Shown piece after piece: positions 1-64,000 of a stretch of 64,000 bases of DNA (positions within the stretch are counted from its first letter, which is position 1; each line of letters starts with the position of its first letter). The stretch spans positions 24,246,063 to 24,310,062 of the forward strand of contig NC_134833.1 of assembly GCF_004210375.1 (NCBI RefSeq). The letters run 5' to 3'. The notes under the pieces are model-generated. The model worked only from the letters and a program-made list of their open reading frames with translations. It did not search any database and had not been told where the DNA came from. This DNA is from Tachypleus tridentatus (Eukaryota > Arthropoda > Merostomata > Xiphosura > Limulidae). The position numbers were made by a program, and so were the translations under genes.

Positions 1-1537
1 CTTCACCCAAATGGATTTCACGATCAGGGTGAATACCCCATTGGTGGCAAAAAGTGCATGCAAACAGTTTTAGAGAGAAAGAAGTTAAAATAATTTGCTG
101 TGGTTCACTTCAGTAAACGATTAAGGGCAGTCTGTAGCTGCTGCTCAATATACCTCATGTTCGATGACTGACATGAGATGTGAAAGTCGTCAACATAGAG
201 TGCGTTTGCAACTGTGAGAGGGAGTTGTCCAGTGATGGCATTAATTTTTATTTTGAAAAGTGTGACACTCAAAATACAGCCCTGAGGGACTCCAAGTTCC
301 TGTAGAAAAAAATGGGAAAGTGTCAAACCCACACGAACTTGGAATCTCCTGTCCATTAAAAAATTTTTAATAGAAATGGGCAAATGGCCATGTAACCCAT
401 ATATATGGAGGTCTCACAAAATGCCATACCTCCATGTTATATCATAAGCCTTCTCAATGTCAAAAAACATTGATATAAGATGTTTCAAGTCGAATCAGGT
501 GGTCCATGGTGGAGCACTGTCATCGAAACCCACACTGGGTGGGCGAGAGAAGGTTGTTTGATTCGAGGAACCAAACAAGGTGACCATTAACCATCCTCTC
601 TAAGGTCTTACAGAGACAGCTTGTCAAAGCAATTGCACGACAGTTTGAAGGAACCTTGGGATCCTTCCCAGGCTTAGAGAAAGGTAGGACAATCAGAAGA
701 ATAGCAAGAGAAGCAGGAGTTAGATGGTGCAGCATTTCATAGTGTACATCATCAGATCTGACCAATGTACTGCCAGTTTGAGTTCCACCAGTGTAAAGGG
801 ATAATTGCAGTCAATCAACTCGAAAGGAAAAAGGTGTCCAAATCTTGATGGCTAAGAAGGTGGAAAAAGAAGCAGAGGTGCTAGATACTTGGCAAAAGCT
901 TTCACCTGGAGTATTGGCAATTTTCAGGGTATCAGCTACTTCCTGCTCATCAGAGAGTAAGTTCAATAGGAGGAAATATTATATTGCCACTGACCTTTTG
1001 AATCTTGTCCCATATGACTTTGGAACTGGTGGTAGAAGATATACCAGTTGTGAACTTAATCCAAGATTCCTTCTGGCTTTGGCGTGCTACCCCCCGAGCA
1101 TGTGCATGGGCCTGCTGGTAAGCAATGCAGTTTGAAAGTGTGAGATATCTAGGGAAAGTATCCCAGGCCCATTTTTGGGCCTTCCGTGCCATGTGGCAGG
1201 CAGGATTCCACCATGGACAAAGATATAGTGGAAAACGTGTCGAGGTTTAAGGAATACATTCAGCAGCTGCTTGTATAATACAATCAGTTACTGCTGCCAC
1301 ACAGTCGTCTATTGATGGCTTACAGAAGATGACAGGATAAAGTTCTGTGAGAGCAGTGAAAGAGGGCCAGTTTGCCTGATCCAGCTTCCACCGTGGCACT
1401 CGGGTCAGGTGGCATCGACCATGGCCAGTCTCTCTCAAAATTATAGGAAAATGATCACTGCCTTGTGGATTATTGTCAACACTCCAGGAAAAATGAGAGA
1501 ATAATGAAGGGGAGCATATTCAGAGATCAATAGCAGT
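1..1537 (-). mobile_element. Truncated LINE copy 1 (I/Jockey type), endonuclease-RT part
   Basis: On the minus strand this stretch is collinear with, and clearly similar to, 3920-5600 of the neighbouring LINE. It covers the end of the endonuclease, the linker and part of the reverse transcriptase. Broken frames at 105-383 (with the RT catalytic YVDD), 520-765 (the PTQCGFR motif), 950-1192 and 1247-1438 carry it. The 5' end stops near 1537, exactly where the (AATC)n tail of the next element begins, and the 3' part continues beyond the left edge. Many frameshifts and stops mean it is dead. Whether it was 5'-truncated on insertion or cut by the neighbour is not resolved; no continuation is seen right of 7790. 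Confidence 0.85.
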
Positions 1538-2391
1538 AAAAGACTGATTGATTGATTGATTGATTGATTTAGTGTTTTATGGCACAAAGCAGCGAGGCTA
1601 TCTGCGCCAAACATTCGATAAAAATGTAAAAAAAAAATAAAAAAAAAATAAATGTAGTAATAGACATAAATGGAAATGAAGGTAAAATAAAAAGGTATAA
1701 AACCAATGTTGACACCTAGTCTACATTGTTAAGATAGAAGGCAGAGTATAAGAAGTTGTAAGGTATTTACTCTAGCAAAAAGGTAATGATCATAACCCGC
1801 CAGGAAGACTAACAGGTAAGTTCATGAACCACCGTCAGTCACCTGAAGTTGGTCTTTCCAGTCCTGGTTCTGGGTTATATGTCATAGCAACCATAGAAAA
1901 TGGAGTAAAATTTGTAAAAGTAAATGAAGGTAAAAACAAAACAGCAATTAAAACAGAAAATGGTGTAAAAACCAATGGTGACATCCAGTCTTCAAAGTTG
2001 TAAAATATTTACTCTAGCAAAATGGTAATGATCATAACCCGCCAGGAAGACTAACAGGTAAGTATAAAAACCACCGTCAGTCACCTGAAGTTGGTCTTTC
2101 CAGTCCTGGTTCCGGGTTATGAGTCAATATGGCCAGTACTAAAATGTTAAGTAGTAAAAGTGTGAAATGATATGCAGCAAAAGTATAATAACAACTCGCC
2201 AGGACGACTAACGAGTAGTTCAAACGGACAGTTCAAACAGTAGCGTTAGTCACCTGAAGTTGGCCTTTCCAGTCCTGGTGTCGAGTTATTTAATGTTCTG
2301 GCCATTGTCCAATGTCAAATTGAAGGAGAGAGATTAAAACTGTAAAAAAGGAACCACAATTATAAAGGTGTAATGAATAAATATGCAACAC
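1538..2391 (-). repeat. LINE 3' UTR with three internal repeats and (AATC)n tail
   Basis: Between the end of the coding part and the AATC tail, a segment of about 100 bp appears three times, near 1765-1885, 2005-2125 and 2185-2290. Each copy carries the core AACCCGCCAGGA (or close variants), followed by CACCTGAAGTTGG and TTTCCAGTCCTGG. The last 60 bases before the tail read, on the minus strand, GCGCAGATAGCCTCG, then GCTTTGTGCC. This block resembles the 3' ends of the SINEs in the window. Confidence 0.75.
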
Positions 2392-5300
2392 TTAAATGAG
2401 ATTAAAAAGATTAATGGCCATTAAAAAATTAAAAACATTATCAAGGTGGACAGAGTCACCATCACCAATAACTCTGTCCAATGTTACAGACTGACCCTGG
2501 GAAAAAATATGTTTAAAATATTGCCGTCGTTGAGAATTGTAACGATGGCAAGAAAGTAAAACGTGGCTGATAGTGATTTGAGTGTTACACAAACTACACA
2601 TTGGTGCAGCAGTTCCAGATAAAAGAAAATGATGAGTTAAAAAACTGTAACCAATGCGTAGCCTAGTGAGAACAACTTCCTCCTTCCGAACTTTACGGAA
2701 GCTAGATGGCCAAAGTCCAATTTTGGGTTTGATTTGAAAAAGTTTTTTGTTACGTTGCTCACTCCAAGTGGACTGCCAGCTGGCACGGAGCCGAGCCTTG
2801 AAGACAACACCATGGTCCTTGTACAGAATAGGCATAGGAGTAATGGTGCTGAAGCAGACATATTTAGCTGCCATGTCTGCAAGCTCGTTCCCGCGAATAC
2901 CAACATGGCCTGGTATCCAGAAAAACTGGATTGAAGTAGCTGCTAATGAGAAATGGGCCAGTCAGTTTCGAATATCAGCGAGAATAGGATGTGAGCTAAC
3001 ATGTAGCGATTTCAAGGCAAGTATAGAACTAAGCAAATCACTATAAATAGTGCAGTTGGAGTACTGCTCAGCTGCAATATGATCCAGGGCAAGAGATATG
3101 GCATACAGTTCAGCAGTGAACACAGAAGCTGTAGAAGGGATTCTGCTCGCAACTACTGACCCATAGCAAACCATAGCAGAGCCCACTGAATTACCTGATT
3201 TGGAACCATCTGTATAAATGGGAACTGAATGATCGTTTGAAAGATATTCATTGAATAAAAGACAGTACTTCCAATCTGGAGTATCTCCCTTTTTTAGGTG
3301 ACTGAAAGAAAGGTCACATTTGGGGGCTGTAATAAGCCATGGTGGGATGGGCCAACCTGTGGAATCTGCAATGTTATCCAAGGACAGACCCAATTCATCC
3401 AATTGCGCCCGGATGAGAAGGCCAAATGGAGCAACGACAGATCGTCTGTTCTGAAAAAGTACTGCCCACCGAGGAAGGAAAACACATTTCCAGGTGGGAT
3501 GCTTTGGTAAGGAATGAAGTTTCGAAGTATATTGTAAAGATATTTGCAAACGGTGAAGGTGTAGAGAAGGTTCATGAGATATATACTTTGAACTGGAGAG
3601 GTACGGAAAGCCTCAGGGCAGAGTCGAAGTCCTTGGTGATGAATGGGGTCCAGCATCTTTAAGTCCGAGGGTCTGGCAGAGCCATAGACCATTGATCCAT
3701 AATCGAGTTTCAATCTAATAAGAGCACGATATACCTTTAACATTGAACAGCGATCTGCCCCCCATCTGGTAGAAGAGAGAACATGGAGGATGTTCAGTGC
3801 TCTTGTACATTTGACCCGAAGCTGCTTTAAGTGTGGTATAAAGGTCAGTTTACAATCAAAGATAAGCCCCAAGAACTTGGTCTCCGGGACCACTGGCAGC
3901 AAAACTTCACCGATATGAAGTTCAGGTCAGGGTGAATACCCCGTCGATGGCAAAAGTGCATGCATACAGTTTTGGAGAGAGAGAAATTAAAGCCGTTCGC
4001 CAGAGTCCACTTTCGTACACAATTGAGGGCGGTTTGTAGTTGCCGCTCAATATATCTCATGTTTGACGACTGACGTGAGATGTGAAAGTCGTCGACATAC
4101 AGCCCATTCGCAACAGTGAGAGGGAGTTGTTCAGTGATGGCATTTTTCTTTATACTGAAGAGTGTGACACTCAATACACAGCCTTGAGGGACTCCAAGTT
4201 CCTGTACAAAACAACGGGAAAGTGTCGAACCCACACGAACTTGGAATCTCCTGTCCATTAAAAAAATTTTTAATAAACATGGGTAGATGGCCACGTAACC
4301 CATATGTATGGAGGTCTCGCAAAACGCCATACCTCCATGTTGTGTCGTAAGCCTTCTCTATGTCAAAGAATATTGATACAAGATGTTGGCGGTTGAGAAA
4401 GGCTTCTCTGATAGATGTTTCAAGATGAATTAGGTGGTCTGTGGTGGAGTGCTGTCGACGGAACCCACACTGGGTGGGCGAGAGGAGGTTGTTTGATTCA
4501 AGGAACCAAACAAGACGAGCATTAACCATCCTTTCTGATGTCTTACAGTGACAGCTCGTCAAAGCAATTGGACGGTAGTTTGAAGGAATCTTGGGATCTT
4601 TCCCTGGCTTAGAGAAAGGTAAAATAATAGCCTGGCACCAGGCATCAGGAAAAACATTCTCCTGCTAGATCCGGTTGAAAACAATCAGAAGGACATCAAG
4701 AGAAGCAGGAGATAGATGTTGCAGCATGTCATAATGAATATCATCAGGTCCACCAGACATACTGGCAGACCGATAAAGGGCCATTTTTAGTTCCACCAGG
4801 GTAAAGGGACAATTATAGTCAAAGAAACAGTCAGTTAGAAAGGAAAGAGGTGATCGCTCTGCCCGAGTCTTGATGGCCAGGAAGGTGGAGGAACAAGCAG
4901 AAGTGCTAGATACCCAGCAAAAGCTTTCACCTAGAGTGTTAGCAATGTTCCGAACATCAGTCACCTCCTGACCATCAGAGAGTAAGATCGAGAGGGGGAC
5001 AGAATTGTAGTGCCCATTAACCTTTCGAATCCTGTCCCATATGATCTTGGAACTGGTGGTAGAAGATATGCTGGTTGTGAACTTAATCCAAGATTCCTTC
5101 TGGCTTTGACGTCTTACCCAACTAGCATGTGCACGGGCCCGTTGGAAAGCAACCCAGTTTGAAAGTGTGGGATATCTACGAAAAGTATCCCAGGCCCGCT
5201 TTTGAGCCTTCCAGGCTAAGTGGCAAGCAGGATTCCACCACGGACGAGGATATCATGGAAAAAAGTGTCGAGGTTTTAGGAATACACTGAGCAGCTGCAT

Positions 5301-6101
5301 GTGTAATACAGTCAGTTACCGCTGCTACACAGTCTTCTATTGATGGCTGATTTACAATGGCAGGATCAAGTTCTGTGAGAGCAGTGAAAGTGGACCAGTC
5401 TGCCTGATCCAGCTTCCACCGGGGCATGCGGGTAGGGTGGCATCGACCACGGCCAGTCTCTCTCAAAAGGATCGCAAAATGATCACTGCCTAGTGGATTA
5501 CTGTCAACCCTCCATGAAAAATGGGAGAATAATGAAGGGGAGCAAACTGAGAGATCAATAGCGGTAAAGGACTGACTAGGTGCATGAAAGTAAGTGGAAG
5601 AACCAGTATTGATAAGAGAAAGATTGTGATCAGAGAGCATCCGCTCTACAGATTGGCCCCTCCCATCAATAATAGCACTTCCCAGAGGGGATGATGTCCA
5701 TTAAAATCCCCTAGGATTAGAAATGGAGATGGCAATTGTTCAATGAGAGCATCAAGATCTGATTGATCATATGTCTCTCCAGGGGACAGGTACAGAGAAC
5801 AAACAGTGATAGTATGACCCAAGGAAACACAAATGGCTACAGCCTCCAAGGGTGTGTTGAGTGGCAAATACAGGGTGGGCACGTGTTGATCAACCAACAG
5901 TGCCACCCTTCCATGTACTCGACCATCACACAACCTGTCATTTCTGTACAGAGAAAACTGCCGAATGGAGACAGTATCAGCAGTTTTGAGAAATGTTTCT
6001 TGTAAAGAAAGACAAACAGGATGATCAGAAACAATCAGCATTTTGATATCATCCAGATTAGAACGTAAACCTCTACAGTTGCATTGTATCAAGGTGGCCA
6101 T
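2392..6101 (-). pseudogene. LINE ORF2 relic: endonuclease, RT, RNase H
   Basis: Read on the minus strand from 6101. The endonuclease N-terminus shows IQCNCRGLRSN and LILGDFNGHHPLW (5646-6101), and its C-terminal GSDHFAILL lies after a frameshift (5176-5640). A linker follows (4665-5175). The reverse transcriptase (about 3845-4664) has SPTQCGFRRQHSTTDHL, FDIEKAYDTTW and the catalytic YVDD. The thumb covers 3294-3902. RNase H (2962-3400) has PIYTDGSKSG, AELYAISLALD and YSD, matching its acidic residues D, E, D. The C-terminal segment (2392-2874) has LTRLRIGYSFLTHHFLLSG and a CxxC...H....C cluster. At least four frame changes are needed, so it encodes no intact enzyme. Confidence 0.9.
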
Positions 6102-6423
6102 TTTTAAGAATGGGTAGGTGAAGTGGCTGGAGAACCCTTCGGTTTACGACCACGTCTTTTTTCTTTACTCTCTTTAGTCGGAGGAGGTCTATCAACCTCC
6201 ATGGATCCTGCTCTGGGTCAGGTGGGCAGGTTTTTGTTATTGGAAGGGGAATCCAGTGACTGAGGACGTGAACGAATAATTGTTTTGTCTCTTGTGGTGG
6301 GAGAAAAAGATGTATCAGAAGAAATGCCTGTATTTGAAACTGAAGGACGTGGATCTTGAGGTTTGTTGGAAGGTATGGGAGGAACAGAGATGGGTGTGGA
6401 AGTCGATTCATCAACCTTTTTAA

Positions 6424-7394
6424 CTACGTCAAAAGGCTTTTCATTTGTTTTGAAAACGATTCTTTTGGAGGCACAGAGAGATCTATCTGCACTCCCACTG
6501 TAGTTGTGGAATGAAGTGCAGCAGCATATGTCCGAGATAAAGTTGTGGACAGCAATTTCCGAGCCTCAGGATAACTAATGTTATGTGTCATTTTCAAACG
6601 CTGCACCACTTTTTCCTCCAACCATTTTGGGCAAGAATGAAAGTAAGAGGGGTGAGAACCATTGCAGTTTACGCAATGTGGGTTCATGTCACAGTCATAG
6701 GCATCGTGGTCCTTGCCTCCACAACGAGCACATGTCAGGGAACCACGACAAGATGTCTTCGAGTGACCGAACCACTGACACTGGAAACATCAGAGAGGGT
6801 TTGGAATGTATGGCCGAACTTGGCAAATGAGATAACCTGTCTTGATGATGGCAGGCAAAGATGGTGACGTAAATGTGAGAATGAGGACATTGGTCGGCAC
6901 CTAAATTCCATCTTTGCGAATGGATATACGACTCACTGCAGAAACCCCTTTGGTGGAGAAATCAGCAAGAATCGCCGACTCTGGGATCTGGTTCCTTGTG
7001 ATTAATTCAAAATAGCATGAGGTGTAACCTCAATAGATATATCCCCAATTGCCTTTGAATGCAAGAGGAATTCACTATGTTGAGATGTAGATGTTTCTAC
7101 CAATATGTCACCAGATCGAAGCTTCTTTACTGACTTTGAAAAGCTTGCAAGTCCCTCTAGTCCATTCTGAATGAAAAAGGGAGACATTTGCCCTAGAGGT
7201 TTGTCTGAAAGTGAATGCAACATAAGAAAATGAGGTACAACAGGTGGTACAGATGGTGAGGATTGTTGCTCAGAATATGCAAAACATGGTCGTTTACCTA
7301 TACATTGTTTTTTCACTATTTTATTAAGATATTTAATTAGAGTATCCATAATAAAGAAAGGGAAATTTCGGTGTACACTGACCCCACCCACCAT
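6424..7394 (-). pseudogene. LINE ORF1 relic: gag-like protein with CCHC knuckles
   Basis: The minus-strand frame 7394-7002 begins with a Met and contains PLGQMSPFFIQNGLEGL and SVKKLRSGDILVE, a region typical of arthropod LINE ORF1 proteins just before the nucleic-acid-binding part. Around 6640-6790 lie three zinc-knuckle-like motifs: CFQCQWFGHSKTSC, CARCGGKDHDAYDC and CVNCNGSHPSYFHSC. A stop codon precedes the first knuckle (TGA where Arg would be expected), and frames change between 6690 and 7002. Such proteins coat the retrotransposon RNA; this copy cannot make one. Confidence 0.85.
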
Positions 7395-7790
7395 GGAGCC
7401 CTACCAGGGGACTCACTGCAATGTCATATAAGGACACTGCAGCAACACCTGGGTTTTGTGAGCACTATACCCAAACAACAGCATCAGACACAATGCCCAC
7501 AACACCTGTTGAAAACATCCAACACTAGTACTTAGTTGACCCTAGCCCGAGTGGACCAGCCAATTGACCCAAGGCTGCCCATCTAAAGGAATTCAATGCC
7601 AAAATGGTGTGTTAGGGTTGGACCCTTCAACCACCAGGATCCTCTCTTCCCCTTCATGGGTAGCCAAGCATGGCAAATGCGTAGGTGGATGTTTAGATCC
7701 CAGAGGTGGTAAACTGAAAGAACAGAACCTTCCCTGGGAGGTCTCCTCACAACGTACAGGAATCCACACCGAGGGGAACTGTAGAAAGAG

Positions 7791-8557
7791 AAAAAATGTT
7801 ACGTTCCTAAGAAATTAAAGTTGCAAAAGACAAAAGCTGGTTTTCTGTTCCTTCTCAGGAAAAAAAGAAAAATCAAAGGCAGGATGTGGAAACAGTTGGT
7901 AAAAATAATTGAAATATAAGGCAGGCCCAGCTGGAGCAACAGAAAGTAAATAAACCTGAATTCAAGGAAAAGCAGGAGAACAGAACCAACCACACAAAGA
8001 ACAATGCACCAAACTTCCTGCAGTCATCACTGAAACAACAGGAGGCAGCTCCTGGTGTGAAGTGTTAGGAACTTAGGAGATGAGAGATACACAGATCTGA
8101 AATTCATTGTCAGAATGGTCCACGAAACAATGTTTTTTGGTTGTCTAGTATCATAAAGTTGAGTTTACAGAAAAAGTACTTAAATACAAACACAAAGAGT
8201 TAAATAATACGATTTAATATGTGATATGCTAATATGATTTAATATGACATGACATGATAACATAATTTAATATATGATATGATAATATGATTTAACTGGA
8301 AGCTAAAGAACAAAAACTAACCCATCTGAAGACAAATGATATCAAGAAAAGAATTAGTTTTGTTCATATGGTAGTGGATGTGTTGCCCTACTTTTGGTGG
8401 AGGGTTACAGTCCAATGATTACAGATTGGTGTAATAAACATTAAGATTGGAGCTTTGTTCAGGACTTACAGGATTCCCGAAAATATTCTCAGCAATGAAG
8501 CGAGGTAACAATGAAAAGAGTAAAGATTTCTGAACAAACATGTTTATATGGTTTACT
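7791..8557. other. Unannotated AT-rich stretch
   Basis: No conserved coding signal is visible. At 8190-8300 there is short degenerate AT repetition around ATATGATTTAATATGA. On the minus strand 8482-8541 an open 20-codon piece lies between an AG and a GTAAGT, but its phase does not join the SERINC exon upstream, so it is not called an exon. Confidence 0.5.
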
Positions 8558-8777
8558 TGATAGAACTGTATTTGCATTAAAAATAAGAGGAAAAATAAGA
8601 GATTAAAAGAGTTGATAGAACTGTATTTGCATTAACAATAAGAGGAAAAATAAGAGATTAAAAGAGTTGATAGAACTGTATTTGCATTAACAATAAGAGG
8701 AAAAATAAGAGATTAAAAGAGTTGATAGAACTGTATTTGCATTAACAATAAGAGGAAAAATAAGAGATTAAAAGAGT
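8558..8777. repeat. 55-bp minisatellite, four copies
   Basis: Copies start at 8558, 8613, 8668 and 8723, each reading TGATAGAACTGTATTTGCAT and ending AGATTAAAAGAGT. They are almost identical; the first differs by one base (AAAAATAAG for AACAATAAG). The array lies in the presumed SERINC intron downstream of exon 4. Confidence 0.9.
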
Positions 8778-9191
8778 GAGTTCTGCTCACATATTCATAA
8801 TCTAACATATTCATATTATTAAAAAGCATTTTTAAGGATTTATTACAAACCATAATTTTTCAATCACTGAAATTGTTACCATAATTCCAAGAGGGTTAAG
8901 CAAATTAAGAAAGGAATACTTTAAACATTCTTTTTGATGTAAACATCCTAGAATGAATAGTTTTACTCCTTATTACAAAAGTTTTTCAAAACAAAACCAC
9001 AACCACTCATTGAAGTGAACACATAAAAGTGAGTGACAAGACACTAACAAAATTTTGTTTTTCCTCTGTTGTCATCATCCATAATGAAGACCTTTTTTAG
9101 AACATTAATGAATATTTAACTCCTTGTTCAGTGTTAACGTTAAAAAGTGTAATGAACAACCTATACTTTAAAAGGGTTATCTGATGCTTAC

Positions 9192-9280
9192 CTGTACTGA
9201 TCTTTTCCACATGAGAAGGAGAAACCACAAATGCTCCAGCACATATTGTACACAGAACAGCAAACTTAATGAGCCACATG
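9192..9280 (-). CDS. SERINC: SERINC exon 4
   Basis: The acceptor is TTTTAACAG before 9280 and the donor GTAAGC after 9192. The first base completes a Gly codon from exon 3 (GG|C), giving HNG-MWLIKFAVLC. The 89 nt encode a hydrophobic helix (IKFAVLCTICAGAFVV) followed by SPSHVEKIST, and end in phase 1. The in-frame ATG at 9279 is internal and is not the start of a secreted peptide. Confidence 0.88.
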
Positions 9281-12200
9281 CTGTTAAAAGTACAAATACA
9301 TACACAATGAAAATCAAGTTGTACAACATTTTCTCCAGTGTATGATTACAGGGTTGAGTATTTAAACTTACTTGAATATGTCAATGATCAAGTCATAGCT
9401 GATATAAAGTGGTGGTGAAACTGTATATATATTAGAACTAAATTTGTTCAGCGTTTTGTAGGTAGTGTAACGTCACAGAAACTGACTGCTGTTGAAAAAA
9501 TAAGTAGCAATCCTTATTCATTGATACTGATGTTCTCAGATCATGATTTAAGAAGTTTCTAATTTGTGATATCCCTTGTATTTAATGCAACTTGAAAACA
9601 AAACATGAATCAATTCATGACACCAGAATGATCCAGAAAGTCATCTGAAACAAGTCATACTCTAGACACAAGTTTGGTATCTTAGAACTGGTGAAAATCC
9701 ATAAACACAATGGTCAGTGGCAAACGTTGTCTACTTGTACTAGTCAATAATGTGTAACAAACACAAGAAGGAACCAGCCTGTACAAATAACACAAAGCAC
9801 TTGTACATAAGTTGCTTTCATGATGTATCTATTAATCCAAAAACACCTGGAACAGCTACACAAAAACAGGTATGTGTGATATTCCACATTAAGATGTACT
9901 GATCAAATTACTAAATGCTATGCCTATGGATTTATGTGATCATACTGTTGAAACAGGGCACTGGGAAATGACCATCCTCAAACATTCGAAAGCATTAACA
10001 GCCTTAAAGACTTCTGCAATACAAACTATGCTGTACAGCTATTACCAAGATGCATGGTCACCTGACAGAGCAACGTGCACAGACTTAACATAGTGAAGCT
10101 ACAAATAAAACAATCTGTGTATAACATAAGCTGATTCATAAGATAAATAAAGCTATAGCTTTAGCTTTAACGTACATAAAACTTCATTAATAACACCATC
10201 AGAGTACAATTTAAAAATAAAAACACTGTGTCCACCATATGGCTGAAAAATAACATTTTTCTGAACTGAATATGTATTTCCAATAATAGTTTCCATCTGC
10301 TGACAATATAGCTAGAGTTTCTCAAGAGTTTCTACTCTTTGTTCATCTAAGCAATGAAAATGCTTGCACCAATCTTTTGTAGCCCGTACTAAAATGTCTT
10401 AGACAAATTCTAAATTGCAAGTTTCTCTAGCAACATGAATGCACCTTCTATCTAGGTACCACCTCATTCAGATAATGTGATTACTTTGTTGAGATATAAA
10501 CTGGCTTTGAGTGGAAAGGTGAGATAGGTGAGTGTCAGAGGTGGTAAGTATTATTGGAAATACATGTTCAGGTTAGGAAAATGTTAACTTCCAAAACATA
10601 CTTATCTTCTGACATTATAGCTAAAATTACACACTGAGAATGTGGAGAGACCAGTGTAGGCATCAATCAAACAGAAAGCATCTGTACAGAACAGGAGTTG
10701 CCAAGATAAAAATGGTACAAGAGTTGAAAACCACACTACATCCAGAACAGGTATGCTCTTCACCTGGAACATAATTCCTATATCATAGATGAAAAAGAAC
10801 ATGAGTAATCATGAGTTCAGGCCAGTCCCAACCAGACAGCTGAGATTCCAAACTCAGAGTTTGAATTAAGGGATCACGATGCCTTTACCCATGGTAGTGG
10901 CTAGGGCTATTGGACTACAGTGTTATTTATATAGTTTTCATTGGATCCCAACCTGAAGCCATAGAGTGATGTGTGTCACACAACCATAATTACAATAAGA
11001 AAGTTAGGAACACCAAAGTGGAAAACTTTTTCTTCCACTTGACAAAGTCCAAAAGGCAACACTCTTGACTCAGAATGATGGGATTATATATGCCATAATA
11101 AACCAAAGGAACAGAACTCATCTAGTCTGGAATTACAAACATTCAATCTTACTCCCCAAACCAGTGTACAAAGAATATTCCATTTGCCCCTAGAATTATG
11201 AAGAGGACACCAAAACTGTGCTCAACCAAGGACCCAGGATAGAACCACTTTGTGTACAGAATTATAAGGAGATGGTGAAGCTTCTTCTATGAATAATATA
11301 TGAAGCTGACATTGAATAAAGACAAGGGTGATGCACACCCCAACCAAACAGTGTAGTGTCAAATCTGTAGTGTCTGTAGTGTCAAATCTGAAACAGAATA
11401 ATAAGTATACTTCAATGTAGGTTGTTTGTACTCCTACTGACAACAGAAAAAACAACACAGGTACCTGAGCAGAAAGGACCTCAACTTCACACACCTCTCC
11501 AAGAGAGGAGGAACATACTCAAAAATTCTGGGGGAAAAAAGCTATGGAAGCTGGAGAAAGTAAGAACTCCACTAGTAGAGTTTGAGGGGTAATACTCACT
11601 TGGGAGCCCTGAGAAACAGTGCTTTGGTACCTGTAAACTAAGTGATCCAAGTTCCCAAGTTTTTTAAAAGCAAACTGTCATTGATTTATTCAATCAAATG
11701 ACTGGCAGCAACAGGAAGAATCCCCTTTAGCTTTACTTGTGATAGTCCATAATAATAAGGTAAATACCATATAGCAGGCACCAAGATAGTCTTATGAAGC
11801 ATCCCATTTTGGCAGAGCCTGTAACAACCTTTAGTTTAGTGAAAATGGTTGCTAGTGTGCAATTGAGAAAAGAAAGCACACTTGCTCAGACAACACATGC
11901 CATAGAGGAAGTTCCAGTGAAAAACAAAGGGACTCTGGAAATAAAAAAGTATATGATTGAGGAAAATACTTCTGTTTAAAGTCTAACAGATGTGGTCTAA
12001 ATAGCTACAGGGGGTAGTTGAAACCCATCAAAAGAGGGTACTGTTAGATCATGTAATTAATAAAACAGGAAAGTGTTAGAAGTAATCCACATACAAGCCC
12101 ACACAATACCTTCCAGAGGGCAATTCAACTGGCCAGCTAATGAGAGAGATATGACAAATCTGATGAGATGTGATATGCAAAATATTTCTCTCCCATAATG

Positions 12201-15200
12201 ATAATTCATTACAAGCCATGGAAATCAGCTTGTGAAGTCACCTCAGTGGGGTAATGGAAGTCACAGGAAACAGAAGGATCCCAATGAATTAAAAATCAGT
12301 TCCTAGTAACTTGATGTAAGTTAGTACAAGCCACATAACACTGAAGGACCTTAACATAACAAACAATCAGGATTGGACTGGTCATAAAGGTGAGAAATGG
12401 CTGGCAAATGAATCAATAAGAAGGATCTTTCCACTTCCCCAGCTTCCACAGTCTTCAGAAGAAAAGACCTATCAGGGTAAAGCAGGATAAATGTGGAACA
12501 ATAAAGAGTCATATATACATAGATTGTAAACAACTCTGACAGATGATGTCCACATGCCAACTACAAGAAAAAAATACAATTTAACAAACAGTTAAATAAA
12601 GAAAAAAAATTAAGGGTTTGAAAGGAAGATGAGACAACACATATAGAACTACAAATAACAACTTGATAATAGAAAAGGTCATTTGGGCTGAAGAATATGA
12701 AAGAATTTTAGTATATCTGACAGAACTGGGGATTCAAAAACCTTCTGATATTTGGAATACTAAAAACAGTAATTGGATAAGAATGCCATATATAAAGCCA
12801 CCAATGGTGAAGGAAGACCCTTCTCAAAAACCCAAGTCATAAAATGAGATATAGTACATACTTTTGAATGAAAGTGGTTGGCAAAAGAGCATTCAGTCTA
12901 AAGGAGCTTATTTTGATAAAAGAAAACAAAAAGATGTACTTTTTTCACATTTTCCTTTAAAAATCTAAAATTTCACCACTATTAAAATGGTATCATCAGA
13001 TGCAAAGCTAAACACTATAAATACATTCATTTGGTGATGTCAAAACATAACCTTGTTCTTACCAAAAATATAAACTTACTTCTTGTATTTTATTTACTAA
13101 AGATTGGTATTGTTTAAAAAGTGTCTAACGTTCAAATAATTGGAGGTACTCAAAAAAACTCAAATACCCATTCCTTAACTTTTATAAATTATCTTAATTA
13201 TAAAATTTCTACTTTTGACTTGTGCAAAGACAAGTGGAAGCTTCAGATTTTTTACAATTAAATGTGGTAAACCATTCAAAGAAATAGGAAGAATAAAATA
13301 CACTTGTCGGCATAAGAGGAAATATAAAAGTGATGAAGTTAAACTGAATTATAAGTTGCCTTTTACTCACCCATTATGAATTCCAGCCCTGCAACTGAGA
13401 CTAGAAGACACGCCCACCATTAACAGGCACATGAAAAGAAAGAAAACTGCCAAGGCAAATGCTACACGGTAGACAGCCATGTATCCAATTAAAAGCTCAC
13501 AGTTTTGACCTACCTGTAGTGTCACACAGGTTTCATTGTACTGAGGAAACTGTAGAAAAATTATAAAAAGTAACTAGAGAAAGTGAAATACTTCTATAGT
13601 ATTCAACAAGATGTAGTGTTTAGTGTTTCTATCAAACCTTTACCTCTAACAACTAAAAACCTATAATTATTTATGTCTCTTAAAATGAATACAAGAAGGA
13701 AATTAGATAAACCAGCCAAACTTTATACTATGCACCAACTTAGAGTACCATTTCTCATAAATACATGTAATAATATTCCACATTGCCTCCGAAATAAGGA
13801 CTTTACACTGTTTTGTTATTTTTGTCACAAAGGTAAAGCTGCAACATTTTACATTTTCTGTTAATAAGAAACTACCAAAGTGGTAGTGAAATACCTGAGC
13901 ATCTATGCATTGTCTTAGATTCTTCACAAGTTATTAGAAAAAAAATAACTATTTATTTTTGTTTTATCAATTTATAATCACTTCATTAAAATTAGTGTCA
14001 CTGTTTCCTAAAATTCTAATAAATTTAATTACTTGTCTCTTTTCTGTGATGTGTGAAAACACAGAAAACTGTCATGACATTTAATTAATTGTCTTTTTTG
14101 TGATGTGTGAAAACACAAAACATTGTCACTACAATTAATTACTTCTCTTTTCTGTGATGTATGAAAACACAGAAAACTGTCACTACAATTAATTACTTCT
14201 CTTTTCTGTGATGTATGAAAACACAGAAAACTGTCACTATAATTAATTACTTCTCTTTTTGTGATGTGTGAAAACACAGAACACTGTCACTACAATTAAT
14301 TACTTCTCTTTTCTGTGATGTGTGAAAACACAGAAAACTGTCACTATAATTAATTACTTCTCTTTTCTGTGATGTATGAAAACACAGAAAACTGTCACTA
14401 CAATTAATTACTTCTCTTTTCTGTGATGTATGAAAACACAGAAAACTGTCACTACAATTGATTACTTCTCTTTTCTGTGATGTATGAAAACACAGAAAAC
14501 TGTCACTACAATTGATTACTTCTCTTTTCTGTGATGTATGAAAACACAGAAAACTGTCACTACAATTGATTACTTCTCTTTTCTGTGATGTATGAAAACA
14601 CAGAAAACTGTCACTACAATTAATTACTTCTCTTTTCTGTGATGTATGAAAACACAGAAAACTGTCACTACAATTGATTACTTCTCTTTTTTGTGATGTA
14701 TGAAAACACAGAAAACTGTCACTACAATTAATTACTTCTCTTTTCTGTGATGTATGAAAACACAGAAAACTGTCACTACAATTGATTACTTCTCTTTTTT
14801 GTGAAGTGTGAAACCACAGTACACTATTACAAACTAACATTTTCCATTCTGACAGATATTAGGCATATGTATAATTCTTTATACAGGGCAATTATAAAAA
14901 GTATTATGTGGATACAAATACAAATATTGTTACATGTTGCCACCAGGGATGCCACTCTGGCCAAATATCTGATCAATCATAGCAGCTATTTAAAATATAC
15001 TTTTCCAGCAACCAGAATGCATTGGATTTGTGTTACAACAGACACTGCAGCAACAATACACAGCCCATCTGTTATGCTGGCCACTTCATTGACAACTGCA
15101 TTCTTGGTTTCTGTAATTTTGAGAGGCTTCTCACAGTAAACTTGTGAGTTCAGAAACCCCTACAACCATAGATCAGCTGTCATTGGGTCTAGTGAACAAG

Positions 15201-18200
15201 TAAGAGAAATGTTTGTCTGTAAAGAGGCACTATCATGCAAGAAAAACCAATGTCTGTTATACTGTGTTTCAGCATGGGAAACACATAGCTTATGAGCATT
15301 GACTTTACATGTCTGCATTTCATGTGCTCATATTCATTGCAAAATAGTATAATTCAATGATAAAGTTGGCTGTGAAACCACATCATTCAGTCACTTAGCA
15401 TTATAGGAGTGTGTAGGAAAGGTAACACATTAATTAGTTCTTGGATAATACAGTTCCATGTGTTAACTGAAACATTAGGAGAAGATGTAATGTGGTTCAT
15501 TAGGCTGTATGATACTGACAAGCCACTGAACACTGACTTTCAGTCTTGTTAAAATCTACAATGCAAGGTCAACATGTTTGATTAACTTTGTTTCCTCACA
15601 CATAATGAAGCTTGTGTGGAAATACTTCAAAACCAATCAAGAATTTTCAAAAGTAGATGAAACTGGTGAATACAGGTGGCATAACATGTATTGCTGTACC
15701 CATGTACACTCGTGCTTGTTTGTTCTGCTATGACATGGCTCACTGTTTCAGTGGTTTGCCCCTATATGGCTTGTTAAATGTGCAACCTGTCGAGTTGTAC
15801 TAGGGACAGATTCTTTGTGTGACAATGTTTGTGAAAAGTATCAATAATGCTTTATAAACAAGTCAAAGATATGTGTAAAAATTCAGTTGTTTCCATAGCT
15901 TTAAATAATTGATTCTTTTATGTAAAAGATCACATAAGCCAGTTTAGAACACCCTTTAATAAGGCAAATTATTCTCCTCTATCCTGTTATTACAATACAA
16001 GGCTTTAATATTCTTTTTTAAATCACCAGTATAACTATAGGTTACAACAGTTGTATTCAGAACTTTAAATAATTACAATCAGAGAAAATCCTTTCCAAAC
16101 AAAACCTAAGTTCCATATGTTTACTGCTCATATATTACATTTTATTAGAAACAACAATTAACTAAAGATAATCTCAAAAGTTCCACCACAAAAAAAAAAA
16201 AAATTTGGTAAAACATGGACTACAATAAAAGCAAAAATCACAATAATTTAATTACTTTAACTTACCTATAGTGTTTCTATGATTAAAGTACACAGAGAGA
16301 GAGAGACATGTACTTCAGTAAATGAGTGTTCTACAAGCTGTTTTTTTTCACTTAAATAATAGCATGTGTAAATAATTTTTTTATGAATTACTGTTTTATG
16401 CCATTTCTGTAACAATTTAATTTCTAAGTAAATCTGTTGATTATTTCTGATTAGTGGCACACCATAACTACAATCACATACACTAGAATGATTGTCAATA
16501 AGCTGAAAGAAATGCACCTTAGTCACTTCGTTTGGTCCATGCATGGTATACAGTTTTGATGCTATCTCTTTTATCTATAACTACAAGACCTTAGTATCCT
16601 GTCCAGCAAAATTTCCTACAATCTAAAAGTAAGATTTCATTGAGAATTTTAACAAAAAACCTCACTGCTATCACTGAAACAATGGGTCTCACTGTTCTTA
16701 AAAAAAACTTATTTAAACAATATTACTTATTTAGGTTTCCCAAAAAATATATTTTATATTTTACCAACATATTTATATGACAAAAGGCTGACATAAGGAA
16801 CTATGAATTATTTTAATAGAACTTAATATAAATGTGACTTCTTTGAAAAAATGCCTTTTACAAAACAACAAGTTCTGTGTACCTTCTCCATTATTTCTTC
16901 TTGTATAGCAGGAGTAAGCATGATGCACATCAGCACAGTACCAAACAAAAGAAACAATGTGTACATGAGACGAGTGGATGTGGACTCACTCACAGAAGGA
17001 CAACACCAACAACAAAGCCGACACGCAAGACACCCACAACAGCAGCCAAGCTAAAAAAAGAGAGATGGAAAGCAGATACAATGTCTTAAACTACAAATAA
17101 GTGTGAATAAAAAGTATTACTGTAATGAATATATAAATACATTAAAACTAAAAACCATTAAAACAGAAATAAACATTCACAGTTCTTCATAACTTAGCAT
17201 GTTTATCAGTTTATAATATTAATTGTTTACAACACACAAAGATTACACTAAGCCTTTCTTCCATTCAAATTACTCAATTTAAATATACAATAAAATACAA
17301 CAAATTTATATAAAACTGTCCAAATTATACAACTCCTTCATGTATTTCAGTGAAACACAGTAAGTATTCATAATTCATCTAAATGGAAAAAAACTGAGAA
17401 CAAAAATTGCACAATTTTAATGGCAAAATATATTTATTTCTCATTATCAGATAAATGTTAACAGTATAAAAAAAATATGAGTATTTGATTACATTAAGTT
17501 AAGCTATTTGTCTAGATCAACAAGGTAACACTACCAGTAGCTTGACTTCAGTTTCAGTAGATCAATACTCTTTCTTATACTAAAATTGTTCCCAGTATTT
17601 GTAATCAAGTCTAACTAGTAATTTATATGAAAGTATAATTAACAATATTTTTAGCCATACATTCAATTGTATCTCAGAAGGTTCAACAAGTCCAGTAGGT
17701 CCAGGTCAATTCTAAGTCCAATAACATTGCAGAAATAATTATTATAATGAAATAATAAAAATTAAGAATAATAAAAAATAAACATAGATATATTAAGTAT
17801 TCTAGAAATGTCCATGAATTCAGACATCAGAAATTATGGCATCAAGCTTTATACTAATATGTGCATACTGTGTTACATGTACACTTATTTGGTGTATGTA
17901 GTTTAGAATGACAAAAAAGTTTATTGGGGAAAAGTATACAAATCATAGAAAAACAAGTAATTTACAACCAAAGACAACTTAAATGAATTATGAGCCATTC
18001 AGTGAAGTAATTTGAGAACACACACTGATAGTTAGTGGTTTTGAATAAATTATGTCAAATTTAAAGATATAAAAACAAAATTTGTGCTTTTACCTATAAT
18101 TATTAATGAAAAATGAATCAAAGGCTAGAATTCTAAGTGCAAGTGACTGTATTTTGTGAGAACATTTAGGAGTAACAGAAAGGTTCACTTCATACTATTT

Positions 18201-18554
18201 GATGATCAAATGTTCCTTAATTGTAATTGGACGAAATAGAAATTTGTAAGTTAACAGAAGGAGATTCTGTGTACCAGGATAGTTCCAAAAAAATGTCTCC
18301 AAAGTCCAGTAAAAAAATATTGTGTCCTACTTCTCAAATGAGAAATAACTTAAAAAACCATAGTTCAGGCCAATGAAGAAACTGATTTAGATACAAATGA
18401 AGATTTATAACTGGATGAATACTGTTCCAAGTGCATGTATAAATACCTCTGAAGTTTGTCTCTAACTAATATGTTATGTATGCAAGTTTCTTCTAATCTA
18501 TTAAGAACGTAAAATTTTTAAATACATTACCTGAGCTGTACAACAATTTCCCAT
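9192..18554 (-). CDS. SERINC: Serine incorporator (SERINC/TDE1 family), first four coding exons
   Basis: A membrane protein of the serine incorporator family, normally about 450 residues with ten or so membrane helices; members have been linked to serine-lipid synthesis and phospholipid scrambling. Four minus-strand exons join in phase: 18531-18554, 16883-17050, 13371-13549 and 9192-9280, giving 153 residues plus one base. Family hallmarks, in order: MGNCCTAQ start, cysteine-rich LGCCCGCLACRLCC then CCPSVSESTSTRLMY, first helix TLFLLFGTVLMCIML, the loop to LIGYMAVYRVAFALAVFF, the CRAGIHNG motif, and MWLIKFAVLCTICAGAF. All introns are GT-AG. The next exon, expected to encode a YFGMVGAFLF-like helix, was not found and should lie left of the window or beyond the LINEs. 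The paralogue cannot be decided. Confidence 0.9.
9281..13370 (-). other. SERINC intron 3
   Basis: A 4.1-kb intron between the donor GTGAGT at 13370 and the acceptor at 9281. I see no conserved coding, RNA gene or well-formed transposon in it. Short open frames at 10602-10802, 11222-11494, 11794-11979 and 12351-12560 have no recognisable protein features. Confidence 0.7.
13371..13549 (-). CDS. SERINC: SERINC exon 3
   Basis: The acceptor CTACAG lies before 13549 and the donor GTGAGT after 13371. The 179 nt begin in phase 0 with FPQYNETCVTLQ, then NCELLIGYMAVYRVAFALAV, a hydrophobic helix, and SLSCRAGIHNG; they end in phase 2. The Y-AVYR and CRA-IHNG motifs are the most diagnostic of the family. 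An internal GTAGGT near 13513 could serve as an alternative donor, but the family match continues through it. Confidence 0.92.
14025..14815. repeat. 54-bp minisatellite with an inverted repeat in each unit, about 15 copies
   Basis: The unit contains TTAATTACTTCTCTTTTCTG, then TGATGTATGAAAACACAG and AAAACTGTCACTACAA. TTTTCTGTG and CACAGAAAA are perfect inverted repeats, separated by about 11 bases, so every unit can fold as a 9-bp hairpin. Copies vary slightly (ATGTATG/ATGTGTG, AATTAATT/AATTGATT). It lies in SERINC intron 2. The minus-strand open frames across it (18-residue repeat) are artefacts of a unit length divisible by 3. Confidence 0.92.
14816..16882 (-). other. Rest of SERINC intron 2
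   Basis: No exon-like or transposon-like feature is recognised. It holds A-rich tracts (a run of 13 A near 16190) and a short GA microsatellite near 16293. Open frames at 14801-15139 and 16266-16544 show no family features. Confidence 0.6.
16883..17050 (-). CDS. SERINC: SERINC exon 2
   Basis: The acceptor TTTTTTTAG lies before 17050 and the donor GTACAC after 16883. Exactly 56 codons in phase 0-0: LGCCCGCLACRLCCWCCPSV, then SESTSTRLMY, a helix TLFLLFGTVLMCIML and TPAIQEEIMEK. The dense cysteines and the following helix are the SERINC N-terminal signature. Plus-strand open frames at 16851-17089 are antisense shadows of this exon. Confidence 0.93.
17051..18530 (-). other. SERINC intron 1
   Basis: The intron is AT-rich with no recognised feature. 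It begins with the donor GTAATG at 18530 and ends with the acceptor next to 17051. Confidence 0.7.
18531..18554 (-). CDS. SERINC: SERINC exon 1, start codon
   Basis: Eight codons, MGNCCTAQ, followed by the donor GTAATG. The family almost always starts Met-Gly and reaches the Cys-rich block within about ten residues, and the phase joins exon 2. Gly2 with Thr6 and the vicinal Cys4-Cys5 also resembles a myristoylation/palmitoylation context; that is inference. Confidence 0.85.
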
Positions 18555-19495
18555 GTTTCTGCTTGTTGATTGATTTTGCTTTTAACATGAAAGTTCCTGT
18601 TGTGACAAGTCAAGATACTTCCAGTTTTCTGCATCAATTGCTTATTTGATACAACATAAAATACACAAGATACCTATTAACTAAAAAAAGCAAAAAAAAA
18701 GTTATTCAACAAGTATAGTTAGTATACATGTACAGAAAATAGACATTACAGTGGAAAACAGAATATACAACTCAGCAACTAAATGGGATCGAAAATATGT
18801 CCAAATAAGTCAAAAGACACCAAACAGAAAGAAAACTAAGAGTCCTACAGCCAGCTTACAAAATATGATTGTGTTTCAGAATAAAATTTTTATCATACGT
18901 AAACAGATAGTACATAGTCTTCTTGTTCAGTAATTTTACTTAAACATTCATGTTATATGTAATCATGCTTAACTTTTAAATTTTAGTTATCATGTAATTG
19001 TTTACATTTACACTTTACAAATTACATTAACCATAATGAAGTCTTAAAATGAAAGTTAAAGAACTGAGAAATGTTAAATATAATGATGATTTCATAACTT
19101 TACGCTGGAAACAACTTTCTTTCAACGCTTAAATTATATTACCTTTACTTGATTTTTAACATAACACTGATTAACCTTTGCACATTTCAGTTGCTCGACT
19201 ATGGGTTTTTTCACCCAGAATACGATAACACTCAAACTTCAGATTAAATTAATATAAATTTTAAAACTTAAAACACTTTAATGTATATTAAAAGAAACAT
19301 ATACAAGTTTTGCAACAATCATTACCAAAGCCTTTTAAAAAACAAAACAGCTGTATCTCCAGCTTTAGTGCTGGTAATCTAATGAACGATACTAGCGACA
19401 CATGTTAATAATTTTAAAAAATTATAAATACACATTTCATAATAATAATTACCCTGTGATTCAATGGTTAATTTGAGGGTTTATAATATTAAAAT
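18555..19495. other. Presumed 5' UTR/promoter side of SERINC
   Basis: The sequence immediately upstream of the SERINC ATG should hold its 5' UTR and perhaps an intron. I see no clear TATA/Inr arrangement, no coding conservation and no repeat family. The transcription start cannot be placed. Confidence 0.4.
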
Positions 19496-19499
19496 TGGG

Positions 19500-19577
19500 T
19501 TTCGGTAGCCTGCTAAGCACAGCACAGATACCCTATTATATAGCTTTGTGCTTAATGACAAACAAAAACAAATATTT
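19500..19577 (+). mobile_element. SINE tail fragment
   Basis: GCACAGATACCC followed by TATAGCTTTGTGCTTAATGACAA and A/C-rich repeats matches the 3' end of the SINEs in the window (CAGATAGCC...GCTTTG.GCTTAAT.ACAAACAA). Only the tail is present. Confidence 0.55.
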
Positions 19578-19671
19578 CCTAAAAAAATTGCAAAATGCTT
19601 GTGGATGTCATTTCCTTTTATTTATTTAATTTCATTCATTAGGTTTATTAATTTTTAGTCTTAAACATGTG

Positions 19672-19795
19672 CGTGTGTGTTTTCATTTAGCAAAGCCACC
19701 TCAGACTATTTGCTGAGTCCACTGAGGGAAATCGAACCGCTGATTTTAGCGTTGTAAATCCGTAGACTTACCCCTGCACTAGCGGAGTACAATCT
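19672..19795 (-). mobile_element. tRNA-derived SINE, family 2
   Basis: On the minus strand it reads CTCCGCTAGTGCAGGGGTAA (A-box-like), then GCGGTTCGATTTCC (B-box), then the body GGACTCAGCAAATAGTC and TGGCTTTGCTAAATG, with a tail of ACACAC. The body and tail match the unit of the satellite at 22085-23380. Confidence 0.75.
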
Positions 19796-19799
19796 TAAA

Positions 19800-21419
19800 C
19801 ATAGTAACATTGTTTCTATTATATGTGTGTTTACAAGATTAGAGGTTTCGGAATGAAAATTTCTATTGCAGTTGAAGTCAATCTAAAAAAGAATGTTTTG
19901 ACTTGAACCTGTAGAAGTAATAAAGTTTTAACACATATGTAAGATACTCTAAACGGCATGAATTATATCTGTTTTTCTAATAAAGCAAAAAGCTATAAAA
20001 TGAGATAGGATTCTTTATTTATTATCTGGGTGTTTTCTATGGTTATGTTGTATTTATTTGATTTGCAGTGTTCATAAACGTGTGAAAGTGTTTTTTTAAA
20101 ATTTGGTTTCCATTTTTTTGCTTGTTTCTCCAATATAAAAAATACAATGCGACAATTGCCACGACTTCTATAAATATAAACAAATCGACAAAACTGGAAC
20201 GCCGTACCGCTATTATTGAGAACAAATCTAACCTTATATGGCTATTCGTTAGTTTTCGCGTTCCGGTACCTTCTTTATTAAATAAAACACCACTCTATTT
20301 AAGTCGTATATTTTCAAAATATAAATAGGAATATTATCCAACAAACTATCCTAACGAAGGAGTAACTTTCAAAATTCATGTAAATTTTTCTAAAGGGCTA
20401 AGACATGAATAATGGCCTAAAACATCATCTCAACAGTCCCTCGTATCTTCTCAAACTCCTAAAAGAAATCAAATACACCATATCTGAAACAAAGATAAAA
20501 ACATAGTTAGAATAAATCTGAGAATCACGTTAAAAAAAACATTAATTAAACAAATAACTGTAGCCTCCTCTAAAGTTTTATTAAATCATCTTTTAATAAA
20601 AACTCACACTTTATATAATTTCAGTCTCCTGGCAGAGCAGGGGTAAATTTGCGGATTTATAAAGCAAACAAATATGGGTACGATTCAGAGAGGAAACAGA
20701 GTGCAGATAGCTTTGCACTAAGAAAAGAACAATATAACAGTTAAAATCAGTTTTCGATATCCACAGTGAGCAAAGTACAGATTGCCCGTTGTATATCTTA
20801 ACAACAACAAAGAAAAACATATATGTAATTATTGTTTAACCATTAATAAACAAATTAGTCTATCACCACGTATGAGAACTGTAAACATTCATGAACTGTT
20901 TATTATTCTTTATCGATTTAATATGTAGGATCCTCACTTTAATTCACTAGTTTTTAACTGATTCAGCATCAAAACAAGAACGTAAGTTTTATATTCGTTT
21001 CTCCAGCCTTTAAGATCTATAATTAAGTTTCATATCTAATATGATGTCACTTTGATATACTTTTGTGTTGTGTTCTATCGATGAGAGGGTTCTATGGGAT
21101 GTTTTGGTAAAAAAGTCTAATTCACGTAACGATAGCGAATTAGTTTATTTATTCTATAAGGTCTGCAACATGAAAAGTTCATTTTGTGAAGAAGCTGGAG
21201 GCCTAAGTTCTCACTTTCACTCGAAACTGTGATACTAATGTCACCAACGTTTAACTGACACAAGCAAATATTATTAACAGTATTTCCTACCTAACAGATC
21301 GAATTACCGAATAGTCTCGATAACTGTCACTGAATAACATTGAACTGCAACATTGAATGGACACGAAATTACAGTCAGTAACTTTTCATTCATAACTTAT
21401 CGATAACTAGTTACTCTAC
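19800..21419. other. Intergenic, nothing recognised
   Basis: No conserved coding, RNA gene or recognisable repeat family. Open frames at 20043-20328 and 20611-20820 are short and featureless. Confidence 0.5.
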
Positions 21420-21668
21420 GAATGGTGAGGGCGCTCGATTCTTAATTTGAGGGTCGCGGGTTTGAATCCTAGTCCCACTAAATATGCTCGCAGTTTCAGC
21501 CGTGAGGGCGTTGTAAAGTTACGGTCAATCTCACTACTCGTTGGAAAAAGAATAACTCAAGCGGTGGCAATGGGTGGTGATGACTAGCTGTTTTCTATTT
21601 AGTTTTACAGTGATAAATTACGGATTATTAATACAGATATCCCTCGTGTAACTTTAGGCAAAATTCGA
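21420..21668 (+). mobile_element. tRNA-derived SINE, family 1 (5'-worn copy)
   Basis: It contains a B-box GCGGGTTTGAATCC, then the body CAGCCGTGAGGGCGTTGTAA, GGTGGTGATGACTAGCTG, and a worn tail ACAGATATCCCTCGTG. The same body occurs at 26422-26700 and, inverted, at 36766-37032. Confidence 0.8.
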
Positions 21669-22084
21669 AAAAGAGTAATAATAAGTTTAAATATTGCTGA
21701 AAATTAATAAGTTCTAAACATGATCGATATGATAAGTCTCCTCTAGGAAATATATACATTAAAACAATAATAACTGTTTTTAAATAAATAACTTCTGAAA
21801 TAGTCGAAAACTTGGCCAGGTAGAACAAAATCGAGGTTTGTTATCGATGAAGTTCGGTCAATTGAATTGATGAAAGGAATGGGGAATCTCAGAACTCAGG
21901 GTGAGGAATTTTGATGTTTTTTTAATTTTATATGTACGAAGTAATAGTTCATTGATTATTTATATTTTCTGATAACATGAAACTTTTGGGTGGAGCTGAT
22001 TTTGAGGAAGATCCTACATTTTACAATATAAAAGGTCTTGGATTATTTGGTGAGTTAAACTAACAAATCGTAAATGGCTTCTAT

Positions 22085-23380
22085 GTGTGTTTTCCTTATA
22101 ACAAAGCAATATCGGGCTATATGTTGAGTCCACCGAGGGGAATAATAATATTGCGTGTGTGTTTTCCTTATACCAAAGCCACATCAGGCTATCTACTGAG
22201 TCCGCAGAAGGGAATAATAAAGAGTGGGATTTTTCTTATAACAAAGCCAATTCTGGCAAGTTGGTGACTTCACCAAGGGGAAAAATAATATTGTGTGTGT
22301 TTGTGTTTTCCTTATAACAAAACCACATGAGGCTATCTACTGACTCCACCAAGGGGTATAATAATGTTATGTGTGTGTGTTTTCCTTTTAAGAAAGCCAC
22401 ATCGGGCTAACTGCTGAGTCCACCGAAGGGATTAATAATATTGTGTGTGTGTGTTTTCCTTATAACAAAGCCACATTGAGCTATCTGCTGAGTCCACCGA
22501 GGGGAAGAATTATATTATGTGTGAGTATGTTTACATTTTAACAAAGCCACATCGAGCTAACTGCTGAGTCCACCGAGGGGATTAATAATATTGTGTGTGT
22601 ATTTTCCTTATAACAAAGCCACATCACGCTAACTGCTGAGTCCACCAAGGGGAATAATAATATTATGTGTGTGTGTTTTCCTTATAACAAAGCCACATTG
22701 AGCTATCTGCTGAGTCGACCGAGGGGAAGAATTATATTATGTGTGAGTATGTTTATATTTTAACAAAGCCACTTCAGGCTGTCTGCTGAATTTACCGTGG
22801 GAATAATAATATTGTGTGTTTTCCTTATAACAAAGCCCGATCGTGCTATCTGCTGAGTCCACCGAGGGGATCATAATATTGTGTATGTGCGTTCTCCTTT
22901 CAAGAAAGCCACATCGGGCTATCTGCTGAGTCCACCGAGGGGATTAATAATATTGTGTGTGTATTTTCCTTATAACAAAGCCACATCACGCTAACTGCTG
23001 AGTCCACCAAGGGGAATAATAATATTATGTGTGTGTGTTTTCCTTATAACAAAGCCACATTGAGCTATCTGCTGAGTCGACCGAGGGGAAGAATTATATT
23101 ATGTGTGAGTATGTTTATATTTTAACAAAGCCACTTCAGGCTGTCTGCTGAATTTACCGTGGGAATAATAATATTGTGTGTTTTCCTTATAACAAAGCCC
23201 GATCGTGCTATCTGCTGAGTCCACCGAGGGGATCATAATATTGTGTATGTGCGTTCTTCTTTCAAGAAAGCCACATCGGGCTATCTGCTGAGTCCACCGA
23301 GGGGATTAATAATATTGTGTGTGTGTGTTTTTCTTATAACAAAGCCACATCAAGCTATCTGCTGAGTCCACCGAGAGGAG
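22085..23380. repeat. Satellite of about 72-80-bp units derived from a SINE tail, with 362-bp higher-order copies
   Basis: Each unit holds TGTGTGTGTTTTCCTTATAA, CAAAGCCACATCGGGCTAT and CTGCTGAGTCCACCGAGGGG plus AATAATAATATT. This is the inverted form of the 3' half of SINE family 2. About 17 units are present. Two five-unit blocks, 22581-22942 and 22943-23304, are nearly identical at 362 bp each, a recent higher-order duplication. Confidence 0.88.
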
Positions 23381-23765
23381 GTGGCTTTTAATTAAAATAA
23401 ATGGAAAGTCATGTATGCGAGATATCACAGTTATAAGTGTAAGTACAGATGAAATAGAAATACCATTATTTGAGAACAGGTTAAGGTTTTTGAACTCGAT
23501 TCTCTTGAAAGAATAAAAGTTAGGAAGAACCTAATATTGTTAAGTAGGACCACACGTACGTTAAAAGGTTCTCGGAGCAAGAAGTTTTAGGCACACTTAT
23601 GATATATTCATACTTATATTTATACAACTCTTTAAGAGATATATAGTAATGAAGTAAACCAAACAACTAAATCGTGTATATATTATTATATTTTATACCA
23701 GATTACATTAACTACGTGTTTACTAAACATTTTGAAGACTTCATACGTGAAGAGAATATTGTGAA
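23381..23765. other. Unannotated AT-rich stretch
   Basis: Nothing is recognised between the SINE-tail satellite and the AT-rich tandem repeats. Confidence 0.5.
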
Positions 23766-24265
23766 ATATATATAATTATAGATAATAATAATATAGATAA
23801 TAATAGATATAATATAAAACAAATTATTATAATTATCCGCTTATAGATAATAGATAATAATAATATAGATAATAATAGATATAACATGAATCAAATTATT
23901 ATAATTATCCGCTTATAGATAATAGATAATAATAATATAGATAATAATAGATATAACATGAAACAAATTATTATAATTATCCGTATATAAATAATAATAA
24001 TATATATAATAACAGATAAAAGAGGAAATAAATTATTATAATTATCCGCTTATAGGTAATAGATATAACATGAAACAAATTATTATAATTACCCGCTTAT
24101 AAATAATAGATAATAATAATATAGATAATAATAGATATAACATGAAACAAATTATTATAATTATCCGTATATAAATAATAATAATATATATAATAACAGA
24201 TAAAAGAGGAAATAAATTATTATAATTATCCGCTTATAAATAATAGATATAACATGAAACAAATT
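23766..24265. repeat. AT-rich tandem repeat (AATAATA / CATGAAACAAATTATTATAATTATCCG)
   Basis: Nested imperfect copies of GATAATAATAATATAGATAA and ATAACATGAAACAAATTAT, then AATTATCCGCTTATA. At least seven copies of the TTATAATTA(T/C)CCG core are seen, with variable spacing. The second half repeats a larger pattern (compare 23935-24060 with 24110-24240). Confidence 0.8.
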
Positions 24266-24439
24266 ATAGTTGCAATGTTTATATATATTATCATTGAAAA
24301 TAGTACAAATGAAATAAAAACATTTCGGGTTGTTTTATTTGCAAACTCACGTATGATATCTGATAAGTGTAAACTACGAAATATATAAGATTCCATTCTT
24401 ATACAAGCAAAGGTAGTCAGACGCTCTTGCTAGCTGTTC

Positions 24440-25860
24440 AGAATTCTTCACTTCTTCACTATATGACACTACTCCACTATATGGAACTACTTCACTATAT
24501 GACACTACTTCACTATATGACATTACTCCACTATATGGCACTACTTCACTATATGGCACTACTTCACTATACGACACTACTCCACTATATGACACTACTT
24601 CACTATATGACACTACTCCACTATATGACAATACTTCACTATATGACACTACTCCACTGTATGGCACTACTTCACTATATGACACTACTCCACTATATGG
24701 CACTACTTCACTATATGACATTACTTCACTATATGACACTACTCCACTATATGGCACTACTTCACTATATGACACTACTCCACTATATGGCACTACTTCA
24801 CTATATGACACTACTCCACTATATGGCACTACTTCACTATATGACACTACTCCACTATATGGCACTACTTCACAATATGGCACTACTTCACTATACGACA
24901 TTACTCCACTATATGGCACTACTTCTCTATGTGACACTACTCCACTATATGGCACTACTTCACTATACGACATTACTTCACTATATGGCACTACTTCACT
25001 ATATGACACTACTCCACTATATGGCACTACTTCACTATATGACACTACTCCACTATATGGCACTACTTCACTATATGGCACTACTTCACTATATGGCACT
25101 ACTCCACTATATGACACTACTCCACTATATGACACTACTCCACTGTATGGCACTACTTCACTATACGACATTACTCCACTATATGGCACTACTTCTCTAT
25201 GTGACACTACTCCACTATATGACACTACTCCACTATATGGCACTACTTCACAATATGACACTACTCCACTATATGACACTACTCCACTGTATGGCACTAC
25301 TTCACTATACGACATTACTCCACTATATGGCACTACTTCTCTATGTGACACTACTCCACTATATGGCACTACTTCACTATACGACATTACTTCACTATAT
25401 GGCACTACTTCACTATATGACACTACTCCACTATATGGCACTACTTCACTATATGACACTACTTCACTATACGACACTACTCCACTATATGGCACTACTT
25501 CACAATATGGCACTACTTTACTATATGACACTTCTGCACTATATGGCACTACTTCACTATATGACACTACTTCACTATATGACACTACTCCACTATATGA
25601 CACCACTTCACTATATGACACTACTCCACTATATGACACTACTGCACTATATGGCACTACTCCACTATATGACACTACTTCACTATATGTCACTACTTCA
25701 TTATATGACACTTCTTCACTATATGACACTGCTTCACTTTATGGCACTACTTCACTATATGACACTACTTCACTATATGACACTACTGCACTATATGGCA
25801 CTACTGCACTATATAACACTACTACACTATATGACACTACTTCACAATATGCAGCTGTAC
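24440..25860. repeat. 18-bp minisatellite, about 78 copies
   Basis: The unit is CACTATATGGCACTACTT with variants GGC/GAC and CTT/CTCC. Because 18 is divisible by 3 and stops are absent, long frames are open on both strands: plus 24427-25875 reads LLHYMA/LLHYMT repeats, minus 25729-24374 reads VVPYSG/VVSYSE repeats. I treat both as artefacts: no family match, no promoter or splice context, and perfectly periodic DNA. Local blocks, such as the CACAATATGGCA variants, recur in order, showing segmental duplication inside the array. Confidence 0.92.
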
Positions 25861-25879
25861 TACTTTGACAATTGAGTTG

Positions 25880-26280
25880 AAGGAATGTGGGAAAGCAAGA
25901 ACTGAATGTGTAAAACTTGTTAGTTTGCAGTATTCTGCTCTGATACCATGATGCTGAGATTATCATCAGAACGATCACGCCAATCATGGATATAAATTCC
26001 CTTATCTTTCATTTGGCCTTCATCTCGAATGAGTTGTACAACTACAAAATCCAGATCCTTTTAAATATCTGCATCTAAAGATCTTTGAATTGGATGATCT
26101 GAAAACAGACTATTCGACAAAACCAAGTAAACTACCAAACTGTTCTAATTTATGCTTCTTGGACAGTTTTGGATGTAACAGCTGCCAAATGAAGTGATTC
26201 ATCTGCTTGTTTTTTACTCATGCCCACGTGAACGATGTCTTTTCATGATTACTATATCAGAAACAAATGAACAACGTAAT
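25880..26280 (-). pseudogene. Unidentified decayed coding relic
   Basis: On the minus strand, GMSKKQADESLHLAAVTSKT (about 26240-26180) and, after stops, DLDFVVVQLIRDEG then MKDKGIYIHDWRDRSDDN followed by LSIMVSEQNTAN and a stop (about 26060-25910) read like real protein composition against an AT-rich background. Stops in between show decay. I do not recognise the family; a transposon ORF is likely but not shown. Confidence 0.3.
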
Positions 26281-26421
26281 TAAAAAAGTAAACAAAATAA
26301 AAACTGGGTTAAAGGTCCTACCTATCTTGCTGTATAACAAAATATATTGTACTTAAATTTGTTCATTTATAAATTTTATTTTCATTTACTTGCTAAGAAA
26401 TAAGGCGTTAAATTCGACCAT

Positions 26422-26700
26422 GGCTCGGCATGGCCAGGTGGGTTAAGGCGTGCGACTTGTCATCTGAAGGTTGCGGGTTCACATTTCCGTCCCACCAAAA
26501 ATGCTCTCCTTTTCAGCCGTGGGGGCATTATAATGTGACGTTAATCCAACTATTCATTGGTAAAAGAGTAGACCAAGGGTTGGCGGTGGGTAATGATGAC
26601 TAGCTGCCTTCCTTCTAGTCTTACACTGCTTAATTAGGGACGGCTAGCACAGATAGCCCTCGAGTAGCTTTGCGCAAAATTAAAAAAAACAAACAAACAA
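26422..26700 (+). mobile_element. tRNA-derived SINE, family 1, complete
   Basis: The head is GGCTCGGCATGGCCAGGTGG (A-box TGGCCAGGTGGG) and GGTTGCGGGTTCACATT (B-box). The body is CAGCCGTGGGGGCATTATAA and GGTGATGACTAGCTGCC-like sequence. The 3' end is GCACAGATAGCCCTCGAGTA, GCTTTGCGC and an A-rich tail with CAAA repeats. It is inserted into the 3' end of the decayed gene at 26701-28470. Confidence 0.88.
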
Positions 26701-28470
26701 TTATGCATGAACCCCCAAATATAGTCTCCCATCATGTTTTCCTTATACAATCCTTGGTAGTGGCGTTCAAAGTCCAATATATCTTGGTGGAAGTGCTCGC
26801 CTTGCTCCTCTGAGTATGCTCACATGTTCTCCTTGAATTTATCGAGATGAGAGTCAAGGATATGAACTTTTCCTTCCTGCTGATCTTCTTGGGGAATTCT
26901 CTGCACTCCCGGATCTTCTTTATTTGTGGTCTAACGAAGACACCAGCTTTGACCTTTGCCTCACACAGCTTAGGGAAGAAGTCTTGAAGGTACTTGAAGG
27001 CTGCAGACTACTTATCAAGAGCTGTGACAAACTGTTTCATAAGACCCAATTTTATGTGCAATGGTGGAAACAACACTTTCTGGAGGTCTGCTAGTGGCTC
27101 ACACTTGACATTGTACTCACCCATAAAGAATTTGGTTCATTCTGGCCAGTGCTATTTGTTGTAGTGCGCTGCAGTGTCCTGCTGTCCCAAAGGCAAAGAT
27201 AAGAGGGAGACTTGGTAAAGCCTCCTTGGAGACCCATCAGGAATGTCACTACTTTGAAGTCTCTGATAACATCCCAGCCATACTCATCATACTTCACAGC
27301 TTCTAGCAAGGTTTTGACGTTTTTGTATTTCTCTTTGAGGTGCATCGAATGAGCCAGTGGAAGCGACGGATACTTATTCCCGTTATGGAGCAGCATAGCT
27401 TTGAGGCTTTTGAAGGAGCTATCAGTGAAGAGGCGCTACTCATTCGGGTTACAGGCAATTCCAATTGCCTCGCACAGACCAGATACATTGTGGCAGAAGC
27501 AGAGGCCATCTTGACGAGTGAAGAAGCTTAAAAATTGTTGATGACGCTTCCTCTGACTTGCGACTTGTAGATTGTCATCTAACAAATCCCACTCCTTGAG
27601 TCTAGATGTCTAAAGCTCGGAATTCGACTTTGTTAGACCAAGATTTCTGATCAAGTCATTGCGATCTCTTTGGTTGGGGTAGTATGGGTTTCTCTCACCA
27701 GCTGCACCTCTGAATTGTAATCTGGATCTTCAACGTGCACCTCCTCTTCTAATTTGCTGCTCTCTTCTGAGGATGGCTGCTTTCTCTCTGGCGGAGTGAG
27801 TACAGGGAGCTCAGGGCAGTGTGGCAATGGGGCGATGGATGATGGAAGGTCTGGATACATGACAGCAAATGCATTTCTGCCAGCCCAACGTTTGGAAGGA
27901 CCCACCATGTAGAAGTATCAATTGCTTGAGTGGTCAGTGGCTTCAAGCCAAATTTTTGAAAAAGCGAACGTCATGGCTCTCTTTTCCTCTCTGTACCATC
28001 CTGCAAAAGAGCAAAATAAAATTGTTATTATGAAGAATAAATCTATTTCATCCACAACTAATGTGTAAGATGTTCGTGTAAAATATTTTATATGTGATAT
28101 TTTTCTATACTATTGGACATTTAAAAATAAATTAATTGAAAGATATTTAAATTTCAAAAGGTATACAATTTATATAATATAAAATATTACTATTCAAGCA
28201 AGCAAAAATTATCCGTTTTACCTTCTAGAGGTTTTTTGCAGTGCTCGCAGGTCAAATGAGGTGCCCAGGGTTTGTCTTGATCCCCGACAGGCATGCTAAA
28301 ATATGCCTTGTAGGCTTCACACATTTTAGCAGATGTTGTCACAGAGTACGTTTTCGCTCTTGTCTTAATAAATTTGCCACATACATTGCAGAATGTGTCT
28401 GAAGAATGCTTGATGCCATCTCTGATAAAATCAAATAGGTCTATGTGTTCACTTAGGCAGCTAGAACGAA
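26701..28470 (-). pseudogene. Decayed copy of a multicopy invertebrate gene family (EEQGE-FHQD type), intron-bearing
   Basis: Minus strand, first part 28470-28222: DTFCNVCGKFIKTRAKTYS, KAYFSMPVGDQDKPWAPH, CEHCKKPLE (zinc-binding-like CxxC pairs). A GTAAAA donor at 28222 and a TTTTGCAG acceptor near 28000 bracket an intron. GWYREEKRAMTFAF follows, then the Pro/Ser/Glu region (27908-27651). VLLHNGNKYPSLPLAHSMHL and VVTFLMGLQGGFTKSPSYLC sit in 27396-27091, and ILDSHLDKFKENM, YSEEQGEHFHQDILDFE near 26880-26760. I recall many similar predicted proteins in arthropods and cnidarians, apparently transposon-associated, but no function. Several frameshifts and stops. Confidence 0.75.
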
Positions 28471-28918
28471 ACTGAAGTGATGAGTGGTGAGCCCCTGTAT
28501 ATATATTACTATGGAAAGTTCTTAAAAATTCTTGTAAGTTCGAGAAAATTCTTTATCAGCTACTCAGCAATGAATCTACCTGGAATATTTTGGAAAATGT
28601 GTAAATTTGAAAATTTCATTACCCAGGTCACAAAAGAAAAGGTTCAAGAGTAAAATAGGTCTTTTCCATTTACTTTAGGCATAAGCAATTAGGAAATAAC
28701 ACTTTCTGTCCAGGAACAAGAAAAAGTAAAAATTTTGATAAGGTTTCCTGGGTGTTCCGATTTTAATAACGTGCATATAAAATGATTCCAAATTGCTGTT
28801 AAACATATGTTTATCAACATAGTGGTGGATGTAATGCTGTATAGAATTCACCACTATGAAGACAAACTTCATGTTCAACAACCACAACTATATACAAACA
28901 AATGGCCAAACCATGAGC

Positions 28919-29325
28919 AATCCAGTATCACCAGTTCTAGTAAATACGTGTTTATCAAGTTCTGTCATACTTAAACCTCCCTTTCCAATCCAGTATCACC
29001 AGTTCTAGTCAATACGTGTTTATCAAGTTCTGTCATACTTGAACCTCCCTTTCCAATCCAGTATCACCAGTTCTAGTCAATACGTGTTTATCAAGTTCTG
29101 TCATACCTAAACCTCCCTTTCCAATCCAGTATCACCAGTTCTAGTCAATACGTGTTTATCAAGTTCTGTCATACCTGAACCTCCCTTTCCAATCCAGTAT
29201 CACCAGTTCTAGTCAATAGTGTTTATCAAGTTCTGTCATACCTAAACCTCCCTTTCCAATCCAGTATCACCAGTTCTAGTCAATACGTGTTTATCAAGTT
29301 CTGTCATACCTAAACCTCCCTTTCC
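28919..29325. repeat. 68-bp minisatellite, six copies
   Basis: The unit begins AATCCAGTATCACCAGTTCT and runs through TTTATCAAGTTCTGTCATAC to CCTCCCTTTCC. Copies are almost identical; one lacks a single base (AATAGTG for AATACGTG). Confidence 0.93.
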
Positions 29326-29339
29326 AGGGGAGGAGGTTG

Positions 29340-31150
29340 AATACTTAACTCTCATTAATTCTGGTTTATCTTCGCAAATCTACTTACATAACTTTGTGTT
29401 TATTTGCCAAACTTTAACTATTTGTGGAGGGTATATTTGCCCTACATATGCTAGTTTTGCTAATATTTTTTATGTTTGATAGTTTTAATGTTTTGCTAGA
29501 AGAGAGAGATCTCTTGCTACTGATCTATTGTTTCATTTACTTTTTGAGCTAAAATATTCTGGTTATATTCTGTTGTGGTTTTACAGCATTCCTGGAAGTG
29601 TAATTGGTTCTTGGATTCAGTTAGATTAAAAAGGTTATTTTATGTGTTACTGTTGTTTAGCCAGAAGACGTACGGTTTAATCCAATTTATTTTTTGTGCT
29701 TCTACTGTCACAGTACTTCATTATGTCCAAACTATGTTTGATAGACTTTGTTGTACTTAAAGTTTGGGTGACACCATCTGCACGAACGATAGTCATTTGC
29801 TTTTCTACTCGGTTTTCTGGAATGAGAATACCTGGCGCTAATTTATAGATAAAGGATAATTTCAATAATCAGGACAACAAGGACTAGGAACAGAGAACAA
29901 CCCCTAGAGCTGACAGAAATTACCATGGATAAGTTATCATTGACTTTTAATGTAACTTTAGCACTTGTGTAAATTGTTTTGATCCAATTCACTGTGCTAG
30001 CTGGGAAATTGTATTTCCTCGGATGTACAGGAGAAAGTCGTGGTTGACTCTGTTCTATTGTTACTATGTTTATTTGCGGCTTAGTTCTGCTGTGGGTTTG
30101 GATTGTATCCCTAATGAGGCTATTATTTTATTGTAAGTTTCTGTTTGGGACGCTAAATGTTTGTGTGTTGCTTACTAGATTTTCAGTCATTCTTTTTATT
30201 CAGTTACTTATGCACTTTTGAAGTTTTTGTAGTCTATGTTACTTAATGTGATAGTTATGTAGTTTTTGAGATATGGGGTTGGTTCACTTGTTTTGTTATG
30301 TAGATTTATAAAACCAGTCTTAAATGAAGGTGGAAGTTCATTTTTATTTAGCTCTGGTTCAACATTACTGTGAAATTGGGTTCAATGTTCTAAAATGTTC
30401 TGTAGAGTTCAACTGGAAGACCAGACCATCCGGTCGTGGTGATTTATTGTTTTTCATTGTATTGAGTTCTTCCCACGAGTTCCCAACATTCTTGCGTTGT
30501 AATTGGCCCTGAAAGTGCTGCGTCGAGTTTTTTAATACAAAATGTGTTGCCCCCCTCCAGTGGCACAGCGGTATATCCGCAGACTCACAACGTTATAAAC
30601 CGCGTTTTGATACCCGTGTAGTTTTGTGCTTAATTACAAACAAACAAAATATGTTTAGTTTTTCATCTATTTGTTCCACTGTGTTTGTGTTATCGAGTGT
30701 GGAAACGTTGAATTTCCAGTGCTCTTGGCCTCGATTTATTGTCTTAGATGTTTCTAATTCCAATTTTAACACATGGTGAACTGTAACATAAAAATCTTTA
30801 GTGCTAATTGGGCTTATGCAGTTTTTTTCTACCGTCGACAGCAGCATATCGCTGAAGACGTAGAATATGTCGAGCCTGACCTCTATTACCGTATTGCTCC
30901 AGTATGTCATACCAAGGTCTAAACTCTGAATATGAGTCCAACATAAAATAAATCAAATTTATCGATTACTCGTTTTAGCCAACTTATAGTTTCATTTCTG
31001 TTTAAACTACCGTTTATTTGCTCTAAAACAGGATTTACAATAACACAGTTAAAATCTCCATCTATAATATCATTGTCGTTTTGTATCTTTTTTGAAACAT
31101 TTTGTGTTGAGGCGACATCATTTTGCAAGAGCACGAAAATGAAGTTCACT
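29340..31150 (-). mobile_element. Decayed LINE fragment, L1/Tx1 type
   Basis: Minus strand, in order. Endonuclease: IIDGDFNCVIVNPVLEQ (about 31060-31000), then EVRLDIFYVFSDMLLSTVEK and the DFYVTVHHVLKLELE with RGQEHWKFNVSTL that ends L1-type endonucleases (30890-30700). RT start: WEELNTMKNNKSPRPDGL (about 30480-30420), then KNYITITLSNIDYKNFKSA (about 30280-30210). A later weak piece lies in 29865-29677. RNase H is not seen. Stops and frameshifts are many; the 3' limit is approximate. Confidence 0.7.
30550..30648 (+). mobile_element. SINE family 2, nested in the LINE
   Basis: CCAGTGGCACAGCGGTATAT (A-box side), CAGACTCACAACGTTATAAA, then a mutated B-box and a tail GTAGTTTTGTGCTTAATTAC plus AAACAAACAAA. 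It interrupts the LINE between its endonuclease and RT parts. Confidence 0.75.
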
Positions 31151-34100
31151 TACTTCAAGGTACATCAAATGCGACTAAGTTTTTATATTACCTTTCATCA
31201 CCAAGATATATATATGTATATACAAAGCTGAATTATTGGATGTGACGTCACATACTTAAGTGACTCCGTTGGCCACCTGCAAGTAAAGCTGTTTCTAGGG
31301 TTTGAGATTGTGCCATGGTTTTTGGTTAAGAAGCGTAAACAGTATTTAAGCCTACTAGTCGTGGCAGAAAGGTAGTGGTGTTGAGTTATTAATTGGTAGG
31401 TTACATTTCTGGGAAAATTAAAATTATAAGAAAAGAAGTCATAAAACTCAGAGTAAAAGATATAATATTGAAAACTTAAAAATACATCGTTTAATTACTA
31501 AATTTTGATATCTTCAATGATAAAAAGATTGAAACGTGTTGTTTTTTTTTAAAGTTTATTGTTAAGTGCTGTGTAACGTAGACTGTAGTGGTGCTCCAAT
31601 GAATTCGAGTATGAGTTATGATTCGATTTAATATTATAACAAAATTACGTATACGGCTTTATTCAGTTGGTTTGACGTAAGGGTAAGAATTTGGTAAGAC
31701 GTGTACCTCCTCCACTGTTATAGTGACATGTAAGTTTTGTGTTGTAACTTGTAATATAAGCTCCATTTTACTGTTTATTTCTCCTACCAATTGTTTGTAC
31801 TATTTCTGGCACTTTTGTGTGTGTGCTAATACTAACAATAGTGATTACTAGTAATACTTCCAGTTGTGTGGGATTAGAAGTTACAACCGTATATATTTAC
31901 ATGCATACAATGTTAGTCTTACAGATTACAATGTCCCAGATAAACCTTACAGACTGTTGTGGTAGAGGTAAAATAACTTGTCCATAAAAACTAAAACTAT
32001 AAATAAGTCCTAAACTATTCTTGGTTAAAACATGCTGTTTAAAAGGTTTTTTTTAATTTGTCAGTTTCCTTGCACAAAATAAAGCAAATAAGTTTCAAAT
32101 TAATATATTTTAAATGCAAACCATCTTTCCACTTACCAGTTTTGGATCTAACATTTCTATGTTTGTTGTCTGGTCTAGTCATTAATATTGTCCAGGTTTG
32201 TGTTTATAGAATTAACAAGTTGAGTCTTTACCAGCATTACAATAGCATCAGTAAGTTTAAAAGTATTAATGACCATTTGTAATACACATTTTTGAGAAAA
32301 AAACATTCTCATGTACAATAAAGCCATTTATCTAGGTTTTTTTATTTCTCTAGTTTTATACCTTTTTTTGCATCTGTTTTAGTATATGTAACAGAAGCTT
32401 CTATTGGTTGTTTTGTATGTGTAGTCAACTTACTTTATATCTTATGATCATTAGTACATTGTATAATTTATTGTAAAAAATTTAATATTTTATTTTAAAT
32501 TTGAATATACCATATTTGTAGTGTACACTTTAAGGTTGCTAAATATCCAAGTCTGTGTTATTCAGACACGTTTATTGTAGATATTCAGTGTATTTCATGA
32601 ACATATTAATTTCTTTATTTTTATTTTGGTGTGCCCATGGTACTGATGAATACCAAGATGAAAAAAAACATTTGGATGAAGCACCTGTTGTTTCCCTGTC
32701 ATAAGTATATATGATGAATGTACTAGATATACAACTTATACCAGTTTGGAGTACTGACACTTGTACGTAGCTAGGTTTATTTGTTTCTGGTCCTATGTTG
32801 TATGGTCATCTTGTATTACTGTTCATGGAGATGAGGTCGGTAATAAAACTGCCTGCTGTGTAGGTTAATTGTTCTGTCCTTTAGTTATGTGACCTTTTGG
32901 TGTTTGTTATAAGTCTTGTGGCCACTGTATTTGTTAGTGTAGTGGAAAAGGTGTGGATTTACAGTAATTTTGAGACAGCCCCATTCTTATCTGTGAGATA
33001 AATAAATATAGTTATGGTTATCTGTGTAAATAAATATGGGAAAAACATTGGTTATAAAGTGTCCACACACTTTTGTTTAAGAAACAAAAGGTTTACTGAC
33101 GTGCTTAAATTGTCAAGGGAACCAATAGTGTTGATGTGTCATCTTTTTTCATACTTAATAGTGAGTATATTAGGATTAGGGGGCACAAATATAAATTTTA
33201 GCAGGATAGTAGTCATCTTCACCTAAGATTTTATTTCGCTAACATTGTCAATTGGACTTTGGAGTGGGTTACCTTTTTATGTTGTATAGGCAACAAATTT
33301 CAGTGAGTTTAGGAGAAAGCTTGATAAAAAAAAAAAAAAGGATGATAAAGGTTGTTTTATTTTAATAATTTAGTGGAGAGAACAATATAGATGTAGCAGT
33401 ATGTTCCTTGTTTCCCTAAATATAATGTTTCTTTTTAAACTTTGCTATCCTGAGGTTTTAATGACTGTATACTAATATCTTAACCTTTCTTTGGGCTTGG
33501 CTGTTTGTATATTATGATACAGCTAGAACACCAAGTTGTTTAAATATTTACGACCATAAGCAATCTAATTTTTTGTTTGTTTGAGCCAAGAATTTCAAGT
33601 TAATCCTCCAGTCAGTATAGTTTTCTTAAATATATGGTTTCTTTATGTATAATTATTTATTATTGTCACATTTCTATAACTTTATTTGTTATCTTGAGGA
33701 AGTGTGATATCCTAACAAACTAGTATCAGGTTTTTGTAAATTGAAAATTTTAGTAATGAATAAATTTGAGTAAATATGTTGTGATGTGGTTCTCAACTGT
33801 GAACATATTAGAAATGCAATATTTTTGAAGGAATGTTGAAATTAAAATGACTTAACTAATTAACACATTTTTATGTCATACGTCTTGAATACATCACTGT
33901 TGACAATAGTTACACAAGTAACTAAATCTTTGAATGTTTGATAATTTATTATTTCAGTATTGTAAAAATTAAGTCAGACATCAATGTTACAATCTTTTTC
34001 TGTAACATAGCAACTAAGTCATCAGGAATACTCTTGACTAGCTTAATAAAGACACATAGAGTAGTCCCGAGAACTTATTAAAGATGAGTAACATAGGACA

Positions 34101-34915
34101 GTTCATAAACACTGGACATATTGAGTAGCATATACAATCAGTCACTGATAAATTACCAGCTACTGCAGCTGAGCATACACTGATATTTAGTAAAATAAAC
34201 ATGAGTTTGTCATAAACAGACTAACGATGAAAACCTTGTACATCCGATGTCATGTGACTGTTGAATAACATCATACATTAAAGTTTAGACTTAGATTATT
34301 TGTAAGTCACTATTACTAGAAGTTTTGTGTAATGATATGATAATATATGTAATGGTTAGGTGCTAACAGACACCTTCATCTGATGGAATAAATAATCCAT
34401 ATTTGATTATTCACAGTATAATGGGGATTGTGAGCTAGTGTGTTGATTCTAATGCATAATTTGATAAAGGACTCTGCTTGTTGACTTTGGTGCAGTGTTG
34501 AGGAGTCTATATCACACTATTTACCAGAACTGAGGTGATGTACACTACCATACCAACCAAGAATTGAGGGAATTGGCTGTATGAGAAAGGAACAAATGGT
34601 ATACAGACTATCACAGAGTCTGCTTTAAAAACTTGTCTGTTTAGAACAACAATAAACAAAGATGGGTGTACCAATATGAATGAATATTTATCTGTGTGTG
34701 AATATGTAAGTTAACATTACCAAAGCGATATATCTACAAGAAACTAAAAATTAACCCAGTAATGAGTATAACTAATTATGTGTAGTGTTCCGACATTTGA
34801 TAATTCAAATGAACTTTTAGTCAGTTTGGTACTATTGTTGTTAGGAGTACTTAAGGCTAAGGTACACTTATAAACAATGTTGAATATATCTGTGTGATTT
34901 AGGTTGAAATAAAGG
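31151..34915. other. Intergenic, nothing recognised
   Basis: AT-rich sequence between the LINE relic and a palindrome. Open frames at 32058-32282, 32572-32760 and 33014-33226 have no recognisable features. Upstream TRPM non-coding exons could be hidden here but cannot be seen without transcripts. Confidence 0.5.
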
Positions 34916-34919
34916 TAAT

Positions 34920-35140
34920 AATTAAATACAATTTTAGGCCTATCGTGGCCAAATGGCTCCCCATGGCATGCAACATATGGAGTTGCATGGCTCTCGTCCC
35001 GTTATCGTAAAATATAAATCGTAATTATTGTAACGTACCCACGGCTCAAAAGTGCGAAGCCAGAGAATAAACACGAATTATATTTTACGATAACGGGACG
35101 AGAGCCATGCAACTCCGTTGGCATGCTACATACGATTTAT
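34920..35140. repeat. Palindromic pair of tRNA-like segments
   Basis: The left arm, about 34961-35012 (GGCATGCAACATATGGAGTT then GCATGGCTCTCGTCCCGTTA), and the right arm, about 35078-35130 (TACGATAACGGGACGAGAGC then CATGCAACTCCGTTGGCATG), are near-perfect reverse complements of about 50 bp, around a 65-bp loop. The sequence before the left arm (ATCGTGGCCAAATGGCT) resembles an A-box and the arm contains a B-box-like GGCTCTCGTCCC. Confidence 0.75.
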
Positions 35141-35187
35141 TGTTTGAGGTAAACAATGGACTGCCTGTGCTCTGACTCTCACTGGTA

Positions 35188-35395
35188 TCGAAAACACACG
35201 TTTCTAGCGTTGTGAGTCCGCAGATATGCCGTCCTGCCAGTGGGCACTAGACTTACGGACAAATTTCACCGTTCGGTTTGACAAGAGTTGGCGGTGGGTG
35301 GTGTTGACTAGCTGTTTCCTCTAATTTATCACCACAAAACTGTAATCAGCTTTCGAATAGCTTTACGCGAAATTAAACAAAGCGAACAAATCAAG
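35188..35395. mobile_element. Head-to-head SINE fragments (family 2 minus, family 1 plus)
   Basis: 35188-35250 is the inverted head of SINE 2 (GCGTTGTGAGTCCGCAGATA). 35255-35395 is the 3' half of SINE 1 on the plus strand (GAGTTGGCGGTGGGTGGTGT, GACTAGCTG, then GAATAGCTTTACGCGAAATT and a CAAA tail). Confidence 0.7.
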
Positions 35396-36765
35396 TCAAT
35401 TTAGGCGTTAGCCATATTAGTTCTATCTTAAGACACTTACCTCTGGTGAAGATAGAAAATACAATATGAAGTTTCATGAAATATAAAACCTTTCATTAAA
35501 TACTCTCAGATAAATATATTTCTTGACTTGTGTCGTAGGTGATGGTAGAACCGATAAGAAACGTGTGTAAAACTGAATCCAACACTTTAACAGGAATGTT
35601 GATTCATTGAAAAATAAAGCTATTTTGATTTCGTGTTCGTGTTTCTAAATGTGTAGGTTTATATAGCAAAGTTTGAAAGTCTTAATACTGTCAGTATAAA
35701 CAAACGGATACCTGTTTACTTGTTTTTAATTACGTCGAAAAACAGTCACCAGTTCACCATCAGACAAGTCAGTTGTGTAATAAACTCGCAGATATCGACA
35801 GGATAACTAAGTTATTTGAGTACAGTTTTTAAATATCGATAAATGTATAAGTTTCTTCTGTGTATGTGTTGATTTGTACCGATCCCATACTAGCTGGGAA
35901 TTTAAATCAGGACATTCTAGTCGCACAAAATAAAGCAAGTACAGTTAAACGTTTATATTGTGTTACACAACTTTAAGTGTGTTTAACTATGTTTAATCGT
36001 ATACTATTGAGGTGCTTTCCGTGAAGTTTCTCCTTTGTCACGTGCCATGGCTATCACAAGTTATGATAGCCATTGTTTCAAACCATTTTCTTTTATCACA
36101 GCATGAGGTGACACAAATTTCTCGTATCGTGTGATAACAGTTGTTGAAGATATCGAACCTGCCCTTGCATATCACGTTCCTAGACTTGTAGTATTTAAAG
36201 CTATTTCACCTTGGTATTTTGTTTTGTTATTTTCATTTTACGATGACGGCGATGTCTAGACGAGCATTGTTAGACTGAGATATAAAACTAGTATGTACTG
36301 GTTGTAGGAAAAACCCAAAATATAGGTATCTACATTCGACTTTCCATGGTGTAGCTTGCATTACGTAAGCGAGTATTTTAACTGGACGAGAGGAACATGC
36401 AGTTGAAAGTATGAAATATTTTTAAAGTTTGTTTCAATATTTATAAATTGAGAATTTGTAAATATAAAACTGATAAAATAACCTTTTTAAAATACAACTA
36501 TTCAAATCAGTTCATATTATATAAATTGATTTGTTATTACTGCTCTGTAGGTTTTGCCTGATAAACTAAGAGTATGCTTTCTTCCATACGTTCAGCATGT
36601 CAAGCTTTTTTCTTGGGTAATACAGTTATTTTAAATATACGATATCAAGTTACAAATAATGGAGATTTATTGAGTGTAGGGGTGATTTATATAAAATTGT
36701 CTGGTAGTGAAATAAAATAGTTTTATTAGCACGCAAACCAGAAAATAAATTATCTGGTAGTGGAT
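35396..36765. other. Intergenic, nothing recognised
   Basis: No coding or repeat family is recognised. GTACTGGTTGTAGGAAAAAC near 36296 gives a short Cys-containing reading but stops flank it. Confidence 0.45.
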
Positions 36766-37032
36766 TTGGTTTGTTTGAAATTTCGTGCAAAGCTACATGA
36801 GGGCTATCTGTGCTAGTCATCCCTAATTTAGCAGTGTTAGACTAGAGGGAAGGCAGCTAGTCATCACTGCCAACTCTTGGGCTACTCTTTTACCAACAAA
36901 TAGTGGGATTGACTGTAACATTATAACACCCCCAGTGCTGAAAGGGCAAACATGGCTGTTGTGATGGAGATTGAAATCCATGACCCTCAGATCACGAGTT
37001 GAGTGCCTCAACCACCTGGCCATGCTGGGCCT
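36766..37032 (-). mobile_element. tRNA-derived SINE, family 1, inverted
   Basis: Begins TTGGTTTGTTTGAAATTTCG (inverted tail), GCAAAGCTACATGAGGGCTA, and ends GCCATGCTGGGCC, the inverted head. It is a complete copy, less worn than the one at 21420. The minus open frame 36823-37050 is only this SINE. Confidence 0.88.
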
Positions 37033-37122
37033 ATATGCTAGTGGAATCATATGATTTATTTACTGGTTTGTGTTCTAATAAAATTATTTGGTAGTGGAAT
37101 CATATGGTTTATTTACTGGTTT

Positions 37123-37373
37123 ATAATAATGACAATAGAATATCCATGGGCATTATAATAACCAGAATAGAGTACTTGTGACCATTATAATAACCAGAAT
37201 AGAATACTCATGGGCATTATAATAATGACAGTAGAGTACTTGTGACCATTATAATAATGACAATAGAGTACTTGTGACCATTATAATAACCAGAATAGAA
37301 TACCCATGGACATTATAATAATGACAATAGAGTACTTGTGGCCATTGTAATAACCAGAATAGAATACCCATGA
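37123..37373. repeat. About 32-bp minisatellite, eight copies in two variants
   Basis: Alternates ATAATAATGACAATAGAGTA / CTTGTGACCATT with ATAATAACCAGAATAGAATA / CCCATGGGCATT. It lies between a SINE and the first TRPM exon. Confidence 0.85.
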
Positions 37374-37793
37374 TCCTTTGCAGTGTTCAAAGCCCCTGCA
37401 TGATTCACAGAGGTTTCATAAAGCTTTGTCCTTATCACCAGTTAATTCTGTAGCTACTTCATGGGGGTATATATCTCCAATAAAAAATACATTAAGAAAC
37501 TTACTCATTATATCTAAGCATGTTTGTCAGGTTTACTGTCATTAGCGTGTAAACAGAGATACGAACACAACAATGTCGAATTTTAGACCAGGAACAAAAA
37601 AACCTGATGCCAAATTTAGTGTTATTGTATTGATTTTGTACACTTACTCCAAGATGAATATTATGTCTTGGTGACATTCCTGAGTCTGTTTGGAATGCTG
37701 TTCAACAAACAATTCATTGTTTGTTTCTTCCTGATAAATAATATGGGATTATTATGTTTTTTTACTGATAAGAAATTTGTATACTTTTTTCAG

Positions 37794-37893
37794 TGCATAG
37801 AAATGTAAACACATAAAAGGATCTGTCAAAGTGGGGAGTTCTTCCTGTGGAAAGAAATTACTTATGGTTACTATGGAGACAGCATCCACAAAG
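37794..37893 (+). CDS. TRPM: TRPM exon 1, candidate start exon
   Basis: The acceptor CTTTTTTCAG lies before 37794 and the donor GTTTGT after 37893. After about 70 nt of UTR, ATG at 37864 opens [10 protein letters not shown], in phase with exon 2 ([14 protein letters not shown]). A minimal upstream ORF, ATGTAA, lies at about 37803. The acceptor implies at least one further non-coding 5' exon. Alternative starts elsewhere are possible. Confidence 0.5.
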
Positions 37894-40800
37894 GTTTGTT
37901 CTGAGTTTTGGTCATTTGACCTTTGAAGAAAATATAATTGTTAAGGTTTACACAACATGATGTTTTATCGTCAGATTTTTCAAAAGCATTGTACAATTAA
38001 CAGATTAAAATGTCTATATTTAGAAATTGGTGGGACAGAATGTTTACCAGTCTTATTTTAGTTATTGTGAAATTACCTAGTTACTTATTATTCGATATGT
38101 GTAAATGTAAATAAAACTATATTGTCAAGAAACTTATCTTTTAACATGCCAATTTATATACAGCATATCTGATAAAAATTGATTGCACTGAATGAGTAAT
38201 TTGTTTTATTTTGATAATAAGTCAAAGTTGAATGAAATAACTTGAGAAATACGAATGCGTTACAAGTTGATGTTTGAAGAGTTTTGTGATTCGTGTTTCT
38301 CTGCATCTATTTTCTAAATACTTTTATCATTCTTTGTTTTATTCTTAAACATTCTAGTCTTATAAAAGAAACTGACTTCTTGAATTAAAACTCTGAGATG
38401 TTGACATTTAAGTCATGGTTGTAGCAAACTTAGAGGTAATTGAAAATGTATTTTGTATAATTTTGAAAGTAAATCAGAAATACGGTACTCTTGTAATACT
38501 TTATGCTTACTGTTACAAAAGTATGGAGAAAAATATAAAACTGAATTTAAACTAAAGAAAGTATAATTTTAGTATTTTTGTCTTCTTTCATTAAGTGTAG
38601 TTAAAGTTATTTAAGAAAGAAATTTTGATTGAATAACACAAGTTGATTATAATTTCTTAGATACAACTATAATACATTTTGTGCAGTGTTAATATTGCTG
38701 TTTTATCATATTATTTCAGTTGTTAGAGCTAATGTTTTTTAACTATCAATCACTCATTCTAGCTAGATCTGTATAAGTATCTTTCACTTAACTTGCTTTA
38801 TTAACTTTTCTTTATATTTATGCATAAAATTAAACTTATTTTTATGTTTTATTTGAATAATGTTTTAATTTGTGTTATTGTTTCCAGGTAATTGGATGAA
38901 GTGCATTAGAATATCATTACTGGTTTTCTTGGCATAGTTTTTGTATAAAGTTCACCTTGTTTTATTGTTGTTTATGGCTTCTCATATCATAGTGTAAATG
39001 TTATCTTGAATTAAATCGAACAAATACATTAATATAGTTGTTTTTTATTAAATTAATTGTGCTAATTCTTTTATCAGAATCATAACTGTTCAGTAAAGCC
39101 CCTTTATTACTCATCACTTTTATCAGAATCATAACTGTTCAGTAAAGGCCCTTTATTACTCATCACTTATCAGAATCATAACTGTTCAGTAAATTTATAT
39201 GCAAAAACGGCTCGTTTGGGCTGAGAAAACACTTTACATAGAAGAGCGAACAACGTTTCGACCTTCTTCGGTCATCGTCAGTAAAGCCCCTTTATTACTC
39301 ATCACTTATCAGAATCATAACTGTTCAGTAAAGCCCCTTTATTACTCATCACTTTTATCAGAATCATAACTGTTCAGTAAAGGCCCTTTATTACTCATCA
39401 CTTATCAGAATCATAACCGTTCAGTAAAGGCCCTTTATTACTCATCACTTTTATCAGAATCATAACCGTTCAGTAAAGGCCCTTTATTACTCATCACTTA
39501 TCAGAATCATAATTGTTCAGTAAAGGCCCTTTATTACTCATCACTTATCAGAATCATAACTGTTCAGTAAAGGCCCTTTATTACTCATCACATATCAGAA
39601 TCATAACTGTTCAGTAAAGGCCCTTTATTACTCATCACTTATCAGAATCATAACCGTTCAGTAAAGGCCCTTTATTACTCATCACTTTTATCAGAATCAT
39701 AACCGTTCAGTAAAGGCCCTTTATTACTCATCACTTATCAGAATCATAATTGTTCAGTAAAGGCCCTTTATTACTCATCACTTATCAGAATCATAACCGT
39801 TCAGTAAAGGCCCTTTATTACTCATCACATATCAGAATCATAACTGTTCAGTAAAGGCCCTTTATTACTCATCACTTATCAGAATCATAATTGTTCAGTA
39901 AAGGCCCTCTATTACTCGACATATCAAGATTTTCATTTAACTTTTATTTTTTTTCAGTTTATACTTGTAGATGCTTATCTTACCATAATTGGCATCTAAA
40001 AGTAAACCAGTTGTTTGATTATCAGTAGTTACTTTTGAGTTTATGAATAACATATGAATGAAAGCAATTGCATTTTAGTTATATCAGTTGTTAAATATGT
40101 AGATTAATACAGAAAGTCACACATTCAAATAAATGTTTTGTCAAATAATGTTTTGTTTCTAACTTTGTGGTTGTTGTAATGTGAAAATTAATGAGTTCTT
40201 CCTGTTTCAGACTCAGTTTGCTATTGAGACTAAATTTCAAAAGAGGGAATGTTGCAAGTTTATTCCTTCATCCAAAGATCAAAACAGGTTAGGTTTTTAT
40301 CACTCTTGTGTACATTGTATTCAAAGACTGATACAGAAATTTCATGTTAAAAGTATTATGCCTAGAGATGCTATATTTACATTAGAAATGTATACATTTA
40401 ACTTCTTGTTCCACAATATTTTATAAGAAAGTAAATGATGAAACTTTCGAAATGTCGTCCCCTACACTTGTGCCTCCGCAAAAGGCAGTTGTCGTCCATT
40501 CTACAGAGTTTCATCATGAGTACTCTGCCTAAACAATCTATCAAAGAATAAGAAAGTAAATGTTCTAGTATATTTCTCTAAAAAAATATTATGTTAATGA
40601 CTGGTTAAGTTCTCTTTTTTGTTTGTTACCAAGAGTCATTTAGTAAGGAAACCAAATTTACCAAAAGTTAATAATATACTCTATTGATATAAAATTATTA
40701 TTTTAAATTTGATTCATCATTTCAAACATACTTTAGATTCTTTTATGGTTAGAAAAAGAAGTTTGTGGTAGTTTTTACTGAACATTTTTGGAATTTTAAG

Positions 40801-43800
40801 AACACATTAGTGGACACAGCCTACAGTTTGACAGATATTGTCTATGAAAACAACTTATTACATGTGCTTGACACAACTTATATACTCTTCAAAAAAAGAA
40901 ACACAAAAGGCAAAATTTGAAACATATTCTTAAAAAGTTTATTCCGGGTAGTTCTGTATGACATGTGTGAAACTTTGCACATTCACTGCTGAACATCCAA
41001 AGTCTGCAAAGGCGAAGTCCACACTCACTAGTTGAAGTTTAACGTCATTCAACGTCAATAGCGAGTATGCCCTCCGTGAGCATCAATAACTGCTTGGCAT
41101 CTCCTGCCCATTGGAAGCGATGAGATGACGAATCACATCCTGTGGAATGGCTGTCCACTCAGTCTGCAAAGCTGCTGCAAGCTGAGATAGAGTCTGCAGT
41201 TGAGGTTGTCGCCGTCGCAGACGTTGGTACAACTCGTCCCAAAGATGTTCGATGGGGTTTAAATCTAGTGATCTGGAGAGCCAGGGAAGAATGTTGATGT
41301 TGTGGTGTCTCAAGAAGACAGTGGTGAGTCGGGCTGTGTGAGGACGGGCGTTGTCATGTTGAAAAACGTCATTGATGTTCACCATGAGGGGTTGCACATG
41401 GGGCCTAAGAATCTCGTAGACGGTTGCATACGGTCTGATCGGAAATCCTACGCAGCCCTGGTATGGTTGAGGCAGTAGACGTCGTAGTGGTGTTCCTATC
41501 CTGAAGGTGACGTAACCAGATGTTGCGATCTTGTGCGGGCGTGGTCATACCTGATCTGCCAGGTCGTGGACGGTCACGAGTTGATCCATATTGTTGGTGA
41601 CGATTCCATAGCCTTGTGATGGTGCTTGGGTGGACATTCACAGCTCTAGCAACATCTGATCGAGATTCACCTGCTTCCAAGCGACCGATGGCGTTGTTGC
41701 GTTGTGCTTCAGTCAGTCTTGGCGTAACTGTATTGCGTGTCAGTGGCTTAACACTGAGCTATGGAAACCGAGAACCCGTCACTTTTATAGGGATTTTGCA
41801 CGTGTTGCACTTGCAGAACATGCAGATCTCTCAAACAAATTTATTGGACACGAATGTGTTTTGGCGAAAAATCCAATGTTTTCCTCCATTTTCAAAGTGC
41901 ACAACTTTTATTGTCATTTTGATCTGACAATCAGTGCCTTAACACATGTAACATCACATACTCTGAGCTTGTAACGTTATTACATATATTTCTCTTTAAA
42001 ATAACAAAAATATCCCTTTTGCGTTTCTTTTTTTTGAAGAGTATATTACATGTGCTTGACACAACTTATATTACATGTGCTTCACAAAGCACAGCCCATA
42101 TGAATAAGTCTTGTCTTAAAATATATTTGACTTCAGTGAAGTTTTATATTTTTATAACATGGCTTTTTTTTTGTAGTGTACATTTATAATATAAATGTTT
42201 TTGATATATTTATAAAGTATTATCTTGTTTAATTTTTTGATATATTTATAAAGTGTTTAATTTTTTGATATATTTATAAAGTATTTAATTTTTTGATATA
42301 TTTATAAAGTGTTTATTATCGACACCTCTGATAATAAATGTGTAAAAAATGTTTAAATGTGCTGTTAATGTACAGTGTAGATTAATATTGATAATTTTTG
42401 ACCAACAAACACTAGCAGATAAATTTTGATGATAATTTAGCACTCAAAGGAATATCTAATATATGATTTTTTATCAAAGGTTAACAAAATGTTAATGACA
42501 AGAAATATAGCAAACTGTACTTTTATGTACTTGAAATGTTTTCAGTCAGTGCATCAGGAAGTAAGTGTTTTAAATTTTACTAAATTTGATTTCTTCTTTT
42601 AACTTAGTACTATGGTGTTTTTACTGTTATGGAATACATTTGATGTTGTGAACTGTATTTATTTTGCTTTTTAACAGGTGTTGTTGTGGCCTGGTCTTTG
42701 AACAGCATTCCCCTTTGGCCACTCAGAGCTTAGGAGGGTTTAGTATTCACAGTGGAAGCTCACAGTTGTCAGGAGATGAACACTGGTCATTCTCTCGTCA
42801 CACAACCCTCTACCCTACAGATGCTTTTGGAATAATTGAGTTTCAAGGCAGTTCTCATCCTCTTAAAGCACAGGTAGAAACATATCTTCAGTAAAACATA
42901 CTGGTTAATTGTATAAGGTGTTGTTATTATATATACATGACTGTTTATAATTGTCTGATGAAACATTACTGGTTTGTGAGCATCGTAATTTTATTATTAG
43001 GTTTTGATATTATCATCACTATTTATATTTTATTGTTCATCTGTCATTAAAATTTCTCTAAGATTAAGAGATCTTGTTAGTATTAAGTGGTTTTGGTTTG
43101 TATGAATCCCTCGTACCTGATATATGGTATAACATAGTAACAAAAGGCTATTCTAGAAATAACCGACCACCAAACTTAATTTATCTATAATAATAAAAGT
43201 TAAAAATGTTCCTTTGGATATTTGGAGATATAAAAGTTGTTTCAGGAAAATGAACAAATGTATTTGTTAAAACCTTTATTGTAAGTAGTAAGTAAGTGTG
43301 ATGCCATTAACAGTTGTTTCAGTAGAATATTGTTTGAAAATAATATTACCTTCTATTTTCATATTGAACAGTTAAACTACTTGTTTAGGATATATTGCAA
43401 ATGAATTATGACCTTAGCGGAATGTAGATAGAATTATTTCTTAATTTTCAAGTATGTTAGGCTGAGTTACGACACTCGACCAGAGTTAGTTCTCCAGTTA
43501 CTCACGGAAGAATGGAAGCTGGAACTTCCAAAGCTTTTAATCAGTGTTCATGGAGGAAAGGCTAATTTTGAACTACAACATAAGCTAAAACAGGTTCTCA
43601 GAAAAGGGCTTGTTAAGGCAGCAAAAACTACTGGAGCTTGGATATTTACTGCTGGAACAAATACAGGTAAAAGTTCATTGATATGTATTTGATTGACGCG
43701 TTTACCAACATGAAATCCATGGATTATAAAAAATGTACGATATCTGTTTATTTTAATAATTAGAAACTTGTAATAACACGGTAAATGTTTAGTTTGTGCT

Positions 43801-44337
43801 ACACTGTTCAGTGAAAAGCAAACAATATAATATTTAAAAATAAAATTAAAAAGTTAAAAAAAAATAGATGAATAAAAAATTTGAACAAACACCATCAATG
43901 AAAGCAACAATAAAGAAATAACAGAACACAATAACTGTAACTGTTGGCTTCAAGTACTGTTGCTGATTTAATATCTGTTGAGCAATGCAACATGAGTATA
44001 ACAATAAAGACATAACAGAAGAGGCTAACAGAAACTGTTGACTTAAAGTAATTTTGCTGATTCAACATGAGTATAACAATAAAGAAAGAGCAGAAGAGGC
44101 TAACACCAACTGTTGAGCAGTACATTTTTGTTATCACATTCTTCGTGTTATTAATGATATATTTACTTCTTGGAATGATTAGGGGTGATGCGACACGTAG
44201 GAGAAGCTTTGTTGAATGAAAGAACACCAAGACAGCGTAGAGTGGTGACTATTGGAATTGCTCCATGGGGAATTATTGAGAATAAGCATGAATTAGTTGG
44301 AAAGAATGTATGTACAAATACATTTAATATTTCCTTC

Positions 44338-44374
<37 letters not shown>

Positions 44375-47300
44375 ATAGTTTGTTGTAGCATACATATTGT
44401 CTGAGTAATTAGACTGAACATGAAACAGATGTCTTCCATTCAAGTACTAATAATACCAATACAGTTAAGATTTATATATATGTAAGTATTTTTAATAAGA
44501 AATGTTTAGAGCAAGCTTTTTTATTATGTGGAAAACATAAAGACCATGTTATTTTAAATTAATACTTATTAGCTATGAATTTCAAACACTGGATGCCAAA
44601 GTGGCCGGTGGTTACTGAGATTGAATGTCATGTGAAGGTCTTGCATTCAAATCCTAGTGAAGTCAGGATTTTGTTAATGTTTTCATAAATTATCATATTT
44701 ACAGCAAGTACTTTCAATACTGTTATAGATTAAATCAGACATTTAAAATGTTGATTGTCATTTGAATTAAAAGATGGCACATTTACAGCATCAAGCCACT
44801 TCAGTTTTCTTCAATTGAACATTTTTAACACCATCTTTGAAATAAATTCTAAACCTATATTCTGAATAAGACTACAAATAGTTCAGAAATATGTACAAGA
44901 AAAGAAAACATCATTTAGCAATATAAATAAAAATTAGATGGATAACAAGACAAAATCAAGAACACTTAGTAAATATAAAGATAACTGGAGCAGACAGGAA
45001 AACAGTTGTCTTGATCAGTAAAGTTGCTGAAGAAACAAAGCAAAAGAGACAAATTGATACTGAAAGACATGCAAACATATTCTATGTATTCTTCATATGC
45101 TTGATGGGTATATCAGCTGACGTTTTAATAACAGTCACAACACATAGATTTTTAAAATTTTATTAGTAGGCCTCTGTTTATTCTCCAGGTGTTTGATGGG
45201 TACATCAGCTAGTGTTTTTATAACAGTCACAATCCTTAGATTTTTAAAATCTTATTAGTAGCCCTCTATTTATTCATATGTTTGGTGAGTACATCAGCTA
45301 GTGTTTTAATAACAGTCACAACACATAGATTTTTAAAATCTTATTAGTAGCCCTCTGTGTTCTTTGTATGTTTGATGGGTACATCAGCTAGTGTTTTAAT
45401 AACAGTCACAATACATAGATTTTTAAAATATTGTAGTTTTGTTGCACTTATTGTTCAGTTCATTTCGTTACAGTTACTTAGTATTGTTTTTTTTTGTGTG
45501 TGTGTATAAGTAAACCTTAAACTTCCTGAAAAACATGGGATAATTTACATATTCCATGTAATCTTAAATTATTACTTAAATATTATTTTTAAAAAATCAA
45601 GTCCCTTATTCCCAAAATAAAAACAGAAAATATATTTAAATGGAAATAATAAATATTTAAACTATATAAATATGTACATAATTAAAAATTAACCATTATA
45701 TTTTTTAACAACATTAATTACTAAATCAGTTATTCCAATCCAGTGATATATGTTGGTCACGTTAATCTGGAACTCGTATAATTAATATTCAGTCTCATTA
45801 AGAATTCATCACTTTCTACTTTTGCAAGTGAAAATAATTAATTAACTTATTGTGTTTTTGTTTGTGTCTATCAATGAACAACTTGGTACAATCAGCTCAG
45901 TGTACTGTGTAATTAGTGTTGTTTCTTTGTTTGTGTCTGTTAATGAACAACTTACTACAACCAGTTCAGTGTACTGTGTAATTAGTGTTGTTTTTATTTT
46001 GTGTTTATCAATGAACCACTTACTACAACCAGCTCAGTGTACTGTGTAATTAGTATTGTTTTTATTTTGTGTTTATCAATGAACCACTTACTACAACCAG
46101 CTCAGTGTGCTGTGTAATTAGTATTGTTTTTATTTTGTGTTTATCAATGAACCACTTACTACAACCAGCTCAGTGTACAGTGTAAGTAATATATTGTTTT
46201 TCTTGTTTGTCTATCAATGAACAACTTGGTACAATCACAGAGATACCAACCATTATGATTTGAGCGTAATCATTATGATTTTGGTGTATACATTATGACT
46301 ATATGCTCATACAGACAAATGTTATGACTTGTTGCAACTCCCAATTTATTGTATATTACATAGGCCTATAAAATAGTGATAAATTTTTCCCCCAGGCTTG
46401 AAAGGGGTGAAAAGAAAATTTCTAGTGAGATACAAATAAATTTTGATGATAAATAAAAGACGTAGTCCAAATGGCTACTTGCGATAATCATGTTTGTGCT
46501 TGAAATAATAAAAAATATTTGTATCTCTGACGTCTACCAATAGTTTGAGTGCGGTGCTTCTCCATACTGGGTACATGGGGGAATCTATAGTTACGTCATC
46601 AGTGCTTGTCAGCCAATCAGCTCTCGCATAGATGGATATTTCTCACTTTCTAAGCAGCATAGAAACACCAATGCGATCGTTCACAAGATGGAAAAAAAGA
46701 GGCCTCATTCACCAGATTGTCTTGTTTCTGGCAAATTTAAAAGGACTAAAACTGTGAATCAAAAATTTAGGAAAGAGTATAGTGCAAAATATCCGGTCAT
46801 TGCATCAAAAGTCAGTGACAGTCATGCGTTTTGTACAGTTTGTCACATCAATTTTTCTGTGGCCCATGGCGGAATAAACGATTGTTCCAGACATACAAAA
46901 TCAGCATCTCACCAACAAAAGGCTGAGGTGAAGACAAACACGATGCAGATAACGACATTTATGAGTAAGAATTCAGAATATGAAACCATAAATGCAGAAG
47001 TGATGTTCACGCAATTTGTCATTGCTCATAATTTACCCCTAACTGTAGCTGATCATGCAGGACATCTATTCAGAAAAATGTTCCCAGACTCTGATGTAGT
47101 GAAAAAATATGGCTAGAACCAAATCTACAGCCATTGTACAAATGTTGGGTTGTGAAGATGACAAAATGATTTCAAGCATACTTACTAACAGTGTTTACAG
47201 TTTAGCCACAGATGGATTCACAAACATGGATGACTCAAAACTCTATCCAGTGGTTGTACGATATCTTGATCCTTTGCTTGGAATAACTGTTCTCTTTTGA

Positions 47301-50300
47301 CAATGGTGGAATGGAAAGAAGCTTCAATGGGAGAGAATATTTTCAAGCTTTTGGACCACGAACTGACAAAGAGGAAAATTCCATGTGAAAATGTCTTAGT
47401 TTTCCTTCAGACAATTCCTCAGTTATGTCTGGTATAGGTAAAGGTGTGATGGGACACATCTCAAGACGACAGCCTAGCATTTACTTCATGGGCTGTTCCT
47501 GTCATCTCATGAATATTGCTGCCCAGAAAGCTTCCAGAGAATTGCCCTGCCCAGTTTCTGATATATTGATAGATATCTACTATTTCCTGGACAAAAGTGC
47601 TAGCAGTAAACAACATTTAAAAGAGTTTCAAGGATTGTATGGCAAAGAAACAAGAAAAATTCTACAACTTGTTAACACAAGATGGCTATCACTTGGGGTG
47701 TGCCTCAACAGAATATTGGACATGTGGAAGCCATTGAAGAAGTATTTTCACTGAGGAAAGGAAAAACTAGATTCAAAAGGATCTAAACGTGCAGCTCAAT
47801 TAGGCAGCAAGACTTTAACAGTCAGGATATCTTCTCAGCCACACAGGAACATGAGACAACAGTCTCCAAAAGCAGACAAAGAAGCATTTGATGTAACTCA
47901 ATATATGTTTAGGCAGTCTGACCTTGAACTAAAGAAGAGACAATCAATGAGAAAAGAGAAGAAAATGAAAGCCAGCAAGAAAGTAACCAAGAAAAGTTAT
48001 GTACAGAGCAAGTTAGATAAGTTGACAGTTTTCTTGGACAACAAAATGAACTTGTTATTTTGTCTTTTTATTCAGTCTGCAATTCCTCTATTTGAGCAAG
48101 TCAATTTGATATTGCAAAGAGAAGAACCTTGCATACACATTATGCATAGAACTCTGATTACACAAGTTAAAAATATACTTGTCAGATACATCAAGCCAGA
48201 ATATCTTGAAGGCAACATCACTGAACTTGACTACAACAATGAATACTTACATATATCTGATGAGGTAGTTTCTATTGGAAATGCTGCCAAGGAATACATT
48301 GTTAAATATGAAAAGGACCTGACCTGATCAGCTTCTACACCAGTGTCAAGAAATACTATATTGCAGCTATAAATTACATGATGAAACATTTCCCTCTAAA
48401 TGATGAACTTCTGATTCATGCAGAGGTTTCTGATCCAAAACTGAAAGTTGGCAAAGATTTCTCTTCTCTGCATTTCTTCACAGCAGGTATCCTGTCCTTG
48501 TCAATATACATGAGCATGACACTATTGAAAAGTTGGTAAAGCAATATTTGAACTATTAAATTGATACTTTCTCAGAAACTGTTCTTCAGTTGAATGTTGA
48601 CAAGTTTTGGGTTCAGCTGTTTACAGTTAAGGATGGAAATGGCAACCAGAAGTATGACATTCTGTGTATGGTTATGCTTAGAATTCTTACAATCTTCCAT
48701 TCTAATGCTGACAGTAAAAGGATATTTAGTTTAGTGACTAAAAAACAAAAGCAAGTTCAGACCAAACTTGAGCACCTCAGTTTTGAGTAGTATTATAACA
48801 CACAAGATGTGTATGTAGTCAAATGGACAATGTTGTTATAACTCCCAACCATCCAGAGACATTCTCATGAAAGCAAAGGCTGCAACAGCTGCAAAGCTAT
48901 TACAGTAAGTGTCATAAACATGATATAAACTAGTCTTTACACAAAGGCTTTTTTTCCTTACTGTTTGTGCATGTTCAATGTTGTTTTACCTGTATGTTTG
49001 TTACTCTGAACTAAATAAAAGACATAATTTCAAAAGAATGTTTTTAAAATTCATTTATTAAATACACAAAACACAGTCATAAATGAGCAATCTATAGCAG
49101 TGATAAATAATAATAGTTATAATAATAAGCAGCTTAGAGACATTGGTCAGGCCTATTAGCTGCAAATGATAAAGGGTTCTGTCTACAATCATTACGCGCT
49201 CAGTCATTTGAAATAGTTGGCATCTTTGCAATCAGCTCAGTGTACAGTGTAATTAACATATTGCTTTTTTTTGGTTGTGTCTATCAATGAACAACTTGGT
49301 AAAAGTAGCTCGGTGTACCATGTAATTAACTTATTGTTTTTGTTTGTGTGTATCAAAGTACAACTTGGAATAAGCAGCTCAGTGTGCTATGTAATTAAGT
49401 TTGTTTTTTTGTTTGTGTGTATCGACGAACAATTTAGTACAAGTAGCTCAGTGTACTGTGTAATTAACTTTTGTTTGTGTCTATTAATGAACAACTTAGT
49501 AGAAGCAGCTCAGTGTACTTTGCGATGTGTTAATTATTTCCACTTGTGAAAGTAGAAAGTGATGAATTCTTAATGAGAGTGAATATTGATCATATGAGTT
49601 CCAGATGAATATGACCAAGATATATCACTGGGTTGGAATAACGTATTTAGGTATTAGTGTTGATAAAAAAAAAAAAATACAGTGATTAATCGTTAATTAT
49701 GTACATATTTATACAGTTTAATTATTTATTATTTTCACTTAAATAAATTTTCTGTTTTTATTTTGGGAAGAAGGGACTTGATTTTTTAAAAATAATATTT
49801 AAGTAATAATTTAAGATTAAATCGAATATATAAATTATTCTTTGTTTTTCATGAAGTTTAAGGTTTATTTATGTATTAATAAGTATATATATATATAGAT
49901 GTACATTTTATAAAACGGAACTTGATATGGTTTTTCTTGCTGGTTTTCTTCAGCAGTTGTACGTAACTAGAATGTGGATGAACGTCTAAATTATTTTTTC
50001 CAATTAAATACCTGAACCATTTATTTCTTTCTAAATGTATATTTGTGTATAAAATTATGGAGTGTGTGCTAAATGTTTGTCATAAAACTTACTTTTAAAA
50101 GAAAATGTTAAAACATGTTGGTGAATTGGCGCTTTCCTTTCAGACAGTAGTACCATACCATAGTATTTCATCACCTAAGAGCCGTTTAACGGTTCTGAAC
50201 AATCACCACTCCTACTTCTTGCTAGTTGATAACGGTACCATGGGAAAGTATGGAGCAGAGATAGCTTTCCATAAGAAGCTTGAAAGTACATCTCTAAACA

Positions 50301-53300
50301 GAAAATTCAACCACGTAGGTTCAATCCAGCCATTTATGTATTATTGAACTTTCGAATTTCTTTATAGATGTACAGTAACAGTTATTTGTATAACAGTGTA
50401 GTGTGTTAAAAATTTTTGTAGGCCATAATAATAGAACACATAGTGTGAATAGGCTGGAAAGTAGGTACTTCTGTAGTTATAAAGTCGGTGACAAATTTCT
50501 TGTGATGTCCAAAATAAATCTTAATTGCTTTGCAGGATAAATAAAAAATTAGATGAGCCACAATATAAGAAAAATAATGCCCTAATGTAATTTTTCAGAG
50601 TGTTTTGTTGTTTATATATACACATTATACACAGGTTACAGTGTTGTTATTTACATGTTATACACAGGTTACACTGTAGTTTTTTGCACATTGTACACAG
50701 GTTATACTGTGGTATTTTACACATTATTCACAGCTTTACACTGTTGGGTTTTACACATTATACAGCTTTACACTGTTGGGTTTTACACATTATACACATC
50801 TTTACACTGTGGTGTTTTACACATTATTCACAGCTTACACTGTTGGGTTTTACACATTATACACAGCTTTACACTGTTGGGTTTTACACAGCTTACACTG
50901 TGGGGTTTTACACATTATACACAGCTTACACTGTTGGATTTTACACATTATTCACAGCTTACACTGTTGGATTTTACACATTATTCACAGCTTACACTGT
51001 GGGGTTTTACACATTATTCACAGCTTTACATTGTGGTATTTTACACATTATTCACAGCTTACACTGTTGGGTTTTACACATTATTCACAGCTTACACTGT
51101 TGGGTTTTACACATTATACACATCTTTACACTTGGGTTTTACACATTATTCACAGCTTACACTGTTGGGTTTTACACATTATACACATCTTTACACTTGG
51201 GTTTTTACACATTATACGCATCTTTACACTGTGGTGTTTTACACATTATTCACAGCTTTACACTCTTGGGTTTTACACATTATACACATCTTTACACTGT
51301 TGGGTTTTACACATTATACACATCTTTACACTGTTGGGTTTTACACATTATGCACAGCTTTACACTCTTGGGTTTTACACATTATACACATCTTTACACT
51401 GTTGGGTTTTACACATTATACACATCTTTACACTGTTGGGTTTTACACATTATACACATCTTTACACTGTTGGGTTTTACACATTATGCACAGCTTACGC
51501 TGTTGGGTTTTACACATTATTCACAGCTTACACTGTTGGATTTTACACATTATTCACAGCTTACACTGTTGGATTTTACACATTATTCACAGCTTACACT
51601 GTTGGATTTTACACATTATTCACAGCTTACACTGTTGGGTTTTACACATTATTCACAGCTTACACTGTTGGGTTTTACACATTATTCACAGCTTACACTG
51701 TTGGGTTTTACACATTATTCACAGCTTACACTGTTGGGTTTTACACATTATACACAGCTTACACTGTTGGGTTTTACACATTATACACAGCTTTACGTTG
51801 TGGTGTTTTACACATTATACACATCTTTACACTGTTGGGTTTTACACATTATACACATCTTTACACTGTTGGGTTTTACACATCATACACATCTTTACAC
51901 TGTTGGGTTTTACACATTATTCACAGCTTACGCTGTTGGGTTTTACACATTATGCACAGCTTACGCTGTTGGATTTTACACATTATACACAGGTTACGCT
52001 GTTGGGTTTTACACATTATGCACAGCTTACACTGTTGATATCATATAGTACTTTATTTAAAAACAATTTACTTCAGAACAAATTTTAAATATACTAAATC
52101 TCTAAATATTTTTGGCAAACTTTATAATTAAATTATGTGCCTAGATTAAGGAACAACTGTGTATTTCCGTATCAGTTCTGTTCCATCAGTGTTGTTATTA
52201 AATAGACAAGAAGACAGTGGGTTTGGTAAATTGGTTACATTTCTTTTTTGGGCTCATAATTATCCTGATATCTGTGGAGGTGACAAAACCCTAACTAGAA
52301 AAATTGGTCATAAAAGTTAATTAGTAATAGTTAATAATTTGTGTAAATGAAATGCAGTTACTAAATTTGTAACAAAGTATCTATGTCTTTCAGTAAATTA
52401 AAATACCTTCTTCTCTTCACCACAGTTGTAATCCATATCAAATTAATGTACTATAACAAGCAATCATGTACGTCTGGTATCAGAAGTGGTGTGACTAACT
52501 TTTGTACGTCTGGTATCAGAAGTGGTGTAACTAACTTTTGTACGTCTGGTATCAGAAGTGGTGTGACTAACTTTTGTAAGTGTGGTATCAGAAGTGGTGT
52601 GACTAACTTTTGTACGTCTGGTATCAGAAGTGGTGTGACTAACTTTTGTACGTCTGGTATCAGAAGTGGTGTAACTAACTTTTGTACGTCTGGTATCAGA
52701 AGTGGTGTGACTAACTTTTGTAAGTGTGGTATCAGAAGTGGTGTGACTAACTTTTGTACGTCTGGTATCAGAAGTGGTGTGACTAACTTTTGTAAGTGTG
52801 GTATCAGAAGTGGTGTGACTAACTTTTGTAAGTGTGGTATCAGAAGTGGTGTGACTAACTTTTGTAAGTGTGGTATCAGAAGTGGTGTGACTAACTTTTG
52901 TAAGTGTGGTATCAGAAGTGGTGTGACTAACTTTTGTAAGTGTGGTATCAGAAGTGGTGTGACTAACTTTTGTACGTCTGGTATCAGAAGTGGTGTAACT
53001 AACTTTGTAACGTCTGGTATCAGAAGTGGTGTGACTAACTTTGTAAGTGTGGTATCAGAAGTGGTGTGACTAACTTTGTAACGCCTGGTATCAGAAGTGG
53101 TGTGACTAACTTTGTAAGTGTGGTATCAGAAGTGGTGTGACTAACTTTGTAAGTGTGGTATCAGAAGTGGTGTGACTAACTTTTGTAAGTGTGGTATCAG
53201 AAGTGGTGTGACTAACTTTTGTAAGTGTGGTATCAGAAGTGGTGTGACTAACTTTGGTTTTTCATAAAGTAAATGTTATGCTACAAAAACTTGGAAAGGC

Positions 53301-56300
53301 GTTTTTGAGACTTCATTTGTCGTCATACCTATTTTGATAATTCATAAACATACAAATAATGAAACCACTGGTTAGTAACTGAAGAGAATTCATACAAGAA
53401 ACACTATTTATAGCTGAGGATTTGGGGCAAGTGGAGCTGTATGCTTCAGTTGTGTTAATATATGATTTTCCTTCGAAGATATTAGTGGGCAATTGATGTG
53501 CTTACTGTACAGTTTAAGTTCCTTTACTTATTGGCTGAAAGGTGTTATATTTACTGCTATAATATAGCATAAAATAAATGAAACTGAGGAAACTTTTCAA
53601 TATGTGGTGTTATAAGTCCAGCAGCCCTCTGAATGGTCATAACTAAACTATGTAAATAGCTGGTTTGAAATGTATCATCTGAATTAACTTATTTTCCAAT
53701 TTTTAATTTTTCCAGTTTTAAAATTGTTTTTTATATGTGTAGTTTGGCTTATAGTTATGTTCTGTGAAAATAATATCCAATATTGTATATTGTTATTTGA
53801 ATATCACTTTTAAGTAATATCTAATTAAGTCTAAAGAGTATATGTTTTGGTGTATTTTTGTATCAGGTAGTGACATTCGCAGTTGTGGTGTCCCAGTGGT
53901 TTGTATAGTGGTGGAAGGAGGACTGAACACTATCCGAACAGTTCTGGAATGTGTGACAGACACTCCACCTGTACCAGTTGTTATCTGTGATGGTAGCGGC
54001 CGTGCTGCAGACCTCTTGGCCTTTACCCACAAATATGTTCAAGAATCCGAGTAAGTTAATTTGATCTTTATTTTATGGTTTTGTTTCAGTAGAAAAATGA
54101 TTATATCTTACTAAATATGTAAATACTGTTTTACACTTTCAATAATCTTACTGGAAAGTAATTTTAATTTTCTTATCAAAGTTTTCATCTTCAGTAAAGG
54201 TCAGTACAGATTTGTGACTGTTTTAGAAAATCTGTCTAAAGGGCAAAGAACAAACATAAAGTTTTTATTGAAACAGAATCTGTCTGTTTTTAAACAACAT
54301 ATTTCAACTAAATTATTATTTTTATATAAATATTCTTAGCTGTATGGGTAGTAGTAACTTAAGTATTGTGGTAGCACTGTAACAGGATTCAACTAACATG
54401 AACAGTACTCTTTAAGTATAATATTAGAAGATCGTGAATTCTAGTCTTAAGACCACATGATTACTTGTTTCTTTTAGTGTAGCAGGTGCAGAATATCTGG
54501 TCAGTACTATTGAGAAGACATTTCATTTAGAAAGGGAGAAAGCTGAAAAGTTATATGGAGAAATGGTGGAATGTGTCAGACGACGAGACTTGGTAAGTAT
54601 TTGATCTACTATACATGTAAAAACTGCTGGTATGGGTAGAGAGATGGTGGAATGTGTCAGATGATGAGACTTGGTAAGTATTTGATCTACTATACATGTA
54701 AAAACTGCTGGTATGGGTAGAGAGATGGTGGAATGTGTCAGACGACGAGACTTGGTAAGTATTTGATCTACTATACATGTAAAACTGCTGGTATGGGTAG
54801 AGAGATGGTGGAATGTGTCATATGACAAGACTTGGTAAACATTTGATCTACTATACATGTAAAACTGCTGGTATGGGTAGAGAGATGGTGGAATGTGTCA
54901 TATGACAAGACTTGGTAAACATTTGATCTACTATACATGTAAAAACTGCTGGTATGGGTAGAGAGATGGTGGAATGTGTCAGATGATGAGACTTGGTAAG
55001 TATTTGATCTACTATACATGTAAAAAACTGCTGGTATGGGTAGAGAGATGGTGGAATGTGTCAGATGACAAGACTTGGTAAGTATTTGATCTACTATACA
55101 TGTAAAAACTGCTGGTATGGGTAGAGAGATGGTGGAATGTGTCATATGACAAGACTTGGTAAACATTTGATCTACTATACATGTAAAAACTGCTGGTATG
55201 GGTAGAGAGATGGTGGAATGTGTCATATGACAAGACTTGGTAAACATTTGATCTACTATACATGTAAAAACTGCTGGTATGGGTAGAGAGATGGTGGAAT
55301 GTGTCATATGACAAGACTTGGTAAGCATTTGATCTACTATACATGTAAAAACTGCTGGTATGAGTAGAGAGATGGTGGAATGTGTCATATGACAAGACTT
55401 GGTAAGCATTTGATCTACTATACATGTAAAACTGCTGGTATGGGTAGAGAGATGGTGGAATGTGTCATATGACAAGACTTGGTAAGTATTTGATCTACTT
55501 TACATGTAAAACTGCTGGTATGGGTAGAGAGATGGTGGAATGTGTCATATGACAAGACTTGGTAAGTATTTGATCTACTATACATGTAAAACTGCTGGTA
55601 TGGGTAGAGAGATAGTGGAATGTGTCATATGACAAGACTTGGTAAGTATTTGATCTACTATACATGTAAAACTGCTGGTATGGGTAGAGAGATGGTGGAA
55701 TGTGTCAGATGATGAGACTTGGTAAGCATTTGATCTACTTTACATGTAAAACTGCTGGTATGGGTAGAGAGATGGTGGAATGTGTCAGATGACAAGACTT
55801 GGTAAGCATTTGATCTACTATACATGTAAAACTGCTGGTATGGGTAGAGAGATGGTGGAATGTGTCATATGACAAGACTTGGTAAGTATTTGATCTACTT
55901 TACATGTAAAACTGCTGGTATGGGTAGAGAGATGGTGGAATGTGTCATATGACAAGACTTGGTAAGTATTTGATCTACTATACATGTAAAAACTGCTGGT
56001 ATGGGTAGAGAGATGGTGGAATGTGTCAGATGACAAGACTTGGTAAGCATTTGATCTACTTTACATGTAAAACTGCTGGTATGGGTAGAGAGATGGTGGA
56101 ATGTGTCAGATGATGAGACTTGGTAAGTATTTGATCTACTATACATGTAAAACTGCTGGTATGGGTAGAGAGATGGTGGAATGTGTCAGATGATGAGACT
56201 TGGTAAGCATTTGATCTACTATACATGTAAAACTGCTGGTATGGGTAGAGAGATGGTGGAATGTGTCATATGACAAGACTTGGTAAACATTTGATCTACT

Positions 56301-59300
56301 ATACATGTAAAACTGCTGGTATGGGTAGAGAGATGGTGGAATGTGTCATATGACAAGACTTGGTAAGCATTTGATCTACTATACATGTAAAAAACTGCTG
56401 GTATGGGTAGAGATGGTGGAATGTGTCATATGACAAGACTTGGTAAACATTTGATCTACTATACATGTAAAAACTGCTGGTATGGGTAGAGAGATGGTGG
56501 AATGTGTCATATGACAAGACTTGGTAAGTATTTGATCTACTATACATGTAAAAAACTGCTGGTATGGGTAGAGAGATGGTGGAATGTGTCATATGACAAG
56601 ACTTGGTAAGTATTTGATCTACTATACATGTAAAACTGCTGGTATGGGTAGAGAGATGGTGGAATGTGTCATATGACAAGACTTGGTAAGCATTTGATCT
56701 ACTATACATGTAAAACTGCTGGTATGGGTAGAGAGATGGTGGAATGTGTCATATGACAAGACTTGGTAAGCATTTGATCTACTATACATGTAAAACTGCT
56801 GGTATGGGTAGAGATGGTGGAATGTGTCATATGACAAGACTTGGTAAACATTTGATCTACTATACATGTAAAAACTGCTGGTATGGGTAGAGAGATGGTG
56901 GAATGTGTCATATGACAAGACTTGGTAAACATTTGATCTACTATACATGTAAAAACTGCTGGTATGGGTAGAGAGATGGTGGAATGTGTCATATGACAAG
57001 ACTTGGTAAGTATTTGATCTACTATACATGTAAAACTGCTGGTATGGGTAGAGAGATGGTGGAATGTGTCATATGACAAGACTTGGTAAGCATTTGATCT
57101 ACTATACATGTAAAACTGCTGGTATGGGTAGAGAGATGGTGGAATGTGTCAGATGATGAGACTTGGTAAGCATTTGATCTACTTTACATGTAAAAACTGC
57201 TGGTATGGGTAGAGAGATGGTGGAATGTGTCAGATGACGAGACTTGGTAAGTATTTGATCTACTATACATGTAAAACTGCTGGTATGGGTAGAGAGATGG
57301 TGGAATGTGTCATATGATGAGACTTGGTAAGTATTTGATCTACTATACATGTAAAAACTGCTGGTATGGGTAGAGAGATGGTGGAATGTGTCATATGACA
57401 AGACTTGGTAAGCATTTGATCTACTATACATGTAAAAACTGCTGGTATGGGTAGAGAGATGGTGGAATGTGTCATATGACAAGACTTGGTAAGCATTTGA
57501 TCTACTATACATGTAAAACTGCTGGTATGGGTAGAGAGATGGTGGAATGTGTCATATGACAAGACTTGGTAAGCATTTGATCTACTATACATGTAAAAAC
57601 TGCTGGTATGGGTAGAGAGATGGTGGAATGTGTCATATGATGAGACTTGGTAAGTATTTGATCTACTTTACATGTAAAAACTGCTGGTATGGGTAGAGAG
57701 ATGGTGGAATGTGTCAGATGATGAGACTTGGTAAGCATTTGATCTACTATACATGTAAAAAACTGCTGGTATGGGTAGAGAGATGGTGGAATGTGTCATA
57801 TGACAAGACTTGGTAAGCATTTGATCTACTATACATGTAAAACTGCTGGTATGGGTAGAGAGATGGTGGAATGTGTCATATGACAAGACTTGGTAAGTAT
57901 TTGATCTACTATACATGTAAAAACTGCTGGTATGGGTAGAGAGATGGTGGAATGTGTCAGATGACAAGACTTGGTAAGCATTTGATCTACTTTACATGTA
58001 AAAACTGCTGGTATGGGTAGAGAGATGGTGGAATGTGTCAGATGATGAGACTTGGTAAGCATTTGATCTACTATACATGTAAAAACTGCTGGTATGGGTA
58101 GAGAGATGGTGGAATGTGTCATATGACAAGACTTGGTAAACATTTGATCTACTATACATGTAAAAACTGCTGGTATGGGTAGAGAGATGGTGGAATGTGT
58201 CATATGACAAGACTTGGTAAGCATTTGATCTACTATACATGTAAAAACTGCTGGTATGGGTAGAGAGATGGTGGAATGTGTTATATGACAAGACTTGGTA
58301 AACATTTGATCTACTATACATGTAAAAACTGCTGGTATGGGTAGAGAGATGGTGGAATGTGTCATATGACAAGACTTGGTAAGTATTTGATCTACTATAC
58401 ATGTAAAAACTGCTGGTATGGGTAGAGAGATGGTGGAATGTGTCATATGACAAGACTTGGTAAGTATTTGATCTACTATACAGGTAAAACTGCTGGTATG
58501 GGTAGAGAGATGGTGGAATGTGTCATATGACAAGACTTGGTAAGCATTTGATCTACTATACATGTAAAACTGCTGGTATGGGTAGAGAGATGGTGGAATG
58601 TGTCATATGACAAGACTTGGTAAGCATTTGATCTACTATACATGTAAAACTGCTGGTATGGGTAGAGAGATGGTGGAATGTGTCATATGACAAGACTTGG
58701 TAAACATTTGATCTACTATACATGTAAAACTGCTGGTATGGGTAGAGAGATGGTGGAATGTGTCATATGACAAGACTTGGTAAGTATTTGATCTACTATA
58801 CATGTAAAAACTGCTGGTATGGGTAGAGAGATGGTGGAATGTGTCATATGACAAGACTTGGTAAGTATTTGATCTACTATACATGTAAAAACTGCTGGTA
58901 TGGGTAGAGAGATGGTGGAATGTGTCATATGACAAGACTTGGTAAGCATTTGATCTACTATACATGTAAAAACTGCTGGTATGGGTAGAGAGATGGTGGA
59001 ATGTGTCATATGACAAGACTTGGTAAGCATTTGATCTACTATACATGTAAAAACTGCTGGTATGGGTAGAGAGATGGTGGAATGTGTCATATGACAAGAC
59101 TTGGTAAGCATTTGATCTACTATACATGTAAAAACTGCTGGTATGGGTAGAGAGATGGTGGAATGTGTCATATGACAAGACTTGGTAAGCATTTGATCTA
59201 CTATACATGTAAAACTGCTGGTATGGGTAGAGAGATGGTGGAATGTGTCATATGACAAGACTTGGTAAGCATTTGATCTACTATACATGTAAAAACTGCT

Positions 59301-62300
59301 GGTATGGGTAGAGAGATGGTGGAATGTGTCAGATGATGAGACTTGGTAAGTATTTGATCTACTATACATGTAAAAACTGCTGGTATGGGTAGAGCGATGG
59401 TGGAATGTGTCATATGACAAGACTTGGTAAGTATTTGATCTACTATACATGTAAAATCTGCTGGTATGGGTAGAGAGATGGTGGAATGTGTCAGATGATG
59501 AGACTTGGTAAGTATTTGATCTACTAATAATTTGTTATTATGTAAATGTTTTTGTTTTGATACAAATAACATGAGATTGTGTTGACCTAGATCACAGTGT
59601 TCAGGAAGGGAGAAGGTCCATATCAGGATTTGGATCAAGCTGTCCTTACAGCTCTTTTGAAAGGTATGACTGAATATTTATTTTATTTTCAAGTTTGGAT
59701 TAAATTACTTTTTATGATCTGTTTTAGTATTTTTTAAAACTTTTTTAATAAGAAGTTTATTTATTCTATTTAAGTATATTAGTTGTATGACACAGTAAAA
59801 TATTTATTCCAAATTGAACAACTTGTTTTGGTGTAGGTCATCACCTACCTCCACCTGATCAACTGAATTTAGCACTGACCTGGAACAGAGTTGACATTGC
59901 ACGGTCTGAGATATTTTTTTATGGTCAAGAGTGGACTGTGAGTTATTGTTTTTGTTTTGTAATTCATTATATGAACACTGCTAAAGTTGTTATACTAAAC
60001 TAAACTGTTTTTATACTTAGGTAGTCCTTGATGTAATTTATTTATATAAAAGCCTTAGCATGCATCCATTTATTGTTTTGTAACCTTCAATAAGATGTCA
60101 TTTGTATGGGATAAAAATGTGTTAATATTTTCCATCCAATTTAGCCTGGATCTTTGGAGACAGCTATGATGGAAGCATTACTATTGGAAAGAGTGGATTT
60201 TGTGAAACTTTTACAAGAAAATGGTGTTAGTATGCAGAAGTTTCTAACAATAAAACGACTGGAGGATATTTATAATTCTGTAAGTATGAATGCAACTAGT
60301 TATTGTACACTTACCAGTTGAAGTAGTTGGTAGATATGATTTGTGCTAGTTAGGTGGTTTCTTCTATCAGAGTAGGGTAAGATCTGTTTTTAAGTTTTTT
60401 CCTCTCTTTTCATAATTATGATATTAAATATCACTAATTCCATTAGTGCTGTTTATTTTTGGTCACTTGAAATTCTTTTATTCATGTTTTTATTTTGTTT
60501 TATTCAGAAATGTGGGCCAGGAAATACCCTACGGTACCTTGTTCAAGACATACGAAAAGTAAGACTTACTAAACTTTTGATTCAGTATGTGAATTTTTTT
60601 AGGATGTTTAGGATTTACTTAATCTTTTCTATGTTGTGAAACGTGGACATTCTGTTTATCTGGTAAATGAATGCTGTCCAAGACGACATGGATTGTGTGT
60701 TTGTTCTGTGGAATGTTTCATTTTGAAAGACTTTCACTGTCAGTATACTTTACATATAATGTAGAGTAAGACCAAAATTGATAAAAGTTGTTCAGTAATT
60801 AATGAGTTAATTGTAAACAAATGTTTTATCTGTACACGTGAAAATAATTGAACGTGTTATTGTATAGAAACAGTTCCTTGTTTTATTGAGTTAAAATATT
60901 AAGAATGCATTTGGCTTGGAACATAAAGGATACCTTATTTTATTTTAGTTTTTTAAAATGTTTATTTGTAAAATATGCAAAAATAATATTAATGTACACT
61001 ATATTGGTCTGTTTTTGAGAAAATATTACAAGGATATCTACATACATAACAGTGGTTTCAAACCTGTTACGTACATAACTGTAGGAGGAAGTGAAACCCT
61101 TTGAAAGTACCCATACCTCAAAATTGGAGATTGGTATTCATGAGTTACCAAAATTTTACAGTAGCCAGTACTCAATGTTTACATGTTATTTACTTATCCT
61201 GAAATGATTTATCATTATTTACCTTTATATTAATATAAATCATTCATATTATTTTAAAACAACTTATGTACAGGGTACATCTATGACCCAAAGATCTCGC
61301 TGGGGGTATATGTGCCATAAGAAGGTTGGAGACTGATATGTGCTGTTATTTTTAAACATATGCCACAGAAGTATTAATATAGACTGAATGTGTTTTGTTT
61401 CAGGAGTAGGCCTCAAAATATTGCAATACGCTATGTTTTTTTGGAGGTTGACAGAAGCTTATTACTGTCCACTGTTTTTTTTTTTTTTTTTACAGAATAT
61501 GCCACATGGATATCGATATACACTATACGATATTGGCTTAGTCATAGAAAAATTGATGGGTGGTGCATACCGTTCATCTTACTGTCGCAAGAAGTTTCGA
61601 CAATTGTATCACAACGTGATGAAAAGGATTGCATTTAATGAGAGGATGAAAAAAGTTGCAACAGTAAGAATAAACAGAATAATTCAATGTAATATTTATT
61701 GTACAAATATATTGAATAACATATTCTAAAAGTGTGAAGTTAACTGTAGAAACCAGAAAGTATTCAACAGTTTAATCCATAAGTTGAACTACCATTGAAT
61801 GTTTTCGACTCTGAAACTTAATATTCTGAGACTTTATACAAATGATTGGTTTGTGTAAAGTGTATGTAACTTTGTATATAAATATTTTGAGTAAGAATAG
61901 GAAACATTACAAGGTGGGACTGTGTTTTTTAAATATAGCTTGGTTATATTTTAAATTCATTCTTTACCATATGATTGGTAACTGTTGGTTTTATTGGTTT
62001 AGCTTGGTTATATTTTAAATTTATTCTTTATCTTGTGATTGGTAACTGTTGGTTTTATTGGTTTAGCTTGGTTATATTTTAAATTCATTCTTTATCTTGT
62101 GATTGGTAACTGTTGGTTTTATTGGTTTAGCTTGGTTATATTTTAAATTCATTCTTTACCATGTGATTGGTAACTGTTGGTTTTATTGGTTTAGCTTGGT
62201 TATATTTTAAATTCATTCTTTACCATGTGATTGGTAACTGTTGGTTTTATTGGTTTAGCTTGGTTATATTTTAGATTCATTCTTTACCATGTGATTGGTA

Positions 62301-63193
62301 AGTGTTGGTTTTATTGGTTTAGTATGACTACATCTTTTCATATTTTAATGCAGAATATTTATATGCTGTGCTTGCTACATCCTGATATTTAAAACATTCT
62401 TTTTAAATTCAACTAAATTATTTTGTGGGTCAGAGTTCTGTAATTACTGTGGAAGGTTATAATGAAAACATACTTTTAATTGTTCAGGGTTTATATGTCT
62501 TCATATTGTTTAAAACTTAAACTTACAATGTTTTACTTTTTTTTTTTGAGAGCCCAACACTGAGTCGATCTTTCAACCAAAGTACGTACTCTACAACTGA
62601 CTTCATATCATATAGTGAAGCACCTTTTAAGTATCCATTCAATGAACTCTTAATTTGGGCAGTGTTAACTAGACGCCACAAGATGGCACTGTACATGTGG
62701 CAGAGTGGTGAGGAAGCAATTGTTAAGGTAAGTTGGACTTCCTACATCAGTGCAGATTTCATGTGTGTGTGATTTTATAGCAAGTTTTTTTGATAAGTTA
62801 CCCATGCTTGTGATACAACTGCACAATATTATTGTTCTAGATTGAATCTAGGTATTGGAGCCTGCAAGATAGTTTTAGAATAACGAAGGTTAAAAGTTCA
62901 CAGTTTAAGTTGTATAACAATTTTCACATTGAGGTTTTTTTTCAGAAAGCTGTCTAAAAAACACCTAGTTTTGGCTCTGTATTCATTACTTAAACAGGCC
63001 TATTGTCAGTATCTTCAACTGAGTCTGTGAAAAAGATAACATTAAGAAATGGCAAATTGAAGAATGAAATGTGTCTTACTACTGATGGGTTACAGGCTGT
63101 TGTTGCATCAAAACTCTACAAGGAAATGGCTAAAGAAGCAGCTGAGGATGACTTAGAAGCTGACATTTATGAAGAATTACAAGCTAATGCTAA
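37794..63193 (+). CDS. TRPM: TRPM (melastatin) cation channel, exons 1-15, N-terminal half
   Basis: A TRP channel of the melastatin group: a tetrameric plasma-membrane cation channel whose long cytosolic N-terminus precedes six helices. Exons: 37794-37893, 40211-40287, 42678-42873, 43453-43666, 44183-44307, 50144-50318, 53867-54050, 54478-54592, 59591-59663, 59837-59937, 60145-60279, 60508-60558, 61496-61663, 62551-62727, 63096-63193. All join in phase, giving about 640 residues. Hallmarks: [194 protein letters not shown]. The channel domain and any enzyme tail lie beyond the window. Only the start exon is uncertain. Confidence 0.95.
38900..39057 (+). other. Part of TRPM intron 1
   Basis: Intron 1 spans 37894-40210. 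Outside the 39058-39915 minisatellite nothing is recognised in it. Confidence 0.6.
39058..39915. repeat. 45-49-bp minisatellite, about 16-18 copies, in TRPM intron 1
   Basis: The unit is TATCAGAATCATAACTGTTC then AGTAAAGGCCCTTTATTACT and CATCACT(TT), with variants AACCGTTC and AATTGTTC. It is interrupted at 39194-39277 by a foreign insert. Confidence 0.92.
39194..39277. mobile_element. 84-bp insert in the minisatellite, flanked by TCAGTAAA
   Basis: The insert carries GGCTCGTTTGGGCTGAGAAA and GAACAACGTTTCGACCTTCT followed by TCGGTCATCG. TCAGTAAA flanks both sides (39186-39193 and 39278-39285), as a target duplication would, though the minisatellite itself contains this word. The CGTTTCGACCTTCTTCGGTC core is one I recall from dispersed repeats in several invertebrates. 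Confidence 0.6.
40211..40287 (+). CDS. TRPM: TRPM exon 2
   Basis: Acceptor CTGTTTCAG, donor GTTAGG. Encodes [20 protein letters not shown] then SKDQN and two bases of Arg; KREC-FIPS-KD is the conserved N-terminal TRPM block. Confidence 0.9.
40438..40547. mobile_element. 110-bp short element with 15-bp target duplication
   Basis: ATAAGAAAGTAAATG occurs at 40423-40437 and again at 40548-40562, exactly bracketing the insert. The insert contains GAAACTTTCGAAATGTCGTC and CCTCCGCAAAAGGCAGTTGT, then AGAGTTTCATCATGAG, whose AGTTTCATC is inverted to the starting GATGAAACT. It has no tRNA-like boxes that I can see. Confidence 0.75.
40883..42043 (-). mobile_element. Tc1-like DNA transposon with internal deletion
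   Basis: Terminal inverted repeats TACTCTTCAAAAAAAGAAAC at 40883 and its complement ending at 42043, flanked by TA. The minus-strand transposase relic begins near 41730 ([20 protein letters not shown]), with a helix-turn-helix [20 protein letters not shown] (41680-41405). It then jumps to [16 protein letters not shown] and [15 protein letters not shown] (41397-41083), which hold the second Asp and the Glu of the DDE triad. The catalytic core before HDNARPHTA, with the first Asp, is missing, so the copy is dead. It lies in TRPM intron 2. Confidence 0.9.
42198..42315. repeat. Short tandem repeat, about 26 bp, four copies
   Basis: Repeats of TTGATATATTTATAAAGT followed by (A/G)TTTAATTTT, in TRPM intron 2 just after the Tc1-like element. 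Confidence 0.8.
42678..42873 (+). CDS. TRPM: TRPM exon 3
   Basis: Acceptor TTTTAACAG, donor GTAGAA. The first base completes Arg, then [20 protein letters not shown] and, further on, [25 protein letters not shown] and the PTDAFG-IEFQG block are TRPM signatures. Ends in phase 0. Confidence 0.93.
43453..43666 (+). CDS. TRPM: TRPM exon 4
   Basis: Acceptor TTTTCAAG, donor GTAAAA. Encodes [20 protein letters not shown], then [18 protein letters not shown] and [13 protein letters not shown]. The SVHGG segment begins the nucleotide-binding-like SLOG fold of the TRPM N-terminus. Confidence 0.95.
44183..44307 (+). CDS. TRPM: TRPM exon 5
   Basis: Acceptor TGATTAG (pyrimidine-poor), donor GTATGT. Encodes [20 protein letters not shown] and [18 protein letters not shown]. 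Starts in phase 1, ends in phase 0. Intron 5 begins with a (TA)n(TG)n microsatellite at 44339-44376. Confidence 0.94.
44592..44665 (+). other. tRNA-like relic in TRPM intron 5
   Basis: GATGCCAAAGTGGCCGGTGG (A-box-like) and GTCTTGCATTCAAATCCTAG (B-box-like) are spaced as in a Ser/Leu-type tRNA with a long variable arm. It could be a tRNA pseudogene or a SINE head; no SINE body follows. Confidence 0.4.
45090..45430. repeat. About 89-bp minisatellite, four copies
   Basis: The unit holds GTTTGATGGGTACATCAGCT, AGTGTTTTAATAACAGTCAC, then TTTTTAAAATCTTATTAGTA. It lies just outside the left arm of the foldback element in TRPM intron 5. Confidence 0.85.
45846..46237. repeat. 66-bp minisatellite, left block
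   Basis: The unit is TTTGTGTCTATCAATGAACA, ACTTGGTACAATCAGCTCAG, TGTACTGTGTAATTAGTGTT. About six copies. It continues after the hAT-like insertion at 49229. Confidence 0.9.
46238..49228 (+). mobile_element. hAT-like DNA transposon, decayed, 6-bp target duplication
   Basis: Ends CAGAGATACCAACC (46238) and the complement of CAAAGATGCCAACT (to 49228) form terminal inverted repeats. CAATCA flanks both sides. A transposase relic runs in broken frames from 46688 to 48790. hAT elements usually make 8-bp duplications; some described subgroups make shorter ones. The element sits inside the 66-bp minisatellite. Confidence 0.85.
46688..48790 (+). pseudogene. hAT-like transposase relic
   Basis: Start [12 protein letters not shown], then a zinc-finger-like [20 protein letters not shown] with H and later H residues (46830-46910). 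[20 protein letters not shown] holds a D of the catalytic core (about 47200). [20 protein letters not shown] and [18 protein letters not shown] follow in 47425-47754. A Lys-rich insert covers 47851-48327. The C-terminal dimerisation segment [20 protein letters not shown] with KRIFSLV ends it (48590-48790). At least five frame breaks. Confidence 0.82.
49229..49529. repeat. 66-bp minisatellite, right block
   Basis: Continuation of the array at 45846-46237, about five copies, ending where the right arm of the foldback element begins. Confidence 0.88.
50144..50318 (+). CDS. TRPM: TRPM exon 6
   Basis: Acceptor CTTTCCTTTCAG. Encodes [40 protein letters not shown], then [17 protein letters not shown]. 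Phase with exon 7 requires the donor G|GTTCAA at 50318; the stronger-looking GTAGGT at 50315 would shift the frame. Confidence 0.88.
50612..52037. repeat. 33-34-bp minisatellite, about 42 copies, in TRPM intron 6
   Basis: The unit is TTTTACACATTATTCACAGC, TTACACTGTTGGG, with TACAC/TTCAC and GCTTT/TCTTT variants. Every unit contains an acceptor-like ATTATTCACAG. The long plus-strand open frames (420-482 codons) are artefacts of the array. Confidence 0.93.
52466..53262. repeat. 36-bp minisatellite, about 22 copies, in TRPM intron 6
   Basis: The unit is GTAAGTGTGGTATCAGAAGT, GGTGTGACTAACTTTT, with GTACGTCT in place of GTAAGTGT in several copies, and 35-bp copies near the end. The 228-codon frame over it ([12 protein letters not shown] repeats) is an artefact of 36 being divisible by 3. 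Confidence 0.93.
53263..53866 (+). other. End of TRPM intron 6
   Basis: Nothing recognised between the 36-bp array and exon 7. Confidence 0.6.
53867..54050 (+). CDS. TRPM: TRPM exon 7
   Basis: Acceptor TTTTTGTATCAG, donor GTAAGT. Encodes [49 protein letters not shown] and [19 protein letters not shown] and PVPVV-CDGSGRA-D are the most conserved motifs of the TRPM SLOG domain. Confidence 0.96.
54478..54592 (+). CDS. TRPM: TRPM exon 8
   Basis: Acceptor TTTCTTTTAG, donor GTAAGT. Encodes [20 protein letters not shown] then [18 protein letters not shown], the Lys/Arg-rich helix that precedes ITVFR in TRPM. The last 35 nt and the donor are the founder-like copy of the array that fills intron 8. 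Confidence 0.93.
54593..59526. repeat. 80-81-bp array of the exon 8 end plus its splice donor, about 61 copies
   Basis: Each unit repeats the last bases of exon 8 (ATGGTGGAATGTGTCAGACG, GAGACTTG), the donor GTAAGT and the first intronic bases TTTGATCTACTATACATGTA, then AAACTGCTGGTATGGGTAGAG. The exonic copy has its ATGGTGG at 54563, the first intronic copy at 54644, the last at 59478. Exon-derived parts vary (CAGACGACGAG, CAGATGATGAG, CATATGACAAG), and donors are GTAAGT, GTAAGC or GTAAAC. The minus-strand frames across it are artefacts. Confidence 0.96.
59591..59663 (+). CDS. TRPM: TRPM exon 9
   Basis: Acceptor GTTGACCTAG, donor GTATGA. Encodes [20 protein letters not shown] and ALLK, phase 0 to 1, the conserved ITVFR...AILTALLKG block. 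Confidence 0.93.
59837..59937 (+). CDS. TRPM: TRPM exon 10
   Basis: Acceptor TTTTGGTGTAG, donor GTGAGT. Encodes [20 protein letters not shown] then [13 protein letters not shown], an ankyrin-like helix pair typical of TRPM. Confidence 0.94.
60145..60279 (+). CDS. TRPM: TRPM exon 11
   Basis: Acceptor CCAATTTAG, donor GTAAGT. Encodes [40 protein letters not shown] and DIYNS; 45 codons, phase 0-0. Confidence 0.95.
60508..60558 (+). CDS. TRPM: TRPM exon 12 (17 codons)
   Basis: Acceptor TTTTATTCAG, donor GTAAGA. Encodes [17 protein letters not shown], matching the family's GP.NTL..LV.D..K segment. Confidence 0.93.
60559..61495 (+). other. TRPM intron 12
   Basis: Nothing recognised apart from the long T tract before the exon 13 acceptor. 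Confidence 0.6.
61496..61663 (+). CDS. TRPM: TRPM exon 13
   Basis: Acceptor is an 18-T tract then ACAG; donor GTAAGA. Encodes [70 protein letters not shown] is a TRPM hallmark. Shorter than the vertebrate TRPM1/3 counterpart here. Confidence 0.95.
61938..62325. repeat. 64-bp minisatellite, six copies, in TRPM intron 13
   Basis: The unit is AGCTTGGTTATATTTTAAAT, TCATTCTTTACCATGTGATT, GGTAACTGTTGGTTTTATTG, GTTT, with CTTATCTTGTG variants. Confidence 0.93.
62551..62727 (+). CDS. TRPM: TRPM exon 14
   Basis: Acceptor is a T tract ending TTTGAG (G at -3, unusual), donor GTAAGT. Encodes [59 protein letters not shown]. The P-FHEL-WAVL--R-KMAL--W--GEEA block is conserved. The Ser/Thr-rich start is a variable loop. 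Confidence 0.93.
63096..63193 (+). CDS. TRPM: TRPM exon 15
   Basis: Acceptor GATGGGTTACAG, donor GTACAT. Encodes [32 protein letters not shown] and two more bases. It matches the family directly after GEEAI.K, which is why the longer upstream open frame from 63003 is not taken. Confidence 0.88.
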
Positions 63194-63215
63194 GTACATA
63201 CCAACTTTATTTCAC

Positions 63216-64000
63216 TAGAATACCTAGTTAAAAGTGATCTGTTTATTGGCTGTAACCTGATTTAAAACTTTAACTCAGTAGAATACCTTGTTAAAACTGA
63301 TATGTTTATTAACTGTAACCTGTTATAAAAGCTTGTTTCAGTAGAATACCCAGTTAAAATTGATCTTGTTTATTAACTATAATCTCTTATAAAAGCTTGT
63401 TTCAGTAGAATACCTAGTTAAAACTGATCTTGTTTATTAACTGTAACCTGTTACAAAAGCTTGTTTCAGTAGAATACCTATTTAAAACTGATCTTGTTTA
63501 TTAACTGTAACCTCTTATAAAAGCTTGTTTCAGTAGAATACCCAGTTAAAACTGATCTTGTTTATTAACTGTAACCTGTTATGAAAGCTTGTTTCAGTAG
63601 AACACCTAGTTGAAACTGATCTTGTTTATTAACTGTAAACTGTTATGAAAGCTTGTTTCAGTAGAATACCTAGTTAAAACTGATCTTGTTTATTAACTGT
63701 AACCTGTTATGAAAGCTTGTTTCAGTAGAATACCTAGTTAAAACTGATCTTGTTTATTAACTGTAACCTGTTACAAAAGCTTGTTTCAGTAGAATACCAA
63801 GTTAAAACTGATCTTGTTTATTAACTGTAACCTGTTACAAAAGCTTGTTTCAGTAGAATACCAAGTTAAAACTGATCTTCTTTATTAAATGTAACCTCTT
63901 ATAAAAGCTTGTTTAAGTAGAATACCTAGTTAAAACTGATCTTGTTTATTAACTGTAACCTGTTATGAAAGCTTGTTTCAGTAGAATACCTAGTTAAAAC
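63216..64000. repeat. 64-bp minisatellite with acceptor-like ends, about 12 copies, runs off the window
   Basis: The unit is TAGAATACCTAGTTAAAACT, GATCTTGTTTATTAACTGTA, ACCTGTTATAAAAGCTTGTT, TCAG. It starts about 20 nt after the exon 15 donor and continues past the right edge. Confidence 0.94.

Follow-up and report, generated by a model that had tools for sequence, protein, structure and literature searches.

Results and Discussion

A TRPM Gene Rich in Tandem Arrays

The window, by which we mean the whole stretch of 64,000 nucleotides that was analysed, carries a gene of which 11 exons, joined at GT-AG sites, gave an open frame of 521 amino acids in which the Pfam domain LSDAT_euk ("SLOG in TRPM") was recognized at E 1.2e-108. 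Among the matches listed, the nearest full-length protein was the Tachypleus tridentatus "trpm-like isoform X2" (P0134, 94–98% identity), a gene model, possibly from another individual or assembly, that represents four member sequences of which one was inspected; next came a Limulus protein (P0135, 91–94% identity). As judged from the exon-by-exon alignment of T. tridentatus TRPM, the gene that carries the array described below is horseshoe-crab TRPM. When P0134 was mapped on the window, coding exon 1 fell at 37864, where an ATG is present and the first 10 residues match the T. tridentatus protein; counted from this ATG, the coding exon beside the array is exon 8, as the first-pass annotation had labeled it. 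A solved TRPM3 aligned without gaps over the junction of exons 8 and 9. In exon 6 (50144–50318) the frame switches, and the last 11 residues of the T. tridentatus protein were found in another frame, attributable to a misassembly, a polymorphism, or damage to this allele. A second T. tridentatus TRPM (P0136) is 72% identical and belongs to a contig that differs in length, consistent with a retained gene duplicate.

The window also holds several reading frames of a different kind. On the reverse strand, the element at 105–7400, which we take to be a broken non-LTR retrotransposon, contains a frame (2962–3612) that shares 94% identity with a T. tridentatus protein across 95% of the frame, and T. 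tridentatus supplied 12 of its 13 matches. Together with the TRPM matches, this assigns the window to T. tridentatus or a near relative. Two further frames lie in TRPM introns: one in intron 2 (41083–41758, reverse strand) presumably resembles a Tc1/mariner transposase, and the other in intron 5 (46544–48327, forward strand) a hAT transposase, again by our assumption. There was no tRNA in the window (searched with bacterial settings), and no Rfam match at gathering thresholds anywhere in it.

Tandem arrays are abundant. In the Tandem Repeats Finder (TRF) output, with rows merged by hand, 18 arrays with a period of at least 25 covered 23.9% of the window, and 10 arrays made up 10,331 of the 26,137 bases (39.5%) of the TRPM stretch 37864–64000. 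The array in intron 6 (52467–53255) has a 36-bp period and 22 units, with 12 GTAAGT and 22 ATCAG, and its distance to the closest exon edge is 612 nt; thus, even within this gene, the intron 8 array is not alone in carrying donor-like sites in a row. Another array, with a 64-bp period (63210–64000), begins 17 nt past the last base of exon 15, contains 10 acceptor-like TTTCAG, and reaches the end of the window. We estimated how often an array would begin over a splice site by chance: under a model in which founder duplications fall at random on the array-free gene, selection is ignored and the array list is the hand-merged one, 0.52 founder units were expected over 5' splice sites and 0.49 over 3' splice sites, and the chance of at least one over a 5' splice site was 0.41. 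A variant estimate with 11 exons and 9 arrays gave 0.39 expected over a 5' splice site (P 0.32). Because the 10 arrays fill about 40% of the gene stretch, it is not improbable that one of them crosses a splice site.

Anatomy of the Array in Intron 8

The first-pass annotation had described an exon-intron boundary amplified about 61 times inside its own intron, and the counts bore this out: TRF reported an 81-bp array with 61.7 copies and 96% matches, which we cut into 62 units, namely one beginning in exon 8, 60 full intronic units, and one truncated unit (table 1). A unit is made of ~35 nt from the end of exon 8, the 5' splice site, and ~46 nt from the intron that follows, the composition originally proposed; unit 1 begins within exon 8 at 54558 and spans the junction 54592/54593.

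Table 1. Features of the TRPM Exon 8–Exon 9 Region (positions are those of the window)
Feature	Position	Strand	Evidence
TRPM coding exon 8, 115 nt, last 35 nt part of unit 1	54478..54592	+	tblastn of T. tridentatus TRPM, GT-AG exon table
Tandem array with 81-bp period, 61.7 copies; unit of exon end plus 5' splice site plus start of intron 8	54558..59526	+	TRF, unit list
Authentic 5' splice site GTAAGT, U1 5'-end duplex -11.1 kcal/mol	54593..54598	+	direct exon 8–9 continuity in a T. tridentatus and a Limulus protein
In-frame TGA reached first from any of the 61 downstream donors	54602..54604	+	frame reading
Full intronic units 2–61 (60) with donor-like sites	54642..59475	+	unit list
Unit 3, keeps both exonic CpGs, CGACGAGACTTG	54723..54802	+	unit list
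Truncated unit 62, the last; continues into unlike intron sequence	59476..59526	+	TRF, unit list
TRPM coding exon 9, 64 nt beyond the array	59591..59663	+	tblastn, GT-AG exon table

The junction GACTTG/GTAA (exon end/donor) was found in all 62 units, and the donor hexamers were GTAAGT in 25, GTAAGC in 26, and GTAAAC in 11, which confirmed the dozens of donor-like sites that had been noted after the real one. A 32-nt pattern that joins the exon end to the donor, allowing up to three mismatches, matched 51 times in the window, every time within the array, and not once in 100 shuffles. An exact match of the unit pattern was absent from viral_contigs, as expected for an animal intron.

The mean identity of all 62 units was 95.6% over the 52 nt compared, and 33 of the 62 were distinct versions. 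Mirages, the comparable amphioxus arrays treated below, are marked by concerted evolution from which the boundary units are exempt; in TRPM, units 1 and 3 retain ancestral CpGs, but the last units are of types that occur elsewhere in the array, bar single changes. Adjacent units were alike over the 52 nt in 15 of 61 pairs, compared with 8.4 expected from shuffles, and similarity exceeded that of shuffles at lags of 1, 5, 18, and 23 units (P ≤0.012, 30 lags tested); we take these lag excesses as local similarity only. Long repeated blocks of units were also considered and rejected: the longest run was 3 units, which was equalled in 110 of 1,000 shuffles. The same variety bears on the idea that the copy number was inflated, or the whole array created, by assembly. 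The exon 6 frame switch relative to the T. tridentatus protein, which may be a sequence error, speaks for such an artefact, but the many distinct units, the excess of like neighbors, and a window without any N speak against it, and we consider an artefact quite unlikely.

The Exon as the Source of the Intronic Copies

The end of exon 8 reads CAGACGACGAGACTTG. Both of its CpGs were retained in only 2 of 62 units, the exon copy and unit 3, that is, in 1 of the 61 intronic copies; unit 34 retains one of them, and the remaining units read TGATGA or TGACAA at that place. The copy that keeps the exon's own CGACGAGACTTG (54723–54802) had been called the third intronic one, and this needs correction: it is the third unit with the exon counted, and the second within the intron. 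Over its 4,969 bases the array contains 6 CpGs (observed/expected 0.042), compared with ratios of 0.36 in the window and 0.39 in 14 TRPM exons. Because the intronic units show the CpG decay of a coding sequence, the exon is, by parsimony, well supported as the source of the intronic copies; the decay in nearly all of them agrees with the ancestry suggested from the first reading. The exonic copy would have stayed intact because it is coding, as CpG decay would convert its two CGA codons to CAA or, when it strikes the coding strand, to TGA stops.

Donor Choice and the Reading Frame

Past the first donor the frame runs GTA AGT ATT TGA; this TGA, at 54602, was the first in-frame stop reached from every one of the 61 later donors. 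The first-pass annotation had predicted that use of a downstream donor would truncate the channel, which holds, and had assigned the stop to CATGTAA, which does not. The predicted product of any later donor is one and the same truncated protein ending in ...RRRDLVSI. Since all 61 later donors lie behind a single TGA, donor choice cannot vary the protein, and the earlier suggestion that different donors give different inserts fails. Alternative channel proteins with differing inserts therefore have the presence of many donors in their favor and nothing else; short of stop-codon readthrough they are refuted by the frame, and we regard them as hardly credible.

In T. tridentatus P0134 and Limulus P0135 (one protein each, both gene models) exon 8 proceeds to exon 9 without an insert, a direct join that agrees with use of the first donor. 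In competition between two comparable donors the intron-proximal one is favored, by a mechanism described as not known (PMC6002489); thus, use of the first donor in TRPM needs explaining. The predicted energies of pairing with the U1 5' end were -11.1 kcal/mol for GTAAGT, -8.0 kcal/mol for GTAAGC, and -5.3 kcal/mol for GTAAAC, and in the GTAAGT context nine bases of the U1 5' end are paired. The hexamer of the authentic donor recurs in 24 of the 61 intronic donors, and the other 37 are weakened at +5/+6. Masking of the decoys by RNA structure was rejected as an explanation, the first donor ranking only 58 of 62 in predicted local-folding accessibility.

The array could also be read as a row of pseudo-exons or recursive splice sites, with intron 8 removed stepwise or short exons inserted. 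Each unit does have AGs ~30–34 nt ahead of its donor, and a 30-nt in-frame pseudo-exon would encode 10 residues in unit 3 as it does in the exon; this pattern fits 61 of 62 units (exon included), but 59 of these have a stop in that frame. The acceptor signals are poor as well. The 314 AGs of the array had a median of 40% pyrimidines over the preceding 15 nt, whereas 14 exon acceptors in this gene had a median of 77%, and the longest pyrimidine run in the array was 4 nt. On the other hand, the exon 9 acceptor is weak too (53%), and 2 of the 314 equalled or exceeded it. Together with the lack of an insert in the inspected T. tridentatus and Limulus proteins, the stops and the generally poor acceptor signals make pseudo-exons or stepwise removal highly improbable.

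We also addressed whether the additional donors bear signs of selection. Among the 61 intronic copies, mean diversity was 0.087 in the 9 donor columns compared with 0.034 in the other 42 of the 51 columns. The donor columns are the more variable because +5 and +6 vary, and constraint on the decoy donors was rejected on this ground. The weakening of 37 of 61 donors could reflect selection against decoys, but it concerns just two sites: two of the four common non-CpG variable columns, which were chosen by hand, lie in the donor, which was not significant (P 0.14). Neither column diversity nor this test of variable columns gave clear evidence that the extra donors are under selection.

Regulation of splicing by the array, which the first-pass annotation had raised, was weighed against these data. 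U1-binding decoys might slow or detain intron 8, hold back unspliced transcripts in the nucleus, or drive a dose switch operated by nonsense-mediated decay. The 62 donor-like sites, 25 of them GTAAGT in a context that can form nine base pairs with the 5' end of U1, the GTAAG density (10.3 per kb in the array vs. 1.5 per kb in the remainder of 40–64 kb), the premature stop that follows from each of the 61 later donors, and the weakening of 37 of the 61 decoys would all suit such a regulator. On the other side, the donor columns are no more conserved than the remainder of the unit, nine further arrays lie in the other introns of the gene, and splicing was apparently normal with comparable arrays in amphioxus (PMC3087553). 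A regulatory role is thus unsupported by the evidence found, and we consider it unlikely.

Comparison with Known Boundary-Spanning Minisatellites

The first-pass annotation had known of no described case quite like this one, which does not hold, as close relatives are described in the literature. Amphioxus globin genes contain minisatellite-like tandem duplications of exon-intron boundaries, termed "mirages" as in Adh3, which occur at 5' and 3' boundaries and are unstable in length, and RT-PCR suggests that regular splicing is undisturbed by them (PMC3087553). The repeats of PGBD5 are likened to the ones in globin, Adh, and troponin C (PMC3902484), and variable internal repeats at exon-intron boundaries are reported in human genes (PMC2812944). 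As in the amphioxus mirages of Adh3, BflGb6, and BflGb9 so described, the TRPM tandem unit spans an exon-intron boundary, the authentic boundary copy most likely stays in use, and many units keep their splice signals (GACTTG/GTAA in 62 of 62). The TRPM unit measures 81 bp, whereas the amphioxus units given there measure 10–72 bp (Adh3), 150–160 bp, and 157 bp; the TRPM intron contains 61 copies, whereas two amphioxus BflGb6 haplotypes have 6 and 3 units. The hosts also differ, horseshoe crab versus amphioxus, and the TRPM data come from one assembly and gene models.

A minisatellite with multiple splice donors is also reported, by title, for a human interferon-induced transcript (6-16/IFI6, G1P3). 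Compared with IFI6, TRPM has an 81-bp unit, later donors that lead to a stop, and an inspected annotated protein without an insert. The IFI6 minisatellite reportedly consists of short 12-bp repeats, several donors of which are said to be actually used.

Intron gain by tandem duplication, known from ATP2A1, potato RdRp, and fission yeast genes (PMC4974935), resembles the TRPM array in that splice signals were copied along. Unlike in those cases, the TRPM copies lie within an existing intron, with no new intron and no good acceptor, and the protein is continuous over exons 8–9 and includes nothing array-derived. We concluded that the TRPM array is a large case of the boundary-spanning minisatellite already described in amphioxus; new here are the chelicerate host and a copy number above any met in our literature search, which was no survey and covered the sources in part.

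Origin and Implications of the Array

We proposed, with a probability of roughly 0.77, that the array is a mirage-type minisatellite within the intron, which arose by duplication of the exon 8 boundary and then expanded, that the first donor is most likely the one used, and that the array has little or no function. From the anatomy of the units, the founding event would have been a tandem duplication that copied ~35 nt from the exon 8 end together with the 5' splice site and ~46 nt from the beginning of intron 8. Slippage or unequal exchange may then have raised the number to 61 extra copies, accompanied by homogenisation and CpG decay. Two features would most likely direct splicing to the first donor, namely the definition of exon 8 by its own acceptor and the order of transcription, the first donor presumably being transcribed and bound ahead of the rest, ~5 kb before the exon 9 acceptor. 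Any RNA spliced at a later donor would carry the truncated frame, and its removal by nonsense-mediated decay is expected. Such an array would have little or no function and is probably neutral.

At the other extreme, it is a long shot that the 61 extra U1-binding sites form a working decoy device that keeps U1 bound to intron 8 and determines the amount of full-length TRPM. If so, the device would act through intron detention, shielding from premature polyadenylation, or a nonsense-mediated-decay switch, and array length would tune the channel dose between individuals.

As a mirage-type minisatellite, the TRPM array adds a chelicerate to the amphioxus and human hosts of boundary-spanning minisatellites. 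Dozens of near-identical donors behind one coding exon amount to a natural experiment in how the first of many splice sites is picked, and individuals that differ in copy number would provide a test of commitment to the first-transcribed donor as opposed to the donor nearest the acceptor.
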